Assembly (NCBI GenBank): GCA_902168205.1
Contig: CABHOK010000003.1
Location: 1,302,001 to 1,366,000, forward strand
Origin: an uncultured Chitinophaga sp.
Lineage (GTDB): Bacteria; Bacteroidota; Bacteroidia; Cytophagales; Cyclobacteriaceae
Direction: 5' to 3'
Length of the DNA stretch: 64,000 bases
This document shows positions 1 to 64,000 of the stretch, in pieces. The number at the start of each line of letters is the position of its first letter. Positions within the stretch are counted from its first letter, which is position 1. The notes beneath the pieces were generated by a model. It saw nothing but the letters and a program-made list of their open reading frames with translations, had not been told where the DNA came from and ran no database searches. Position numbers and translations under genes: made by a program.

Positions 1-644
1 CCTCGTGGAAAACCAAGCTGGAAAATGAGTTTAGCCAGCCTTATTTCAACCAGTTAATTGAATTTGTTAAGCAGGAATACAAAACTCAAACCGTTTATCC
101 GCCCGGAAAAGAAATATTTAAAGCCTTTGACGCCTGTGAGTTTAACGATGTTAAGGTAGTTATTATAGGGCAGGACCCGTACCACGGAGCCGGACAGGCC
201 AACGGACTTTGCTTCTCGGTACGTGAGGATGTGCGTATGCCGCCATCGCTGGTTAATATCTTCAAAGAAATACAAAACGATCTACAAAAACCTATACCAA
301 AGTCTGGCGACCTGACGCGTTGGGCTGAACAAGGTGTGTTGCTGCTGAATGCAACGCTCACGGTACGCGCCTCATCAGCAGGCTCACATCAGAATAAAGG
401 GTGGGAATCTTTTACCGATGCGGTCATTAAAAAGATATCAGACGAAAAAGAGAATGTAGTATTTCTGTTGTGGGGATCGTACGCTCAGAAAAAAGGAGAA
501 GTGATCGATCGCAAAAAACATCATGTGCTGATGTCTGCACACCCATCACCCTTCTCAGCCGACAGAGGCTTCTTCGGCAACAAACATTTTAGCAAAACCA
601 ACGAGTACCTTCGCAGCAAAGGGCTGAAAGAAATTAATTGGTGA
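1..644 (+). CDS. ung: Uracil-DNA glycosylase, 5' end cut by window edge
   Basis: Family 1 uracil-DNA glycosylase, which removes uracil from DNA to start base-excision repair in the cytoplasm. The reading frame is open from base 3, so the gene enters from the left and lacks only about its first 10-15 residues compared with the usual ~220-230. Visible hallmarks are the water-activating loop GQDPYHG (catalytic Asp at 174-176), the minor-groove loop PPSL, the block GVLLLN, and the late motif HPSPFSA (catalytic His at 540-542). The ATG at 231 lies inside the enzyme, after the catalytic loop, and is not the start. It is convergent with lepB across a palindromic gap. Identification is very secure. 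Confidence 0.97.
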   Translation, partial: SWKTKLENEFSQPYFNQLIEFVKQEYKTQTVYPPGKEIFKAFDACEFNDVKVVIIGQDPYHGAGQANGLCFSVREDVRMPPSLVNIFKEIQNDLQKPIPKSGDLTRWAEQGVLLLNATLTVRASSAGSHQNKGWESFTDAVIKKISDEKENVVFLLWGSYAQKKGEVIDRKKHHVLMSAHPSPFSADRGFFGNKHFSKTNEYLRSKGLKEINW

Positions 645-670
645 GTTTGGGTAATTAATTGGAAAATTAA

Positions 671-730
671 AAGATTGAAAGATTACAAGATTGGGGATGC
701 TCCTATATCTCTACGTAATCTTTCAATCTT
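671..730. repeat. 16-bp perfect inverted repeat between convergent ung and lepB
   Basis: Arms AAGATTGAAAGATTAC (671-686) and its exact reverse complement (715-730) are separated by 28 bp. A second, shorter pair (AAGATTGG at 687-694 and CCAATCTT at 747-754) interleaves with the first, the last bases falling in the lepB stop region. There is no strong T-tract, so this is not a classical intrinsic terminator, although it sits where a bidirectional terminator would be expected. Confidence 0.7.
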
Positions 731-752
731 CGAATATTACAATCTTCCAATC

Positions 753-1907
753 TTATTTAATGAGTTTGAAGAATCTGCTCCAGCGTACTTTGTGCATCAT
801 GCTTGCGTTACGGTCGATGGAAAGCCAGATGAAGAATGCTTTACCTACGATGTGATCTTCCGGTACAAAACCCCAGAAGCGTGAGTCAAGCGAGTTATGA
901 CGGTTATCACCCATCATGAAATAGTAATTCTGTTTGAAGGTATATTCGGTAACTTCTTTACCATCGATGAACAACTTGCCATTCTCAATCTTTACATCTT
1001 CGTTGTGATCATATAGCTTGATTGTTGTGCCGTATAGGGCCAGCGTTGAGTCGTTGATAGCCAGTGTAGCGCCTTCTTTCGGTATCCAGATCGGTCCGAA
1101 ATTATCCGTTGACCAATGGAAGTATTTTTTAGAGTTGCTTCCACCTGACCAATCGTAGTAAGTAGAGTAGGGGATTGTGCCATCCTCTTCGTTACGTTTC
1201 TCTACTTCTATACTTTGGATATAGGACAGTGCTTTTATTTCAGCAGCTTTTTTCTCGGTGATCCACATGATGTATACGAACTTGCCATCAGCCTGGCGTC
1301 CATATACCTGGTAATCCTCCGGACCAAGTTCAAGCTTCTCCAGGTTACGCTCACTGATCGGACCGTTTGATGTTACGAGGTAGCTGAATTGCATCTCTGG
1401 TGGGTTCGCTTCCGCTACACCGTTGATGAAAACCTGTTTGTCTTTAATCGTCAGGGTATCACCTGGTATAGCAACACAACGCTTGATATAGTTTGTCTTG
1501 AGATCGACCGGGTAATCTTTACCTTCATTTAAACCAACTGGCGGTACATTGAAGACCACTACATCTTCACGTTTTACTTCGCTGATCCCTGGCAATCTAT
1601 ACTGAGGTAATTTTATCCACTCCAGGTATGAAGGCACATTGGTAAACCAGATCTTCTGGTGTGTCAGCGGCACCTGCAGGGGAGTAGTTGTAGTGCGTGT
1701 TCCGTAATGGAACTTGCTCACGAAAAGAAAATCACCTACCAGCAAAGAGTTCTCCATAGAAGGCGTTGGAATGGTATAGGCTTCCATGATAAGCCAGCGG
1801 ATAAGCGTGGCAGCAACAACGGCAAAGAGTATAGCATCCCACCACTCACGGGCTTTTGATTTTGGTTTTGCTTCGTTCTGTGATTTCTTCCAAAACTGCC
1901 AATTCAT
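753..1907 (-). CDS. lepB: Signal peptidase I, long Bacteroidota form
   Basis: S26-family signal peptidase I, the inner-membrane serine protease that removes signal peptides from Sec-exported proteins. A single N-terminal membrane segment (about residues 23-41) is followed by the nucleophile motif TIPTPSMENSL with Ser50, the catalytic-base block NYIKRCVAIPGD with Lys142, and the C-terminal box MGDNRHNSLDSRFWGF. At 384 residues it is longer than the ~250 of many bacteria; the extra sequence lies between the Lys box and the C-terminal box, as in other Bacteroidota LepB. It is the last gene of the parA-parB-DUF5683-dapB-lepB run, 75 bp after dapB. Given the many secreted proteins here it would be a heavily used enzyme. 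Confidence 0.95.
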   Translation of the reverse strand: MNWQFWKKSQNEAKPKSKAREWWDAILFAVVAATLIRWLIMEAYTIPTPSMENSLLVGDFLFVSKFHYGTRTTTTPLQVPLTHQKIWFTNVPSYLEWIKLPQYRLPGISEVKREDVVVFNVPPVGLNEGKDYPVDLKTNYIKRCVAIPGDTLTIKDKQVFINGVAEANPPEMQFSYLVTSNGPISERNLEKLELGPEDYQVYGRQADGKFVYIMWITEKKAAEIKALSYIQSIEVEKRNEEDGTIPYSTYYDWSGGSNSKKYFHWSTDNFGPIWIPKEGATLAINDSTLALYGTTIKLYDHNEDVKIENGKLFIDGKEVTEYTFKQNYYFMMGDNRHNSLDSRFWGFVPEDHIVGKAFFIWLSIDRNASMMHKVRWSRFFKLIK

Positions 1908-1982
1908 AATCGTATAACTGAATTTAAAACTTGTAAATAAAGAGAAAATAATTTGATCGTATGATTAGTCGCACGAAACCAC

Positions 1983-2690
1983 CTAGAATTTCAGGTAGTC
2001 GTCCATGCTCAGCACACCTTTCTTGTTTTTTATCCATTCGGCAACCATCACGGCTCCTTTGGCAAAACCTTCGCGCGAATGTGCTATATGTTTGATCTCG
2101 ATGTCATCGATCTGCGAAGAATACTTGACAACGTGCGTACCCGGTATCTGGTCGATACGGAACGACTGGATATACAAATCTTCACCTTTATCGGTGTCTT
2201 CATTTACCCAACCTTTTTTAGTTTTTACATGCTTGAGTATGCCTTCTGCAAGGGTAATAGCGGTGCCGCTGGGTGCATCTCTTTTTTCGGTGTGATGAAT
2301 CTCATCCATACCAACATTATACTCATCAAACGCCCCGATCATTTTGGCCAGGTGTTCGTTGAGTTTAAAGAAGATGTTTACTCCCAGGCTATAATTGGAT
2401 GCATAGAAGAACGCTCCATTCTTTTCGCGGCAAAGTTCTTCTATCTCCGGTTTTTGTTTCAGCCAGCCTGTGGTGCCACACACTACCGGTATATTTTTAA
2501 GAATACACTTCTTTACATTTTCGAATGCAGCATCGGGATGTGAGAATTCAATGGCTACATCGCCTTTTATGGTTTCAAATTCGTGTTGATTGTTTACGTC
2601 AATGCGGGCAGTAATGGTATGGCCTCGTTCAAGCGCCACACGTTCGATGATCTTGCCCATTTTGCCGTAGCCTAAAAGAATAATGTTCAT
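1983..2690 (-). CDS. dapB: 4-hydroxy-tetrahydrodipicolinate reductase
   Basis: DapB reduces hydroxy-tetrahydrodipicolinate with NAD(P)H in the diaminopimelate/lysine pathway, supplying cell-wall precursor. The N-terminal Rossmann loop reads GYGKMGKII. The substrate half shows the catalytic block EIHHTEKRDAPSGTA (His pair plus Lys, then the SGTA binding loop), and VVCGTTGW follows the cofactor domain. Its 235 residues are slightly short of the E. coli enzyme (273) but usual for Bacteroidota. The ATG at 2690 directly precedes the Rossmann strand, so the start is secure. It lies between DUF5683 and lepB on the same strand. Confidence 0.95.
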   Translation of the reverse strand: MNIILLGYGKMGKIIERVALERGHTITARIDVNNQHEFETIKGDVAIEFSHPDAAFENVKKCILKNIPVVCGTTGWLKQKPEIEELCREKNGAFFYASNYSLGVNIFFKLNEHLAKMIGAFDEYNVGMDEIHHTEKRDAPSGTAITLAEGILKHVKTKKGWVNEDTDKGEDLYIQSFRIDQIPGTHVVKYSSQIDDIEIKHIAHSREGFAKGAVMVAEWIKNKKGVLSMDDYLKF

Positions 2691-2795
2691 ACAGAGTCAA
2701 TTGTCTGTAAAAATGCATTTTGTCTTTGGATTTCAAAGACTATCACCTAAAAATATGCCGTGGAAAATAGGGCCTTTAAAGATTAAGAAGACCTC

Positions 2796-3389
2796 CTAAA
2801 AACGAATCACCAATGAAAGGCCGGATTGCTTGCCCAGCATCATATTCTGTTCCATCATCGGTTCTATACTCACGCGGAGCTGAGGATTCAAGTCGAATTC
2901 TTTGAGGTGGGCATCTACGTGTGCGTCAACGATCTGCAGTAAATACATGGCGCCCATCATAATCAACCAGAAGTCGCGGCTGCGTTTGGCGCGGTCTACG
3001 GCTACGCGATAATTCTTGGTGGTATATACATCGCCCGGCCGTATATCAGAGTCAGCGTCATATCCATCTTCAAGGTTGGCAAAGAGTTTCTGTTTGTAGT
3101 CGCGGTATAGGTCGTTGTAAAATACCATCGCATAGGTTGTTCCAAAAAAGCCTCCGTATACCAACGGAAGCTTCCAGTATTTTTTATTGTATATCTGGCC
3201 AAGCCCCGGAAGCACAGCAGCAAACAATAAAGCCTTACGCGGATTATACCGTGATGCATACGACTTCAGCAAGACAGTGTCCTGACTTTCAACGATGAGG
3301 CTATCGCTTTCTGTTACCACGGCAGTCTGTGCCTGTAACTGAAAGGTGAGCAAAAATGTAAATGCACTAAGTACGAACAGGTTCTTCAT
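2796..3389 (-). CDS. DUF5683 family exported/membrane protein
   Basis: Conserved Bacteroidota protein of unknown function (DUF5683). I chose the ATG at 3389 because it yields a clean signal peptide (MKNLFVLSAFTFLLTFQLQAQ); an in-frame upstream start at 3452 would add 21 residues with no signal character. The mature part carries the family core, a helical-hairpin segment with PGLGQIYNKKYWKLP and YGGFFGTTYAMVFY, then a conserved aromatic region with MMGAMYLLQIVDAHVDAHL, which looks membrane-embedded. It ends in a beta-type tail with a terminal Arg-Phe. It always seems to travel with parAB/dapB/lepB in this phylum, but the reason is not known. Confidence 0.85.
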   Translation of the reverse strand: MKNLFVLSAFTFLLTFQLQAQTAVVTESDSLIVESQDTVLLKSYASRYNPRKALLFAAVLPGLGQIYNKKYWKLPLVYGGFFGTTYAMVFYNDLYRDYKQKLFANLEDGYDADSDIRPGDVYTTKNYRVAVDRAKRSRDFWLIMMGAMYLLQIVDAHVDAHLKEFDLNPQLRVSIEPMMEQNMMLGKQSGLSLVIRF

Positions 3390-3504
3390 TGAATGTTGCC
3401 GCTTGAGGCAAAACAGGCACAAGTTACCGAAACATCGGAACAAGACAAGCAACGCTTCTGTACGAGTAAAGGGTAGAGCAATCAGGTTAAAAAACCTGTA
3501 TGCT

Positions 3505-4455
3505 TTACTCTGTACGGATCCTCAGAATGTCGAGCACTCGGTTCAGATCCTCTACTGAAAGGAACGGTATCTTGATTTCGCCTCTTTTACCATCGCTCTT
3601 CACTACAACACGAGTGCCAAAGTGTGATGATAGTTTAGATTGCAACTGAGAAATTTCTCTTGATGCCGGGTTATTGGTTTGCGCACTCTCCGGTTTTGCT
3701 ACAGCAGTCTTCTCTGACACTTCGCGCACGAGTTCTTCTACTCTGCGAACAGAAAGATCTTCATCTAACGTTTTCTTGAATATATAGAGTTGTTGCTCCG
3801 GGTTCTCTACACTGATGATAGCACGCGCCTGACCCATAGAGAGTTTGTTGTCGCGTACGGCAATCTGTATATCCGGTGGAAGTTTTAACAGACGAAGGTA
3901 GTTGGTAACTGTAGTTCTGTTCTTGCCAACACGCTCGCCAAGTTCTTCCTGCTTCAGGCTACACTCGGTAATGAGGCGCTGATAGCTTAACGCAATTTCT
4001 ATAGCATTCAGGTTTTCACGCTGAATGTTTTCGATCAATGCCATCTCCAGCATCTGCTGGTCATCGGCTGAACGAATATAGGCTGGTATAGCTTTTAAGC
4101 CCGCGAGTTTCGATGCCTGAAAACGTCTTTCACCAGAGATCAACTGGTACTGGCGATCGGTGAGTCTTCTTACTGTTATAGGCTGAATGATACCATGTAC
4201 AGTAATAGACTCGGCCAGTTCAATCAACGCTTCCTGGTCGAAATGTGTACGAGGCTGGAAGGGGTTAACTTCAATCTCGTCAACAGGTATTTCAGTTATA
4301 CCACTCACCGGTATAGCTGCAACCGGAGCTGTAGTTATCGCTGCAGCTGAAACTCCAACCGGAATATCTACTTCCAATTTCTCATCAGCAGAACTGTCGC
4401 TTAGCAGCGCACTGAGTCCGCGTCCTAATGCTTTCTTCTTGTTGTTGGTACTCAT
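3505..4455 (-). CDS. parB: Chromosome-partitioning protein ParB
   Basis: ParB/Spo0J CTPase that loads at parS sites and slides as a clamp to drive chromosome segregation. Landmarks: N-terminal [12 protein letters not shown] (ParA-stimulating end), a variable linker (about residues 25-55), the ParB/Srx core with NPFQPR, the nucleotide motif [15 protein letters not shown], then the helix-turn-helix ([18 protein letters not shown]) and a C-terminal dimerisation domain. Its 316 residues are typical. The start overlaps the parA stop by 4 bp, so the two are translationally coupled. Confidence 0.96.
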
Positions 4456-5225
4456 TTAGACATGCCGTTTTTATCTAATACTTCGTGCGCCAGATTCAGG
4501 TAGCTTATGGCTCCTTTACTCTCTGCATCGTGAACGATGGCTGGTAAACCAAAGCTTGGTGATTCACTCAATTTTACGTTCCGTGGAATGATGGTATTAA
4601 ACGTCATCTTCTGGAAGTGCGTACGCACTTCTTCTACTACCTGGTTTCCTAAGCTGGTACGTGAATCATATAACGTCAGCAGGATGCCTTCTATTTCAAG
4701 CTTGGGATTTAAACGTGTCTGAATAATCTTGATCGTATTCAGTAATTTTCCGAGACCTTCCAACGCGAAGTATTCGCATTGTACGGGAATGATAACCGAA
4801 TCAGCAGCCGTAAGCGCGTTGATCGTGATCAGACCGAGCGAAGGTGAGCAGTCGATAATGATGAAGTCGTATTCATCACGAACAATGCCCAGCGCATCAC
4901 GCATCTTTTCTTCTCTGCGTTCAATGTTTACCATCTCGACTTCAGCACCTACAAGGTCGATGTGAGAAGGTAGTACATCCAGAAATTTCAGATCGTTTTT
5001 TACAAGTGCATCTTTCGGATTCACACCATCTACCATGCATTCGTAAATGCCCTGCGTGATGTCTTTCGGATTAAGCCCCAAACCAGAAGTTGAGTTGGCC
5101 TGCGGATCGGCATCCACCAGCAACGTTCTTTTTTCTAATACCGCCAGACTGGCTGCAAGATTGATCGCTGAAGTTGTTTTACCTACACCGCCTTTTTGAT
5201 TTGCAATCGCAATGATTTTTCCCAT
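4452..5225 (-). CDS. parA: Chromosome-partitioning ATPase ParA/Soj
   Basis: Deviant-Walker ParA ATPase that binds DNA as an ATP dimer and acts with ParB in origin segregation. The N-terminus holds the signature [14 protein letters not shown] (signature Lys plus P-loop), then [10 protein letters not shown] (Walker A') and [10 protein letters not shown] (Walker B). Its 257 residues match chromosomal Soj proteins, not the longer plasmid ParAs that carry an N-terminal HTH. It overlaps parB by 4 bp. The upstream gap contains a hairpin, a TAnnTTTG box, two parS-like half sites and a DnaA box. Confidence 0.96.
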
Positions 5226-5247
5226 CTAAGAATGACGTTTAAAAAAT

Positions 5248-5280
5248 AAAAACCCGCCCGGGGGTCTTAACCAGGCGGGC
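5248..5280 (-). terminator. Hairpin plus T-tract between yidC and parA
   Basis: Read on the minus strand, a GC-rich stem (GCCCGCC pairing with GGCGGG) is followed by TTTTT at 5252-5248. This has the form of an intrinsic terminator for pyrG-yidC. It ends only about 22 bp before the parA start, so it could alternatively be a 5' leader structure or attenuator of parAB. Confidence 0.7.
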
Positions 5281-5281
5281 A

Positions 5282-5289
5282 CAAATATA
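5282..5289 (-). promoter_or_regulatory. Candidate parAB -7 promoter element TATATTTG
   Basis: Minus-strand TATATTTG matches the Bacteroidota -7 consensus TAnnTTTG, 57 bp upstream of parA. No convincing -33 TTG lies at 17-23 bp. Transcription from here would start within the foot of the hairpin at 5248-5280. Confidence 0.35.
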
Positions 5290-5307
5290 TGGGAAAACTT
5301 AAGTGAG

Positions 5308-5337
5308 CGTGGAACATCGTGGAACGGTTTATCCACA
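5308..5337 (+). promoter_or_regulatory. Perfect DnaA box beside two parS-like half sites
   Basis: TTATCCACA at 5329-5337 is an exact match to the DnaA-box consensus. Immediately before it, CGTGGAACA (5308-5316) and CGTGGAACG (5318-5326) repeat with a 10-bp period; CGTGGAACA equals one half of a palindromic parS of the form TGTTCCACGTGGAACA. This could be DnaA/ParB control of parAB or part of an origin region. No second perfect DnaA box was seen in the gap. Confidence 0.5.
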
Positions 5338-5443
5338 ATCGTTGCACAATCCGTTAACAGTTCTTGAATGCCTGTTAATAGTTATTCATGAATATATTTA
5401 GCCTAAAGATTTGTTTGTAAATCACTTACCTCTCACTAAGCAA

Positions 5444-7285
5444 TTACTTACGCTTCTTTTTGTCATCTTCAGATCGTTTCCGTGCTTCCTCACTTGCCTT
5501 CATGGCTTCTTCAAGCTTCGCCATGAATTTGGATTTCTTACCACCACCGGCTGCATTCTTTTTCTTATTCTCTTCCATGATGGCGCGAATCTTACTTTCA
5601 TCTACGAAACGTCTGATGATCGCCTGCTGCGCAAATGTTACCAGGTTCGATACGAAATAATAGAAGGTAAGACCGGCAGAGAATGAGTTCAGGAAGAAGA
5701 AGAAAATTACCGGCATGATATACGACATCGACTTCATCGGTCCTTGTACGGATGACAACTGATTGTTCTGCCAAGTATATATCAGTGTAGATATAGTCAT
5801 GATCAGTGTAAATAAACTGATGTGACTACCAACACCGAACGGAATTATAAACGGTAATTGTATGAGTGAGTCGTATGTAGAAAGATCTTCTGCCCACAGG
5901 AAAGGTTGCTGACGTAACTCTATACTGGCCGGGAAGAGATAGAACATCGCGAAGAGAATCGGCATCTGCAACAATACAGGAACGCAACCACTGATCGGAT
6001 TTACACCCACCTGCTGGTATAGCTTCATTTGTTCCTGCTGTACCTTTGTCATGTCTTCACCAACACGTTCCTTAATCTCGTCAAGCTCAGGCTTCAGTAC
6101 TTTCATCTTCGCCATGCTCAGGTACGAGCGATAGGAGAGCGGGAACAACACAAGCTTCAGCAGAATTACCAGTATAATAATGATGATACCGTAGTTGGCT
6201 ATATGTTGTGTGAGGAAATGGAATACAGGGAAGATTACAAACTTGTTGATCCAGTATACCGGTCTCCAGCCAAGGTATACGTTCTCTTTAAAGCGCTCGG
6301 ATACATCTCCGATTACCTGGTAATCGTTCGGACCAACATAGAATTTGAAGTTGGCAGTACCGTCTGCCAGTGATTTCTTTGGTATAGAAAGTTTAATGGC
6401 TGCCTTCTCTACTACAGAAGAGTCGCTGGTGTTTACGATTGATTGTACTTCACCACCCGCGAAATTCGTTTTTGAAATGAAGGATGCCAGGAAGAATTTT
6501 TGTTTAACAGCAACCCATTTGACCGGAGTAGCAAATGCTTCTGTCTCCGTGCTGGTAGCACGTGCCGGTAATTCTCCGAACCCGTCTTCATCGGTATAGT
6601 ATGTAATGGTGGTGTTATTACGTGTGTCGGTAAGATCTTTCTCTAATGGCTTCACGGTATAGTTCCATTGGAAATTCAGGTTTTCACCGGTGAGTTGTGT
6701 ATCAAAACCTTTGCTTACAATCGAATAACTAATCTCATAACCGCTCTTTGGTATTTTATAGGTATGAGCAATGGAAGAACCGCTGCTAAGCGTTGCTGTA
6801 AATGTTACTACGGTTGTATCACCTACATCCTTCTGATCAACCTGGTAGAATAAAGAGTACAGATCAATCTCTCTGCCTTGGTACTGGCTCAACAGTTTTA
6901 GTTCGCTTGCTTCGGAAGAAACAAGTTTCAGCGGATCGTTTACTTTTTTGCTATACTTCTGGTCGTAAGATTGGAATTTCTTCAGTTCCAGTTCTTTGAT
7001 GGAACCACCTTTATTGCTGAAAGTAACTTTGATGTCAGCCGTTTCAATAACGGTTGGCGCTTCAGTGCCTTTCATAGCAACCGATATATCACCATACGTT
7101 GCCTGAAGAACACTGTCGTCAGGAACAGAAGGTGCTGCCTGAACGGAATCTTTCTTTTCAGAAACGGATGGGCGTGTAGCCGTTACGTTAGGAGTAACCG
7201 GTTGTGGTTGTGGAGAGAACCAGTAGAAATATCCGATCAGTAAAACTGCAATTAAAGTAAGGCCAATAGCCGAGTTCCTATCCAT
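5444..7285 (-). CDS. yidC: Membrane protein insertase YidC
   Basis: YidC/Oxa1 insertase, which inserts and folds inner-membrane proteins with or without SecYEG. The 613-residue protein has an N-terminal membrane anchor (residues ~6-24), a large periplasmic beta domain to about residue 350, and the conserved five-helix core starting at YGIIIIILVILLKLVLFPLSYR, which includes the hydrophilic-groove Arg. The cytoplasmic helical hairpin (MAKMKVLKPELDEIKERVGE) follows, and a Lys-rich tail (ribosome contact) ends the protein. It starts 21 bp after pyrG, so both probably form one transcript ending at the hairpin at 5248-5280. Confidence 0.97.
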   Translation of the reverse strand: MDRNSAIGLTLIAVLLIGYFYWFSPQPQPVTPNVTATRPSVSEKKDSVQAAPSVPDDSVLQATYGDISVAMKGTEAPTVIETADIKVTFSNKGGSIKELELKKFQSYDQKYSKKVNDPLKLVSSEASELKLLSQYQGREIDLYSLFYQVDQKDVGDTTVVTFTATLSSGSSIAHTYKIPKSGYEISYSIVSKGFDTQLTGENLNFQWNYTVKPLEKDLTDTRNNTTITYYTDEDGFGELPARATSTETEAFATPVKWVAVKQKFFLASFISKTNFAGGEVQSIVNTSDSSVVEKAAIKLSIPKKSLADGTANFKFYVGPNDYQVIGDVSERFKENVYLGWRPVYWINKFVIFPVFHFLTQHIANYGIIIIILVILLKLVLFPLSYRSYLSMAKMKVLKPELDEIKERVGEDMTKVQQEQMKLYQQVGVNPISGCVPVLLQMPILFAMFYLFPASIELRQQPFLWAEDLSTYDSLIQLPFIIPFGVGSHISLFTLIMTISTLIYTWQNNQLSSVQGPMKSMSYIMPVIFFFFLNSFSAGLTFYYFVSNLVTFAQQAIIRRFVDESKIRAIMEENKKKNAAGGGKKSKFMAKLEEAMKASEEARKRSEDDKKKRK

Positions 7286-7306
7286 TGTATTCTGTTCTTA
7301 ATTCTG

Positions 7307-8929
7307 TTATTTATTTACCGACTTCTTGTGCTCCAGCGATGCTTCCACAAATTTTACAAACAAAGGATGTGGATTAAGCACCGTACTCTTTAGTTCAGGA
7401 TGATATTGCACACCTACAAACCACGGGTGATCTTTTAATTCAACTACTTCTACAAGACCTGAGTCCGGGTTAACCCCCGTTGCTTTCAAGCCCGCCTCTT
7501 CAATTTGCTCGAGGTATTTGTTGTTGAATTCATAACGATGACGGTGACGCTCTTCTATTAAAGACTCGCCATACGCTGCGTATGCTTTGCTGCCTTTCTT
7601 CAATTTGCAGTTAAAAGTTCCAAGGCGCATGGTACCACCTTTTATCGTGATCTTCTTTTGCTCTTCCATCATGTCGATCACCGGATTTTTTGTTTTCGGA
7701 TTCAACTCGGTAGAGCTAGCTTCCAATCCCAAAACATTTCGAGAAAACTCCACGACAGAACACTGCATACCGAGACATATACCGAAGAACGGAATCTTAT
7801 TCTCGCGCACATATTTGATCGCTTCGATCTTTCCTTCCAACCCACGTTCACCAAAACCAGGTGCTACCAGAATTCCATCGAGTCCGCGCAATACGGTTTC
7901 AACAGAATCTTTTGTGATGTCTTCCGAAGAGATCCACTTCACTTTTACTTTACAATCGTTACGTGTACCGGCATGTACAAATGCTTCTGCTATAGATTTA
8001 TAGGCATCTGGTAACGAAACATATTTACCTACGAGTCCGACATGAACTTCATTTACCGGGTTCTTTAATTTACCCAGAAAAGATTTCCACTGATCGAGAT
8101 TCGGTTCTTCCTTAGATTGTACTTTCAGTTTTGAAAGCACACGCTCATCAAGCTTCTCCTTTCTCATCAGGAGAGGTACATCGTAGATTGTCTCAGCATC
8201 CATTGCTTCGATAACCGAATTGATATGAACGTTACAGAAGAGCGCCAGTTTTTTTCTGATCTCTACCGGCAACGGCATCTCGGTACGACAAACGAGTATA
8301 TCCGGCTGAATACCAGCTTCCAGCAATTCCTTAACAGAGTGTTGTGTAGGCTTGGTCTTCAGTTCCTTCGCTGCATTCAGGTATGGAATCAGCGTAAGGT
8401 GTATAACGATGGAGTGATTCGGAGGAAGATCGTACTTCACCTGGCGAACCGCTTCGATGAAGGGCAGTGATTCGATATCACCAACGCATCCTCCGATTTC
8501 TGTTATAATAAAATCATACTCACCGCTTTCACCAAGCAGGAATATGTTGCGCTTTATTTCATCGGTAATGTGGGGGATGACCTGAACGGTCTTTCCCAGG
8601 TATTCACCTTTTCGTTCTTTGGTGATTACATTATTATAGATTCTTCCGGTGGTGATATTGTTAGCCTGCGAAGTGCGAACGTTCAGAAAACGCTCGTAGT
8701 GCCCCAGGTCAAGATCGGTCTCCGCACCATCGTCTGTTACGTAACACTCACCGTGTTCATACGGATTAAGCGTACCCGGATCGATGTTGATGTACGGATC
8801 GAATTTTTGAATTGTGACCTTAAATCCCCGAGCCTGAAGCAGTTGCGCCAACGAAGCAGCAATGATTCCCTTTCCCAGCGATGACGTAACTCCCCCGGTT
8901 ACAAAGATGTATTTGGCAGTAGATGACAT
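7307..8929 (-). CDS. pyrG: CTP synthase
   Basis: PyrG converts UTP to CTP using ATP and glutamine-derived ammonia. The N-terminal synthetase domain (residues ~1-270) starts with [16 protein letters not shown] (P-loop) and includes the substrate block [18 protein letters not shown]. The C-terminal class I glutaminase domain has the nucleophile loop GICLGMQCS and the His/Glu motif [10 protein letters not shown]. Its 540 residues are standard. A promoter-like TACCTTTG lies 33 bp upstream. Confidence 0.97.
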
Positions 8930-8961
8930 AGATTAGTGAAGCAGCCTGAGTAAACCGGGTG

Positions 8962-8991
8962 CAAAGGTAGATTTTTCGGATAAATATTGAA
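8962..8991 (-). promoter_or_regulatory. Predicted pyrG-yidC promoter (Bacteroidota type)
   Basis: Minus-strand TACCTTTG (8969-8962) matches the -7 consensus TAnnTTTG, with TTC (8991-8989, one mismatch to TTG) exactly 19 bp upstream. The predicted start falls about 25-30 nt before the pyrG ATG. Confidence 0.6.
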
Positions 8992-9292
8992 GCCTATTAT
9001 TCAAAGTTCGCCCGCTTTCATGGTCTTTACTCATTTTATTTTTTCTGCTCAGGCTTCTCAGCACCATGCACTCAAATTATAAATCAGGAACGAGCCGGAT
9101 ATTACACGGTAAAAGACGGTGCTGCCAGAATATTATTGTTTCAAAAATTTTTTGCAGGCAGGATAGAAGTGGGGAGCTGAGCTTTTCCGAGACTGTATTT
9201 TTAAGCCCGTCACGATGAATATCATACCTAAATTTTCAATTGAGAGCACAAGGGCTAAAGTGCTGATCAGTATTTTTTTCAATAATTTTACA

Positions 9293-9300
9293 TAAATTTG
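9293..9300 (+). promoter_or_regulatory. Candidate -7 element TAAATTTG, possible leaderless mRNA
   Basis: TAAATTTG matches TAnnTTTG. Its end is only 6 bp before the ATG at 9307, so a transcript initiated here would have almost no 5' leader. No TTG at -33 is evident. Confidence 0.35.
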
Positions 9301-9306
9301 TTTGTA

Positions 9307-9855
9307 ATGAGGGATTTTCAGTTTTGGCTGTATGTGATTATAGGCGTCATCTACCTGTTAACCAGGTTAAAGAAGAAGCCTGAGCAGCCGAGTGATTTTC
9401 CTTCGAAGGGACCGGAGAAGCCAGTTCAAAAGTTTGAGCCACCTACTGCAAAACCATCTACTGCTGCATTACCCAAGCCGTTGACGTTCGAAGAGTTGCT
9501 GAAAGAAATTACAGAAGGCAAATCGCAGGAAACAACGAAGCCGCAGCAAGAGTATGTTGATTACGATGATCTGATTGAAGAGGAAGAAAAAGATCTTGAA
9601 GACGTTGACTATGACTATCGTAAACAGGATAAGATCTACGATGTATATGATGAAGGTAAGCGTGAGGCATTCAACAAACTTTCCCTGGAAGAAACGATGA
9701 AGGTGGACGACACGGTTGTGAGTTACGAACGATTTAAAGTGTTCGAAAAGCAACAAAGCCGTGACTTGGTCCAGGAGTATTTAGCAGACTTCAGAGATCC
9801 TGATGGATTGAAGAAGGCTGTCGTTATGGGTGAGATTCTACAACGGAAATTTTAA
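9307..9855 (+). CDS. Small membrane-anchored acidic protein, unknown
   Basis: I do not recognise a named function. The ATG at 9307 is preferred over a TTG three codons upstream. An N-terminal membrane segment (WLYVIIGVIYLL, residues ~5-16) is followed at once by Arg-Leu-Lys-Lys-Lys, predicting a cytoplasmic C-terminus. Residues ~20-60 form a Pro/Lys-rich linker, then LTFEELLKEITEG. A very acidic Asp/Glu/Tyr stretch follows (about residues 85-115), and a C-terminal helical part ends VVMGEILQRKF. Similar short anchored proteins with this C-terminal helix are common and uncharacterised in Cytophagales. It stands alone between pyrG and the adhesin operon and is followed by an imperfect hairpin. 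Confidence 0.8.
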   Translation: MRDFQFWLYVIIGVIYLLTRLKKKPEQPSDFPSKGPEKPVQKFEPPTAKPSTAALPKPLTFEELLKEITEGKSQETTKPQQEYVDYDDLIEEEEKDLEDVDYDYRKQDKIYDVYDEGKREAFNKLSLEETMKVDDTVVSYERFKVFEKQQSRDLVQEYLADFRDPDGLKKAVVMGEILQRKF

Positions 9856-9893
9856 TTTTTTAAGAAAATAGTACATACGAATTAAGGGAAGTT

Positions 9894-9978
9894 AATTTTT
9901 TGAACTGTACGAATTTTTTGAACTGAGTAGTGTAACCCCATCTTTATTCAATAAAGACGGTTACAATAATTTTTTGAA
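9894..9978. repeat. Three AATTTTTTGAA repeats plus imperfect hairpin upstream of adhesin operon
   Basis: AATTTTTTGAACTG occurs at 9894-9907 and again at 9912-9925 (18-bp period); a third copy of the core AATTTTTTGAA is at 9968-9978. Between copies two and three an imperfect hairpin (about 9932-9964, GTAACC...GGTTAC) could terminate the upstream gene. The repeats may be an operator for the 10021-22059 operon. Confidence 0.45.
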
Positions 9979-10020
9979 TAATATTTAGAATATAGATTAA
10001 TCCAACTCATCCTTAAAAAA

Positions 10021-10362
10021 ATGAGAATTTCACTATTCTTCATTGTCTTACTTTCAATAGGTATATCCTTTGTAAGTCGGGCACAATCAACCTGCAAATC
10101 TTCAGTTAAGGTATCCTCTGTTCGCAACGGTATTAAAGTGAATGTTTCCGGTTCAGGAGAGTTCTCGGGTAAACTGATTCAATACGAAGGAATAAATGAA
10201 ATCGTGGTGAAAGAGTTTTCTGGTTCAAACGCGAAGAGCTTTTTGTTTGAAAACCTTGCGACTGACAAGAGTTATGTAGTAAAAGTTGCCTTCCATAATG
10301 AGCAGGACTTCCTGTGCAGAAATAAAGTTTCAGAATTCATTGATCTAAAAGGAGGGAAATAA
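10021..10362 (+). CDS. Small secreted protein coupled to the giant adhesin, unknown
   Basis: A 113-residue secreted protein with no named family that I recognise. The signal peptide is MRISLFFIVLLSIGISFVSRAQ with cleavage likely after AQ. The mature ~90 residues alternate polar and hydrophobic residues as in a single beta-sandwich (fibronectin III/Ig-like) domain, with two Cys near the ends (TCKSS and FLCRN) that could form a disulfide. Its stop is 3 bp before the start of the 3897-residue adhesin, and the adhesin's strong ribosome site lies inside its last codons, so the two are co-translated and presumably work together. No sorting domain is present, so after Sec export it probably stays in the periplasm. 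Confidence 0.85.
   Translation: MRISLFFIVLLSIGISFVSRAQSTCKSSVKVSSVRNGIKVNVSGSGEFSGKLIQYEGINEIVVKEFSGSNAKSFLFENLATDKSYVVKVAFHNEQDFLCRNKVSEFIDLKGGK
10349..10356 (+). promoter_or_regulatory. Strong Shine-Dalgarno AAGGAGGG for the giant adhesin
   Basis: AAGGAGGG lies 9 bp before the ATG at 10366, inside the end of the preceding gene. Such a full Shine-Dalgarno is unusual in Bacteroidota, which mostly use weak or no SD, and suggests high translation or coupling of the adhesin. Confidence 0.7.
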
Positions 10363-10365
10363 TAT

Positions 10366-13300
10366 ATGCTGAAAACTCTTTACAAATATTTTTTAGCCTT
10401 AGCATTCCCACTAGTCTTATTATCGTCACACACGGCTATAGGCCAATGTTTAACAACAAATGTCTCCAGTCAGGATGTAAACTGTAACGGTGGTAACGAT
10501 GGTCAGATTATCGTAACCGTCAATACTGGTGTGGCTCCTTATCGTTACGATTTATATTATGATGATAGCGGGTTAACACTCTTGGGAAGTGTAACGACAT
10601 CCAGCACGTCTGTAACCTTTACAACAGGCAATGGTACGCTTACTGAACCGGGTGCAGAAACATTTGGTATTCCTGCCAATACTGGAGTAAGTCAATATAG
10701 AGTTATTGTTCAGGCCAGCGGTACTGGTAACATTGTCTGTGAACGTAAAACATCATTTGTTACTATAGACGAACCAACCAACCCACTGGCAATTACGGTA
10801 AACTCAATTAATCCCGATTGTAATCCGTCCGTGGGTATAGGTGAAGGTGACGTGAACATAACTGCATCAGGTGGTACATCGCCTTATACATTTTTATGGT
10901 CAGACGGAGCAACATCGGAAGACAGAACAGATATAGACGCGGGTACTTATTCAGTAACAGCAACAGATGCCAACGGATGCCAGACAACTATATCGGTTAC
11001 TATACCAGTCGTAACACAAGCGAATGCAGGTGCCGATCAAACAGTTTGTGCCGATAATACAACACTGGCTGGTAATGCAGCAGGCACCGGAGAGATCGGA
11101 ACCTGGACAGTTGTATCAGGAACCGGAACTTTCACAAATGCTAACTCACCAACTACTACGGTTGGTAATTTGTCTTTTGGGGCCAATGTATTTCGCTGGA
11201 CTATAACTGATTCAGGACTTACCTGTTCGGGAACAACATCAACGGTAACCATTACAAGAAGTACGCCTGCATCGGTAGATGCTGGTGCACCTCAGACTAT
11301 ATGTAACGGAGGTTCCGCTACATTAGCCGGTGTTATTGGAGGTTCCGCCACCAGTGCAACCTGGAGCGGAGGTACCGGTACATTTTCTCCTAACAATGCA
11401 ACTTTAAATGCTACCTATACGCCAAGTGCTGCAGAAATTACTGCAGGCACAGTGACGCTTACATTAACTACCAACGATCCACTCGGACCTTGTCCGGCGG
11501 TGAGTGATAACGTTGTTATTACAATCAATGCAACGGCTACGGTAGACGCAGGTCCTGCCCAAACGATATGCGCTGGTAACACAGTAACATTGGCAGGTAC
11601 TTTTGGTGGATCGGCAACCGGTGTTTCCTGGAGCACTTCCGGTGATGGTACATTCAATAATATAACAAACCCGAATGCGATCTATACTCCGGGTGTAAAT
11701 GACAGAACGGCTGGTACCGTTACATTAACATTATCTACGGATGATCCGGCAGGTCCATGTTTGCCAGCAACGGATAACGTAGTAATTACGATAAGTCCGG
11801 CAGCAACGGTTGATGCTGGTCCTGCGCAAACTGTATGCGGAAGCAGTACGGTAACATTAGCCGGTACGATAGGAGGTTCCGCTACATCAGCAACCTGGTC
11901 TGGCGGTACAGGAACATTTTCTCCTAATAATACAACGCTCACAGCAGTGTATACACCAAGTGCTGCGGAGATTACAGCAGGTTCTGTAACCTTAACCTTA
12001 ACAACGAACGATCCTGCAGGTGCATGTCCGGCAGTTTCTGATAATGTTGTGATTACGCTGGATCCTGTAGCAACGGTAGATGCCGGCCCTGCACAAACTA
12101 TATGTGCCGGAAGCACTGTTACATTAGCCGGAACTATTGGCGGAGCAGCGATCAGTGCAACCTGGAGTGGAGGCGCTGGTACATTTTCTCCGAATGCCAA
12201 CACACTGACTGCAGTATATACACCTACAGCTGCTGAAGTTGCTGCAGGCACTGTAACCCTTACGCTTACTACGAATGATCCTGCAGGTTCATGTCCGGCA
12301 GCAACGGATAATGTTACGATTACCATTTCACCAGCCGCAACGGTGGATGCTGGTCCTGCACAAACTGTGTGCGGAAGCAGCACTGTAACGCTTGCCGGTA
12401 CAATTGGTGGTTCAGCTACCAGTGCAACCTGGAGTGGCGGTACAGGAACATTCTCTCCTAATAATACTACACTCAATGCAGTATATACACCAAGCGCAGC
12501 TGAGATCACGGCCGGTACAGTAACGCTAACGTTAACTACCAACGATCCGGCCGGAGCATGTACAGCCGCTACTGATAATGTGACGATCACACTTGATCCG
12601 GTCGCAACGGTTGATGCCGGTGCAGCGCAATCTATATGTGCCGGAAGTACAGTTACTTTGGCAGGAACTATAGGTGGAGGAGCAACTACAGCAACCTGGA
12701 GCGGTGGCTCGGGTACATTCTCTCCGAACAACTCTACTTTAAATGCAGTATACACACCAAGCGCTGCGGAAGTGGCCGCTGGTACTGTAACGCTTACATT
12801 GACAACAAACGATCCTGCAGGTCTGTGTCCGGCAGCAACGGATAATGTTACGATTACTATATCACCAGCTGCAACTGTTGATGCTGGTCCTGCGCAAGTA
12901 ATATGCGGAGGAAGCACCGTTACCCTTGCCGGTACTATCGGTGGCTCAGCTACCAGTGCAACGTGGAGTGGTGGTACAGGAACATTTGCTCCAAATGCCA
13001 ACACGCTCAATGCAGTCTATACACCAAGTGCTGCGGAAGTTACAGCCGGTACAGTAACGTTGACGTTAACAACCAACGATCCTGCCGGAGCATGTACAGC
13101 TGCTACGGATAATGTTACCATTACTATAAACCAGGCTGCAACGGTTGATGCTGGAACTGCTCAAACTATATGTGCAGGAGGTACTGTTACCCTGGCGGGA
13201 ACTATAGGAGGTTCTGCTACCAGTGCAACCTGGAGTGGAGGTGCCGGAACGTTTGCTCCGAACAGCTCTACTTTAAATGCAGTATATACACCAAGTGCAG

Positions 13301-16300
13301 CAGAAGTTGCTGCAGGTACAGTAACACTAACCTTGACTACGAACGATCCGGCCGGCTCATGTCCCGCTGTATCGGATAACGTAACGATTACAATCTCTCC
13401 AGCTGCGACTGTAGATGCTGGTGCAGCTCAGACTATATGTGGAAGTGGAACAGTAACACTCGCAGGTACTATTGGTGGCTCAGCTACCAGTGCAACGTGG
13501 AGTGGAGGTACCGGAACATTTTCTCCGAATGCGACTACACTGAATGCAGTATATACACCAAGTGCAGCAGAAATTACTGCAGGTACAGTAACGCTGACGT
13601 TGACTACCAATGATCCTGCAGGAGCATGTACCGCAGCAACCGATAATGTGACTATTACTATTGATCAACCTGCTACGGTTGATGCCGGTACAGCACAAAC
13701 TATATGTGCCGGTAGCACAGTTACTCTCGCAGGAACGATAGGAGGTGCAGCTACCAGTGCAACGTGGAGTGGTGGTACCGGAACATTTACTCCGAATGCT
13801 ACTACACTCAATGCAGTATATACACCAAGCGCTGCAGAAGTAGCAGCGGGTACAGTAACCCTTACGTTAACTACCAATGATCCAACGGGTCTGTGTCCGG
13901 CAGCAACGGATAATGTTACGATCACTATTTCGCCAGCCGCAACAGTGGATGCGGGACCAGCACAGGTAATATGCGGTGGAAGCACCGTTACCCTCGCAGG
14001 TACAATTGGTGGCTCAGCTACCAGTGCAACGTGGAGTGGTGGTACAGGAACATTTTCTCCGAATGCAACTACACTGAATGCAGTATATACACCAAGTGCA
14101 GCAGAAATTACAGCGGGTACCGTAACGTTGACATTAACAACGAATGATCCAGCGGGAGCATGTACGGCTGCTACAGATAATGTAACAATCACAATAAATC
14201 AACCTGCCACTGTTGATGCCGGTACAGCACAAACTATATGTGCCGGTAATACAGTAACACTAGCAGGTGTTATTGGAGGTTCAGCTACCAGTGCAACGTG
14301 GAGTGGCGGTACAGGAACATTTGCTCCGAATGCCAACACACTGAACGCTGTATATACACCAAGTGCTGCAGAAGTTACAGCGGGTACAGTAACGTTGACA
14401 TTAACTACCAACGATCCTGCAGGAAGTTGTCCGGCGGTGAGCGACAATGTAGTGATAACCATTACTCCCGCAGCAACTGTAAATGCAGGACCTGACCAAA
14501 GTATATGTGCGGGTAACACCGTAACACTGGCCGGTACAATAGGTGGTTCTGCTACAAGCGGAACCTGGAGTGGCGGTACCGGAACATTTGCTCCAAACGC
14601 TACTACGCTGAACGCAGTCTATACACCGAGTGCTGCAGAAGTTACAGCGGGTACAGTAACCTTAACGCTTACAACGGCCGGGCCATGCGCAGTTGTAACA
14701 GACAACGTAACAATTACAATCAATCCTGCTGCTACTGTAAATGCGGGTCCTGATCAAAGTATATGTGCTGGTAATACGGTAACACTTGCAGGAACAGTGG
14801 GCGGATCTGCTACCGGCGGAACCTGGAGCGGAGGCACCGGAACATTTGCTCCGAATGCGACTACACTGAATGCTGTTTATACTCCAAGTGCTGCAGAAGT
14901 TACAGCCGGTACGGTAACCTTAACACTTACAACGACCGGGCCATGCGCAACACTAACGGATAACGTTACCATTACAATCAATCCTGCCGCCACTGTAAAC
15001 GCCGGACCTGATCAAACGATTTGTGCAGGCAATACGGTAACACTTGCCGGTAGTATAGGAGGTTCTGCTACGGGTGCTACCTGGAGTGGCGGCACCGGAA
15101 CATTTGCTCCGAATGCTAACACACTCAATGCAGTATATACACCAAGTGCTGCCGAAGTTACAGCCGGTACAGTAACCTTAACGCTTACAACGACTGGGCC
15201 ATGCGCAGTAGTAACGGACAATGTAACGATTACCATCAGTCCGGCAGCTACGGCAAATGCCGGACCTGATCAAACGATATGCGCAGGCAGCACAGTAACG
15301 CTGGCAGGATCTGTAAGTGGTGCTGCTACAGGAGGTACCTGGAGTGGTGGCACAGGAACATTTGCTCCGAATGCTAACACGCTCAATGCAGTATATACAC
15401 CAAGTGCCGCGGAAGTATTGGCAGGTACAGTAACGTTGACATTAACAACGACTGGTCCATGCGCAGCGGGAACTGATAATGTAGTAATTACGATCAACCC
15501 TGTCGCTACTGTTGATGCAGGTACAGCACAAACAATTTGTGCAGGCGGTACTGTTACCTTAGCGGGTACGATAGGAGGTTCTGCAACATCGGCTACATGG
15601 TCAGGTGGTACCGGAACATTCAATCCGAACGCTAACACACTCGGTGCAGTATATACGCCGAGCGCAGCAGAAATTGCCGCGGGTACAGTAACATTAACAT
15701 TAACAACGAACGATCCTGCCGGACCATGCGCAGCGGTAAGTGATAACGTAACCATTACCATTAGCCCTGCCGCCACTGTAAATGCCGGACCTGATCAAAC
15801 TATATGCGCAGGTAATACGGTAACGCTGGCCGGATCAGTAGGTGGCTCCGCTACAGGAGGAACCTGGAGTGGAGGTACCGGAACATTTGCTCCAGACGCC
15901 AGCACGCTCACCGCAGTATACACGCCAAGTGCTGCAGAAGTTACAGCCGGTACGGTAACCCTGACGCTTACAACTACGGGCCCGTGCTCTACATTAATAG
16001 ATAATGTCGTAATCACCATTAGTCCTGCAGCAACGGTAACTGCCGGTCCTGATTCAGCTATTTGTGCTGGTAGTTCAATAACATTGGTTGGTGCAGTTGG
16101 TGGCGGAGCTACAGGAGGAATCTGGAGCGGAGGCACCGGTACATTTACACCAAACAATACAACATTAAATGCAGTCTATACACCGAGTGCTGCAGAAGTT
16201 ACAGCGGGTACAGTAACCTTAACACTTACTACCAGCGGACCTTGTGCACCAGTAAGTGATAACGTAACCATTACCATTAGTCCTGCCGCAACCGTGAATG

Positions 16301-19300
16301 CGGGTGCAGACCAGAATATTTGTGCGGGTAGTACAGTTACGCTGGCAGGTACTATTGGAGGTTCTGCATCATCGGCTACATGGTCTGGTGGTACAGGCAC
16401 ATTCGCTCCGAACAATACAACACTCAATGCTATATATACTCCAAGCGCAGCCGAGATCGCTGCGGGTACAGTAACGTTGACATTAACTACCAATGATCCT
16501 GCGGGAGCATGTACAGCAGCAACGGATAACGTAGCGATTACTATAGATGACGCTGCCACTGCAAATGCGGGTACAGATCAGGATATATGTTCAGGTGGTA
16601 CAGTAACGCTGGCCGGATCGGTTAGCGGATCTGCTACAAGCGGAACCTGGAGTGGCGGTACCGGAACATTTACTCCGAACGCCAGCACGTTGAATGCAGT
16701 CTATACACCAAGCGCAGCGGAAGTTGCTGCGGGTACGGTTACACTTACATTGACTACAAATGATCCTGCAGGTTTATGCGATGCAGGTACAGATGATGTG
16801 GTGATAACAATCAATCAGGCTCCGACTGTAGCGAACGCAGGTCCTGATCAAACGGTATGTGGTCCTGCAACATTAGCGGCCAATAACCCGGCCGTTGGAA
16901 CGGGGCAGTGGACAATCGTAAGTGGTACAGGAGGAAGCTTTGGAGATATTGCCGATCCTGCAACAACATTCTCAGGTACAGGAGGTACTACCTATGTATT
17001 ACGTTGGACAATCACCAACGGAACCTGTACAGCAAGTTCGGATGATGTGTCCATTACATTTGATGTCAACACGCCAACAACAGCAAACGCTGGCCCTGAC
17101 CAATCTATATGTAACACAACCACTACACTGGCTGCTAACACAGCGGTAGTAGGTACAGGAGCATGGAGCATCGTGAGTGGTACAGGCGGAAGCTTCGGAA
17201 ACGCAGCCAGTCCTACCAGTACATTTACCGGTACTGCCGGAACTACCTATATATTACGCTGGTCGATAAGCACAGGCGGAAGCTGTGTGCCAAGTACAGA
17301 TGATGTAACTGTTGCTTTTGAAGTAACTCCTACAACAGCGAATGCCGGTACAGATCAAAGTGTGTGTGCTTCAACAGCAACGCTGACTGGCAATACTGCT
17401 ACCATCGGTACAGGCACCTGGACAATTATAAGCGGTACCGGTGGAAGTTTTGCGGATGATAATGATCCGGCTACTGTGTTCACAGGTACAGCAGGACAGA
17501 CATACGTTCTTCAGTGGACAATCGCGAACTCATGCGGTACATCTTCTGATCAGGTAACAATTGAACTGGAAGCTGCTCCGACAACAGCAAATGCAGGTCC
17601 TGACCAAACCGTTTGTGGTCCTGCTACATTGGCGGCCAATAGCCCGACCGTTGGAATAGGTCAGTGGACTATAGTAAGTGGCACGGGAGGAAATCTTGCC
17701 GATGATGCAGATCCTGCAACAACCTTCACAGGTACTGCCGGCACTACCTATGTACTTCGCTGGACAGTCACCAATGGATCATGTGCACCAAGTACAGATG
17801 ATGTGTCGATTACCTTTGATATCAATACTCCAACAACAGCAAACGCTGGTCCTGACCAATCCGTGTGTGGTACATCTACACCACTAGCAGCAAACACTGC
17901 GATTATAGGTACAGGACAGTGGACTATAGTAAGTGGAGCAGGTGGAAGCTTTGGCGATGATGCAGTTCCTACAACTACTTTCACAGGTACAGCAGGAACC
18001 ACGTATGTATTGCGCTGGACAATAACCGGATCATGTGCAACTACCTTTGATGATGTTGAAGTTGTATTTGAACAAGCTCCTACACCAGCGAATGCAGGTC
18101 CGGATCAAACCGTTTGTGGTCCTGCTACATTAGCAGCAAACACACCGGCAATTGGTACGGGTCAATGGTCAATTGTAAGTGGAACAGGTGGAAGCTTTGC
18201 AGATGATACAAATCCTACAACAACATTCTCTGGTACAGGTGGTACTACATACGTAATCCGCTGGACAATCAGCAACGGATCATGTACACCAAGTACAGAT
18301 GATGTATCTATAACTTTCGATATCAATACACCGACTACAGCCAATGCGGGTCCAGACCAGTCGGTTTGTAATACATCAACAGCACTCGCGGCAAACAATC
18401 CGGTAGTGGGTACTGGTGCATGGAGTATTGTGAGTGGAGCAGGTGGTAATTTTGGTGACGCATCAAGCCCTACCAGTACATTTACCGGTACAGCAGGTAC
18501 TACCTATGTATTACGTTGGACAATCAGTACAACAGGAACGTGTACACCAAGCACAGACGATGTAACGATCACATTTGATATTGCACCGACTGTAGCGGAT
18601 GCCGGCCCTGATCAAAGTGTATGTGCTACCACCGTTACATTGGCTGCGAACACAGCTGCAAGTGGTACCGGTACATGGACTATAGTAAGTGGTACAGGCG
18701 GAAGCTTCGCAGATGATAATGATCCTGCGACAGTATTCACCGGTACAGCAGGACAGACGTATGTTCTTCAGTGGACCATCGCGAATACATGTGCGTCAAC
18801 ATCCGACCAGGTAACAATTGAATTGGAAGCTGCTCCGACACCTGCCAATGCTGGTCCTGACCAAACTGTATGCGGTCCTGCTACATTAGCAGCGAATGCA
18901 CCAGTGGTAGGTACAGGTCAGTGGACAGTAGTAAGTGGAACGGGTGGTGTCTTCGCAGATGATTCAAGTCCGACAACAACATTCTCCGGTACAGGTGGAG
19001 CTACTTATGTAATCCGCTGGACAATCACAAACGGATCTTGTACAGCAACATCCGATGATGTATCCATAACATTTGATATCAACACACCAACAACAGCAAA
19101 CGCTGGTCCTGATCAGGCTATATGTAATACTAGTACCACACTGGCTGCGAACACAGCAGTTGTAGGTACAGGAGCATGGAGCGTGGTGAGCGGAACAGGT
19201 GGAGTATTTGGTGATGCATCAAGTCCTACCAGTACATTTACCGGTACAGCAGGAACTGCTTATGTATTACGTTGGACAATCAGTACGACCGGAACCTGTA

Positions 19301-22059
19301 CACCGAGCACCGATGACGTAACGATCTCGTTTGACGTTACGCCTACAGTAGCGAATGCAGGTGCCGATCAAACCGTATGTGCTACAACTACAACCTTAGC
19401 TGGAAATGTGGTGACTATAGGAACCGGTACATGGACTATAATAAGTGGTACAGGTGGAAGCTTCGCAGATGACAATGATCCGGCAACAGTATTCACCGGT
19501 ACAGCAGGTCAGACTTATGTTCTTCAGTGGACCATCGCGAATGCGTGTGCTTCAACATCCGACCAGGTGACAATTAAACTGGATGCTGCTCCTACAGTAG
19601 CCAACGCAGGTCCGGATCAAGGACTTTGTGGCGTGTTTGTAACAACGCTTGCTGCGAATAGCCCGACCGTTGGAACCGGTGTATGGACCATAGTAAGTGG
19701 AACTGGTGGAGTTGTAATTAACCCGCTGAGCCCTACATCTCAATTTGTAGGTGTAGCCGGTAACTCCTATACATTACGCTGGGTAATTACCAACGGCTCG
19801 TGTACACCAAGTACAGATGATGTAGTGATTAACTTCTCTGCATCGCCAGTGGCTACCAGCCCGGTTACAATATGTGTTAACAATCCTGCACCGGTATTAA
19901 CAGCAACCGCTCCGGGAGCAACAAGCTTCAAGTGGTATCTGTTTACGGCACCGGCTACCAGAACACTTCTGGCAACAACAACGACAGGAACCTTCACACC
20001 AGGTGCTGAGTTAATTCGCACAGCTCCGGGAACCTTTACTTATGAGGTTACAGCGGTATATGCTTGCGGTGAAAGCCCTGCCACTCAAATTGTAGTGAAC
20101 GTGTCGAATACAGGTTCATGTGCTGGTGGTACAGGTAACTGCGCTACGGTTAAGATCACACCGAACCCGAAACCGGCTACATGTACGTTGTCGAATGGTT
20201 CAGTGACCTTTACGATTGATCCGCTTGTTCCGGCAATCAACAACGAAGGTGTGATTATTCGTATCGATGGTGTTTCAAGTACAAACCTGAACATCACACG
20301 TACAAACTATAATGATACAACCTTCCTGAATCTGCCAATGGGTACCTATACCTATACTATAGTATATGGTGATTCAAGCTGTATCAAGCCGGGAACATTT
20401 ACGATCGATCAATCCGGAACAGTAGGCACGCCAGTAGCTTCTAATATAGTACAGCCGGTTTGTGCCGGTACACCTACAGGGGCACTTACCTTGAGTGTTG
20501 CTGGTGAAGCTGGTAATTTACTCGAGTGGTCATTGGATGGAGTCAACTGGACATCATTTACGGCAGGCAGCCAGATAACCGGTATACCGGCAGGTGCTGC
20601 GCCTACCTTTGAAGTTGTAATCAGTGTGAGACGAAATGCTTCTGATCCGTGTAACGCGGCTGTTACCGTGGTGATGCAGGATGCTAACCCTGCTATCAAC
20701 GCAACATTTGATATTACGTCATCAACTTGTAACGGTAATGATGGTGCGATCACAAACATAACGGCATCAGGTGGTGTAGGTGGCCCTTATCAATATTCAT
20801 TGGATGGAACTACATTCCAGACGGATAATGAATTCACAGATATATCAGGCGGTTCCTATACACTTACTGTGAAAGATAATATAGGTTGTGTGCAGACCTT
20901 TACAGCTGCCGTAACATTCCCTGGCTTCATCGACTTCACAACGTCTGTTGTATCTGCAACTTGTACGAACAACGGATTGAGCGGTAAGCTTGCGATCAGA
21001 TTCAATGATCCTGGAACATACCAGGCAGGTATCAGTGCAGATCCTTTGGTTGAACCAACGAAGTATAGATCCTATACAACGTTCGATCCTTCCAACGATG
21101 TGCCGCTTACATTCGATTCATTAGGAAGAGGAACGTACTATGTATTTGCGAAAGGTGCTTCTGCACTGTGCGCTACAAGACAAGGTCCGTTCACGATCGA
21201 TGGAGTATATGCACTTACATTCGATATCGTTCCAATCTGTAATGACAATGAAGTATCGATAGCGTTGACAAATATTACAGGCGAACCTGGAACACCATTT
21301 GAGATTCAGGTATTCAAGAAGTTTACAAGTACTGCGATGGAAACTACTCCGGTTGCTTCCATACCGGTAACAAACAGTGTGCTCCTCGATTACGATGATC
21401 ATACGTTCCTGCAACTTCCGGATGAATACCAGATCCAGATAACACAGGTACAGTCTTCATCATTCTGCTTGTTGTCTTCTGAACTGGTTGACTATAAAGT
21501 AACACCTCATCTCTTCGCACAGGTAGGCGTTACCAGCGAGTCTTATCCGGATATACTTACGGGTAAAATGCAGGTGACCCGATTTACCGGAGGTCAGATA
21601 CCATACGAAGTCCGTATTGAGCTCGACTCAGCTTCAGTAGGTGGTCAGGCATTTCAGACGGATTGGGAAGAGGTATTGCTTAACAATAATCTACAGTACG
21701 AGAAAAACTATAGCAACATTCCGGCAGGTCGTTACAATGTTCAGGTACGTGATTCGATCGGATGCGTGATTGAAGTTGTAGGGCGTGTGCCGCTGGATAC
21801 AGACATCTATATACCAAACATCTTTACTCCGAACGAAGATGGTTCAAACGATGTGTTCTTCATTCGTAATTTGCCAGATGCAGACGCGAAGCTTGTCATT
21901 ACCGATCGTTGGGGTAAACAGGTATACTCAACAAACAGCTACCAGAATAACTGGGATGCAGAAGGAGTGTCCGATGGTATATATTTCTACCGCCTCAAGA
22001 TAGCCGATGGATCTGCTATAACCGGTTGGGTTGAAGTACTTCGTGGTGCGAAGCCTTAG
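10366..22059 (+). CDS. Giant Ig/PKD-like repeat adhesin, T9SS type B substrate (3897 aa)
   Basis: A cell-surface repeat protein of the SprB/gliding-adhesin type. Order: signal peptide (residues ~1-26, ending AIGQ); two SprB-like modules (to ~215; DVNCNGGNDG, YSVTATDANGC); one type B-like unit; 21 type A Ig/PKD-like units of ~88 residues (300-2151); 12 type B units of ~84 residues (2152-3158). A mixed Ig-like and SprB-like region follows (one SprB repeat near 3450-3515), and the last ~83 residues are the type B T9SS sorting domain (IYIPNIFTPNEDGSNDVFF ... WGKQVYS ... GIYFYRLK). Nearly every repeat has two Cys, suggesting an intradomain disulfide. Known of the family: export across the outer membrane by T9SS and dependence on a PorP/SprF protein. 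No PorP gene adjoins this gene; the nearest is at 33788. The ligand is unknown. Confidence 0.93.
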   Translation: MLKTLYKYFLALAFPLVLLSSHTAIGQCLTTNVSSQDVNCNGGNDGQIIVTVNTGVAPYRYDLYYDDSGLTLLGSVTTSSTSVTFTTGNGTLTEPGAETFGIPANTGVSQYRVIVQASGTGNIVCERKTSFVTIDEPTNPLAITVNSINPDCNPSVGIGEGDVNITASGGTSPYTFLWSDGATSEDRTDIDAGTYSVTATDANGCQTTISVTIPVVTQANAGADQTVCADNTTLAGNAAGTGEIGTWTVVSGTGTFTNANSPTTTVGNLSFGANVFRWTITDSGLTCSGTTSTVTITRSTPASVDAGAPQTICNGGSATLAGVIGGSATSATWSGGTGTFSPNNATLNATYTPSAAEITAGTVTLTLTTNDPLGPCPAVSDNVVITINATATVDAGPAQTICAGNTVTLAGTFGGSATGVSWSTSGDGTFNNITNPNAIYTPGVNDRTAGTVTLTLSTDDPAGPCLPATDNVVITISPAATVDAGPAQTVCGSSTVTLAGTIGGSATSATWSGGTGTFSPNNTTLTAVYTPSAAEITAGSVTLTLTTNDPAGACPAVSDNVVITLDPVATVDAGPAQTICAGSTVTLAGTIGGAAISATWSGGAGTFSPNANTLTAVYTPTAAEVAAGTVTLTLTTNDPAGSCPAATDNVTITISPAATVDAGPAQTVCGSSTVTLAGTIGGSATSATWSGGTGTFSPNNTTLNAVYTPSAAEITAGTVTLTLTTNDPAGACTAATDNVTITLDPVATVDAGAAQSICAGSTVTLAGTIGGGATTATWSGGSGTFSPNNSTLNAVYTPSAAEVAAGTVTLTLTTNDPAGLCPAATDNVTITISPAATVDAGPAQVICGGSTVTLAGTIGGSATSATWSGGTGTFAPNANTLNAVYTPSAAEVTAGTVTLTLTTNDPAGACTAATDNVTITINQAATVDAGTAQTICAGGTVTLAGTIGGSATSATWSGGAGTFAPNSSTLNAVYTPSAAEVAAGTVTLTLTTNDPAGSCPAVSDNVTITISPAATVDAGAAQTICGSGTVTLAGTIGGSATSATWSGGTGTFSPNATTLNAVYTPSAAEITAGTVTLTLTTNDPAGACTAATDNVTITIDQPATVDAGTAQTICAGSTVTLAGTIGGAATSATWSGGTGTFTPNATTLNAVYTPSAAEVAAGTVTLTLTTNDPTGLCPAATDNVTITISPAATVDAGPAQVICGGSTVTLAGTIGGSATSATWSGGTGTFSPNATTLNAVYTPSAAEITAGTVTLTLTTNDPAGACTAATDNVTITINQPATVDAGTAQTICAGNTVTLAGVIGGSATSATWSGGTGTFAPNANTLNAVYTPSAAEVTAGTVTLTLTTNDPAGSCPAVSDNVVITITPAATVNAGPDQSICAGNTVTLAGTIGGSATSGTWSGGTGTFAPNATTLNAVYTPSAAEVTAGTVTLTLTTAGPCAVVTDNVTITINPAATVNAGPDQSICAGNTVTLAGTVGGSATGGTWSGGTGTFAPNATTLNAVYTPSAAEVTAGTVTLTLTTTGPCATLTDNVTITINPAATVNAGPDQTICAGNTVTLAGSIGGSATGATWSGGTGTFAPNANTLNAVYTPSAAEVTAGTVTLTLTTTGPCAVVTDNVTITISPAATANAGPDQTICAGSTVTLAGSVSGAATGGTWSGGTGTFAPNANTLNAVYTPSAAEVLAGTVTLTLTTTGPCAAGTDNVVITINPVATVDAGTAQTICAGGTVTLAGTIGGSATSATWSGGTGTFNPNANTLGAVYTPSAAEIAAGTVTLTLTTNDPAGPCAAVSDNVTITISPAATVNAGPDQTICAGNTVTLAGSVGGSATGGTWSGGTGTFAPDASTLTAVYTPSAAEVTAGTVTLTLTTTGPCSTLIDNVVITISPAATVTAGPDSAICAGSSITLVGAVGGGATGGIWSGGTGTFTPNNTTLNAVYTPSAAEVTAGTVTLTLTTSGPCAPVSDNVTITISPAATVNAGADQNICAGSTVTLAGTIGGSASSATWSGGTGTFAPNNTTLNAIYTPSAAEIAAGTVTLTLTTNDPAGACTAATDNVAITIDDAATANAGTDQDICSGGTVTLAGSVSGSATSGTWSGGTGTFTPNASTLNAVYTPSAAEVAAGTVTLTLTTNDPAGLCDAGTDDVVITINQAPTVANAGPDQTVCGPATLAANNPAVGTGQWTIVSGTGGSFGDIADPATTFSGTGGTTYVLRWTITNGTCTASSDDVSITFDVNTPTTANAGPDQSICNTTTTLAANTAVVGTGAWSIVSGTGGSFGNAASPTSTFTGTAGTTYILRWSISTGGSCVPSTDDVTVAFEVTPTTANAGTDQSVCASTATLTGNTATIGTGTWTIISGTGGSFADDNDPATVFTGTAGQTYVLQWTIANSCGTSSDQVTIELEAAPTTANAGPDQTVCGPATLAANSPTVGIGQWTIVSGTGGNLADDADPATTFTGTAGTTYVLRWTVTNGSCAPSTDDVSITFDINTPTTANAGPDQSVCGTSTPLAANTAIIGTGQWTIVSGAGGSFGDDAVPTTTFTGTAGTTYVLRWTITGSCATTFDDVEVVFEQAPTPANAGPDQTVCGPATLAANTPAIGTGQWSIVSGTGGSFADDTNPTTTFSGTGGTTYVIRWTISNGSCTPSTDDVSITFDINTPTTANAGPDQSVCNTSTALAANNPVVGTGAWSIVSGAGGNFGDASSPTSTFTGTAGTTYVLRWTISTTGTCTPSTDDVTITFDIAPTVADAGPDQSVCATTVTLAANTAASGTGTWTIVSGTGGSFADDNDPATVFTGTAGQTYVLQWTIANTCASTSDQVTIELEAAPTPANAGPDQTVCGPATLAANAPVVGTGQWTVVSGTGGVFADDSSPTTTFSGTGGATYVIRWTITNGSCTATSDDVSITFDINTPTTANAGPDQAICNTSTTLAANTAVVGTGAWSVVSGTGGVFGDASSPTSTFTGTAGTAYVLRWTISTTGTCTPSTDDVTISFDVTPTVANAGADQTVCATTTTLAGNVVTIGTGTWTIISGTGGSFADDNDPATVFTGTAGQTYVLQWTIANACASTSDQVTIKLDAAPTVANAGPDQGLCGVFVTTLAANSPTVGTGVWTIVSGTGGVVINPLSPTSQFVGVAGNSYTLRWVITNGSCTPSTDDVVINFSASPVATSPVTICVNNPAPVLTATAPGATSFKWYLFTAPATRTLLATTTTGTFTPGAELIRTAPGTFTYEVTAVYACGESPATQIVVNVSNTGSCAGGTGNCATVKITPNPKPATCTLSNGSVTFTIDPLVPAINNEGVIIRIDGVSSTNLNITRTNYNDTTFLNLPMGTYTYTIVYGDSSCIKPGTFTIDQSGTVGTPVASNIVQPVCAGTPTGALTLSVAGEAGNLLEWSLDGVNWTSFTAGSQITGIPAGAAPTFEVVISVRRNASDPCNAAVTVVMQDANPAINATFDITSSTCNGNDGAITNITASGGVGGPYQYSLDGTTFQTDNEFTDISGGSYTLTVKDNIGCVQTFTAAVTFPGFIDFTTSVVSATCTNNGLSGKLAIRFNDPGTYQAGISADPLVEPTKYRSYTTFDPSNDVPLTFDSLGRGTYYVFAKGASALCATRQGPFTIDGVYALTFDIVPICNDNEVSIALTNITGEPGTPFEIQVFKKFTSTAMETTPVASIPVTNSVLLDYDDHTFLQLPDEYQIQITQVQSSSFCLLSSELVDYKVTPHLFAQVGVTSESYPDILTGKMQVTRFTGGQIPYEVRIELDSASVGGQAFQTDWEEVLLNNNLQYEKNYSNIPAGRYNVQVRDSIGCVIEVVGRVPLDTDIYIPNIFTPNEDGSNDVFFIRNLPDADAKLVITDRWGKQVYSTNSYQNNWDAEGVSDGIYFYRLKIADGSAITGWVEVLRGAKP
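11263..16818 (+). repeat. Type A repeat array: 21 units of ~265 bp
   Basis: Tandem coding repeats, each starting near (T/A)xVDAGxxQxIC and containing TVTLAGTIGGSAT, WSGGTGTF, YTPSAAE and TVTLTLTTN. Units 3-12 (11797-14466) are exactly 267 bp each and alternate strictly in two versions, giving a 534-bp super-repeat in five copies. Units 13-16 and 18-19 are shorter because TTNDPAGxC is replaced by TTxGPC. Confidence 0.9.
16819..19839 (+). repeat. Type B repeat array: 12 units of ~252 bp
   Basis: Tandem coding repeats with ANAGPDQxVC, (G)TGxWTIVSGTGGSF and TYVLRWTI. They fall into three sub-versions: CGPATLAAN, CNTSTxLAAN, and one with FADDNDPATVFTGTAGQ. These mostly recur in the order 1-2-3, giving a ~756-bp super-repeat, with one copy of version 3 missing after unit 5 and an atypical last unit. 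Confidence 0.88.
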
Positions 22060-22086
22060 TAAACATAGCGTGTATAATTAAAACAG

Positions 22087-22120
22087 AAACACCGGGCTTA
22101 ATAGTCCGGTGTTTTCTTTT
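22087..22120 (+). terminator. Intrinsic terminator of the adhesin operon
   Basis: Stem AAACACCGG (22087-22095) pairs with CCGGTGTTT (22106-22114) around a 10-nt loop and is followed by a T-rich run (TTCTTTTT). Confidence 0.85.
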
Positions 22121-22162
22121 TGTGGAGGTTGTGAATTCTGGATATATACTTGAAGCTATCCA

Positions 22163-23161
22163 TTATAGATTCGTGAGGAATTTCAACGTATCAACGCCAT
22201 CTGCATAATCCCACAAATCAGGATACTGTGCTTTGCCGAATGGTATAGCATGATTTCCATTGCCTACAATACACTGGATCTTGTCTTTAGCCTCCGTTAA
22301 CTTTTTTGACAAGTCTGCTTCATCGGTATACCGTTCATAGTAGACAACTGAGATAGGAGAGACCATCCTGGCATTTTCATGAAGCATAACAAAACCATTA
22401 TCCAGAAAAGGAATCAGGTTTATCAGCATGATGGATTTCTGGTAATCATAATTGTTGCAGTATTTATGATGATTAATAATAGGCTGATATACTTCCCACG
22501 TTGAAAATAGTTTGTTGAATGAATACCCGGCCGGTACAAGAAGCTTGGATATATTTCTGCATCCTAATCCGAAGTAACTGAATACATCTATGCCGAGTGT
22601 TCTTAAGTCATCTTCACTTTCATTTCCGTGAAGTATAGCAACAGATGTTCTGTTCTTGCGAATGATGCTGGGATATTTACCAAAGTAGTAATCGAAGTAG
22701 CGCGCGGAGTTATCACTGCCCGTAGCGATCACGGCATCAAAATTCCTGAGCTGCTCTGCCAACTCGATCTTATCACGAAATGCAGGTTCAATGTCGTTCA
22801 GTTTTTGAATGACAAACTTCAGCAATACCGAATCTTTGGAACTTGGTTTTATCAGGGCGTTGTTCCCGCTGATCAGCACCGAAAGCAGGTCATGAAAACC
22901 AACGAGTGGTATATTTCCGGCCAGGACAAGTGCAATTTTTTTAGATTGATCACGTAAGTTGTAGGAAGAAACCCATTGCTCCAGTCTTTCCTTCTGTAGT
23001 AATTTTATGATACCATCAATTGCCATACGAACGTTCTCTTTGGTAAACCAGGGATTTTCGCGGGCAACCTGCTCGGTTAACGTTTGAAAATCAGCGTCAT
23101 CTATGTTTTTTAATGTTTGTCCTAGTAAACTAAAAGCATTTATTCTTACATGTGCATTCAT
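22163..23161 (-). CDS. LuxC-type acyl-CoA/acyl-protein reductase
   Basis: Member of the LuxC acyl-CoA reductase family (aldehyde-dehydrogenase fold), which reduces fatty acyl thioesters to aldehydes with NADPH. Visible blocks: VLAGNIPLVGFHDLL (cofactor-domain loop), ALIKPSSKDSVL, a TGSDN loop, and FGLGCRNISKLLVP containing the likely nucleophile Cys201. Its 332 residues are shorter than luminescence LuxC (~480), as in Bacteroidota homologues that are not linked to luciferase. There is no luxAB or luxDE nearby. It is divergent from a two-cluster ferredoxin, an arrangement that may reflect shared redox metabolism. The physiological substrate cannot be told from sequence. Confidence 0.85.
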   Translation of the reverse strand: MNAHVRINAFSLLGQTLKNIDDADFQTLTEQVARENPWFTKENVRMAIDGIIKLLQKERLEQWVSSYNLRDQSKKIALVLAGNIPLVGFHDLLSVLISGNNALIKPSSKDSVLLKFVIQKLNDIEPAFRDKIELAEQLRNFDAVIATGSDNSARYFDYYFGKYPSIIRKNRTSVAILHGNESEDDLRTLGIDVFSYFGLGCRNISKLLVPAGYSFNKLFSTWEVYQPIINHHKYCNNYDYQKSIMLINLIPFLDNGFVMLHENARMVSPISVVYYERYTDEADLSKKLTEAKDKIQCIVGNGNHAIPFGKAQYPDLWDYADGVDTLKFLTNL

Positions 23162-23209
23162 CAGTTGTAAACTTTTATGGAGACGTGTCCGTTTTATGGA
23201 TGTTTAGAT

Positions 23210-23217
23210 TATTTTTG
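23210..23217 (+). promoter_or_regulatory. Candidate ferredoxin -7 element TATTTTTG
   Basis: TATTTTTG matches TAnnTTTG, 31 bp before the ferredoxin ATG, in the 87-bp divergent gap. No clear -33 TTG was seen. Confidence 0.4.
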
Positions 23218-23248
23218 TATTGGTAAACGGACCAAAATTAGATAAAGC

Positions 23249-23605
23249 ATGGCAATAATTATTACGGACGAGTGCATCAACTGCGGTGCATGCGAACCGG
23301 AATGCCCCAACACGGCGATCTACGAAGGCGGCCGCGAGTGGAATTGGGCCGGGGGCACTAAATTGGAAAAAGTAGAATTGGAAGACGGTTCGGCAGTAGA
23401 TGCTAAGGACTCACAGACTCCTGTGTCCAATGAATTTTATTATATCGTTCCTGGAAAATGTACGGAATGTACAGGCTTCCATGAAGAACCTCAGTGTGCG
23501 GCAGTATGTCCTGTAGATTGCTGCGTGCCTGATCCTGACTACGTAGAAACGAAAGAAGAACTGCTCGCGAAGAAAGCCTGGCTTCATCAGGAAGTTGCAG
23601 CGTAG
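23249..23605 (+). CDS. 2[4Fe-4S] ferredoxin (YfhL-like)
   Basis: Small bacterial-type ferredoxin with two [4Fe-4S] sites, a cytoplasmic low-potential electron carrier. Cluster ligands are [13 protein letters not shown] (residues ~9-21) and, after an insertion of ~45 residues, [18 protein letters not shown]. The second motif has the longer spacing between its second and third Cys that is typical of the YfhL/Alvin-type subgroup, with VDCC following. Its 118 residues include an acidic C-terminal helix. Partner enzymes are unknown; the divergent LuxC-type reductase is a contextual candidate only. Confidence 0.93.
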
Positions 23606-23611
23606 TGAATG

Positions 23612-23682
23612 GTTATCCGTTAATCGTTATCAGTTAGTCGTATCGGAATGTAGCGACTACGTTAATAACGATTAACGGTTAA
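23612..23682. repeat. ~18-bp imperfect inverted repeat between convergent genes
   Basis: Arm GTTATCCGTTAATCGTTAT (23612-23630) pairs, with two mismatches, with ATAACGATTAACGGTTAA (23665-23682). An inner AGTCG/CGACT pair lies in the loop. It sits between the ends of the ferredoxin and DUF58 genes, lacks a T-tract, and resembles in layout the 671-730 palindrome. Confidence 0.65.
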
Positions 23683-23691
23683 TGAATTACA

Positions 23692-24597
23692 TCATCTCAT
23701 TTTTGCTCGCTTAATCAGATATGTCTGAAGAACTCCATTGAAGTCGCTTTGAACATCGGCTTCAATGAAATCTATTTTATACTGATTGCAGCGCATCTTC
23801 AGTGCTTTGTGAAATTGATCAGCTTCCTCTCGGTAAGATTGTTTGATGTCTGCAGGATTTAGTTTCAGACGATCGCCGGTTTCAAGATCAATGAATTCCA
23901 TCGGACGATCTTCAAAGTTAAAGAGTAACTCTGTCTGGTTATCCATTACATGGAATACGATTACCTCGTGTTTGTTATGCTTCAAATGCTGCAGCGCTTT
24001 AAAGAGATCATCGGTACTCTCTTCAGAGTCAAACATATCACTGAATATAATTACCAATGAGCGCTTGTGAATCTTCTCAGCGATCTCATGAAGAACTTTA
24101 GCCACTTGCGTTTTAGTCTGCGCAGGCTTTCGATCTTCGAGATCATTCAATAACCGCAGTAATTTATCGAGGTGCGTAGGTGATGATTTTACCGGAGTGA
24201 GTTCGTGAATGGTATCTGAGAACAAACACAATCCCACAGCATCCCGTTGGCGATTCAATAGATAAGACAGTGCTGCGGCCGCATATTTACTGAACCGGAT
24301 TTTTGCCCGAGAATCTGCCGGATAGAACATGGAAGCTGATACATCCAGTGCGATCAGGCATCGAAGGTTCGTCTCCTCTTCATATCTTTTTGTAAATAAC
24401 CGATCCGTGCGCGCATATACTTTCCAGTCGATATGCCGTGTACTCTCTCCTTCATTGTAGAGCCTGTGTTCGGCGAATTCAACCGAAAAACCGTGATATG
24501 GTGACTTATGGAGTCCCGTAATAAAGCCTTCTACGAGCTGATGTGCGAGAAGCTCGAGGCTGCTGTTTTGGTTAATTTGATTAAGGTCTGCCTTCAC
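23692..24597 (-). CDS. DUF58 protein with vWA-like domain
   Basis: DUF58 family protein, commonly encoded with MoxR AAA+ ATPases and von Willebrand A proteins; thought to act in envelope stress or protein-complex maturation, exact role unproven. The family signature is present at about residues 45-65 (RLYNEGESTRHIDWKVYART), followed by the vWA-like strand with ALDVSASMFYP (MIDAS DxSxS, residues ~88-96) and later VIIFSDMFDSEES. There is no membrane segment, so it is cytoplasmic. Its 301 residues are typical. No MoxR gene is within this window. Confidence 0.9.
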   Translation of the reverse strand: MKADLNQINQNSSLELLAHQLVEGFITGLHKSPYHGFSVEFAEHRLYNEGESTRHIDWKVYARTDRLFTKRYEEETNLRCLIALDVSASMFYPADSRAKIRFSKYAAAALSYLLNRQRDAVGLCLFSDTIHELTPVKSSPTHLDKLLRLLNDLEDRKPAQTKTQVAKVLHEIAEKIHKRSLVIIFSDMFDSEESTDDLFKALQHLKHNKHEVIVFHVMDNQTELLFNFEDRPMEFIDLETGDRLKLNPADIKQSYREEADQFHKALKMRCNQYKIDFIEADVQSDFNGVLQTYLIKRAKMR

Positions 24598-24765
24598 GTA
24601 TTTGGAAAAGCCGAATATTGTTGATTATTTGGAGATAGTAAAGCTTTATTAGCACTATAAACCGAAATCGTTAACGAAATAGTATTTGGTTAGTTTGGAA
24701 TGAATGACCAAAGTACTAACTTAGTTGGAACCAAACTTGAACCTAACCCTAAAAACTGAAGGATT

Positions 24766-25125
24766 GTGGAAGAGAACAAGCAAAACGGCAGAGACGAAAT
24801 TTACTCAGCGAAAGTAAAGGCCGGAAAGAGGACGTATTTCTTTGATGTGAAATCGACTCGCTCGAATGATTACTATCTCACGATAACGGAGAGTAAGAAA
24901 CGCTTTAAAGAAGATGGTTTCTCCTACGAGAAGCACAAGATCTTTTTGTACAAGGAAGACTTTAATAAATTCCTGGAAGCTTTGACAAACACAGTAAATC
25001 ACGTGAAGAATGAATTGATGCCAACCGTGGACTTCAGTCAATTCGATCACATGCATGAAGCTGAAGAACCAGCAGAAGCTTCTTCGAAGCCCTCAACGTT
25101 GGATACAGAACTTAAATGGGATTGA
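24766..25125 (+). CDS. PUR-domain (DUF3276) nucleic-acid-binding protein, GTG start
   Basis: Bacteroidota/spirochaete PUR protein related to eukaryotic Pur-alpha; members bind single-stranded DNA or RNA. The single PUR repeat spans residues ~10-90 with the alternating pattern EIYSAKVKAGKRTYFFDVK, DYYLTITESKKRF and HKIFLYKEDFNKFLEAL. An acidic Ala/Glu/Ser tail follows. The only suitable start is GTG at 24766, preceded by a weak AAGGA at 24758-24762. It has its own terminator and is divergent from the DUF58 gene, so it appears monocistronic. Confidence 0.9.
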   Translation: MEENKQNGRDEIYSAKVKAGKRTYFFDVKSTRSNDYYLTITESKKRFKEDGFSYEKHKIFLYKEDFNKFLEALTNTVNHVKNELMPTVDFSQFDHMHEAEEPAEASSKPSTLDTELKWD

Positions 25126-25156
25126 TTTTTTTACCTAACCCGACCTATACCTAACT

Positions 25157-25193
25157 GAAAGCCCTTCATGAATATGGAGGGCTTTCGTTTTTT
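25157..25193 (+). terminator. Intrinsic terminator of the PUR gene
   Basis: Stem GAAAGCCCT (25157-25165) pairs with AGGGCTTTC (25178-25186), followed by GTTTTTT. Confidence 0.88.
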
Positions 25194-25426
25194 AAAGGAA
25201 TTTCATTTGCATATCTCAATCTGTGTGTAGCTACTCCGTTGTGTAAATCAATACATGCGTTCTCTTGCTGATAATCTCGTTGAAAAAAGTCTCCCTAAAG
25301 GTTACATTCCCTCAAGGATCATTAATTAAACACACGAATCTGCTACCCTTATCGTGGTAGTAATTCTTTGGCAGGACTGCTTTAATGTTTAATTTCGGGC
25401 TTAAAACCTAACTGATTTCTATCGAG
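25194..25426. other. Upstream region of the second giant gene
   Basis: A 233-bp gene-free stretch after the PUR terminator. It contains a small hairpin (CTACC at 25343-25347 with GGTAG at 25356-25360) and AT-rich sequence. No full TAnnTTTG promoter was found, so the promoter of the 25427 operon is unplaced. Confidence 0.5.
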
Positions 25427-28400
25427 ATGAATTTTCTTTACCCGGTAAGAGGTATACTGTTATTATTGTTTTTTACGCTGCTAATCGCTACCTGCTCAAC
25501 CCCTGTAAATGCGCAGGGATGTTTGGGAGTTGGTGGCATGGGTATAACCGGTGGTGCGGTAAGTACCAGTGCCGGTATACTATGCGCGAACGTAGACGCG
25601 TTGGGAGGACCGGGCACAGGTGCCGAGCTTCAGATCACCGCGGGCAACGTGATTGATGGTGATGTAGTTTCATTTACAGTTGACTGGGATGACGGAACCG
25701 CACCGCAGGTAGTGCCTGCTACGAAGACAGGTCCAAACAACTGGCAAGTTGTAAATCTCAAACACTACTTTCCGACAACCGGCAATGATGTTCAGTGCGA
25801 ATATATACCTCGCGTTGCTCTTCTGGTTAATGGAGTTCAGTGTACTCCTAACTTTGGTGCATCGCCAAAGTTCACGCGATGGAATGTGGATGATGAGAAC
25901 TCCGGTGAACTCAGACTCGAAGAAACCACTACGAATGTAAATACATACCTCGTTTGTCGCGGAACTGAAACGACTGTCACATTCACAGACAGAAGTATAT
26001 TAAACTGCGTACCACCTGACTATACATTGCCCAATCCTATTAACCAGGCACAACGCTGGAGACGTTTTACATACGGCACAGTAAACACGGTTACATCAGC
26101 AACAGGCGTTGAAGTAAACGGGACAGTGCAGGTATATCCTTTTCAGGGAGCAGTTGTTACAGATAATCCATCGATAGCTCCACTTACGCCAACCATAACA
26201 TTGCCTATAACAATTCCGGCCGATGCGCAGGTGGGACAAGAGTTCGAGATTACTATGGAGTATTGGAATACCTGTAATCCGTTTCCCGGCACTCCGGTAA
26301 CAGAGACTGCAAGAATCCGCGTGGTTGATCAACCGCCGGCTCCCACAGCTAACAATAATTTAGTTTGTAACGGAGTGAGTCCGTTACCCGATTTTTCAAT
26401 TACGATACCTGGTGCATTTCCGGGTTCCGTTGTTACATGGTTTCGGGATAACGCTGGTGTACCGGGAACTGTAATTGCTGGTTACACAACGGCATCCCTA
26501 CCCGCATCGGCTATTGGCGTAAACAATGCTGTAGCCGGTGTATATAGAGTGTGGGCGAGCTACTATGCAGTTAATAATGCTGATGGAGTTTCCTGCGAAA
26601 GTCCACGGATACCTGTTACGCTGACGATACGGGAAGATCTACCAATCGTTCCTATACCTGCCGGGTATATTAACCAGATCTGTAACGATGCTACCATGAC
26701 GCTGACATTGCCAGCGGCTGCTACCGAAACAATAGGCGGAGCTACACAATATGTATGGACCGTAGGCGGTGGTGGCGGTGTAACGTTCACATCAACGGCA
26801 ACCAGTGCTACGTTTAATTTCTCAGGTATAAATTTTGGTGGCGCTGCTTCGGTAACGAGAATTATACGCGTTAACAGAAGATACACTGCTAATCCAACCT
26901 GTACATCACCGAATAGAAATTTAAGTGTACAGATTTTTGCACCAAGTGTAGGAGGGACGCTTTCAACAACCCCGGATGTCTGTGAGACAACAGGAGTAGG
27001 TACTATAAACTTAACCGGAGAGTTGGGCACCGTTCAGCGCTGGGAAGTCTCTTTTAATAACGGACCCTTTTTGCCCAATGCTGCTTTAGGCACGGGTAAT
27101 TCTATAACACCCGGTATATTAACTGCGGGTAACTATAGATTCCGCGCGGTAGTTGCCAACGGTGTGTGTGCAGAAGCTGTAAGTTCGATTGAGACAGTAG
27201 ATGTTTTTCCGAATCCTACAGCGGCAAGTGTTGGTGCAGATCAATCATTCTGTCAGACCTTGTTGACTTCAACAGCATTAGGTGGAAGTGACCCTACGCC
27301 TGGCACAGGTGCGTGGACAGTAACGTCACGACCTGCAGGCTCTTCCGCATCAGCGGCAAATTTTTCAAATGCAACGAGTGGTAATTCAATCTTTACCGGA
27401 GATGTATACGGTATATATACCTTGCGTTGGACGGTAACGAGTGGATCCTGCGTAAGCTTTGCTGAATTGAATGTGGAGTTTGGTACAGACCCCGGTGTAC
27501 AGAATGCCGGTACTGACAATGCCTTCTGCGGAACGAATGGTTCCCTCAATGCTACAACTCCTGCTATAGGAACTGGCAGGTGGACACAAATTGCAGGCCC
27601 TATAGCGGGTAATACTTCTTTTGATAATGACGAGCAGGCTGCTACAAATATCGCGTTGCTGGATACGTCACCGGCTGCGTACGGCAGTTACACTTATCGC
27701 TGGACGGTGGTTAGCGGAAACTGTACACCGCGCACCGATGATGTTATCATTACTTTTAACGAACCGGGTTCTGCATCTGTACCGGCTGATTTTGTATCCT
27801 GCGTTGATCAGACAACATTAGCTCCCATTACCTTAACCGGTGCTGCCGTAGCCGGTGGTGCTGCGCAAGGTCGCTGGGAAGTTGTGAGTGGTTCGGGTAC
27901 ATTTACCAGCAACAACGGTAACCCGGGAGCTGCATTGCCAGCCGCCAATACGGATGATGCGTATAGACCTTCCGTTGCAGATTTTACAGCAGGCTCTGTA
28001 CAACTTCGTTTTGTAGCAATCGATCCGGATGGTGCCGGACCTTGCGGAAATGTAAACAGTCCAACCAATCTTACCATTACATTCGATCGTAAACCAGCTG
28101 ATGCTGATGCCGGTGCTGACTTCGCTATATGCGAAGGTGATGTTGCCAACCTGAATGCTGTGGCTGTTAACAATGGCGGTATAGGTATATGGTCTCCTGC
28201 GACTGGTGTTGCAGATGTAAATGATGAGACAACAACGGTAACAGGTCTCACGACTACAACAACATTTACGTGGACTGTATATAGTGCCATGGGTAACCTC
28301 GCGACACCACCGAACGGTTCTTGTGCTGCTACCACCAATGATGTAATCGTTACGGTAAATCCGCTGCCGGAAGCTAACGATCCAGCACCGAACGATCTTT

Positions 28401-31400
28401 GTGAAACCATAGCCGGTACACTTACCACTACGAATGTTACGCTCTCGGTATACGATGCTGCTATAATCGGTGCTGCTGCTCCTGCCGACAGAACGGTGAA
28501 GTGGTATGCCAACGCATTCGACCAGGTAAATGATATTAACCCGATAACAACGGTTGATATTCACGATGGTGATAAACTTTTTGTACGGGTAATTGATATA
28601 ACAACAGCTCCGCTGAATTGTCACACGCTGCAGGAAGTAAACTTCACGGTTAATCCGAAGCCTGTAGTGATGGCGACAAGTTTTTATTACTGCGAAGAAG
28701 CCCCGGCCGGTACAGGTCGTGTAGATGACATAGATCTGACACTCGCTACGGTAGGAGATGACATTACTGCGTTACCCGCAGCTGATCGTACCATTACCTG
28801 GTACACCTCACAGCTTGATGCCGAAGGTGCCGTTAACCTGCTGGCCAATCCTAATGATATAGACATCACTGCTAACACTATATATTTCGCGCGTGTTGAA
28901 AATATACATACCGGGTGCTTCAATGTTGTACAGGTAAACCTGATTGTGAAGCCATTGCCGGCTGATCCGGTGATTACCGGTAAAGGAGATCCTTGTAAAA
29001 ATGGCTCAGAATTATACCGTGTAGGACAGATCGCAGGAGCAACCTATACATGGACTTACCCGCCTACGTTCCAATACCTCGGTGGAGGTGGTGCCAACGA
29101 CTTTTATATACTGTTGAGTTTCCCGAATGCTGTATCCGATGACCTGTCGGTAAAGGTAACGGTTAATGGATGTGAGAGTAACGTTGTTACCAAAACAATC
29201 CAGGTATCGGATGGTCCGCAGGGATATTCGATTGTGCCGCCTAACGTAGATATATGCGAGAATGGTATATATCAATTCTCCGTTTCTCCGAACAATACTG
29301 GTAGCTCAACCTATAACTGGCAGGTATTGAAACAAAGCGATGGTTTACCCGGAGGCGGTATTGTAGCCGATGGACAAACTACTGGTGTGGTACAGATACA
29401 ATTCCTGAGTGAAGATGTATTTGTAAAAGTATCGGAGAGTAACGCATCCGGATGTACCGGACCTCCAACACAAATTCCGGTTGCTGTTAACAAGCGACCT
29501 ACTATGGATAATGCAACTACAGCCATTTGTAGTGGTGATGTTACCGGAATTATACTTTCAGAGAACGCAACGAGTCCGGTTGTAGCAACAACATTTGATG
29601 TGCAGGTGCCTGCCGTGTTACCGGGGATAACTCCCGTAAGCGGACCAACACAAGGTGTACTGGCACCAACCGGCATCACGAACGACAGCTATAAAAATCA
29701 AACCATTGCACCGGTTCTCTCTTTGTTATACCGCGTTAAGCCGATCAGCGCAGTAGGTTGCGTGGGTGAAGAGAAGAGTATAACACTGGATATAAAAGCA
29801 GAGCCCGTGATGGATATAACCCTGGGTAAAGCTGTATGTAGTGACAACCCGATTGAAGTTACATTGAAGTCGGCTATCGGATTTTTACCAGCAGATAAAT
29901 TTGTTATCGAATCTATAGTCTACGATGCTGCAGTACTGACACCGCTCACACCGTTGCCGGCAACCGGGGCAACACTTTATAATCCGGATATAATTTATAA
30001 TCATCGCTGGGAAAATATTACCGGCAGTGATGCGAACGTAACCTATAACATCCGTCCTTATAATTCTACAACGGGTTGTTATGGAAATCCTGCTGTGCCG
30101 GTGGTAATAACCATTCAGCGTAAGCCGTTGGTAACTCCGGTTTCTTTACCCCCGGTTTGTAGTGGCGATGTGTTGAATATACCGCTCACATCTGTCAATG
30201 TTAATAATGCAACGTTTACCTGGACGGTGTCGCAGGTAAATGGAAATATAACCGGGGCTACCGGTTCGATAACGAATGTCATTAACGATAAACTTGTAAA
30301 CAACAGTCTTGCAGTAGGCACTGTAGTATACGAAGTACGGGCAACCAATCCTTCTTCAGCACCGCTGTGTAGCGGCCCGGCCGAGTATATTACCATTACC
30401 GTAAGACCTTCTCCAGCCATTACAACTCCGCTGAATGAGACAGCCTGCTCGGATGGATATGGTGGCAATACGGTTGTTAAAGATCTTACTTCATATCATA
30501 CACAAGTCAGTACAGAGCCCGGTGTAACCTATACCTGGTTTACGAATGAAAATGATTTTGCCGGATCACAGATTCCGCCTGCACAAATTACGGCATATAC
30601 TCTTACGGATGCGTTGCCGGTATATGTACGCGTACTGAATCCTGCGGCAACCAGCGGATGTTATAAAGATGCAACCGTAACATTTGATGTGCGTCCTACA
30701 CCGCAGCTTACGGTTGATCCGATTGAGACAACTGATCCGCGATTCAATATTACCTGTAACGGTTTGGCGAATGGTCAGATCGCTGTATCGGCACAGTATG
30801 GTACCAATCATACGTTTAGTAAAGACGGTACTACGTTTGTGCCTGCCGTGTTGTTCTCAAACCTCGGTGCCGGTAACTATATCATCTATACCAAAAATGC
30901 TGAAGGTTGCCAGGACTCTGCACCGGTTAGCATTATTCAGCCCGATCCGATTGTGGCGGGTACCCCGTCCGTTGTAGACGTGAGCTGCTTTAACGATCCT
31001 ACTCCGGATGGGGAGATCCATATAGCGGCTACAGGTGGAACAGCGGCAGGTGGAGGCGATCCGTTGATCTTCTCGTTGCTGCAGGACTCCAATGTACCGT
31101 ATGATGCCGTTAATGAACGCTTCATCGGACTACGGGCTACAACCTATACTGTTCGCATCGAAGACAAGAATGGTTGTACACTATATGTTCCGAACATTGT
31201 TGTGAAGCAACCGGGAGATATAGCCTTCACAATTGATATCACTTCCGATTACAACGGTTACGATGTGAGCTGTGCAGGACAAAGTGATGGCGAGATCAGT
31301 GTAGATATAGCAAACATCACCGGAGGCAACCCGGGTTATACATACGTACTGGATCAGGACCCGCTCAACCTGAGTGGCACTACAGACGGAAGCTTCCAGG

Positions 31401-33781
31401 GATTATCAGCAAATATACTATATACGGTTACGGTTACCGATACCAAGGGATGTCAGAAAACGTCATTGCCTGAATTACTGATCGACCCGATACCGTTGTT
31501 CGCGGGTGTGGTTGGTTTTGATAAAGATATATGCGAAGGTGCAGATCCAACCGCGTTTCAGGAATTGTCTCAACCGTTCGGAGGTATCGGCAACTATGTA
31601 TACCGATGGGAAGAGTCAGCCGACAATATAGCGTATGCTCCGGCAGCGGGTATAAATAATAATCCTACGTACGATCCGCCTCCACTAACAGACCTGATGT
31701 ACTACCGCAGGGTAGTGGCTTCGGGTACATGTGCGGAAGATATTACAGATGTTGTGAAGGTAGTGGTGCATACATTGCCACAGGCAACACTCACAGCTCC
31801 GAGCGAAATTTGTGAGAATGGTTTCTTTACGCTCGATTTCAAATTCACCAATGGACAAGCTCCGTACTTCTTCGATTACTCCGATGGTACTACTACCTAT
31901 AGCCTGGTGGGTGGAGAAGACAGGCCTGTGCCGATACTAAACTATACTGCAACCAAAACATTTACGCTTACACATCTGAAAGATTTTTATGGATGTGAAC
32001 CGGTGTCTTATCCGCAACCTGTAACGGTAAAGATGATCAATATGAACACAAGCTTTACGGTTGCACCGGTAACACCGCAGTGTAGCGGAGGCGAATATAC
32101 CTTTACCTGGACGGTTAATCCGGATGTAGAATATGTATGGAACTGGAACGATGGTTCACCGGAAGAAGTAATTCCGGCAATACCGGGGCCGGCAAGTCCG
32201 GTGGTAATGCAGGTGAAGCACATCTTTACCAGCGCCAACGTAGGTGGCAATACCGTTATACCGGTAACACTGACTGCGCGTAGCACGACCGTTGCAGCAT
32301 GTATCAAACAGTCGGTAGCACAGAACATTACCATCTATCCGAATATATTCATTAACGTGGCGCCTGATCGCACACAAATATGCAGTGGTGAGAAAGTGAA
32401 ATTTGTGAACTCGACTGTGGGCGGTTCGGTGCATCGCTGGTTCTATCGCATACAAGGTGGTGATCCGAGTGAAGTTCGCGAGGAGCGAACCTTTGCAACG
32501 GCAGCAACGCAGGAATATACCTTGACGAACACAACCAACCAGACGGTAGTATATGAAATCGTATACCAGGTAACGAATGGTTCATGTTCCGATGAGATCG
32601 TGATGCCGGTAACGGTATACCGTTCAATGATAGCCGACTTCAATGCTACTTCTATTACAGCGTATACTGGTGGCGAGGCCTTTGCAGATTTCCTCGATAC
32701 ATCGCTGCCTGTGAACGATCCGGATTTCCGTTATGAATGGGATTTCGGTACAGCTTCAACGCCAACTACATTTGATGGGTATACACCACCGCAGATTCGC
32801 TATACAGCGATCGGTGAAAAATATATTCGTCTCGTTGTTACCAATAAATTGGCAGAAGCGGCAGGTCTCTCATGCTTTAAAGACAAGTCTTTGCGCATCG
32901 AGGTATTGTTGCCTCCATTGGGTGCATCATTCAAATATACTCCACAGGCTACCTGTTTCCCGGCTGCTATAACGATCACTGAAAACAATGCTACAGGTGA
33001 CCTGTACGAATGGACACTGAAAGATAAAGCAGGCAACACGCTGGTGATAACCAATGAGACACTGCCGGTATTTAAAGTCGCTGCGCCCGGAGAATATACT
33101 ATATTCCTGAAGACCACGAATTCCATTACAGGGCAAACCGCTGAATCAGATAATCGTAATACACCGGTACAAATTATGGATAACCCGTATGCTGCTTTTG
33201 AAGTGGTGCCGGATTCCGTTGTGTTTGTGCCGGACGAGACCGGTATACAGATGCGTAACAATACGCTTCGTGCCAATAACTATTACTGGGATTTTAACGA
33301 TGGCGGTACATCTGCCGAGTTTCAGCCTGAACATCATTATCAACTGGCGGGTAATTATCTGATCGTGCTCTCCGCTTCTCATAATTACGGTCCGAAGGAT
33401 TTTGATGGCGATGGTATAATTGATGGTGACCTGATTTGTTACGACACGGCTACACAAGTAATCATCGCGAAGAAGGGTGGTCGCATTCGTATACCAAATG
33501 CTTTTACACCGAATATTACCGGTCCGAATGGCGGATATAGCGATGGACTCTTTAACGATGTGTTCCGTCCGATCATGGATGGTGTTGAAGAATTCCAGAT
33601 GCAGATCTTCGATCGTTGGGGTAACCTGATCTTCGAGAGTAATGATAAAAACCAGGGATGGGATGGCTATGATAAAAACGGACGATTGTTGCCGGCAGGA
33701 GTATATGTATATAAAATTGTCATGCGTTTGTCCGATGATCAGCGCACAACACAACTAGGGGACGTAACACTTATCCGATAA
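25427..33781 (+). CDS. Giant secreted PKD/SprB-like protein, T9SS type B substrate (2784 aa)
   Basis: A second very large exported protein. The signal peptide (residues ~1-30) ends TPVNAQ. The body is a series of Ig/PKD-like beta domains, each with one or two Cys, less regular than in the 10366 adhesin; a few units (e.g. VGADQSFC, NAGTDNAFC) are clearly related to it. Three SprB-like modules lie at about residues 1770-2025 (CNGLANGQI, VSCFNDPTPDGEI, VSCAGQSDGEI). PKD domains near the end show FRYEWDFGTA and YYWDFNDGG, and an Asp-rich loop DFDGDGIIDGD looks like a calcium site. The last ~98 residues are the type B sorting domain (IRIPNAFTPN ... IFDRWGNLIFE ... AGVYVYKI). The PorP/SprF gene starts 6 bp downstream, as in sprB-sprF-type pairs. 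The ligand is unknown. Confidence 0.92.
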   Translation: MNFLYPVRGILLLLFFTLLIATCSTPVNAQGCLGVGGMGITGGAVSTSAGILCANVDALGGPGTGAELQITAGNVIDGDVVSFTVDWDDGTAPQVVPATKTGPNNWQVVNLKHYFPTTGNDVQCEYIPRVALLVNGVQCTPNFGASPKFTRWNVDDENSGELRLEETTTNVNTYLVCRGTETTVTFTDRSILNCVPPDYTLPNPINQAQRWRRFTYGTVNTVTSATGVEVNGTVQVYPFQGAVVTDNPSIAPLTPTITLPITIPADAQVGQEFEITMEYWNTCNPFPGTPVTETARIRVVDQPPAPTANNNLVCNGVSPLPDFSITIPGAFPGSVVTWFRDNAGVPGTVIAGYTTASLPASAIGVNNAVAGVYRVWASYYAVNNADGVSCESPRIPVTLTIREDLPIVPIPAGYINQICNDATMTLTLPAAATETIGGATQYVWTVGGGGGVTFTSTATSATFNFSGINFGGAASVTRIIRVNRRYTANPTCTSPNRNLSVQIFAPSVGGTLSTTPDVCETTGVGTINLTGELGTVQRWEVSFNNGPFLPNAALGTGNSITPGILTAGNYRFRAVVANGVCAEAVSSIETVDVFPNPTAASVGADQSFCQTLLTSTALGGSDPTPGTGAWTVTSRPAGSSASAANFSNATSGNSIFTGDVYGIYTLRWTVTSGSCVSFAELNVEFGTDPGVQNAGTDNAFCGTNGSLNATTPAIGTGRWTQIAGPIAGNTSFDNDEQAATNIALLDTSPAAYGSYTYRWTVVSGNCTPRTDDVIITFNEPGSASVPADFVSCVDQTTLAPITLTGAAVAGGAAQGRWEVVSGSGTFTSNNGNPGAALPAANTDDAYRPSVADFTAGSVQLRFVAIDPDGAGPCGNVNSPTNLTITFDRKPADADAGADFAICEGDVANLNAVAVNNGGIGIWSPATGVADVNDETTTVTGLTTTTTFTWTVYSAMGNLATPPNGSCAATTNDVIVTVNPLPEANDPAPNDLCETIAGTLTTTNVTLSVYDAAIIGAAAPADRTVKWYANAFDQVNDINPITTVDIHDGDKLFVRVIDITTAPLNCHTLQEVNFTVNPKPVVMATSFYYCEEAPAGTGRVDDIDLTLATVGDDITALPAADRTITWYTSQLDAEGAVNLLANPNDIDITANTIYFARVENIHTGCFNVVQVNLIVKPLPADPVITGKGDPCKNGSELYRVGQIAGATYTWTYPPTFQYLGGGGANDFYILLSFPNAVSDDLSVKVTVNGCESNVVTKTIQVSDGPQGYSIVPPNVDICENGIYQFSVSPNNTGSSTYNWQVLKQSDGLPGGGIVADGQTTGVVQIQFLSEDVFVKVSESNASGCTGPPTQIPVAVNKRPTMDNATTAICSGDVTGIILSENATSPVVATTFDVQVPAVLPGITPVSGPTQGVLAPTGITNDSYKNQTIAPVLSLLYRVKPISAVGCVGEEKSITLDIKAEPVMDITLGKAVCSDNPIEVTLKSAIGFLPADKFVIESIVYDAAVLTPLTPLPATGATLYNPDIIYNHRWENITGSDANVTYNIRPYNSTTGCYGNPAVPVVITIQRKPLVTPVSLPPVCSGDVLNIPLTSVNVNNATFTWTVSQVNGNITGATGSITNVINDKLVNNSLAVGTVVYEVRATNPSSAPLCSGPAEYITITVRPSPAITTPLNETACSDGYGGNTVVKDLTSYHTQVSTEPGVTYTWFTNENDFAGSQIPPAQITAYTLTDALPVYVRVLNPAATSGCYKDATVTFDVRPTPQLTVDPIETTDPRFNITCNGLANGQIAVSAQYGTNHTFSKDGTTFVPAVLFSNLGAGNYIIYTKNAEGCQDSAPVSIIQPDPIVAGTPSVVDVSCFNDPTPDGEIHIAATGGTAAGGGDPLIFSLLQDSNVPYDAVNERFIGLRATTYTVRIEDKNGCTLYVPNIVVKQPGDIAFTIDITSDYNGYDVSCAGQSDGEISVDIANITGGNPGYTYVLDQDPLNLSGTTDGSFQGLSANILYTVTVTDTKGCQKTSLPELLIDPIPLFAGVVGFDKDICEGADPTAFQELSQPFGGIGNYVYRWEESADNIAYAPAAGINNNPTYDPPPLTDLMYYRRVVASGTCAEDITDVVKVVVHTLPQATLTAPSEICENGFFTLDFKFTNGQAPYFFDYSDGTTTYSLVGGEDRPVPILNYTATKTFTLTHLKDFYGCEPVSYPQPVTVKMINMNTSFTVAPVTPQCSGGEYTFTWTVNPDVEYVWNWNDGSPEEVIPAIPGPASPVVMQVKHIFTSANVGGNTVIPVTLTARSTTVAACIKQSVAQNITIYPNIFINVAPDRTQICSGEKVKFVNSTVGGSVHRWFYRIQGGDPSEVREERTFATAATQEYTLTNTTNQTVVYEIVYQVTNGSCSDEIVMPVTVYRSMIADFNATSITAYTGGEAFADFLDTSLPVNDPDFRYEWDFGTASTPTTFDGYTPPQIRYTAIGEKYIRLVVTNKLAEAAGLSCFKDKSLRIEVLLPPLGASFKYTPQATCFPAAITITENNATGDLYEWTLKDKAGNTLVITNETLPVFKVAAPGEYTIFLKTTNSITGQTAESDNRNTPVQIMDNPYAAFEVVPDSVVFVPDETGIQMRNNTLRANNYYWDFNDGGTSAEFQPEHHYQLAGNYLIVLSASHNYGPKDFDGDGIIDGDLICYDTATQVIIAKKGGRIRIPNAFTPNITGPNGGYSDGLFNDVFRPIMDGVEEFQMQIFDRWGNLIFESNDKNQGWDGYDKNGRLLPAGVYVYKIVMRLSDDQRTTQLGDVTLIR

Positions 33782-33787
33782 CACCAG

Positions 33788-34840
33788 ATGAAGAACACGA
33801 TGAAACGATGGATGGGCGTTGCTATGATTGTAATGGCGTATGGAGCAGCCGTTGCGCAAGACCCGCAGTTCTCGCAATATTACCAGGCTCCGCTATATTT
33901 GAATCCGGGCTTTACCGGTGTTACTCCGCAGCAGCGGGTGGCCATGAATTACCGGATACAATGGCCGAGTTTGCCGAAAGCTTTTACAACGTACGCAGCT
34001 TCGTATGATATATTTGTAGAGGAACTGCGCAGTGGTTTTGGTTTGTTGCTGACCACCGACCAGATGGGATCTGCCGGATGGCGCACCACAACGGCTGGGC
34101 TATTGTATTCGTATAAAGTAAAGATCACTGACAAGGTTGTTTTCTCTCCTGGACTATATTTCGGTTATGGTACCAATGGTATCGATCGAAGTAAAGTACG
34201 GTTGGGAAAAGATCTCGATGTAGAATACGATGTGCCCGGATCATCGCTTGACCCGGATGTAGCGCGCATCGGTAACAGTTCCTATTTTGATTTTGGATCA
34301 GGCTTTCTCATCTATAGCCGACAACTCTGGTTTGGTGCTTCGTTTACACACATGAATCGACCGAGTATATCCGTGTTGAATGAGTCAAGTCGTTTGCCGA
34401 TGAAGACTGCTATACATGCCGGGGCGCGTATTGATCTGAGCGGAGGTCCTCACAACGGAGGACGGGTTTCGTATCTCACACCTTCGTTTATATACCGCAT
34501 GCAAGGCAAATCATTCTCACAGCTTGACCTCGGTGTAAACTATCACATAGACCCGGTTTCTGTTGGACTCTGGTATCGTGGTAAGCCGTTTGAGAAGACA
34601 GTGATTAACTCGATTGCGCAAGATGCTTTGATCTTAACCCTCGGACTATATTTCAAACAACTTTCGATCGGGTATAGCTACGATTTTACAATCTCCGAGA
34701 TGGAGACTGCTTCCGGAGGTGCGCATGAAATTTCACTGGTGTGGGAATTCTCATCCAAACCGAGCAACCGCAGTTCGAAGAAGAAGTATAAACTGATACC
34801 GTGTCCTACCTTTAACAGTAAAGAAGGATTCTGGAATTAG
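33788..34840 (+). CDS. PorP/SprF family T9SS outer-membrane protein
   Basis: PorP/SprF-like outer-membrane beta-barrel, which in gliding Bacteroidota is needed for secretion and attachment of its cognate type B sorting-domain protein. The signal peptide ends AAVAQ; the mature N-terminus is the family hallmark DPQFSQYYQAPLYLNPGFTG. The rest is alternating barrel strands, with a conserved central block (DFGSGFLIYSRQLWFGASFTH) and a late SIGYSYDFTIS. Its 350 residues match the usual ~300-350. The 6-bp gap to the giant protein upstream shows one operon, and the pairing implies it serves that protein; whether it also serves the adhesin at 10366 is open. Confidence 0.93.
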   Translation: MKNTMKRWMGVAMIVMAYGAAVAQDPQFSQYYQAPLYLNPGFTGVTPQQRVAMNYRIQWPSLPKAFTTYAASYDIFVEELRSGFGLLLTTDQMGSAGWRTTTAGLLYSYKVKITDKVVFSPGLYFGYGTNGIDRSKVRLGKDLDVEYDVPGSSLDPDVARIGNSSYFDFGSGFLIYSRQLWFGASFTHMNRPSISVLNESSRLPMKTAIHAGARIDLSGGPHNGGRVSYLTPSFIYRMQGKSFSQLDLGVNYHIDPVSVGLWYRGKPFEKTVINSIAQDALILTLGLYFKQLSIGYSYDFTISEMETASGGAHEISLVWEFSSKPSNRSSKKKYKLIPCPTFNSKEGFWN

Positions 34841-34867
34841 ACTGCAATATATTTTAAGTATAAAATG

Positions 34868-34900
34868 AAGGGCTTCTGTTACAGGAAGCCCTTGCTTTTT
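34868..34900 (+). terminator. Intrinsic terminator of the PorP operon
   Basis: Stem AAGGGCTTC (34868-34876) pairs with GAAGCCCTT (34885-34893), followed by GCTTTTT. It overlaps the 3' end of the convergent transporter gene. Confidence 0.85.
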
Positions 34901-35664
34901 GTTGCTGCTTCTTCGGAAAGCTTATCTGCATTTTCTTTACCGAGGTAGTTATCGATCAGGGAATGTCCGAAGTAAATAAGTGGTGTAAGCAGTATCGCTA
35001 CGGCGAATTTGTATATATAGTTCGTGATACCGATGGCGATGATCTGCTGGTTGGAGAATATTCCTGCAAAGGCAATGTATAGCACCACAAAGCTGTCAAC
35101 AAACTGCGATACGAGGGTAGAACCTGTTGCACGCAGCCATAGGTACTTACTGCCGGTAGCATGGCGCAGTTTATGGAATACAAAAACATCTACAAGCTGT
35201 CCTAAAATAAAAGCTGTGAGCGAACCTATAATAATACGCTGGCCTTGTCCGAAGATCTTGCCAAACGCATAGTCAATATTGAAGTAATTGCCCTGCGGAT
35301 CTTTGCTATAGGCATCAATCCACCAGCCGGCAGGAGGGAGCTTTATTGTGAGGAACAACACAACGAATGCATACGTGATGAGTATAGCGGTAAAGTAACT
35401 GATCCGTTTAACACCAGGCTTCCCGAAGTATTCATTGATAAGATCGGTGGTGATAAAAACAACCGGCCAGATAATGACACCCGCTGTCAGGTTGAAATCC
35501 ATGGTAAAGCCCAGAATGTTGAGGTGCGCAGGCTGTAGCCCGACCGTTGTTTCGGCAGAGAATATTTTAACACCGATCATCTCGGCCATCAGTGCGTTCG
35601 TAATGAAGATTCCTGCCAGGATCACAAACAGGCGACTTCGTTTTTGTTCAAGTGTACTCTCCAT
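34879..35664 (-). CDS. Queuosine precursor transporter (YhhQ/VUT family)
   Basis: VUT/DUF165 family membrane protein; E. coli YhhQ takes up the deazaguanine precursors of queuosine. The 261-residue protein shows about six hydrophobic segments. Motifs include a conserved Thr-Asp-Leu in WPVVFITTDLINEYFGK and the half-way block AFILGQLVDVFVFHKLR, repeated in pattern by GSTLVSQFVDSFVVLYIAF; both are diagnostic of the family. It is on the minus strand with its own TAnnTTTG box, 54 bp after RNase Z. Confidence 0.9.
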   Translation of the reverse strand: MESTLEQKRSRLFVILAGIFITNALMAEMIGVKIFSAETTVGLQPAHLNILGFTMDFNLTAGVIIWPVVFITTDLINEYFGKPGVKRISYFTAILITYAFVVLFLTIKLPPAGWWIDAYSKDPQGNYFNIDYAFGKIFGQGQRIIIGSLTAFILGQLVDVFVFHKLRHATGSKYLWLRATGSTLVSQFVDSFVVLYIAFAGIFSNQQIIAIGITNYIYKFAVAILLTPLIYFGHSLIDNYLGKENADKLSEEAATKSKGFL

Positions 35665-35710
35665 GGGTATGTATATATCTGCTTGGGCAGAGGGTCTTCT
35701 GTTCTACGTT

Positions 35711-35718
35711 CAAATATA
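35711..35718 (-). promoter_or_regulatory. Candidate -7 element TATATTTG for the transporter
   Basis: Minus-strand TATATTTG, an exact TAnnTTTG match, lies 46 bp upstream of the transporter ATG and directly after the RNase Z stop codon. No good -33 was identified. Confidence 0.4.
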
Positions 35719-36636
35719 TTATTCCTGTAAAGTGAACTCGTCACCTTCCAGGGCTAACTGTACATTTGGAAAAATCGGTTTAGCCTCTTCCAATATAGGA
35801 GCCAGATCTTTATAGCGTGCTGAAAAATGTCCGAGCAGCAGTTTGCTTACGTTGGCCATTTTAGCAATGATCGCTGCCTGTGCCGCGGTGCTGTGCAGGG
35901 TGTCATTCGCTTTCGACTCTTCATCGGTAGCGAATGTAGCTTCGTGGTATAGTAAATCTATACCCTTGATCTGGTCAACCATGGTAGGTTGTATGGCTGT
36001 ATCGGAGCAATATGCATAGCTTCTGGATTTTCGGGCGGGCAATGTATGATCTTCGTTCTTATACTTTACATTTCCGTTTTCATCGAGTACATCTTCACCT
36101 CGTTTCAAAGAGGCGATCTGCTGAATCAATATACCGGCAGGCAATTTATCCTTGTCGATACGTTTCTGTTTAGGCTTTTCGCGAAACAGAAAACCCGAGC
36201 AACGAATTTTATGACGAAGCGGTATAGTCTCAACCGTTACAGCATCATCTTCAAAAATGATTTTGCGCTCATCTTTTTCAAGACGGTGAAAGATGATCCT
36301 GAAAGACGGTGACGACTGCGAGTAGCGAAGTTGCGTGGTAATGATCTCATCGAGCCCGCGGTGACTATATAAATGCAGATCGTTGGTTCTGCGTTGCAGG
36401 TGCATGGTAAAGATCAGTCCCATAAGACCGAGGTAATGATCGCCATGCAAGTGACTGATGAAAATATGATTGATGCGATGGTAGCTTACGTCCAGGCGCA
36501 TCAGTTGCATCTGGGCGGCTTCACCACAATCGATCATAAAATACCGGTTCTGAATTTCCACCAACTGTGCACTGGGGTGCCGACCATAAGCCGGCATGGC
36601 ACCGCTGGAACCGAGTATCGTAACTTTAAAGCTCAT
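35719..36636 (-). CDS. rnz: Ribonuclease Z
   Basis: tRNase Z, the zinc-dependent endonuclease of the metallo-beta-lactamase fold that trims the 3' end of precursor tRNA. The short (ElaC-type) form is 305 residues here, as expected. It begins MSFKVTILGSSGAMP, and the main zinc motif SHLHGDHYLGL includes His62, His64, Asp66 and His67. The GRHPSAQ loop near the start, SRSYAYCSDTA and LLYHEATF in the second half, and the late GHFSARY with its zinc His all fit. It is preceded by the terminator of the STAS gene, so is transcribed separately. Confidence 0.96.
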   Translation of the reverse strand: MSFKVTILGSSGAMPAYGRHPSAQLVEIQNRYFMIDCGEAAQMQLMRLDVSYHRINHIFISHLHGDHYLGLMGLIFTMHLQRRTNDLHLYSHRGLDEIITTQLRYSQSSPSFRIIFHRLEKDERKIIFEDDAVTVETIPLRHKIRCSGFLFREKPKQKRIDKDKLPAGILIQQIASLKRGEDVLDENGNVKYKNEDHTLPARKSRSYAYCSDTAIQPTMVDQIKGIDLLYHEATFATDEESKANDTLHSTAAQAAIIAKMANVSKLLLGHFSARYKDLAPILEEAKPIFPNVQLALEGDEFTLQE

Positions 36637-36645
36637 GCCTGAAGA

Positions 36646-36678
36646 AATAAAAAGACCAAAACCCGGAGAGCTTTGGTC
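36646..36678 (-). terminator. Intrinsic terminator of the purC-STAS transcript
   Basis: On the minus strand, GACCAAA (36678-36672) pairs with TTTGGTC (36660-36654) and is followed by TTTTTATTT. Confidence 0.8.
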
Positions 36679-36703
36679 GTGTAGACGTTACGTTGCTAAA
36701 AGA

Positions 36704-37081
36704 TTAATGATCTCCGCTCTTAAGATCTTTTTCAATCTCGTGCATATAAACAGCATCTATAGCTTCTTCAGCGGTAGGAAGAATGTTGAGTACACTGTCA
36801 AGCTGCGAGATTTTGATAAGCTTCAGGGTATGATCAGAAAGCGAAGCCAGTACAAAGATACCTCCGTCTTCCTGCATAATGCGGTTTCCCACGAGTAAAG
36901 CACTGAGACCGGATGAATCAGTATATTTTACATCGGCCAGGTCCAGGATGATGTTTTTCATGCCCTCTGCGTGCAACGTGATCAACTCTGATTTAAGGCC
37001 GGGTGCTACACTGGAATCCAGCTTTTCTTCATGCAGCTTCAGCATGCAGTACTTCTCTTGCTTGTCTATAGTATATTTCAT
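36704..37081 (-). CDS. STAS-domain anti-sigma-factor antagonist-like protein
   Basis: A stand-alone STAS domain of ~125 residues, as in SpoIIAA/RsbV proteins that bind anti-sigma factors under Ser phosphorylation control. The ATG at 37081 (MKYTIDKQEKYCMLKL) matches the first STAS strand; an upstream in-frame start at 37165 would add 28 unrelated residues. The phosphorylatable region reads KYTDSSGLSALLVGNRIM, with the DSSG loop conserved. A C-terminal helix extends beyond the domain. It lies 98 bp after purC on the same strand. No anti-sigma kinase is nearby, so its partner is unknown. Confidence 0.88.
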   Translation of the reverse strand: MKYTIDKQEKYCMLKLHEEKLDSSVAPGLKSELITLHAEGMKNIILDLADVKYTDSSGLSALLVGNRIMQEDGGIFVLASLSDHTLKLIKISQLDSVLNILPTAEEAIDAVYMHEIEKDLKSGDH

Positions 37082-37179
37082 CGCTGTATATAATTTTCTT
37101 GTATGCGTCCTGATGGAAACTACGATGATCCGTCTTGTGTCTTCAGGACTCACCAATATGTCCACCTTTATTTAAAACT

Positions 37180-38148
37180 TCAGATTTTCTGACTTTCCAA
37201 GTTAACGGAATTTATTGAATTGAGAATGCTTTGCTCAATTCTTTGCGTGATGCCGGTATAATCAACAGAGTCCAGTGCTTCGCCACGTACCTGTTGGTAA
37301 AGTTCCTTGTAGCGGGCAGAAATTGAATTCACAATCTCGTCCGTCATTTCAGGTATTTGCTGTCCGTCTTTTCCCTGGAAACCATTTTCAATAAGCCACT
37401 GACGAACAAATTCCTTCGAAAGTTGCTTCTGTGGTTCACCGGCTTTCTGGCGCGCTTCATAACCTTCCTTATAAAAATAGCGTGATGAATCCGGAGTGTG
37501 TACTTCATCGATCAGGTAAATCGTGCCCTGATGTTTACCGAATTCATACTTGGTATCTACGAGAATGAGCCCGCGCTCGGCTGCCAGTTCGGTTCCCTTC
37601 TGGAAAAGTTTAAAGGTATATTCTTCCAGTATTTTATAGTCGCTCTCGCTTACAATGCCGCGCTTCAGAATGTCTTCCCTGGAAATATCTTCATCGTGTC
37701 CTACATGCGCTTTGGTAGTAGGGGTGATGATCGGAGTCGGAAGCTTGTCATTTTCTTTCAAGCCTTCCGGAAGCGGTACACCACATACCGATCTTTTCCC
37801 GGCTTTATACTCACGCCATGCATGGCCGGCCAGGTAACCGCGCACCACCATCTCCACCGCGAAAGGCTCACACCGGAAGCCGATGGTAACGTTCGGGTCA
37901 GGCGTAGCAATAACCCAGTTGGGAACAAGATGTTTGGTAGCCTCCAGGTTAAAGGCAGCAATCTGGTTTAAAACCCTTCCTTTATCCGGAATGGCGCGGG
38001 GCAGAATAACATCGAAGGCCGAGATCCGGTCGCTGGCAACCATCGCCATACGATCTCCGAAATAATAAACATCGCGAACTTTGCCCTTATAAAAACCCGT
38101 TTGCCCGGGAAATTTGAAGTTGGTTTCCTTGATTGCCTGCATACTCAT
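37180..38148 (-). CDS. purC: Phosphoribosylaminoimidazole-succinocarboxamide synthase
   Basis: SAICAR synthetase of purine synthesis, joining CAIR and aspartate with ATP. Landmarks: [20 protein letters not shown] (nucleotide-binding Lys/Arg strand), [24 protein letters not shown], then [12 protein letters not shown] and [13 protein letters not shown]. Its 322 residues place it in the longer (yeast-like) group that occurs in many Bacteroidota. The start codon at 38148 is supported by the KGKVRD block about 20 residues in; the Met two codons later is equally possible. Confidence 0.96.
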
Positions 38149-38242
38149 GTACTAGATCGGGGGCAAATTAACGAAAGAATTCGAAGATCGGAGCGAACAT
38201 TTACAAAGGGATTTGTCTTTCTTGATGCCCTATAAAACGAAC

Positions 38243-38269
38243 GATACCAGGTGTTTGAAGCCTGGTATC
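38243..38269 (-). terminator. Hairpin after the ABC/peptidase operon
   Basis: Perfect 9-bp stem GATACCAGG / CCTGGTATC with a 9-nt loop, followed on the minus strand by GTTCGTTTT. It is a moderate intrinsic terminator at the end of the 38298-42830 transcript. Confidence 0.65.
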
Positions 38270-38297
38270 TTGTATCGTGATGTTTCCCCCGGGGAAA

Positions 38298-41200
38298 TTA
38301 TTTGCTTTCCACGGTTTTCATATTGTCATCCGGAATGCGGTCGATCAGTTTATTGTACGGATCGATGCCGGCCTTAACCGGCTTGCCCTTCACGGTAAAG
38401 GTAAACGTATGCTCGCCTTCGCCAAACCAGTGCTTCTTTAAATACAGCGGCACTTTCTTTACCATACCCTTTTCATTCTTGCCATCATCGGTAAAGATGC
38501 CGATGTCGATCAGGTCTTTGCCGGTGCCTTTACCGGTTTCTTTTCCAAGACCATCATAGTACAGCTTACGCGTTTGTACGGTGAGTGTGACTTTATACTC
38601 ATCATCTTTCAACGGTTCCGATACTGCTTTTGTAATCCGGTTCTCGTACAACGCTATCTTTTCGAACGAGTCGTCTATGAAGTATTGCAATGAATCCGGA
38701 GTAGCCGCTTTGATATAGCTATACCATTCGCGCGATGTGGCGAACGGAGGTTTCTGGCGGAAGGCAGCCGTATCAATGAATTTACGGAACGCACCATTCA
38801 ACCGCTCTTCACCAATCAGGTCTTGCAGCGCATAGAGTATAAGCGATCCTTTTTCATACCATATATACGAACGCGAATCATTCTCCAGCAGGGTGGCTTC
38901 AAACTTATCTTCGCCAGAACGACCGCGCAGGTAACGATCAAGACTATATTTTAAACGGTTCTGCATGCAGTCAACACCATACTCGTGGTGCAACACCATG
39001 AGTGACGAATATTCTGCCATCGACTCCGATATCTGGTTCGCTCCACGTGTAGCAGAAGGCGTTACCTGGTGGCCCCACCACTGGTGTGCCACTTCGTGAG
39101 CCGTAACATAAAAGGTATAGTCTGTATCATTCGGATCGCTATAGTCGGCAACCCATCCGAAGCTTTCGGTATAGGGTACTGTATTCGGAAATGACTGCGC
39201 GAAACCAGCGTAACGCGGAAACTCCAGTATACGCATCTGTTTATATTGATACGGACGGAAGTTACTTGAGAAATAATCCATCGATGCCTTCACAGAATTT
39301 ACAAAGCGATCGAGGTTATAGGCATGATCAGGATGATGGTATATTTCGATGTTAACAGCTTCTCCATTTTTACCTTTCCATACATCGCGGTGTACGGCAT
39401 AGCGCGCAGAGGATATATTGAAGAAAAGATCCATCTCACCATCCATTTTATAGTGGTAATACTTTCTTCCGTTCTCAACCCATTCTTTCTGAAGATAGCC
39501 GGGAGCCAGTGCGATCTGGTCTTCATCGGTGCTAACAGTGGCTTCGAACGTTACATAGTCTGCATCATCATTGAAGAGTAAATTACTCAAACCATGCGGA
39601 TCGGTTTGAGGCGGAAGGGTATAGTCTTTCTTCGGCAAGCCATGCTTTTTTCGTTCTTTATCACTGTCGAGCGGATCGCCCGGGTATCCGAACGAAGGAA
39701 ATATACTCAGGTCAAAGAAGGTACCGTTGTAAACAATTTGTCTGCCGAGACCGCTGTTTGTAAAACCTTTATAGCCAGCGTCCATCGTGATGTCCATCGT
39801 CATGGTATCGCCTGGTTGCATCGTCTTCGGAATTTTGTAAATGAAGAAGCGGTTCACTTTGTCTTCCATCAGGAGCTGGGGCTCGCTTCCATCAATCGAA
39901 AGTTTTTCAATAATGGTATGATCCACCGGACTGCTGATGTTGAGGATGAGTGAATCGATTGGCTTTGTATTTTTGTTGACGATCGTAAATATACCGGAAG
40001 CTTTTGTGGTGCGATCTTTTGGGTATATATCGATGTTGACTTTTACATCGGTTACTTTCGGCTGCGCTGCGAACTCATACTTCTTGTATTTTTTTTCAAA
40101 GTCAGCACCGATGTTCCGGCTTTCCTTCGCAGTGTAGTATTTGTTGAGTACGCTTACGTTGTAGTATATAAATATACCGCTGCCGATCCACAGCACGGTA
40201 AATATTGTGAGCGATGTAGCCGAGAGTCCGCTAAACCGTTGTTTGGCAATCTGCCAGCGTGTTACAAAGCTCGTTTCAGCTCCGCGATTCCAGGAAAGGT
40301 TACCAATGACTACAAATATAGCCCCGAGACTTAGCCAGTATACATTGAACCATGTGGTGGACTTCAGAAAATGTCCAAAGCCATTCATGTCGGATATTCT
40401 GTATTCAGGAATATAGCTGTAGAAGAAAAGATTATAGTTAAGCTCGGCAAAATTACGCAGGCCGAACAACGCAACCCATATACCGATGGATACCACGTGC
40501 CCGATAAATTTATTGTTGATCAGGATGTGTACGATGAATGCGAGCATCACCAGCTGAATGTACTCTGGGAATTCGATCAGGTACAGATCGGTAAAATACA
40601 TACCGAACTCAAAATTGAAATATCCTTTTACAACCTGGTTCAGCACTCCGCAGATCACCACAAGATTTACCAATACAAAGCTGATCAAGACAAGCGAGAG
40701 AAATTTAGAGCCATATACAACCCAGTTAGGAATCGGTAAGGCATCGGCAATGTTGGAGTAATTCACGCTTTTATCGCGATGTACCACTTCACCGGTATAG
40801 AAGATTATAATGATAAAAACAAAGATTATATAGTTATAATCTTTTACCTCAAGCATGTAGTACGTTAGCGGGAGGGAAGGTGTACCAAAGATGGGCGAGC
40901 CGAACCAGCCATCCAGGAAGAGGAACAATACACCGGCCAGTAATATGGCGATAAAGTAAAAGTCTTTTATAATGTTACTGAATTCCAGTAATCCCAACCG
41001 GAACGTCTTACGGAGATATATACTTTGTGAATATACTTTCTGAACAACCGGGAGATCGGACAGCGATCGTCCTTTGCGTTCAACCTCGTCATCTTTTCTA
41101 ACCTTGCCGGCAGCTACTTCGAGCATGCTGCGGAACGAGAACCGGAAGAAAGTAAAAGCAAACAAAAGCAGACTGATGCCGATCCACAGCATACGGTTCA

Positions 41201-41924
41201 GAAGGAAATTACCTTCCAGCGGAATCAGTCCTGTATTTTGTTCAGTAGGTGTCCAGTACTTGGTAGCGTTGATATAGGTGGTGAGTGCATACGGATCGAG
41301 TATATCTACAAGGTCTTTGTTGTCGAGATCCTGCGTAAGTGCGTTGGCGAGCAGGTACCCGATAAAGAGAATTACACTTCCTACATACGTCACTACAATT
41401 TTTCGTGTGAGTGCCACCAGTGCAAAGAACACTGTGCCTGTAAAGAACAGGTTGGGTATATTTAATACCAGCGTGTTGTAGATATAGTGATAGAGTATAA
41501 ACGGACCAAAGCGCTCCGGTTCCACTTCACCCGTGGCGACACCCAGCGGCCCACCAAGCCAGGTACCAACGTGATATCCGAAGCTGATAAAAATAAGAAT
41601 GACAAATGATCCGAAGAACCTGCCGAGTAAATATGATTTCTCGGTGATGGGGTAGGTAAAGAAGTAATCCTTGGTGCGGTATTCAATATCACGATATACC
41701 GGTACACCCATCACAGCAGAAGCGATCAGGGTTTCAAATATACTGAGTATGATCATGAAGTAGCCGATGGCATACGCCGAGTTTACATATACTTTCTCGG
41801 ACGCAGGACTGTTTCCATATATACCGCTCACAAAAGCGAAGAGGAACAATACAAAGAAGTATGCATAGGTAGCAGGCCGTTTAAAGCGATACCTTACCTC
41901 GAAAAGAAATATTTTCCAGAACAT
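38298..41924 (-). CDS. ABC-2 permease fused to M1 family aminopeptidase
   Basis: A 1208-residue fusion found in Bacteroidota. Residues ~1-600 are membrane-embedded with many hydrophobic segments arranged as two ABC-2 type permease-like halves (starts near residues 15 and 310). Residues ~640-1190 form an extracytoplasmic M1 (gluzincin) peptidase; the zinc motif HEVAHQWW lies near residue 940 and the third ligand Glu follows in SESMAEYSSL (HExxH-x18-E). The GAMEN exopeptidase motif is not obvious, so substrate specificity may differ. The ATPase that drives it starts 21 bp upstream in the same operon. Family members are often annotated as ABC transporter permease/M1 aminopeptidase; the transported substrate is not known. 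Confidence 0.9.
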   Translation of the reverse strand: MFWKIFLFEVRYRFKRPATYAYFFVLFLFAFVSGIYGNSPASEKVYVNSAYAIGYFMIILSIFETLIASAVMGVPVYRDIEYRTKDYFFTYPITEKSYLLGRFFGSFVILIFISFGYHVGTWLGGPLGVATGEVEPERFGPFILYHYIYNTLVLNIPNLFFTGTVFFALVALTRKIVVTYVGSVILFIGYLLANALTQDLDNKDLVDILDPYALTTYINATKYWTPTEQNTGLIPLEGNFLLNRMLWIGISLLLFAFTFFRFSFRSMLEVAAGKVRKDDEVERKGRSLSDLPVVQKVYSQSIYLRKTFRLGLLEFSNIIKDFYFIAILLAGVLFLFLDGWFGSPIFGTPSLPLTYYMLEVKDYNYIIFVFIIIIFYTGEVVHRDKSVNYSNIADALPIPNWVVYGSKFLSLVLISFVLVNLVVICGVLNQVVKGYFNFEFGMYFTDLYLIEFPEYIQLVMLAFIVHILINNKFIGHVVSIGIWVALFGLRNFAELNYNLFFYSYIPEYRISDMNGFGHFLKSTTWFNVYWLSLGAIFVVIGNLSWNRGAETSFVTRWQIAKQRFSGLSATSLTIFTVLWIGSGIFIYYNVSVLNKYYTAKESRNIGADFEKKYKKYEFAAQPKVTDVKVNIDIYPKDRTTKASGIFTIVNKNTKPIDSLILNISSPVDHTIIEKLSIDGSEPQLLMEDKVNRFFIYKIPKTMQPGDTMTMDITMDAGYKGFTNSGLGRQIVYNGTFFDLSIFPSFGYPGDPLDSDKERKKHGLPKKDYTLPPQTDPHGLSNLLFNDDADYVTFEATVSTDEDQIALAPGYLQKEWVENGRKYYHYKMDGEMDLFFNISSARYAVHRDVWKGKNGEAVNIEIYHHPDHAYNLDRFVNSVKASMDYFSSNFRPYQYKQMRILEFPRYAGFAQSFPNTVPYTESFGWVADYSDPNDTDYTFYVTAHEVAHQWWGHQVTPSATRGANQISESMAEYSSLMVLHHEYGVDCMQNRLKYSLDRYLRGRSGEDKFEATLLENDSRSYIWYEKGSLILYALQDLIGEERLNGAFRKFIDTAAFRQKPPFATSREWYSYIKAATPDSLQYFIDDSFEKIALYENRITKAVSEPLKDDEYKVTLTVQTRKLYYDGLGKETGKGTGKDLIDIGIFTDDGKNEKGMVKKVPLYLKKHWFGEGEHTFTFTVKGKPVKAGIDPYNKLIDRIPDDNMKTVESK

Positions 41925-41945
41925 AAAGATGTTGGTAAGGTTAGG

Positions 41946-42830
41946 TTAAACGGTAATGGTATCCATCTTCTCCGCTATCTTTGAGAAGTATACATCTTCC
42001 AGGCTGGCTTCCTCCGGCTTGAAATCATCTGGACGAAAATCGTTGATTATATGTATCTGTGTTTTACCTGCTTTGAGCTGGGTAGAGATTACGTTGAATG
42101 AATTACGGAAGAAGGATAGTTCGTTCTTCTCGATAATGCGGCTCCATACTTTGCCCTGCAGCGATTCAACCAGGCCGGCCGGGTGTCCTTGTGCTATAAC
42201 TTCACCGAGACAAATAATAGCCATGTTGCTGCAGAGGTTTGTTACATCTTCTACAATGTGGGTGGAGAGTATAACAATAGTGTTCTCTCCAATCTCGCTA
42301 AGTAAATTATAGAAGCGGTTTCGCTCGGCCGGATCAAGACCTGCTGTTGGCTCATCTACAATAATAAGTTTAGGATTGCCGATGAGTGCCTGTGCAACAC
42401 CAAAGCGTTGTTTCATACCACCGGAGAATGTACCGAGGTTCTTGTTACGAACATGAATGAGATTTACTTTTTCCAGCAGTGTATGTACAATTTCCTTGCG
42501 CTGTTTTTTATCTACTATACCTTTCAGATCGGCAATGTGATCGAGCATCGTTTCGGCTGTTACACGTGGATATACACCGAACTCCTGCGGAAGATAGCCG
42601 AGTACTTTTCGTACTTCATGTTTCTCGCGCAGTACATCGAGGTTGCCCAGCGTAATGGAACCACTGCTGGCCTCCTGTAATGTAGCGATAGTACGCATGA
42701 GTGAAGATTTACCGGCACCGTTAGGACCGAGCAGTCCGAACATTCCCTGGTTAATGGTAAGCGAAACGTTCTTCAAAGCCTGTACGCCATTGGCATACGT
42801 CTTCGAAAGGTTGTCAATAACAAGCTGCAT
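41946..42830 (-). CDS. ABC transporter ATP-binding protein
   Basis: Cytoplasmic ATPase subunit of an ABC-2 type transporter. Walker A GPNGAGKSSLM (residues ~35-45), Q-loop in LPQEFGVYP, signature FSGGMKQRFGVAQAL, Walker B LIIVDEPTAGLDPAERNRF and switch His in ILSTHIVEDV are all intact, so it should hydrolyse ATP. The C-terminal ~80 residues are a divergent extension. At 294 residues it is a single-domain subunit. It lies 21 bp ahead of the permease-peptidase fusion and is clearly its partner. Confidence 0.93.
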   Translation of the reverse strand: MQLVIDNLSKTYANGVQALKNVSLTINQGMFGLLGPNGAGKSSLMRTIATLQEASSGSITLGNLDVLREKHEVRKVLGYLPQEFGVYPRVTAETMLDHIADLKGIVDKKQRKEIVHTLLEKVNLIHVRNKNLGTFSGGMKQRFGVAQALIGNPKLIIVDEPTAGLDPAERNRFYNLLSEIGENTIVILSTHIVEDVTNLCSNMAIICLGEVIAQGHPAGLVESLQGKVWSRIIEKNELSFFRNSFNVISTQLKAGKTQIHIINDFRPDDFKPEEASLEDVYFSKIAEKMDTITV

Positions 42831-42973
42831 GGATAAAGATTAGATTAAGAGTTAGTTTGGTGGCGGCCAATATTTTTTAAGATAGACAGTCCACAGCAAA
42901 CGTCCAACGGTTTGCATGACGATGGGGATATATTTTTGTTACAGGCTGATATTTACTTTCTGTATTTTCTGTA

Positions 42974-43007
42974 CAAAAAAAAGAGGCTACCTTTTTACAG
43001 CAGCCTC
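42974..43007 (-). terminator. Intrinsic terminator of leuS
   Basis: On the minus strand, GAGGCT (43007-43002) pairs with AGCCTC (42988-42983) and is followed by a run of eight T. Confidence 0.75.
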
Positions 43008-43034
43008 CGGTATGTATAATTATGTGAATGGTAT

Positions 43035-45827
43035 CTATACCACCACGTTTACAATTCTGCCGGGTACAACGATTACTTTTTTCGGAGCTTTACCTTCCGT
43101 CCATTTTTGAACGGCTTCGGACGCAACGACCAACTTCTCAATGTCTTCCTTCGGCATATCAAGGGCGAAGTTCATTTTTACACGAACCTTTCCATTGATA
43201 GAGATCGGGTATTCGAATGAACTCTCAACCAGGTACTGCTCATCAAATTTAGGGAAGCTCGCATTCAACACAGAGGTTGCATGACCGAGTTTCTCCCACA
43301 GTTCTTCCGTGATGTGTGGTGCATACGGAGAAAGTGCGATCACCAGCGGCTCCAGTATAGCGCGCTTGTTACACTTCATTGAGCTCAGTTCATTGCAGCA
43401 GATCATAAACTCACTTACCGATGTATTGAACGAGAAACGCTCAATATCTTCTTCAATCTTTCTGATCGTTTTGTGTAAGATCTTCAACTCCTCGCGCGTA
43501 GCTTCTTCATCGCTGATCACAAAGTTCTCATTCTTGTCGTGGAAGAGGTTCCAGAACCTGCGCAGGAATTTATATACACCGTCTATACCGTTGGTATTCC
43601 AGGGCTTCGATAATTCCAGCGGACCAAGGAACATCTCGTACATACGCAGTGTATCGGCACCGTAGTTCACTACAATGTCATCCGGGTTAACCACGTTGTA
43701 TTTTGACTTCGACATTTTCTCGATCTCGGTTCCGCAGATATACTTGCCATCTTCGAGTATAAATTCGGCATCGCTGAAATCATCACGCCATTTCCTGAAT
43801 GCTTCTACATCCAGTACATCATTGTCTACCATGCTTACATCGGCATGCAACGGTGTTACATCGTATTGTTTACGCAAGCCATGCGACACAAACTTGTTGG
43901 TGCCGTTAACGCGGTATACAAACTTCGACATACCTTGTATATGCCCCTGATTGATCAGCTTCTTGAAAGGTTCTTCAGCATCTACATAGCCTAAATCTTT
44001 CAGCACCTTGCACCAGAAACGCGAGTATAGCAAGTGACCTGTAGCGTGTTCGCTGCCGCCCATATACAGGTCTACATCTTTCCAGTAATCTATTTTGTTC
44101 TTGGCAGCAAACTCGTTTTCATTCTTCGGATCCATATAGCGGAACCAGTACCAGCTAGAACCAGCCCAGCCCGGCATCGTAGTCAGCTCATACGCATGGC
44201 CTTTATAGTTCCAGTCTTTGGCGCGGCCCAGCGGAGGTTCACCATTCTCAGTAGGTTTATACTGATCGATCTCCGGTAAAGTTACCGGCAGATCTTTATC
44301 GGCTACGAGCTTCGGTATTCCTTTATCGAAATATACCGGGAACGGCTCGCCCCAGTAACGTTGTCTTCCGAAGATCGCATCGCGCATCCGGAAATTTACC
44401 TTGCGTATACCTATACCAAGTTCTTCTACACGCTGCAATGCTTTTTCGATGGCTTCGTTCCATACTAATCCATTCAGAAAGTCTGAATTGATCATCGTGC
44501 CCGATTTCGGTTCGAAGTTATCTTTCGTTATATCACTGGTGGGGCCTTCCAATACATCAATGATCGGCAGGTTGAAATGTTTGGCGAATGCATAGTCGCG
44601 TGTATCGCTGGATGGTACCGCCATTACAGCACCGGTACCATAGCCTGCCAATACATAGTCGGCAATCCATACCGGTACTTTTTCATGGTTGAATGGATTG
44701 ATCACATATGCACCAGTAAACGCACCCGTAATTCTTTTTACTTCGCTCATGCGATCGCGCTCACTGCGGTTCTTCGCGATCTCTACATACTTCGTCACTT
44801 CTTCACGTTGTTCCGGTGTGGTGATCTTGTCCACAAGCTCGTGCTCCGGAGCAATCACCATGAAGCTTACGCCATATATAGTATCGATGCGCGTAGTGAA
44901 TACACGAATGGACAAGTCCTGTGCAGCGTCAACTTTAAAATCAAGTTCACAACCAACACTCTTGCCGATCCAGTTGCGTTGCATTTCTTTTACCGGCTCG
45001 GGCCAGTCGATCGTATCCAGTCCTCTCAGCAGGCGTTCAGCGTATGCAGTAATGCGCATACTCCACTGCATCATCTTGATGCGTTCTACCGGGTAGCCAC
45101 CGCGTTCGCTTACACCGTCTTTTACTTCATCGTTGGAAAGTACTGTGCCTAATGCAGCACACCAGTTTACCATGGTTTCGCTCAGGTATGCAATGCGATA
45201 CTTCTGCAGAAAATCTTCTTTCGCTTTCTCGTTAAAACTTTTCCATTGTTCAGCAGTTATAGCCGGTGTATCTTCATCGGCAACAGCCACTATATTTTTA
45301 TTGCCGTTCTTTTCCAGTTCAGCGATCAGTGCAGTGATGGGTTCTGCTTTTCCTTCAGCGCCAGCTTTTTTATTATACCATGCGTTGAACAATTGCGAGA
45401 AGATCCACTGTGTCCATTTATAGTATGCCGGATCCGATGTTTGCACTTCGCGATCCCAGTCGTACGAAAATCCGATCTGGCGTAACTGGCGTTTATAGGT
45501 CTCTATATTTTTAGCCGTTGTAACAGCAGGATGCTGCCCGGTTTGTATAGCATATTGTTCAGCAGGCAACCCGAAAGCATCGAAGCCCATCGGGTGCAAT
45601 ACATTAAATCCTTTTATGCGCTTGTAGCGAGAAACAATATCGGAGGCAATATACCCGAGGGGGTGTCCAACGTGGAGGCCGGCTCCGGAAGGGTAGGGGA
45701 ACATATCGAGTACATAATATTTAGGTTTGGAAGTATCATCCTTTACCTTGTAAATACCCTCCGCGGCCCATTTATCCTGCCACTTCTTTTCAATGCGTTT
45801 GATCTCGTCTTTGCTGTAATCGGCCAT
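43035..45827 (-). CDS. leuS: Leucyl-tRNA synthetase
   Basis: Class Ia leucyl-tRNA synthetase. The HIGH-type motif is in PYPSGAGLHVGHPLGY (residues ~40-55). The CP1 editing domain (about residues 250-450) has the Thr-rich VFTTRIDTIYGVSF and the conserved Asp in VPSSDTRDYAFA. The KMSKS loop reads EKMSKSKYNVV. Anticodon-binding and C-terminal domains complete a 930-residue protein, within the usual ~860-970. It has its own terminator and a TAnnTTTG box upstream, so is monocistronic. Confidence 0.97.
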   Translation of the reverse strand: MADYSKDEIKRIEKKWQDKWAAEGIYKVKDDTSKPKYYVLDMFPYPSGAGLHVGHPLGYIASDIVSRYKRIKGFNVLHPMGFDAFGLPAEQYAIQTGQHPAVTTAKNIETYKRQLRQIGFSYDWDREVQTSDPAYYKWTQWIFSQLFNAWYNKKAGAEGKAEPITALIAELEKNGNKNIVAVADEDTPAITAEQWKSFNEKAKEDFLQKYRIAYLSETMVNWCAALGTVLSNDEVKDGVSERGGYPVERIKMMQWSMRITAYAERLLRGLDTIDWPEPVKEMQRNWIGKSVGCELDFKVDAAQDLSIRVFTTRIDTIYGVSFMVIAPEHELVDKITTPEQREEVTKYVEIAKNRSERDRMSEVKRITGAFTGAYVINPFNHEKVPVWIADYVLAGYGTGAVMAVPSSDTRDYAFAKHFNLPIIDVLEGPTSDITKDNFEPKSGTMINSDFLNGLVWNEAIEKALQRVEELGIGIRKVNFRMRDAIFGRQRYWGEPFPVYFDKGIPKLVADKDLPVTLPEIDQYKPTENGEPPLGRAKDWNYKGHAYELTTMPGWAGSSWYWFRYMDPKNENEFAAKNKIDYWKDVDLYMGGSEHATGHLLYSRFWCKVLKDLGYVDAEEPFKKLINQGHIQGMSKFVYRVNGTNKFVSHGLRKQYDVTPLHADVSMVDNDVLDVEAFRKWRDDFSDAEFILEDGKYICGTEIEKMSKSKYNVVNPDDIVVNYGADTLRMYEMFLGPLELSKPWNTNGIDGVYKFLRRFWNLFHDKNENFVISDEEATREELKILHKTIRKIEEDIERFSFNTSVSEFMICCNELSSMKCNKRAILEPLVIALSPYAPHITEELWEKLGHATSVLNASFPKFDEQYLVESSFEYPISINGKVRVKMNFALDMPKEDIEKLVVASEAVQKWTEGKAPKKVIVVPGRIVNVVV

Positions 45828-45855
45828 GTTGTAGTTCGTTCTGTTAGGCGAACGG

Positions 45856-45863
45856 CAAAAATA
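45856..45863 (-). promoter_or_regulatory. Candidate leuS -7 element TATTTTTG
   Basis: Minus-strand TATTTTTG is an exact TAnnTTTG match, 28 bp upstream of the leuS ATG. The -33 element is unclear. Confidence 0.45.
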
Positions 45864-45899
45864 AGCCTTTTGTGAAAATTACCGGCCTGAATGAAAGGC

Positions 45900-46775
45900 T
45901 TACTGCATACTTTTTTGAAAGGCTTCGATCATGGTTTTCAGCGCCTTATTGTTTTTATTCCGTTTTCGTAGCATGCCTACGGAGACAGGTTTGAGCGAAT
46001 CGAGCGGACGGAACGAAACATGCGGATACTCTTCCTGCAGGGAAGCCGGGGCAAAGGTTAGTCCGAGTCCCTGGTGTACAAGCAGCACACGCGTGCGCGG
46101 AGATGACAGTTCGCTGACGATAACAGGCTCGCGATCGTTCCACTTCAATTGTTGCATAACGGCATCGTGAAGCCAGGGCTGGTCCTGGCGTTTGTATAAA
46201 ATGAACGGCTGATCCTGCAGATCTTCGCGCGATAATGTTTTACGTTTTGCTAAAGCATGATCAGCCGGCAATACAACATGATATTCTTCCTCGGTGATAG
46301 CAGTCCATTCAAGAGCGTCATCCTGTACCGGACCAAACACTAATGCGAGGTCGAGCTGATTTTCTTTTACCTGTTGTATCAGCGTGGAAGTGCAATGTTC
46401 GGTAAACGTTACCTGCATCTCCGGGTATACCTGCTGAAACTGTTGTATCGTTTGGGCTATACGCAGCGGACGTATACCGGGCACAAGTCCCATCGCTAAT
46501 TTACCAGCTTTCTTCTCGCGTATCGCGCGGATGCGTTCTTCGGCTTCTTCAACCTTCTCGAATATTTCAAGTGTATATTGATAGAGTAATTTTCCGGCAT
46601 CGGTAAGTTCATTGCCTTGCTTGAGCCGGTGAAACAAAGGTATACCAAGCGATTCTTCCAGCTCTTTGATCTGCTGACTCAGCGGAGGCTGCGATATATT
46701 CAGTCGCGCAGCCGCCTTGCGAAAGTTCAACTCCTCTGCCAATACTTTAAAATAACGAAGATGCTTGAGTTCCAT
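45900..46775 (-). CDS. LysR family transcriptional regulator
   Basis: LysR-type regulator of 291 residues. The winged HTH (residues ~1-60) reads MELKHLRYFKVLAEELNF ... RLNISQPPLSQQIKELE. The effector-binding domain follows from about residue 90 with LAMGLVPGIRPL, VTFTEHCTSTLIQQV and LALVFGP, resembling the aromatic-degradation/CatR-like branch. It is divergent, across 364 bp, from an MDR oxidoreductase that is a plausible target because of this arrangement. The inducer is unknown. Confidence 0.93.
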   Translation of the reverse strand: MELKHLRYFKVLAEELNFRKAAARLNISQPPLSQQIKELEESLGIPLFHRLKQGNELTDAGKLLYQYTLEIFEKVEEAEERIRAIREKKAGKLAMGLVPGIRPLRIAQTIQQFQQVYPEMQVTFTEHCTSTLIQQVKENQLDLALVFGPVQDDALEWTAITEEEYHVVLPADHALAKRKTLSREDLQDQPFILYKRQDQPWLHDAVMQQLKWNDREPVIVSELSSPRTRVLLVHQGLGLTFAPASLQEEYPHVSFRPLDSLKPVSVGMLRKRNKNNKALKTMIEAFQKSMQ

Positions 46776-47139
46776 TCTTTTTTCAGATCAATGCGATAGG
46801 AATTACGAATTACAAAGATAGCATTGTCGCGACCAGTACTGCGTTCTTTGTAAAAGGTTCTAGCTACCAGCTGCGAGCTTCCAGGGTGTTACTGCTTAAC
46901 GAGATGTTACCGCTCCCTGGCTAAGTTGAAGTAAAAATAGAATATATACTTAGATAATTGTGTAACATCTCAAACACACCCACTTACCAAACTCACACGT
47001 CTGGAAGCTAGTAGCCCGCAGCTTAGACGGCACTCCAAACACACCCTCTCCCAACCCCACACCTCGGGCAGCTAGCAGCTCACAGTTTTTTAAAAAAAGC
47101 CTGCGCTATCGCAATCAGGCAGTCATCAACTTAATAAAT
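46776..47139. other. LysR / oxidoreductase divergent region with AGCT-rich palindromic element
   Basis: A 364-bp gap. It contains an imperfect ~150-bp palindrome: the left part 46861-46910 (GCTACCAG...AGCTTCCAG...GAGATGTTAC) is mirrored by 46962-47016 (GTAACATCTC...CTGGAAGCTAGTAGC). A further AGCTAGCAGCTCACAG lies at 47070-47085. Near 47099-47120, GCCTG and CAGGC form a hairpin with an A-run to the left, so a terminator-like shape on the minus strand. No tRNA or ORF of note was seen. Confidence 0.6.
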
Positions 47140-48150
47140 ATGAAGTCATTACAACTAAAATTCCCCGGTTCGTTAGAAGGTATCCAATGGACTGACGCTG
47201 CTGCTCCTGTTGTAGGAGAGTATGATGTTTTGGTGCGCGTGAAAGCGACATCGCTTAATTATCGTGATTATGCTTTTATTATCGGAAAGTATCCGGTGGT
47301 AAAGCCGCTGCCTGTGGTGTTGGGCTCGGATGCGGCTGGTATTGTTGAACGTGTGGGTAGTAAAGTTACGCGCTTTGTACCGGGCGATCGCGTGATCAGT
47401 TTACTGCGACAACGCTGGTATGGCGGTAAGCTGGATGCTTTCAAAGCTTCGCTTCAGTTGGGGGCATCGGTAGATGGCGTCTTTACCGAATATATATCGT
47501 TCCATGAACAAAGTATAGCCAAGGCACCTTCAACATTGTCGTTTGAGGAAGCGGCTACGGTGCCAACGGCCGGGCTAACAGCTTTTCGTGTGTTGACGCA
47601 GTCGGGTATACAGGCGGGCGATACGGTGCTTATTCAGGGTACGGGCGGTGTGTCGCTATATGCACTGCAGCTTGCCAAGCGCATGGGACTGCGCACGATT
47701 GTAACCACCGGTAAAAAAGACAATGAAGAGTTTTTGAGACAGCTTGGCGCGGATGCGATTGTCAACTATAAACTACATCCGCATTGGTCACAGCAGGTAT
47801 TGGAATTGACGCATAGCCGCGGGGTTGACCTGGTGATCGATGTGGCCGGTGGTTCATCGGTACAGGAATCAATTCATGCAACGGCTGTCAATGGGGAAGT
47901 GGCGCTGATCGGATTCCTGGAAGACACCAAAACAGCGATCGACCTGGTGAGTGTGATTCGCAGAAATATACGGTTGCAGGCCTATACTACCGGAAGCCGC
48001 GAAGACCTGGAACAGTTTGTAAAGTTCCTCGAAGTAAATCCGGTTCGGCCGGTTATTGCCGGGGTATATGACGATTATTATACCGCGTTCAAAGTCTTTA
48101 AAGGCAATAAAACTCCCGGAAAGATCATTGTACGCACGCCCGGGGTATAA
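47140..48150 (+). CDS. Zinc-independent MDR family NAD(P)-dependent oxidoreductase
   Basis: Medium-chain dehydrogenase/reductase, quinone-oxidoreductase/enoyl-reductase-like, 336 residues. The GroES-like N-terminus has VKATSLNYRDYAFIIGKYP and VLGSDAAGIVERVG; the Rossmann domain has VLIQGTGGVSLYALQLAK. The structural-zinc Cys quartet of alcohol dehydrogenases is absent, so the zinc-free branch is favoured, although in these proteins annotation as alcohol dehydrogenase is common. Substrate unknown. It lies opposite a LysR gene. Confidence 0.9.
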   Translation: MKSLQLKFPGSLEGIQWTDAAAPVVGEYDVLVRVKATSLNYRDYAFIIGKYPVVKPLPVVLGSDAAGIVERVGSKVTRFVPGDRVISLLRQRWYGGKLDAFKASLQLGASVDGVFTEYISFHEQSIAKAPSTLSFEEAATVPTAGLTAFRVLTQSGIQAGDTVLIQGTGGVSLYALQLAKRMGLRTIVTTGKKDNEEFLRQLGADAIVNYKLHPHWSQQVLELTHSRGVDLVIDVAGGSSVQESIHATAVNGEVALIGFLEDTKTAIDLVSVIRRNIRLQAYTTGSREDLEQFVKFLEVNPVRPVIAGVYDDYYTAFKVFKGNKTPGKIIVRTPGV

Positions 48151-48169
48151 ATTTCGGTAACGGTTCATT

Positions 48170-48199
48170 ACAGTTGGTCGGGCATGTTCTACAGTTCAG
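48170..48199 (+). promoter_or_regulatory. Predicted LytTR tandem binding site upstream of the hydrolase
   Basis: Two 9-bp repeats ACAGTTGGT (48170-48178) and ACAGTTCAG (48191-48199) both fit the LytTR consensus [TA][AC][CA]GTTN[AG][TG], spaced start-to-start by 21 bp (12-bp spacer), as in known LytTR operators. The site is ~80 bp before the ATG at 48281. TAAGGTCTTTTTG follows immediately. Confidence 0.6.
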
Positions 48200-48280
48200 T
48201 AAGGTCTTTTTGAGGATGTGGGAACGGAAGTGAATTTTTGACTCATGATTCACACAAACCCAAATAAAAACACATCCTAT

Positions 48281-49081
48281 ATGAAATCATTCTCATTACT
48301 TCTGCTGGTAACATTCCTGACCATTTCTTTTGCTAACGCTCAGTTCGATGACAAATTCTATTTCCCGGTAAAGGCGTGGAAGCCGATGGAAGGTATTGCG
48401 TTCGAAGAAGTCAGCATCAAGACAGATACCGTTACACTCAATGGTATATTTTTGAAACCAACCGGCAAACCGAAAGCAACCGTGCTGTTCTTTCACGGAG
48501 CCGGTGGTAATGTCTCAACCTATACATTCATGACCAAGCCACTGGTTGATCGCGGCTTCCAGGTATTCATGATCGACTTCCGCGGCTATGGTAAATCTAC
48601 CGGCAAACCTACGCACATCAATGTTGCTCAGGACGGACAGGTTGTATTTGATTACCTCATCAATCGTAAGGATGTAAAGAATACTAAACTCATCGTATTC
48701 GGAGCTTCGTTAGGTTCGCAGATCGCTACCAAGATCGCGAAAGACAATCAGTCAAAAGTAAATGCATTGGTGCTGGAAGGTTCACTCAGTTCATTCACCG
48801 ATATAGCATTGCTATATGCTCCGGAGGAACAACATGCTGTGATCAAACAATACCTCGTGTCGCCTTATGCAGCGAAAGAAGACGTGAAGGCATTAACCAA
48901 CATGCCGAAGCTGATCGTGCACAGCAAAGAAGATAAAGAAGCACCCATCGTTGGCAGTGAAATAATCTATAACAATGCGGTTGGCCAGAAAGAGTTCTGG
49001 ACATTTGAAGGACAACACCTGGGCGGTATGAAGGCTGATGCCAATACCTATATCACCAAAATCGAAGCACTCGTAAAATAA
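48281..49081 (+). CDS. Exported alpha/beta hydrolase
   Basis: Serine hydrolase of the alpha/beta fold. The ATG at 48281 gives a signal peptide (MKSFSLLLLVTFLTISFANA); an in-frame ATG 12 codons earlier would place charged residues in front. The oxyanion strand LFFHGAGGN (residues ~69-77), the nucleophile elbow FGASLGS (Ser143), an acid in HSKEDKEAP, and His near GQHLGGM complete the triad. It is about 267 residues. A LytTR-type site precedes it. Substrate unknown; the fold covers esterases, lipases and peptidases. Confidence 0.88.
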   Translation: MKSFSLLLLVTFLTISFANAQFDDKFYFPVKAWKPMEGIAFEEVSIKTDTVTLNGIFLKPTGKPKATVLFFHGAGGNVSTYTFMTKPLVDRGFQVFMIDFRGYGKSTGKPTHINVAQDGQVVFDYLINRKDVKNTKLIVFGASLGSQIATKIAKDNQSKVNALVLEGSLSSFTDIALLYAPEEQHAVIKQYLVSPYAAKEDVKALTNMPKLIVHSKEDKEAPIVGSEIIYNNAVGQKEFWTFEGQHLGGMKADANTYITKIEALVK

Positions 49082-49108
49082 AAGCAAAAAATTCAGGATG
49101 GGCTTTCT

Positions 49109-49138
49109 ACAGTTCATCCTGATCTCCTTACAGCTCAG
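49109..49138 (+). promoter_or_regulatory. Predicted LytTR tandem binding site upstream of the TonB receptor
   Basis: ACAGTTCAT (49109-49117) fits the LytTR consensus fully and ACAGCTCAG (49130-49138) with one mismatch, again exactly 21 bp apart. TAACTCCTTTTTT follows, resembling the TAAGGTCTTTTTG after the 48170 site. The first repeat overlaps one arm of a 7-bp hairpin (CAGGATG 49094-49100 with CATCCTG 49115-49121). Confidence 0.55.
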
Positions 49139-49198
49139 TAACTCCTTTTTTCAAAGGACTCTTCTTTCCAGAATCTTTACAGCATAATCCTCTCAACG

Positions 49199-51352
49199 AT
49201 GAAACTATTCTACTCCGCTTTTCTCGCATGCATACTGGTAACGGGCTATAGCCAGACCCGCATCTCCGGTAAGATAACAGACGAACGCGGTGTCGCTGTA
49301 CCGCTGGCCAACATTGTACTCGTAGATACTTACGATGGTACTACCTCTGACACCGAAGGCAACTTTGAATTCACCACCACAGAAACCGGCACCAAAATAT
49401 TGCTGGTGAAATTTATAGGCTACAAAGATTTTCAGCGTGAAGTTGTGCTGGAAGGAAAGCCGGTAAACATAGCAGTGCCACTCGAAGAAATGATCAACGA
49501 ACTCGAAGCCGTGATGATTACAGCCGGTGCTTTTGCAGCAAGCGATGAGTCGCGAAGAACCGTTTTCAAAGCGCTGGATATAGCGACCACTGCCGGTGCA
49601 ACAGCCGATATAGCAGGTGCACTGAATACATTGCCCGGTACACAAAAAGTAGGGGAGAGCGGCAGACTCTTTGTACGCGGTGGTGATAGCAACGAAGCAA
49701 AGACCTTTATTGATGGTATGATTGTGCTGGATGCGTATAGTCCTTCTGCACCGAATACACCGTCACGCGGTCGCTTTCTTCCTTTCATGTTTAAAGGTAC
49801 AAGCTTCAGCACCGGTGGATATTCTGCCGAGTACGGTCAGGCACTTTCTTCTGCACTTGTACTCGATTCAAAAGATCAATCAGAAATGACACGTACAGAT
49901 ATAGGTATACTTTCGGTGGGTGGCGATGTAGCACACACACAGGCCTGGTCAGGCGGATCCATCATTGGTAAAATTCAATACACCAACATCCGTCCGTATT
50001 TCGGTTTGATCAATCAGGAAGTAGACTGGGAAAAAGCTCCGGTATCGCTGGAGGGCAGCAGTGCGTTTCGTCAGCAGATCGGTAAAGATGGCATGCTGAA
50101 AGTATACGGTAACTTTAATCACACAAACTACTCCCTTTACCAGCACAGCATCGATGACTATAATTCAAAATTCCTGTACGAGTTAACGAATAACTACCGC
50201 TACCTCAATGGTTTTTACAAGCAGTCTTTGAATGATAAGTGGATGGTGCGCGGAGGTGTTTCCTATACCTATCAGCAAAATGACGCTTTCGCGGATCACG
50301 ATAATATTGTTGAGACTGAAAAAGGTATACATGCCAAAACAGTGTTTGAAGGATCGCTCTCCGATAAAGTGGAGTTGAAGACAGGTGTTGAAGTATTGCA
50401 GCGTTCGTACGATCAGGAGTACATCATCAGTGATGGTGATGATTATGCACGCTCGTTCGATGAAACGATTGCCGGAGGTTTCGCGGAGGCCGATCTGTAT
50501 ACCAGCAATAAATTTGTAACACGTGCCGGTGCCCGCTTGGAGTATAATGACCTGATGAATCAGTTCTCGGTAGATCCGCGCATTTCACTGGCCTATAAAA
50601 CCGGAACGTATAGCCAGGTATCATTTGCCTATGGTAAATTCCGCCAGACCGCGAAGAACGAGCTCGTGCGCATAAACCCTACGTTAGATCCTGAAAAAGC
50701 TGAACACTTTATTCTGAACTACCAGCGCATTGAAAACAACCGTACGTTCCGCGTTGAGACTTACTACAAGAAATATAGCGACCTGGTAAAATACGAGAAC
50801 GGAAACGCTGCTGCAGTAAACAATGCAGGTTCTGGCTATGCGAAAGGTATAGAGTTGTTCTGGCGCGATAACCGCTCCCTGCGCAATACCGACTACTGGA
50901 TTTCGTACTCGTTCCTGGATACCAAACGCAATTACCTGAACTATCCATACCGCTCAACACCAACATTTGCTTCGAAACACAACTTCTCGGTAGTATATAA
51001 ATATTTTGTGCAGTCCATTAAGAGTCAGTTGGGCTTTACCTACTCCTATACTTCAGGTCGCCCGTATAACAACCCTAATGCTGATAAATTCAATGGTGGT
51101 AAAACACCGGCTTACAGCGATCTGAGTTTTAACTGGAGCTACTTGCCAAAGCCATACCTGATCGTTTACCTGTCGTGTACCAACCTGCTGGGGCGTGATA
51201 ATATTTTCGGCTACGAATATAGCACACAGCAAAATGCAGAAGGTATATATAACGGCAGACCGATCCGCCAGGCAGCACCGCGATTTCTTTTCGTAGGTAT
51301 ATTCATCACTTTGTCAAAAGATAAATCTGTAAACCAGTTACCAAGTCTATAA
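49199..51352 (+). CDS. TonB-dependent outer-membrane receptor with carboxypeptidase-regulatory-like domain
   Basis: TonB-dependent transporter of 717 residues. The signal peptide is followed by a carboxypeptidase-regulatory-like domain (about residues 20-105: RISGKITDERGVAVPLANI ... DTEGNFEF). A plug domain follows (about 115-230: IAGALNTLPGTQKVGE, RLFVRGGDSNEAKTFIDG), then a beta-barrel (NKFVTRAGARLEYND, SQVSFAYGKFRQ). The end, SVNQLPSL, lacks the typical terminal aromatic. No SusD homologue follows, so this is not a Sus-type pair. The receptor probably takes up a siderophore, metal or small molecule; substrate not inferable. A LytTR-type site precedes it, and the secreted protein at 51379 follows 26 bp after its stop. 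Confidence 0.9.
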   Translation: MKLFYSAFLACILVTGYSQTRISGKITDERGVAVPLANIVLVDTYDGTTSDTEGNFEFTTTETGTKILLVKFIGYKDFQREVVLEGKPVNIAVPLEEMINELEAVMITAGAFAASDESRRTVFKALDIATTAGATADIAGALNTLPGTQKVGESGRLFVRGGDSNEAKTFIDGMIVLDAYSPSAPNTPSRGRFLPFMFKGTSFSTGGYSAEYGQALSSALVLDSKDQSEMTRTDIGILSVGGDVAHTQAWSGGSIIGKIQYTNIRPYFGLINQEVDWEKAPVSLEGSSAFRQQIGKDGMLKVYGNFNHTNYSLYQHSIDDYNSKFLYELTNNYRYLNGFYKQSLNDKWMVRGGVSYTYQQNDAFADHDNIVETEKGIHAKTVFEGSLSDKVELKTGVEVLQRSYDQEYIISDGDDYARSFDETIAGGFAEADLYTSNKFVTRAGARLEYNDLMNQFSVDPRISLAYKTGTYSQVSFAYGKFRQTAKNELVRINPTLDPEKAEHFILNYQRIENNRTFRVETYYKKYSDLVKYENGNAAAVNNAGSGYAKGIELFWRDNRSLRNTDYWISYSFLDTKRNYLNYPYRSTPTFASKHNFSVVYKYFVQSIKSQLGFTYSYTSGRPYNNPNADKFNGGKTPAYSDLSFNWSYLPKPYLIVYLSCTNLLGRDNIFGYEYSTQQNAEGIYNGRPIRQAAPRFLFVGIFITLSKDKSVNQLPSL

Positions 51353-51378
51353 ATCGTAAACCTTAAACACATATATAC

Positions 51379-52035
51379 ATGAAAACATTAAACATCATTC
51401 CTTTCCTGATCGCTGTGGTGATCGTATCTGTATCCAACCTCGTATTTGCCAATGACAGCAAGTACATGGAAGCGATGCAAAAGAATATACACAGTGTTTA
51501 TACAGCACAGTCTATTGCAGACCTCCAGACCGCTGTCAATACTTTTGAACGTATCGGTGCAGCCGAGAAAACAAAATGGGAACCATTCTATTATGCATCG
51601 TTCGGGTATATTATGATGAGCACAAAAGAAAAGGAAGCAGCTAAAAAAGATGCATACCTCGACTTGGCAACAACATCATTGAACAAAGCGAAAGAAATTC
51701 TTCCCAACGATTCAGAAATAATTGCGATGGAAGGCTTCATCAACATGATCCGTGTCTCGGTAGACCCTGCTTCCCGCGGACCACAATATGCAGCGCTCAC
51801 CATGCAAACCCTGAACAAAGCTATAGCGATCGATGGCAACAACCCGCGTGCGTTAGCATTGCTGGCACAAATGCAATTGGGTATTGCACAGTTTTCCGGT
51901 TTATCGACAGCCGAAGCATGCGCTACAACCGATCGCTCCCTCGAAAAATTTGCTACCTTCAAATCAGACAACCCGCTGGCACCACAATGGGGACAGCAGA
52001 TGGCGGAAGGAATGAAGAGTAAATGTCAGAAATAG
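51379..52035 (+). CDS. Secreted helical (TPR-like) protein, unknown
   Basis: I do not recognise a named function. It has a signal peptide (MKTLNIIPFLIAVVIVSVSNLVFA), then helical repeats of TPR character: YYASFGYIMMS, AYLDLATTSLNKAKEILPNDSEI, and LTMQTLNKAIAIDGNNPRALALLAQM. It is 218 residues. It starts 26 bp after the TonB receptor, suggesting co-transcription and a periplasmic role beside that receptor. Similar secreted proteins next to TonB receptors occur widely in Cytophagales, without known function. Confidence 0.8.
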   Translation: MKTLNIIPFLIAVVIVSVSNLVFANDSKYMEAMQKNIHSVYTAQSIADLQTAVNTFERIGAAEKTKWEPFYYASFGYIMMSTKEKEAAKKDAYLDLATTSLNKAKEILPNDSEIIAMEGFINMIRVSVDPASRGPQYAALTMQTLNKAIAIDGNNPRALALLAQMQLGIAQFSGLSTAEACATTDRSLEKFATFKSDNPLAPQWGQQMAEGMKSKCQK

Positions 52036-52195
52036 CTTCGAGCTATGAGCCCTGAGCCACGAGAGGAAAAAGCCACAGGCTTCTGGCTGCCAGCTGCTGA
52101 TAGATTATGTTGCTGACTGCTACATAGTAAGTACACATCAACGAATTACAGTCAACAGCCGTAGCCTTTAACTCGCAGCTCAAAGCTCGCAACTT
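52035..52195. repeat. AGCT-rich imperfect palindrome (intergenic element)
   Basis: TTCGAGCTATGAGCCCTGAG near 52036-52056 is mirrored by the reverse complement of CTCGCAGCTCAAAGCTCGCA (about 52172-52191), with several mismatches. The copy CAGCTCAAAGCTCG (52176-52189) recurs exactly at 52770-52783. No promoter or terminator is apparent. Confidence 0.6.
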
Positions 52196-52231
52196 AAAAA
52201 AGTACTACTAATAAAGATAAATCTGCATGCT

Positions 52232-52678
52232 ATGGCGCCTCTGTTTGTGTTGATTGGTTCGTTTGGATTGTTCTGGTTTGTTAACCGGTTTGTGTTGAAA
52301 GAAAAGCATTCGGTTAGTTTCATGGGGCGTGTGGCCCTGGCGTTGATGTTGCTCATGACGGGATCGGCACATTTCTTCAAGACGGATGTAATGGTACAGT
52401 CTATGCCCGATATACTTCCCTATAAAACGGAGTTGGTATATTTCACTGGTATAGTGGAACTGCTCGCTGCCATCGCACTGCTGTTCGATCGCATCGCGAA
52501 ACTAACCGGTATACTTCTCATTGTATTCTTTATATGTATACTTCCCGCCAACATCATAGGCTCACTCAAACACGTAGAACTGGGCGGCATGGAAAACGGA
52601 CCGATGTACCTGGTGTTTCGCATTCCTCTCCAGGTGTTTTTTATCGGGTGGGCGTATTGGTTTTCGGTGAGACATTGA
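52232..52678 (+). CDS. DoxX-like integral membrane protein
   Basis: A 148-residue protein with four membrane segments: FVLIGSFGLFWFVNRF; the pair around VALALMLLMTGSAHFF; VYFTGIVELLAAIALLF; and ILLIVFFICILPANIIG. GSAHF plus TGIVELLAAI are DoxX/DoxD-family features. Family members have been linked to sulfur or redox homeostasis but most are uncharacterised. It is flanked by two AGCT-rich palindromes and appears to stand alone. Confidence 0.8.
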   Translation: MAPLFVLIGSFGLFWFVNRFVLKEKHSVSFMGRVALALMLLMTGSAHFFKTDVMVQSMPDILPYKTELVYFTGIVELLAAIALLFDRIAKLTGILLIVFFICILPANIIGSLKHVELGGMENGPMYLVFRIPLQVFFIGWAYWFSVRH

Positions 52679-52680
52679 GT

Positions 52681-52830
52681 AAGTAGCTGCTAGTAGATGT
52701 CGGTGAGGTTTAACTTGTAACTATAAATATAATTTTCATAATGGCAGCGGGCGCTGCAGTAACGTCTCACAGCTCAAAGCTCGAAACTTCTAAGTAAAGT
52801 TCGCAGCTTTTCTTGCAGCCAGCAGCCAGT
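52681..52830. repeat. AGCT-rich intergenic element, second copy family
   Basis: Contains CAGCTCAAAGCTCG (52770-52783), identical to 52176-52189, and the inverted partner-like segments GTAGCTGCTAGTAG (52683-52696) and TCGCAGCTTTTCTTGCAGCC (52801-52820). It occupies most of the 166-bp gap. Confidence 0.55.
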
Positions 52831-52844
52831 AACCAATTTAGCGT

Positions 52845-53252
52845 ATGACAGTCGAATCAAAACTCATGTGTGGAATTATACTGATCACGATTCCGTCTAT
52901 TGAATATGGCGGGTATTTTTTGTTGATGGTATTGTCGGGTAAGTTTACCAAAATGGAATTCAATGCTTTCCAGAAGTCCATGTTCAGGGCAGGGCATGCG
53001 CATGCCGGTGTTATTGTTATTCTGTCGCTGGTATGCCAGTTGCTCGCAGATCACGTAGCCCTACCGTTGGGTGCTACGTGGTTTGTGCGGGCTTCAATTC
53101 CGGCATCCGCGTTGCTTATCTCCGGAGGATTTTTCTTTTCATCGATGAGTCCCAATGCAACCCGTCCGAGTAAACTTGTAGCATTAATTTATACCGGTGC
53201 ATTGCTATTGGCAGCCGGGCTTATTACGTTAGGGGTTGGATTACTCATATAA
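52845..53252 (+). CDS. Conserved four-TM membrane protein, unknown
   Basis: 135 residues with about four hydrophobic segments: IILITIPSIEYGGYFLLMVL; AGVIVILSLVCQLLADHV; SIPASALLISGGFFFSSM; and LVALIYTGALLLAAGLITLGVGLLI. Two His (HAHAGV) sit at the border of the second segment, a motif seen in small membrane proteins of this phylum; I cannot name a function. It ends 19 bp before the LytS kinase gene and may be part of that transcript. Confidence 0.75.
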   Translation: MTVESKLMCGIILITIPSIEYGGYFLLMVLSGKFTKMEFNAFQKSMFRAGHAHAGVIVILSLVCQLLADHVALPLGATWFVRASIPASALLISGGFFFSSMSPNATRPSKLVALIYTGALLLAAGLITLGVGLLI

Positions 53253-53271
53253 AGCACAAGGACTATAGCGT

Positions 53272-54285
53272 ATGGCCATCGACCGGAGTCTGGTTATTAA
53301 GGAAATGAAGAGTGTTTTCGTTCTGATCATTCTCGGGATGCTGTTTGCATGGTCGGGACTGGGATGTAACGAATGTACTTTTAATTCGCCTCGCTTCTGG
53401 AAGATAGGCTCGCTCAATGCCCTGATGTGGGTCGCGCTCTGGAAAGGTAATTCATACCTGGCCAATTTTATTTCCTGGAAATGGCCGTGGATCAAATTTC
53501 CGATGAAGCGCTTCATCATCGGGCTCATCGTTACCATTGTATACTCGCTCGCGGCCATGTATGGCATCATCGCTTTATACTCGTGGAGTCTGCAGGTAGC
53601 GATCAACTATAGCACGGGGTATTCTATTCTTATTACGATCATCATTTCCCTGTTTATGCACGGAAGAGAATTTTTAATTAACTGGCGGCAGGTCGCTATC
53701 GATGCAGAACGCCTTCAGAAAGAAAATATAGCGGCTCATTACGAGAGTCTCAAAAGTCAGATCAATCCGCATTTCCTCTTTAATACATTAAACGTTTTAA
53801 CCAACGTGGTATACGAAGATCAGGATAAAGCTGCCAAGTTCATCAAGCAGTTATCCGAAGTATACCGGTATGTATTGGACACACGCGATCGCGAGGTGGT
53901 AACGCTGGACGAAGAGTTGAAATTCCTGATGTCTTATTTATACCTGCAGCAAATCCGTTTCGGGGACAAACTGAAATTGAATATTCAACTGGAAGGCGTG
54001 AAGAGTATGGTGGCTCCGCTCGTGGTACAGATGCTTATTGAAAATGCCATCAAGCATAATATAGTATCGGAAGAAAACCCGCTGGAGATTCACGTATATA
54101 CGATGGATAATTTTATAGTGGTGGAAAATAATCTGCAGAAGAAAATGGTATTTAGCGAAGAGTCAACCGGTATTGGTTTGGAAAACATCTGCAAGCGCTA
54201 TGAGTTTCTCAGTAACACCCCGGTAGAAATTATTCAAAACGATAAGTTTATAGTAAAGCTTCCTGTTATTCCTGTTCACGCATGA
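53272..54285 (+). CDS. LytS-type sensor histidine kinase
   Basis: Sensor kinase of the LytS/YehU group (His_kinase domain), membrane-bound. The first ~130 residues contain membrane helices (VFVLIILGMLFAWSGLG; FIIGLIVTIVYSLAAMYGIIAL; STGYSILITIIISLFMH). The phosphoacceptor motif SQINPHFLFNTLN has His167. The ATPase part shows MLIENAIKHN (N-box) and a late TGIGLENICKRY (G-box). It overlaps the LytTR regulator by 4 bp, so they are a pair. No periplasmic or PAS ligand domain is evident, so the signal is unknown. Confidence 0.93.
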   Translation: MAIDRSLVIKEMKSVFVLIILGMLFAWSGLGCNECTFNSPRFWKIGSLNALMWVALWKGNSYLANFISWKWPWIKFPMKRFIIGLIVTIVYSLAAMYGIIALYSWSLQVAINYSTGYSILITIIISLFMHGREFLINWRQVAIDAERLQKENIAAHYESLKSQINPHFLFNTLNVLTNVVYEDQDKAAKFIKQLSEVYRYVLDTRDREVVTLDEELKFLMSYLYLQQIRFGDKLKLNIQLEGVKSMVAPLVVQMLIENAIKHNIVSEENPLEIHVYTMDNFIVVENNLQKKMVFSEESTGIGLENICKRYEFLSNTPVEIIQNDKFIVKLPVIPVHA

Positions 54286-55043
54286 ATGTATTGATTATAG
54301 AAGATGAGCCGATGGCGGCACAACGGCTGGAGAACCTGGTAAAAAGTCTCGAACCTGCCGTTAATATTCTGAATAAGATAGATACGGTTAAGCGTGCCGT
54401 GTTGTGGCTGAAAGACAACCCCGTTCCTGATCTTATCTTCATGGATATACAACTGGCCGATGGTATCAGTTTTATGATCTTCGAGCAATGTACTATCAAG
54501 TCGCCTGTGATCTTTACTACTGCGTATGATGAGTATGCACTCAAGGCATTTAAGGTCAACAGTATTGACTATATCCTGAAGCCGGTTGATAAAGACGAAC
54601 TGGCCGGAGCACTCACCAAGTTCAGGGCGCTTACCCGCCAGGAGCCGGAGACAAACGTGTTGCTGAGCAACATCGAGCAGACTATACAGATGCTCACCAA
54701 AAAACATAAGTCGCGGTTCGTTATTAAAGTAGGGGAGCATCTCAAGACCGTGGAGGTTGAAAATATACTCTATTTCTTCAGTCAGGATAAGACAACGTTT
54801 TGCTGCACGACCGACAACCGGAACCTGATTCTCGATTATACCCTGGAGCAACTCGAAGAGATGGTAGACCCCGCACGTTTTTTCCGGATCAACCGAAAGT
54901 ATCTTATCGCTGCCACGGCCATGCAGGACATTATCAGCTATACCAACAGCCGGCTAAAGTTATTGTTGAAAGGATCGCAGGATCAAGACATTATTGTAGC
55001 ACGCGAGCGTGTGCAGGAATTTAAAGACTGGCTGGACCGATAA
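54282..55043 (+). CDS. LytTR-family response regulator
   Basis: Response regulator with an N-terminal receiver (Asp55 in LIFMDIQLADG; Lys in DYILKPVDKDEL) and a C-terminal LytTR DNA-binding domain (about residues 140-250: RFVIKVGEHLKTVEVENILY ... FFRINRKYLI ... LKLLLKG). Phosphorylated by the kinase encoded 5' and overlapping it by 4 bp, it should bind ~9-bp tandem repeats spaced by ~12 bp. Sites of that form occur at 48170-48199 and 49109-49138, upstream of the hydrolase and TonB receptor. Confidence 0.94.
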   Translation: MNVLIIEDEPMAAQRLENLVKSLEPAVNILNKIDTVKRAVLWLKDNPVPDLIFMDIQLADGISFMIFEQCTIKSPVIFTTAYDEYALKAFKVNSIDYILKPVDKDELAGALTKFRALTRQEPETNVLLSNIEQTIQMLTKKHKSRFVIKVGEHLKTVEVENILYFFSQDKTTFCCTTDNRNLILDYTLEQLEEMVDPARFFRINRKYLIAATAMQDIISYTNSRLKLLLKGSQDQDIIVARERVQEFKDWLDR

Positions 55044-55067
55044 GAAAATAGCGGAGGAGATATACTG

Positions 55068-55472
55068 TTAATTTTGGTTGATGATCTTCTTAAGATCTTC
55101 TATATCAGCTTGTTTGAGAGGCTTGGTGATATACTGAATAACATTTTTATTCTCGAATACGAGGTCACGGTCTTTAATGTTATTCGAGCTGGTGAGCACC
55201 ACAATGCGCGACTTGGAAGTGACCTTTTCAGGGAGGTCCATAAATGTTTTCAGGAAAGAGAAGCCGTCTGTTTCAGGCATGTTCAGGTCAAGGAAGATGA
55301 TGTCCGGGGCAGGTTCACCGTTGATGTTCTTGAGCCAGTCGAGGGCTTCGTTGGCTGACTTGTAAAGTACCAACTGGTTTGAGAAGTTGTACACTTCCAG
55401 GAACCTGCGCTGGATGAAGAGATCTATATCGCTGTCATCAATCAGGAGTGTCTTGTCAACCAATCTGGCCAT
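55068..55472 (-). CDS. Single-domain CheY-like response regulator
   Basis: A stand-alone receiver of 134 residues: acidic pocket LLIDDSDID, phospho-Asp62 in IIFLDLNMP, switch Thr in VVLTSSNN and Lys in YITKPLKQ. An in-frame ATG seven codons upstream (55493) is a possible alternative start; the later one directly precedes the first receiver strand. It is convergent with the LytTR gene (24-bp gap). No output domain or adjacent kinase, so it may connect to a hybrid kinase elsewhere. Confidence 0.9.
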   Translation of the reverse strand: MARLVDKTLLIDDSDIDLFIQRRFLEVYNFSNQLVLYKSANEALDWLKNINGEPAPDIIFLDLNMPETDGFSFLKTFMDLPEKVTSKSRIVVLTSSNNIKDRDLVFENKNVIQYITKPLKQADIEDLKKIINQN

Positions 55473-55562
55473 AACATTTTTTAGAATGTGCATTACTAAA
55501 TTTAATAAAAAGTAACCGAAGGCAGAAAAAATTACCCGCTATCCTTCAAAATTAATTTTCAT

Positions 55563-55579
55563 ACACATGAAAAATGTGT
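55563..55579. promoter_or_regulatory. Inverted repeat ACACAT-ATGTGT upstream of the lipoprotein
   Basis: Six-bp arms (55563-55568 and 55574-55579) around 5 nt, 33 bp before the lipoprotein ATG. It could be an operator; no regulator assigned. Confidence 0.35.
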
Positions 55580-55612
55580 TAAACTTGGAACTCAAAACCT
55601 AAGCTTCACACT

Positions 55613-56500
55613 ATGAAATTGAATCGTCTTACTAACTTCTGTGTATGTGTTGTGCTGGCCGCAGGGTTAGCTTCATGCGGATCTTCTACCAGCGATAAAG
55701 ACAAAAACGCTGCTGATTTTCAGTCGGCTGACAGTCTGAAACAACAAATCGAAGAAGTAGTTTACAATATACCTTCTCCATCCGAAATACCTTACCTGTT
55801 ACAAGCTACCGGTGCTGAATTCAATGAGAGTCTCATCAATTCACGTACAAAAGTTGATCAGTATGCTTCACGCACAGACAAGGCTGCATTAAACCTTGGT
55901 GTTTATGCTGCTGATATCGGGTACCTGGCTTCTTATGAAAAAACACAGGAGGCGATCGATTACCTGAATGCCTGCAAAACACTGGCAGATAACCTGGGTG
56001 TGATCGGTTCATTCGATGTTGAGATCCTGAAGAGATTCGAGACGAACATCGGTAACAAAGATTCATTAACGCATTTACTGGATGCTGCTATCAAGAAGAC
56101 TGAGAACTTCCTGAAAGATGATAGCCGTAACAAACTGTCGTCACTGGTAGTAGCCGGTAGCTTCATCGAAGGCCTCTATATTTCAACCGGTCTTATCAAA
56201 ACATATCCGAAGAACCTGTTGCCGGAAGATAACCGTAACCAGGTACTTACTCCGCTGATGCGCATTATACTTCAGCAGAAAAAATCAGTAAGTGAATTGC
56301 TGAAGATGTTGCAGACTGTTGAACAGACTGAGCCTGTAACAACTTTGGTTGGTGATCTTACTGCACTTGAAAAAGCATACGCTGCCTTGAACATTGAAGA
56401 GCAAATCAAAAACAACCGCGGTGACCTCGTGTTGTCTGACAAGAACCTCGAAGAAATTACAAAGGTGGTTGAGAAGATGCGTAAGAATATTACTGAATAA
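55613..56500 (+). CDS. Lipoprotein of unknown function
   Basis: A 295-residue predicted lipoprotein. The signal peptide ends in the lipobox LASC (Cys22), after which SSTSDKDKN forms a short linker. The rest is soluble and largely helical (SADSLKQQIEEVVYNIPSP, LTHLLDAAIKKTENFLKDD, SELLKMLQTVEQTEP). I do not recognise a named family; homologues appear common in Bacteroidota. It has its own terminator and no functional neighbours; the next gene is the TerB-ABC fusion. Confidence 0.85.
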   Translation: MKLNRLTNFCVCVVLAAGLASCGSSTSDKDKNAADFQSADSLKQQIEEVVYNIPSPSEIPYLLQATGAEFNESLINSRTKVDQYASRTDKAALNLGVYAADIGYLASYEKTQEAIDYLNACKTLADNLGVIGSFDVEILKRFETNIGNKDSLTHLLDAAIKKTENFLKDDSRNKLSSLVVAGSFIEGLYISTGLIKTYPKNLLPEDNRNQVLTPLMRIILQQKKSVSELLKMLQTVEQTEPVTTLVGDLTALEKAYAALNIEEQIKNNRGDLVLSDKNLEEITKVVEKMRKNITE

Positions 56501-56530
56501 ACTGTAAAAGTTTATGTAAGAAGAATACAA

Positions 56531-56562
56531 AGGGACTGGTTCAAGCCAGTCCTTTTCTTTTG
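56531..56562 (+). terminator. Intrinsic terminator of the lipoprotein gene
   Basis: Stem GGACTGG (56533-56539) pairs with CCAGTCC (56546-56552), followed by TTTTCTTTT. Confidence 0.8.
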
Positions 56563-56606
56563 GTGCCTGTCTTTCGATTATATTTAGAATCATGTAATTC
56601 AGTTTT

Positions 56607-59600
56607 ATGAGTGAACCTCTACTTAAAGCCATTTTGCGGTTGTTCGCGGTAGTTGCTAAAGAAGATCAAGTTACCCACCAGGAGCGTGAACAGATCCGGA
56701 AGTTTTTGCAGGATCACCTCAGTCGTTCGGCTGTTGATACCTATGTAAAAAAGTTTGATGGCTATGTAGAAGCGTTGCCTGCAACGGGTGAGCTAGGCGT
56801 AGAACTGCAGCGCATCGAAAAGCTTTGTTCGGAAGTAAACCAGGAGCTTACGCAGAAACAGAAAGTAGTTATCCTGCTGGAGCTTCTCACCATTGTGCAT
56901 GCTGATGAACAGATTACCCCGCGCGAAGAGGAACTCGTTAATGCCATTGGTGCAAACCTGAAAATATCACAGAACGAGATCGAAGCGATCAAGGTATTTG
57001 TAGACGGTAAAAATGCTGCTGCGCTGGACCACGATCATATCCTGATCATTGATGCCATGCCGGAAGGCTCGCTGAAGAAGGCGCATCACATCCAGCGTTC
57101 CGAGCTGCACGGATTTATAGCGATAGTATATATCGAGCAGGCTGAAATATACTTTATCAAATACCATGGCGGTTCAGATGTATACCTGAACGGTGTGCCG
57201 GTAAAGAGCGGCAAGATCGGTGTGCTGGGTGTAGGCAGTATGCTGCGCTGGGACAAAGATGAACCGGTATATTACGGAGACCTGCTGAACCGCTTCAAGA
57301 AGTTTGGTGATTTTCCACGACTATCGTTCGAAGGGAAAGGCATTAGCTTCAAATTCAAGAACGGAAGGTTAGGACTGCGTGATGTACATTTAGCAGAAGA
57401 GTCGGGTAATCTTATCGCGTTGATGGGCGCGAGCGGTGCCGGTAAATCGACTTTGTTGCATGTGTTGAACGGATCGGAGAAACCGTCACAAGGACAGGTG
57501 CTCATCAATGGTCTGGATATACATAACAACCCGCAGGCTATAGAAGGTGTGATCGGTTTTGTACCGCAGGACGATCTGTTGATTGAAGACCTCACGGTAT
57601 ATGAAAATATGTACTATGCCGCGAAGTTGTGCTTCAGCAATAAAGCAGAAGACGAGATTAACAAGCTGGTGATGAAAGTACTCGAAGATCTTGGACTGGA
57701 AGAGACCAAAGATCTGAAGGTGGGCTCTCCGTTGCGTAAAACCATCAGCGGTGGTCAGCGCAAGCGACTGAATATAGGACTTGAATTATTGCGTGAGCCC
57801 GCGGTGCTGTTTTGTGATGAACCGACAAGTGGTCTTTCGTCACGCGACTCGGAAAATATCATCGATCTGCTCAAAGAACTTTCGTTGAAAGGCAAGCTCG
57901 TGTTTGCTGTAATTCACCAGCCGTCATCGGATATCTTCAAGATGTTTGATAAACTTCTTATACTCGATACCGGTGGCTACCAGATATACTATGGCAACCC
58001 GGTTGACGCTGTGGTGTATTTCAAGAAGAGTATAAATCTGGTGAACAGTGAAGAAGGTGAGTGCCACGACTGCGGCAATGTAAACCCGGAGCAGATCTTC
58101 AACATCATTGAAACGAAGGTGATCAACGAGTACGGACATTTCACAAATGAACGGAAGATCACGGCCGAGCAGTGGAATGCTATCTATAAACAAAATTACC
58201 GTCCGTTTGCCGTGGAGACTTCGAGCGAAGTGCCGCATTCGACTTTGCGTATACCCACCCGGTTGAAGCAGGCGCATTTGTTTTCGCTGCGCGATATACA
58301 GGCCAAGATTCACAATCGCCAGTATATGATTATCAATTTGCTGGAGGCACCGGTGCTGGCTTTTATACTGGCGTTCATCGTGCGCTATTACAACGTGGAT
58401 GATTCTGTAAATATAGGCTATGTATTCGGCAAGAACCTGAATATACCCGCGTACCTGTTTATGAGTGTTATTGTTGCACTCTTTATGGGATTAACGGTGA
58501 GTGCCGAAGAGATTATTCGCGATCGCAAGATTTTGAAGCGCGAAGCCTTTCTGCACCTGAGCCGCAGCAGCTATATCCTGTCTAAAATATCCATCTTGTT
58601 TATACTCTCCGCTATACAGACGTTTACGTTTGTGCTGGTGGGCAATTATGTGTTGGAGATACAAGGGATGTTGTTCCATCACTGGTTTATACTCTTTACA
58701 ACGTCATGTTTTGCAAACCTGCTGGGACTGAATATATCCTCCGGTTTTAACTCCGCTGTTACGATCTATATATTGATTCCACTGCTGCTTATTCCACAGT
58801 TGATTCTGAGTGGCGTGGTAGTGAAGTTTGATAAACTGAATCCTGCGATTGGTAATACTGCAACCGTACCGCTGGTAGGAGACCTGATGGCTTCACGCTG
58901 GGCCTTCGAAGCAGCCATGGTGTCGCAGTTTAAGGACAACAGCTTCGAACGCGAATTCTATCCGTTTGACAAAGCGATGGCTAATGCAGACTATAAGAAA
59001 GTATATTTGATACCGGAGATAGAGAGCAGACTCCAGCATACCATCAACAATTATAAATCAACCGATCCGCAGGTACGAAGCAAAGTGGAGAACAACATGG
59101 TGTTGATGCAAAGCGAGATCAAGCGTGAACTCGAAGAGACCGGACAAACGCTGCCCGCGCTGGATAATCTAACCCTGGCTAAATTTGATTCTGCTGTGTA
59201 CACCGCTATATCTGACTACCTGGTAAATCTGAAGCGATACTATATCAAACGGTATAACACAGCGGATGAACAGCGTGAGAAGAAGATATTCAATTATACC
59301 AGCACTCCGGAAAAAGAAGACGCTTTCAGCCGTTACCGCGAAGCGTATCATAACGATGCCATTACCGAACTGGTAAAGAATACATCGGAGACACACCGTA
59401 TCATTGAGCAGGATGGTAAGCTGATCCAGAAGATATACCCGGTTTACAAAGAGCCGAACCCGGAGCACGCGATTGATTTCAACGCGCAGTTCTACATGCC
59501 GCAGAAACATTTTCTGAATCGTAACATCGACACATTCTTTTTCAATACCGGAGTGATCTGGTCCATGTCGCTCACGCTGGCACTGATGCTATATTTCGAT

Positions 59601-59672
59601 GTGCTGCGCAGGGTTATCGATGGCATCAGTAATATTTCCAATCCATTGTACAGGCGAAATCCTAAATCCTGA
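56607..59672 (+). CDS. TerB-like / ABC ATPase / ABC-2 permease fusion transporter
   Basis: A 1021-residue single-chain transporter. Residues ~1-135 resemble TerB/YebE-type helical domains (two segments beginning LLKAILRLFAVVAKEDQVT and LLELLTIVHADEQITPRE). Residues ~140-235 look like a beta-rich, FHA-like module. The ABCG-type ATPase has Walker A GASGAGKST (near residue 273), signature ISGGQRKRLNIG and Walker B LFCDEPTSGLSS. The C-terminal half holds ABC-2 permease helices (AFILAFIVRYYNV; FMSVIVALFMGLTVS; AVTIYILIPLLLIPQLILSG) and ends with an ILFDV-like helix. Head-to-tail ATPase-permease order is that of ABCG transporters. The substrate and the purpose of the N-terminal domain are unknown. 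Confidence 0.9.
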   Translation: MSEPLLKAILRLFAVVAKEDQVTHQEREQIRKFLQDHLSRSAVDTYVKKFDGYVEALPATGELGVELQRIEKLCSEVNQELTQKQKVVILLELLTIVHADEQITPREEELVNAIGANLKISQNEIEAIKVFVDGKNAAALDHDHILIIDAMPEGSLKKAHHIQRSELHGFIAIVYIEQAEIYFIKYHGGSDVYLNGVPVKSGKIGVLGVGSMLRWDKDEPVYYGDLLNRFKKFGDFPRLSFEGKGISFKFKNGRLGLRDVHLAEESGNLIALMGASGAGKSTLLHVLNGSEKPSQGQVLINGLDIHNNPQAIEGVIGFVPQDDLLIEDLTVYENMYYAAKLCFSNKAEDEINKLVMKVLEDLGLEETKDLKVGSPLRKTISGGQRKRLNIGLELLREPAVLFCDEPTSGLSSRDSENIIDLLKELSLKGKLVFAVIHQPSSDIFKMFDKLLILDTGGYQIYYGNPVDAVVYFKKSINLVNSEEGECHDCGNVNPEQIFNIIETKVINEYGHFTNERKITAEQWNAIYKQNYRPFAVETSSEVPHSTLRIPTRLKQAHLFSLRDIQAKIHNRQYMIINLLEAPVLAFILAFIVRYYNVDDSVNIGYVFGKNLNIPAYLFMSVIVALFMGLTVSAEEIIRDRKILKREAFLHLSRSSYILSKISILFILSAIQTFTFVLVGNYVLEIQGMLFHHWFILFTTSCFANLLGLNISSGFNSAVTIYILIPLLLIPQLILSGVVVKFDKLNPAIGNTATVPLVGDLMASRWAFEAAMVSQFKDNSFEREFYPFDKAMANADYKKVYLIPEIESRLQHTINNYKSTDPQVRSKVENNMVLMQSEIKRELEETGQTLPALDNLTLAKFDSAVYTAISDYLVNLKRYYIKRYNTADEQREKKIFNYTSTPEKEDAFSRYREAYHNDAITELVKNTSETHRIIEQDGKLIQKIYPVYKEPNPEHAIDFNAQFYMPQKHFLNRNIDTFFFNTGVIWSMSLTLALMLYFDVLRRVIDGISNISNPLYRRNPKS

Positions 59673-59702
59673 AACGCAACGTTCAGGGCATCCCATAAAG
59701 TA

Positions 59703-59734
59703 ATAGCGACCAGAACCGGTCGCTATTTTTTTTG
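59703..59734 (+). terminator. Intrinsic terminator of the ABC fusion gene
   Basis: Perfect 9-bp stem ATAGCGACC (59703-59711) / GGTCGCTAT (59718-59726) with a 6-nt loop, followed by eight T. Confidence 0.92.
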
Positions 59735-59887
59735 CATCCGGGTAAAAATACCTGTTTTTGAAATCAGGTAATTATGCTCTGTATCCCGCCATGCTTTTCA
59801 AGCATCTTTGATCTATCAAAAGCTTTTGACCGAAAGGCGCAAACCGAAAAGCCTTAACAGAGTAGGTGTAATTATATTTTTATAACG

Positions 59888-61357
59888 ATGCCATCCACTA
59901 TTCCATACGATCCTTCCCTGGTGTTGGGTAATATTGTTCACCAGGAGCGACTTGATAATCTCACCGCCATCAGCGCATTGCAAGCTCCGGTTGATGCTGC
60001 CGAAGACACGTTGAACTCTTTCATATCCATGAAGCGGAGCATTGATATGACGATCCAGGAGTTGATCAATATGCAGATTGATACAACCGAGTTAATTAAA
60101 GAAAGTGCCGAGGTTGGTAAGAAGATACAGGAATCGGCTATAGTCTATGCCAAGGCCAAGCTTGATGCCGAAACCAAGATGCAACCACTACGCGCCAAAA
60201 TTATAGGTGTACATGATGATATTGAAAGTCCCATAGACTATAACAAGACCGACATCAAGAAGATGCAGCTTTCGGCCGACTCACTGAAAATGAATGTGCA
60301 GTATTTTGCCTTTGACGAGAATCAACAAAGCTCCGATACGCACGCTGCCACTATCAAATCGTTTGTGAGTGAAGAGGTAAGCTATATGGGCGAATCATAT
60401 CAGTCGCAGGCCAGCAGCGCTGTGCAGGCACAAATGAATAGCCAGCACTCGCGGCATAGTATATCCGGTACACTGGTAATCAGCGTTACATGTACACATC
60501 GTGATGCATCACTTCTGGCTCCTTTTATACTTGATGTTGATAAAGCTGTGCGCGTTTGGAATCGCGTCTATAAAAGTGATATGATCAAAACGGATAGCAT
60601 TACGAATATGGCGCAGATTGCAGCGCAGTCGGGAACAGAAAAAGAAAAATCACTCACCATTCTTTCCGGTGCTACGTACGGTTCATGTTTTATAGGCATG
60701 GTACATATACTCGATACAACGGACACGCGTTCGAGCGAAGCGATGTATTCTGTAGCGGCTTCGTTGCAAACTCAATTTAAGGTTGGTAACTGGCTGGCAA
60801 AGGCGTCCGGAGGAATGGGTGTCGATAGCAGTTTCTCCAATGACGCCAAGAACTTATTGAGTTCGCAGAATGTGACATCGCATTGTACACTGGTAGCCAT
60901 GGGATCTATACCTTCCATTAAGTCCAATACCGTGCAGATGGGAGTGAAGGGATTCGCGGATGATGACGGGGCAAAGTCCATGGCGGCTGTTCAGAAACTA
61001 CAGAATGCAACCGCGACTGAAAATGATTCGGTGGATTCTTCCGCAGAAGCTGCCCGCACCGGCGGACAACTGGTAGCAATGAAGAGCTCGCAGATATCGG
61101 CTACACTAAGTGCGTTGTCGGATATAGATAAGCAATCCAACAAGGTGATCGACACGAATTCGATGATGGATGCGCTGGAAGACTATATCAATAAATGTCT
61201 TCAGGGAAATGTAGGCGTACCGATCAATTACTATCTCAAGCCTATAACCAAATCGCAGATCGCACAGATGTGGATGACTAAATACTATCCCGGACAGTAT
61301 CTGGCTATATCGGGTGATGATAGTGCTCCAGCAAATAACAATGCACCTAAGTCTTGA
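59888..61357 (+). CDS. Unrecognised cassette protein A (489 aa)
   Basis: No family recognised. No signal peptide, membrane segment or sorting domain; probably cytoplasmic or released by a non-Sec route. The N-terminal motif IPYDPSLVLGNIV (residues 5-17) is shared with the paralog at 62159. Residues ~20-190 are predicted by composition to be helical (coiled-coil-like, Ala/Gln-rich). A mixed alpha/beta core follows: GTLVISVTCTHR (194-205), PFILDVDKA (212-220), SLTILSGATYGSCFIGMVHIL (255-275), SGGMGVDSS, KNLLSSQNVTSH (321-332). The C-terminus (YYLKPITKSQIAQMWMTKYY) is also conserved in the paralog. Long helical plus compact core architecture is seen in many effectors and toxins, but that is only an analogy. 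It lies 215 bp after the ABC terminator and presumably has its own promoter. Confidence 0.8.
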   Translation: MPSTIPYDPSLVLGNIVHQERLDNLTAISALQAPVDAAEDTLNSFISMKRSIDMTIQELINMQIDTTELIKESAEVGKKIQESAIVYAKAKLDAETKMQPLRAKIIGVHDDIESPIDYNKTDIKKMQLSADSLKMNVQYFAFDENQQSSDTHAATIKSFVSEEVSYMGESYQSQASSAVQAQMNSQHSRHSISGTLVISVTCTHRDASLLAPFILDVDKAVRVWNRVYKSDMIKTDSITNMAQIAAQSGTEKEKSLTILSGATYGSCFIGMVHILDTTDTRSSEAMYSVAASLQTQFKVGNWLAKASGGMGVDSSFSNDAKNLLSSQNVTSHCTLVAMGSIPSIKSNTVQMGVKGFADDDGAKSMAAVQKLQNATATENDSVDSSAEAARTGGQLVAMKSSQISATLSALSDIDKQSNKVIDTNSMMDALEDYINKCLQGNVGVPINYYLKPITKSQIAQMWMTKYYPGQYLAISGDDSAPANNNAPKS

Positions 61358-61489
61358 TATTCATTAGCTAAAATATAGGTCATTCATTCTATAGAATAGA
61401 ACGGAGTTCCTTGAAAATCCTTCAAGAGAGTAAAGCGTGGATGCCGAAAAACGATATGAGTAAGCTGAAAAACTAAAATCTTAAATACA
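61358..61489. other. Gap between cassette protein A and the papain-like gene
   Basis: A 132-bp AT-rich spacer. It has a palindrome ATTCTATAGAAT (61386-61397), a short hairpin (CTTGAA 61410-61415 with TTCAAG 61421-61426) and a possible 11-codon reading frame at 61441-61476. No convincing promoter or terminator was found. Confidence 0.4.
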
Positions 61490-62077
61490 ATGGAAGCGTC
61501 TAAATTAAATCAAAACAAATGGGGTGTTTGTGGTTTTGTCGCTGCGATTCAGGCGGCCTCTGATACCGGTGTTGTTAATTTGCTAAAGGACACAGACTAT
61601 AATACATTGTTCCCGGTGATCGATAAATTCTGCGGCAGCAATGCCGATATTGAGAAAGAGCTTTTGGATTTCTCTGCGGTGTTTGGTGTGCAGTATGCCT
61701 ATAAAAATCTGGCAGAGGTAGTTGGCAAAATGAAAACTGATACAACGTTGCTGGGAGATAATATGGGAATTGCAATGACTGCCAACGGAGTAAGCAGGCT
61801 TTGTAAAAGTCTGGGGCTGAAAAATTCAGACTTCCATGGCACGACCTCCACAACCAACTCGCTGGCGAGTAACCTGAAAAGCAAAAAGACGATATATGGC
61901 TTGGGACGAGCTACTGGTAAACCAGGCGGTTATCGAAATGGTCTGCTGCACTGGGTATATATTGATTCCAATGGAAATTTGTTGACCTGGGGGCAATCTG
62001 TTTCCCCCGATAAAACTGTCGATTTCTTGACCTCAAACGGGTACGATAAAGTTACTCACTATATACCGCTCAATTAA
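61490..62077 (+). CDS. Candidate papain-like cysteine hydrolase (195 aa)
   Basis: Not a recognised named family. The N-terminal NQNKWGVCGFVAAIQAAS places a Gln (Gln8) six residues ahead of Cys14, the same spacing as the oxyanion Gln and nucleophile Cys of papain-fold enzymes. Further on, GLLHWVYIDSNGNLLTWGQS gives His154 at the start of a beta hairpin, with Asp159 or Gln169 as possible third catalytic residue. Two other Cys (48 and 105) are present. No signal peptide and no sorting domain, so cytoplasmic as made. A protease, amidase or transglutaminase activity would fit the fold; none is demonstrated. It sits between two paralogous genes and is followed by a strong terminator. Confidence 0.75.
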   Translation: MEASKLNQNKWGVCGFVAAIQAASDTGVVNLLKDTDYNTLFPVIDKFCGSNADIEKELLDFSAVFGVQYAYKNLAEVVGKMKTDTTLLGDNMGIAMTANGVSRLCKSLGLKNSDFHGTTSTTNSLASNLKSKKTIYGLGRATGKPGGYRNGLLHWVYIDSNGNLLTWGQSVSPDKTVDFLTSNGYDKVTHYIPLN

Positions 62078-62096
62078 AGAATACCTATATCATATA

Positions 62097-62140
62097 CCCG
62101 CCTGCTAAGGCATTGGCAGGCGGGATGTTTTACTTTTCTT
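62097..62140 (+). terminator. Intrinsic terminator after the papain-like gene
   Basis: Nine-bp stem CCCGCCTGC (62097-62105) / GCAGGCGGG (62116-62124), followed by ATGTTTTACTTTTC. It ends ~35 bp before the start of the next gene. Confidence 0.85.
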
Positions 62141-62158
62141 TTACGAAAGCAAAAAAAC

Positions 62159-63616
62159 GTGGCTTCATCCATACCATACGATCATCCGTCCCTTGTTCTC
62201 GGAAATATAGTGGATACTTCTATTCTGAACCGGATGAAGAAGATTGGTAGCCTTCAGGCGAAGACCGATGCTGCCATGGATAAACTGAACTCGCACATCG
62301 CCATGAAACGGAGTCTTGGTATGATGCTGAATGAGTTGGTGAACCTGAATATTGATGTAGCGGATGTAAATACCAGGATCGCGGAAGTAGATACCGCTAT
62401 TACGCAGGCTGCTGTCGACTATATGACAGTACGCCTTGCCAATGAAACGGGCATTCAGCAACTACGCGAAGAAATTACTGAGCAAGAGGTAAGTGATACA
62501 ATGGAGAGTCCGATTGACTATACCTTGAGCAGTATAAAGCGATTGCCGCTATCTTCTGAATCACTGAAATTGGATGCACAGTATTTTTCGTATGGGAGCA
62601 ACGAAGAAGACGCTTCCGCCAGTATAGAGAACTACATTCGCGAATCAACACGAAATATAGGAGCAAAGTCTGATGAGGTAGCAAAAGCTGCAACGGAACA
62701 GATAAGGCAGCAACGCAAAAATCACAGCCTTGCCGGTACACTGATCATCACAGCAAGTTGTACACATCGGAACGTAGCCATCATCGAACCGTTTATACTC
62801 GATGTCGATAAAGCTATACAAACCTGGAACGCAATATATAGGGATGAGCCGATCAACGTTGATGAAGAAGAAGGTGTCCAGACAATAGCAAAAGGTTCCG
62901 AGGCAAGTGGAGATAAATCGCTCAGTATACTTTCCGGAGTTGCGTATGGGTCAAGCTTTGTAGGCATGGTACATATACTGAACAAGACACTCACCGATTC
63001 GGCATCGATGGTCTCGCTGGCATCTGATATACAGGGCAGGCTAAAGATCGGGAGCTGGCTGGAAGATGCGTCCGGAGGTTTTGGTGTTGATTCATCCATC
63101 GCCAATGAAGTAAAAAATTTACTCAGTACACAGAATATAACGTCTCACATCAGTGTGATTGTTATGGGCGTGCTGCCTTCGATTGCCTCAAAACAATTGA
63201 GCCTGGGGTTGAGTAAACTGGTTGATTCCGATTCTGAAAAAATGACTAATTATTTATCAGCTATATCTGCTGCAACCAGCGCAGAAGCAGAAACACTGGA
63301 GACAGGAGCTACCGGTGCCAGGACAGGAGCGCGGTTGTTGAACATGCAAAGCGCAACTATAAAAAGCGTAATGCAGGGGCTGGATAAAATTGACCAGGGC
63401 GCAAACCAAATGCTTGATATTAATTCGATGATGGCGGCCTTCGAAAATTACCTGGATCAGATCAAAGCGAAAGACCGTGACGTTGGTGTGCCCGTGAGTT
63501 TCTACTTAAAGAATATCAATCGAAAGCAGTTAGCGAAGTTGTGGCTGGATAAATATTATCCCGACAAGGAAAAGCCTGCTGCGAACAACGTGCCTCCGGT
63601 AACTGATGTAAAATAA
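62159..63616 (+). CDS. Unrecognised cassette protein B, paralog of A (485 aa), GTG start
   Basis: Clear paralog of the protein at 59888, colinear over its whole length: IPYDHPSLVLGNIV (residues 5-18), ESPIDYTLSSIKRLPLSS, GTLIITASCTHR, PFILDVDKAI (211-220), SLSILSGVAYGSSFVGMVHIL, SGGFGVDSS, VKNLLSTQNITSH and the C-terminal KQLAKLWLDKYYP. The best blocks are over half identical by eye; the helical N-terminal half and loops are more divergent, so the duplication is old. GTG at 62159 is the only start that keeps the conserved N-terminus. No signal peptide or membrane segment. Function unknown. Confidence 0.8.
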   Translation: MASSIPYDHPSLVLGNIVDTSILNRMKKIGSLQAKTDAAMDKLNSHIAMKRSLGMMLNELVNLNIDVADVNTRIAEVDTAITQAAVDYMTVRLANETGIQQLREEITEQEVSDTMESPIDYTLSSIKRLPLSSESLKLDAQYFSYGSNEEDASASIENYIRESTRNIGAKSDEVAKAATEQIRQQRKNHSLAGTLIITASCTHRNVAIIEPFILDVDKAIQTWNAIYRDEPINVDEEEGVQTIAKGSEASGDKSLSILSGVAYGSSFVGMVHILNKTLTDSASMVSLASDIQGRLKIGSWLEDASGGFGVDSSIANEVKNLLSTQNITSHISVIVMGVLPSIASKQLSLGLSKLVDSDSEKMTNYLSAISAATSAEAETLETGATGARTGARLLNMQSATIKSVMQGLDKIDQGANQMLDINSMMAAFENYLDQIKAKDRDVGVPVSFYLKNINRKQLAKLWLDKYYPDKEKPAANNVPPVTDVK

Positions 63617-63641
63617 ATTTCTTTTAAACTATATACCTGTT

Positions 63642-63953
63642 ATGAATCATCGTGATAAAACTGAAGAAGAGATATCCAGAATTGTAGGTCACGTTTATGA
63701 TGGTTCTATAGCGTTGCTGAGTGCGTGTATTTTGATTATTACGTTGTTTGAGGTTGCAGATAAACGCCAGGCATATTTTATAGATGAAGTGCTTTGTGTT
63801 TCATCTCTTTTCTTTACAATCTCCATGATGCTGTCATACTTTTATTTACGGGGAGTTTGTGGTATTCGGTATCGCATTATTGCGAACGTCATTTTTGTCA
63901 TCGGCCTGGTTAGCATATTGGTAGCCGGTATATTTCTGATCATGGAATATTAG
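63642..63953 (+). CDS. Small three-TM membrane protein at the end of the cassette
   Basis: 103 residues with a charged N-terminus (MNHRDKTEEEISRIVGHV) and three predicted membrane segments (IALLSACILIITLFEV; VLCVSSLFFTISMMLSYFYL; IIANVIFVIGLVSILVAGIFLIM). It starts 26 bp after paralog B on the same strand, so is probably co-transcribed. I do not recognise it. A membrane partner, anchor or protective protein for the cassette is possible; a simple unrelated neighbour is not excluded. Confidence 0.75.
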   Translation: MNHRDKTEEEISRIVGHVYDGSIALLSACILIITLFEVADKRQAYFIDEVLCVSSLFFTISMMLSYFYLRGVCGIRYRIIANVIFVIGLVSILVAGIFLIMEY

Positions 63954-64000
63954 CAGTGTATGTTTTTATTTTCAGTGTTACTCTGTAATAATCTGGTATG

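Follow-up and report, generated by a model that had tools for sequence, protein, structure and literature searches.

Our analyses of the window, that is, the whole stretch of 64,000 nucleotides examined here, point to a gene system centred on two paralogs, A and B, whose products would form a heteromeric perforin-like complex made without signal peptides, released with the help of a lysozyme and accompanied by a swappable cargo. This is the reading that we find best, and we hold it with confidence and doubt in about equal measure. The first-pass annotation, made from the letters alone, had proposed a four-gene cassette encoding an effector or toxin-type complex. The latter is now the best reading of A and B, and the four genes (A, C, B and M) have the coordinates and lengths that had been given for them (Table 1), but the cassette was drawn too short: a further gene, D, starts at 63998, and the inserted unit ends only at about 68346.

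Table 1. Features of the island and its surroundings. Coordinates are those of the window; beyond 64000 they equal the position in locus L014 plus 62000.
Feature	Position	Strand	Description	Basis
Inserted island	59655 to ~68346 (right end past window)		~8.7 kb	DNA homology against congener G001
Terminator-like hairpin	59702-59727		Ahead of A	Hairpin search against shuffles
A	59888..61357	+	489 aa, perforin-like protein, first paralog	ORF, own-genome search; core fold from structure model
C	61490..62077	+	195 aa, variable-slot gene, candidate cargo; Gln8-x5-Cys14 and His154	ORF; residues by eye
Terminator-like hairpin	62097..62124	+	Between C and B; 12 pairs, 8 of them G-C	Hairpin search against shuffles
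B	62159..63616	+	485 aa, second paralog, GTG start	ORF, own-genome search, tree
M	63642..63953	+	103 aa, three hydrophobic segments, possibly holin-like	Hydropathy scan
D	Start codon 63998..64000, gene to 65365 (L014:1998-3365)	+	455 aa; transmembrane segment 193-211, GH25 domain 257-437	
Response regulator	65371-66054	minus	LuxR-type; beyond window	Pfam
Histidine kinase	66051-66875	minus	Beyond window	Pfam
218 aa protein	66839-67495	minus	No Pfam match; beyond window	
175 aa protein	67508-68035	minus	No Pfam match; beyond window	

A search of its own genome with A retrieved A and B only, the latter with 44% identity and an E value of 1.3e-119, and the two proteins are indeed the colinear paralogs that had been described, with their common motifs visible in the alignment. 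By a hydropathy scan, A, B and C are free of hydrophobic segments, in agreement with the lack of signal peptides claimed earlier, and M, described there as a small membrane protein, has three; M lies 25 bases behind B. The region contains 8 terminator-like hairpins, compared with 3.4 +/- 2.0 for shuffled sequence (consensus matches only) and, given those located before A and between C and B, A-C may be expressed separately from B-M-D. None of A, B, C and M reaches a Pfam or NCBIfam cut-off or has a convincing match in PADLOC or PHROGs, so that by sequence A and B stay outside named families, as had been supposed; a sequence-profile search of the PDB with both proteins returned nothing useful. 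M had no family match in Pfam, NCBIfam or PHROGs, and it can be recognised in three of the 14 bacterial loci described below (its own, L078 with E 5e-14 and L009 with E 6e-4). The first-pass annotation had called C papain-like. The residues on which this was based are present, but C has no meaningful match in Pfam, NCBIfam or PADLOC and its best PDB sequence match has an E value of only 0.16, so that the term would describe a motif resemblance only.

The protein that we modelled is A, as its core and at full length; B is known by sequence. When the core model was compared with the PDB, ranks 1-21 were all taken by proteins of the MACPF/CDC type, none of them significant alone; five of these, titled only "toxin", we presume to belong to this type. 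The top four matches in a library of viral structures were MAC/perforin proteins and, with the full-length model, MACPF/CDC proteins appeared from rank 10 onward. In the models, long strands take up a MACPF/CDC-like arrangement, so that A is not simply helical, and the middle part is poorly modelled. With a second aligner, two STAS chains had the highest Z for the core, above the MACPF-type proteins, the best of which was stonustoxin (4wvm, with Z 6.6 and an rmsd of 5.3 across 153 residues). We rejected a relationship with STAS/SpoIIAA, for which 84-91 residues align whereas the MACPF-type matches span most of the core, as well as one with seryl-tRNA synthetase, whose matches take in the coiled coil formed by residues 19-103. 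The Pfam family MACPF (PF01823) has no match in A, in B or anywhere else in their genome, and it was not seen for the 41 core sequences among the families listed (25 of 34). The MACPF consensus Y-x6-[FY]-G-T-H-[FY], as it stands in an excerpt of PMC7593815, occurs in none of these 41 sequences, all of which contain the partly similar G-[ST]-x-F-x-G-x-x-H. When A2 and A3 were compared, profile against profile, with four groupings of 16 MACPF proteins, the probabilities were 0.1-1.4%, with 0.1-0.2% for reversed decoys, a result that gives no support to the fold reading. Since the structural matches agree, though individually weak, these models make a MACPF/CDC-type fold probable for A and B and, if they have it, pore formation would be likely.

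The neighbourhood of A recurs in unrelated bacteria, a check that the first-pass annotation had proposed, and 14 loci could be compared (its own, L003, L004, L005+L088, L006, L007, L008, L009, L010, L011, L012, L078, L079 and L093; L005 and L088 lie at contig ends in a single genome, with the gene order across the break inferred). B adjoins A in eight of them, including one across a contig break where this is inferred; in two others A is accompanied by a second A-type copy, both genomes carrying a B-clade gene elsewhere, and in the remaining four (L003, L008, L012 and L079) there is no B next to A. What accompanies A most constantly is a peptidoglycan hydrolase, which lies beside it in 13 of the 14 loci, with a GH25 domain in 11 and GH19 in two (L010, Pfam E 2e-6; L093, 71% identity). 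In D, the C-terminal domain is a GH25 domain (Pfam PF01183, E 1.8e-34; PHROG endolysin family 291, E 1.2e-39), preceded by a single hydrophobic segment with basic residues just before it and by an N-terminal region that no family names. Five further D proteins carry GH25 with Pfam E values of 1e-30 to 1e-37; the GH25 proteins of L006 and L088 differ in their N-terminal part, and L012 encodes (11497-12207) a D-like N-terminal part that ends after a transmembrane-like segment, without the GH25 domain.

By contrast with this constant partner, the slot behind A, occupied in eight of the 14 loci, holds nine protein types. Two of them recur, one in L003 and L008 and the other in L006 and L088, and the remaining slot proteins that were compared have no mutual blastp match below E 0.3 (tblastn for L088). 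The first slot protein of L078 belongs to DUF7689 (Pfam E 2.4e-13). Those of L003 (13932-14723) and L008 (9460-10236), with 57-59% identity, have in common GMNGC and a later His, which seems to us reminiscent of Cys-His deamidases, and the motif of the L006/L088 type we take to be nitrilase-like; neither type has a Pfam match. As to C, no homologue was found in any other cassette, plasmid record or viral contig, nor in six congeners, and this Cys protein is thus not conserved along with A and B. We consequently discarded its role as a conserved processing enzyme: the slot elsewhere contains unrelated genes or none, which makes cargo more likely than processing enzyme for C. Regulators were detected by Pfam in five loci (its own, L004, L009, L012 and L078) and by tblastn in L005 and L006. 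In the Hydrogenophaga locus L008, a gene for a LuxI-type autoinducer synthase (11881-12528, Pfam E 5.4e-38) directly follows D, hinting at density control.

In the genome studied here, the system resides on a discrete island of nine genes: A, C, B, M, D, the two regulators of a two-component system and two small genes. DNA homology with the sibling genome G001 ends at 59654 and restarts at 68347, positions that only 48 bases separate in G001, so that the segment is absent from the same site there. The flanking genes, encoding an ABC transporter and a TonB-type receptor (named by eye), are present in all seven genomes of the genus, with receptor identities of 97% in G001 and just 47% in G004 and G005, and the gap between them measures 11.1 kb here against 2.5-3.5 kb in the six congeners G001-G006, where neither A nor C has a match. 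The island was probably gained here rather than lost six times. Its nine genes include no apparent integrase or transposase, and the 260 bases at either end have no common stretch of at least 10 bases, direct or inverted.

A is rare yet cross-phylum. Counting the own or centre genome, it occurs in one of 59 relatives, two of 395 genomes of the phylum, two of 390 of the family, two of 349 from the family to which the Hydrogenophaga locus belongs and two of 66 from the genus represented by the Aquimarina longa locus, the last two already known. A scan of genome contigs with A alone, whose reach is limited to close relatives, found nine loci with 51-71% identity in Aquimarina, another member of the Flavobacteriaceae, Pseudobacter, Longitalea, Hydrogenophaga, another member of the Comamonadaceae and an alphaproteobacterium. 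A Variovorax plasmid, at 64% identity, was the sole plasmid record matched by A. The Neochlamydia plasmid pS13 encodes a homologue (L038:7572-9497) with an extra N-terminal part, between 4.4 kb and 1.0 kb genes of unknown function; its tblastn match with B is weak (E 0.02, 22% identity), and by profile it is a clear homologue (E 1.3e-29, computed on that locus alone). Neochlamydia is a symbiont of amoebae, which brings in protists as a possible target. In a tree of 42 core sequences (midpoint root, for drawing only), B forms a clade apart from A, on one side of a branch with 100/100 support, and the Variovorax, Hydrogenophaga and alphaproteobacterial copies nest with moderate support among Bacteroidota copies of A, a position that fits transfer between phyla. 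On the same tree, the bacterial A and the viral copies require two changes each, and together 3, against a mean of 19.4 when shuffled.

A is also present in viral contigs. Two scans of IMG/VR found 20 and 42 loci with A homologues, in overlapping sets; as this is predicted viral sequence, the viral origin of these copies rests on the contigs with packaging genes. A occurs there singly, in several contigs with terminase, portal or head genes. Among ten neighbour proteins compared with PHROGs, six match head and packaging families (terminase in L018 and L024; portal in L018, L071 and, weakly, L024 with E 0.007; major head protein in L030) and four gave no informative match. The upstream neighbour of A is on the same strand in 29 of 34 viral loci and within 50 bases in 22, a count that uses start calls made by script, some of them too early. 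Directly before A we found one lipoprotein-like family in five loci (L041:9140-9928, with a weak PHROGs match to an unknown family, as well as L048, L051, L055 and L073) and one portal-type family in six, several of these contigs being near-identical. In L071 (9998-11160), as in L069 and L070, the A homologue consists of two overlapping frames directly behind a portal gene. No match to D was found among the 20 loci of the first scan, and three queries of 50,697 phage records returned no match to A or B. Among the matches listed from the open-access literature, no paper dealt with the A/B gene pair or with perforin-like proteins in phages, the family having no searchable name.

From these observations we propose the following mode of action. 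A and B, cytosolic proteins lacking signal peptides and with a core resembling the MACPF/CDC/stonustoxin fold, would most likely co-assemble into a membrane pore. The trigger would be a signal sensed by the neighbouring two-component system, replaced in one relative by the LuxI beside D. D, a GH25 muramidase on a transmembrane anchor and probably facing the periplasm, would open the wall, M possibly acting in a holin-like manner, and the proteins would leave the cell as it lyses or where the wall is opened locally, much in the manner of lytic type 10 secretion; we consider help from D in release or envelope passage to be an evenly balanced proposition. The product of the slot gene, C here and unrelated proteins elsewhere, would travel with the pore as an exchangeable cargo or effector, a role to which we lean slightly less. 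The targets may be competing bacteria, protists or the producer itself. In its widest form, which we regard as rather unlikely as a whole, the proposal is of an undescribed cross-phylum delivery system, with a heteromeric perforin-like A/B pore, a modular cargo slot that swaps unrelated enzymes, exit through a membrane-anchored lysozyme, control by signals or cell density, exchange of islands between bacteria and single copies in phage late operons. If so, proteins of perforin type would reach the environment whenever such phages lyse their hosts. The system would add to these proteins a phage-linked branch that none of the family libraries searched names, and connect it with exit by lysozyme and with a cargo that can be exchanged; the exit of signal-less pore proteins from Gram-negative cells would become testable. 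To meet such a protein in phage late operons would be a surprise in its own right.

Alternatively, the A/B complex might act inside its producer, as a self-destruct or anti-phage module in which pore and periplasmic muramidase kill the infected cell, in a gasdermin-like fashion and with the slot gene as trigger. We judge this improbable. A, B and C without signal peptides, a patchy island with a variable member and an anchor that points the lysozyme of D at the cell's own wall would all suit it; nevertheless, PADLOC returned no match, A itself occurs in viral contigs with no D match in the loci tested, the slot proteins are mutually unrelated, unlike a fixed trigger, and the adjacent LuxI of L008 suits a communal product. 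A phage-derived virion or lysis-accessory component with no toxin function has a similarly small chance in our view: the viral copies would be late genes for structural proteins, and the bacterial cassette, with its paralogs, a lysis module that has been domesticated. It would account for the copies found directly behind a portal, terminase or lipoprotein gene in several contigs, and for the endolysin-like GH25 domain retained by the bacterial cassette. However, A does not keep to one place in viral contigs, which is more like an added gene than a fixed head gene, the absence of homologues from the phage records would be unexpected for a core virion protein, and the fold matches are pore-formers.

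The perforin resemblance might also be an artefact of modelling, in which case A and B would have a new fold or form some unrelated structural pair, such as envelope or filament proteins. The weak single scores, the higher Z of the STAS chains, the negative sequence tests and the poorly modelled middle of A speak for it, but chance should yield mixed folds, whereas a single superfamily occupies the first 21 ranks, with matches that cover most of the core, and comes up again in a second library and with the full-length model; we consider an artefact unlikely.

For a perforin-like A/B complex, the nearest comparisons come from several known systems. Bacterial MACPF proteins, namely 2qp2, which we take to be a Photorhabdus protein, and 3kk7 from Bacteroides, are among the best fold matches of the A core (ranks 3 and 10), but A and B differ from them in having no Pfam MACPF match and no consensus motif. 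Stonustoxin, a fish venom protein with further domains, resembles A/B in its paired paralogous subunits; it had no sequence match to A or B in the PDB search. Excerpts of PMC11169675 and PMC7527733 describe the two-component CDCL toxins of Bacteroidota as encoded by adjacent paralogous genes, often single or paired, some of them on mobile elements. A and B are likewise adjacent paralogs of similar size in Bacteroidota, and CDCL structures figure among the fold matches of the A core (ranks 29 and 36, as well as with the second aligner). However, the CDCL set in the excerpt of PMC11169675 comprises only pairs or triplets whose members carry SpII signal peptides, whereas A and B have neither such a peptide nor a hydrophobic segment and the starts of other homologues look alike; the YGR of the CDCL motif F/Y-F/Y-Xn-YGR (excerpt of PMC7527733) occurs in none of the 41 core sequences. 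A is found also in proteobacteria and viral contigs, unlike the CDCL genes of these excerpts, which likewise describe neither a lysozyme partner nor a variable slot.

As regards export, an excerpt of PMC10847048 on type 10 secretion of the Yersinia entomophaga Tc toxin reports a toxin folded in the cytoplasm and freed by controlled lysis, with lysis genes coupled to the toxin genes. The coupling of a peptidoglycan hydrolase to A is similar, and by analogy A and B might be exported in this way, but the hydrolase here is a membrane-anchored GH25 protein with its own N-terminal domain, and M is a candidate holin. Phage GH25 endolysins have in common with D its C-terminal domain, to which D adds the unnamed N-terminal region and the transmembrane segment, and D sits in a bacterial island. 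Elsewhere in the window, two giant ORFs extend over positions 10366-22059 (3897 aa) and 25427-33781 (2784 aa).
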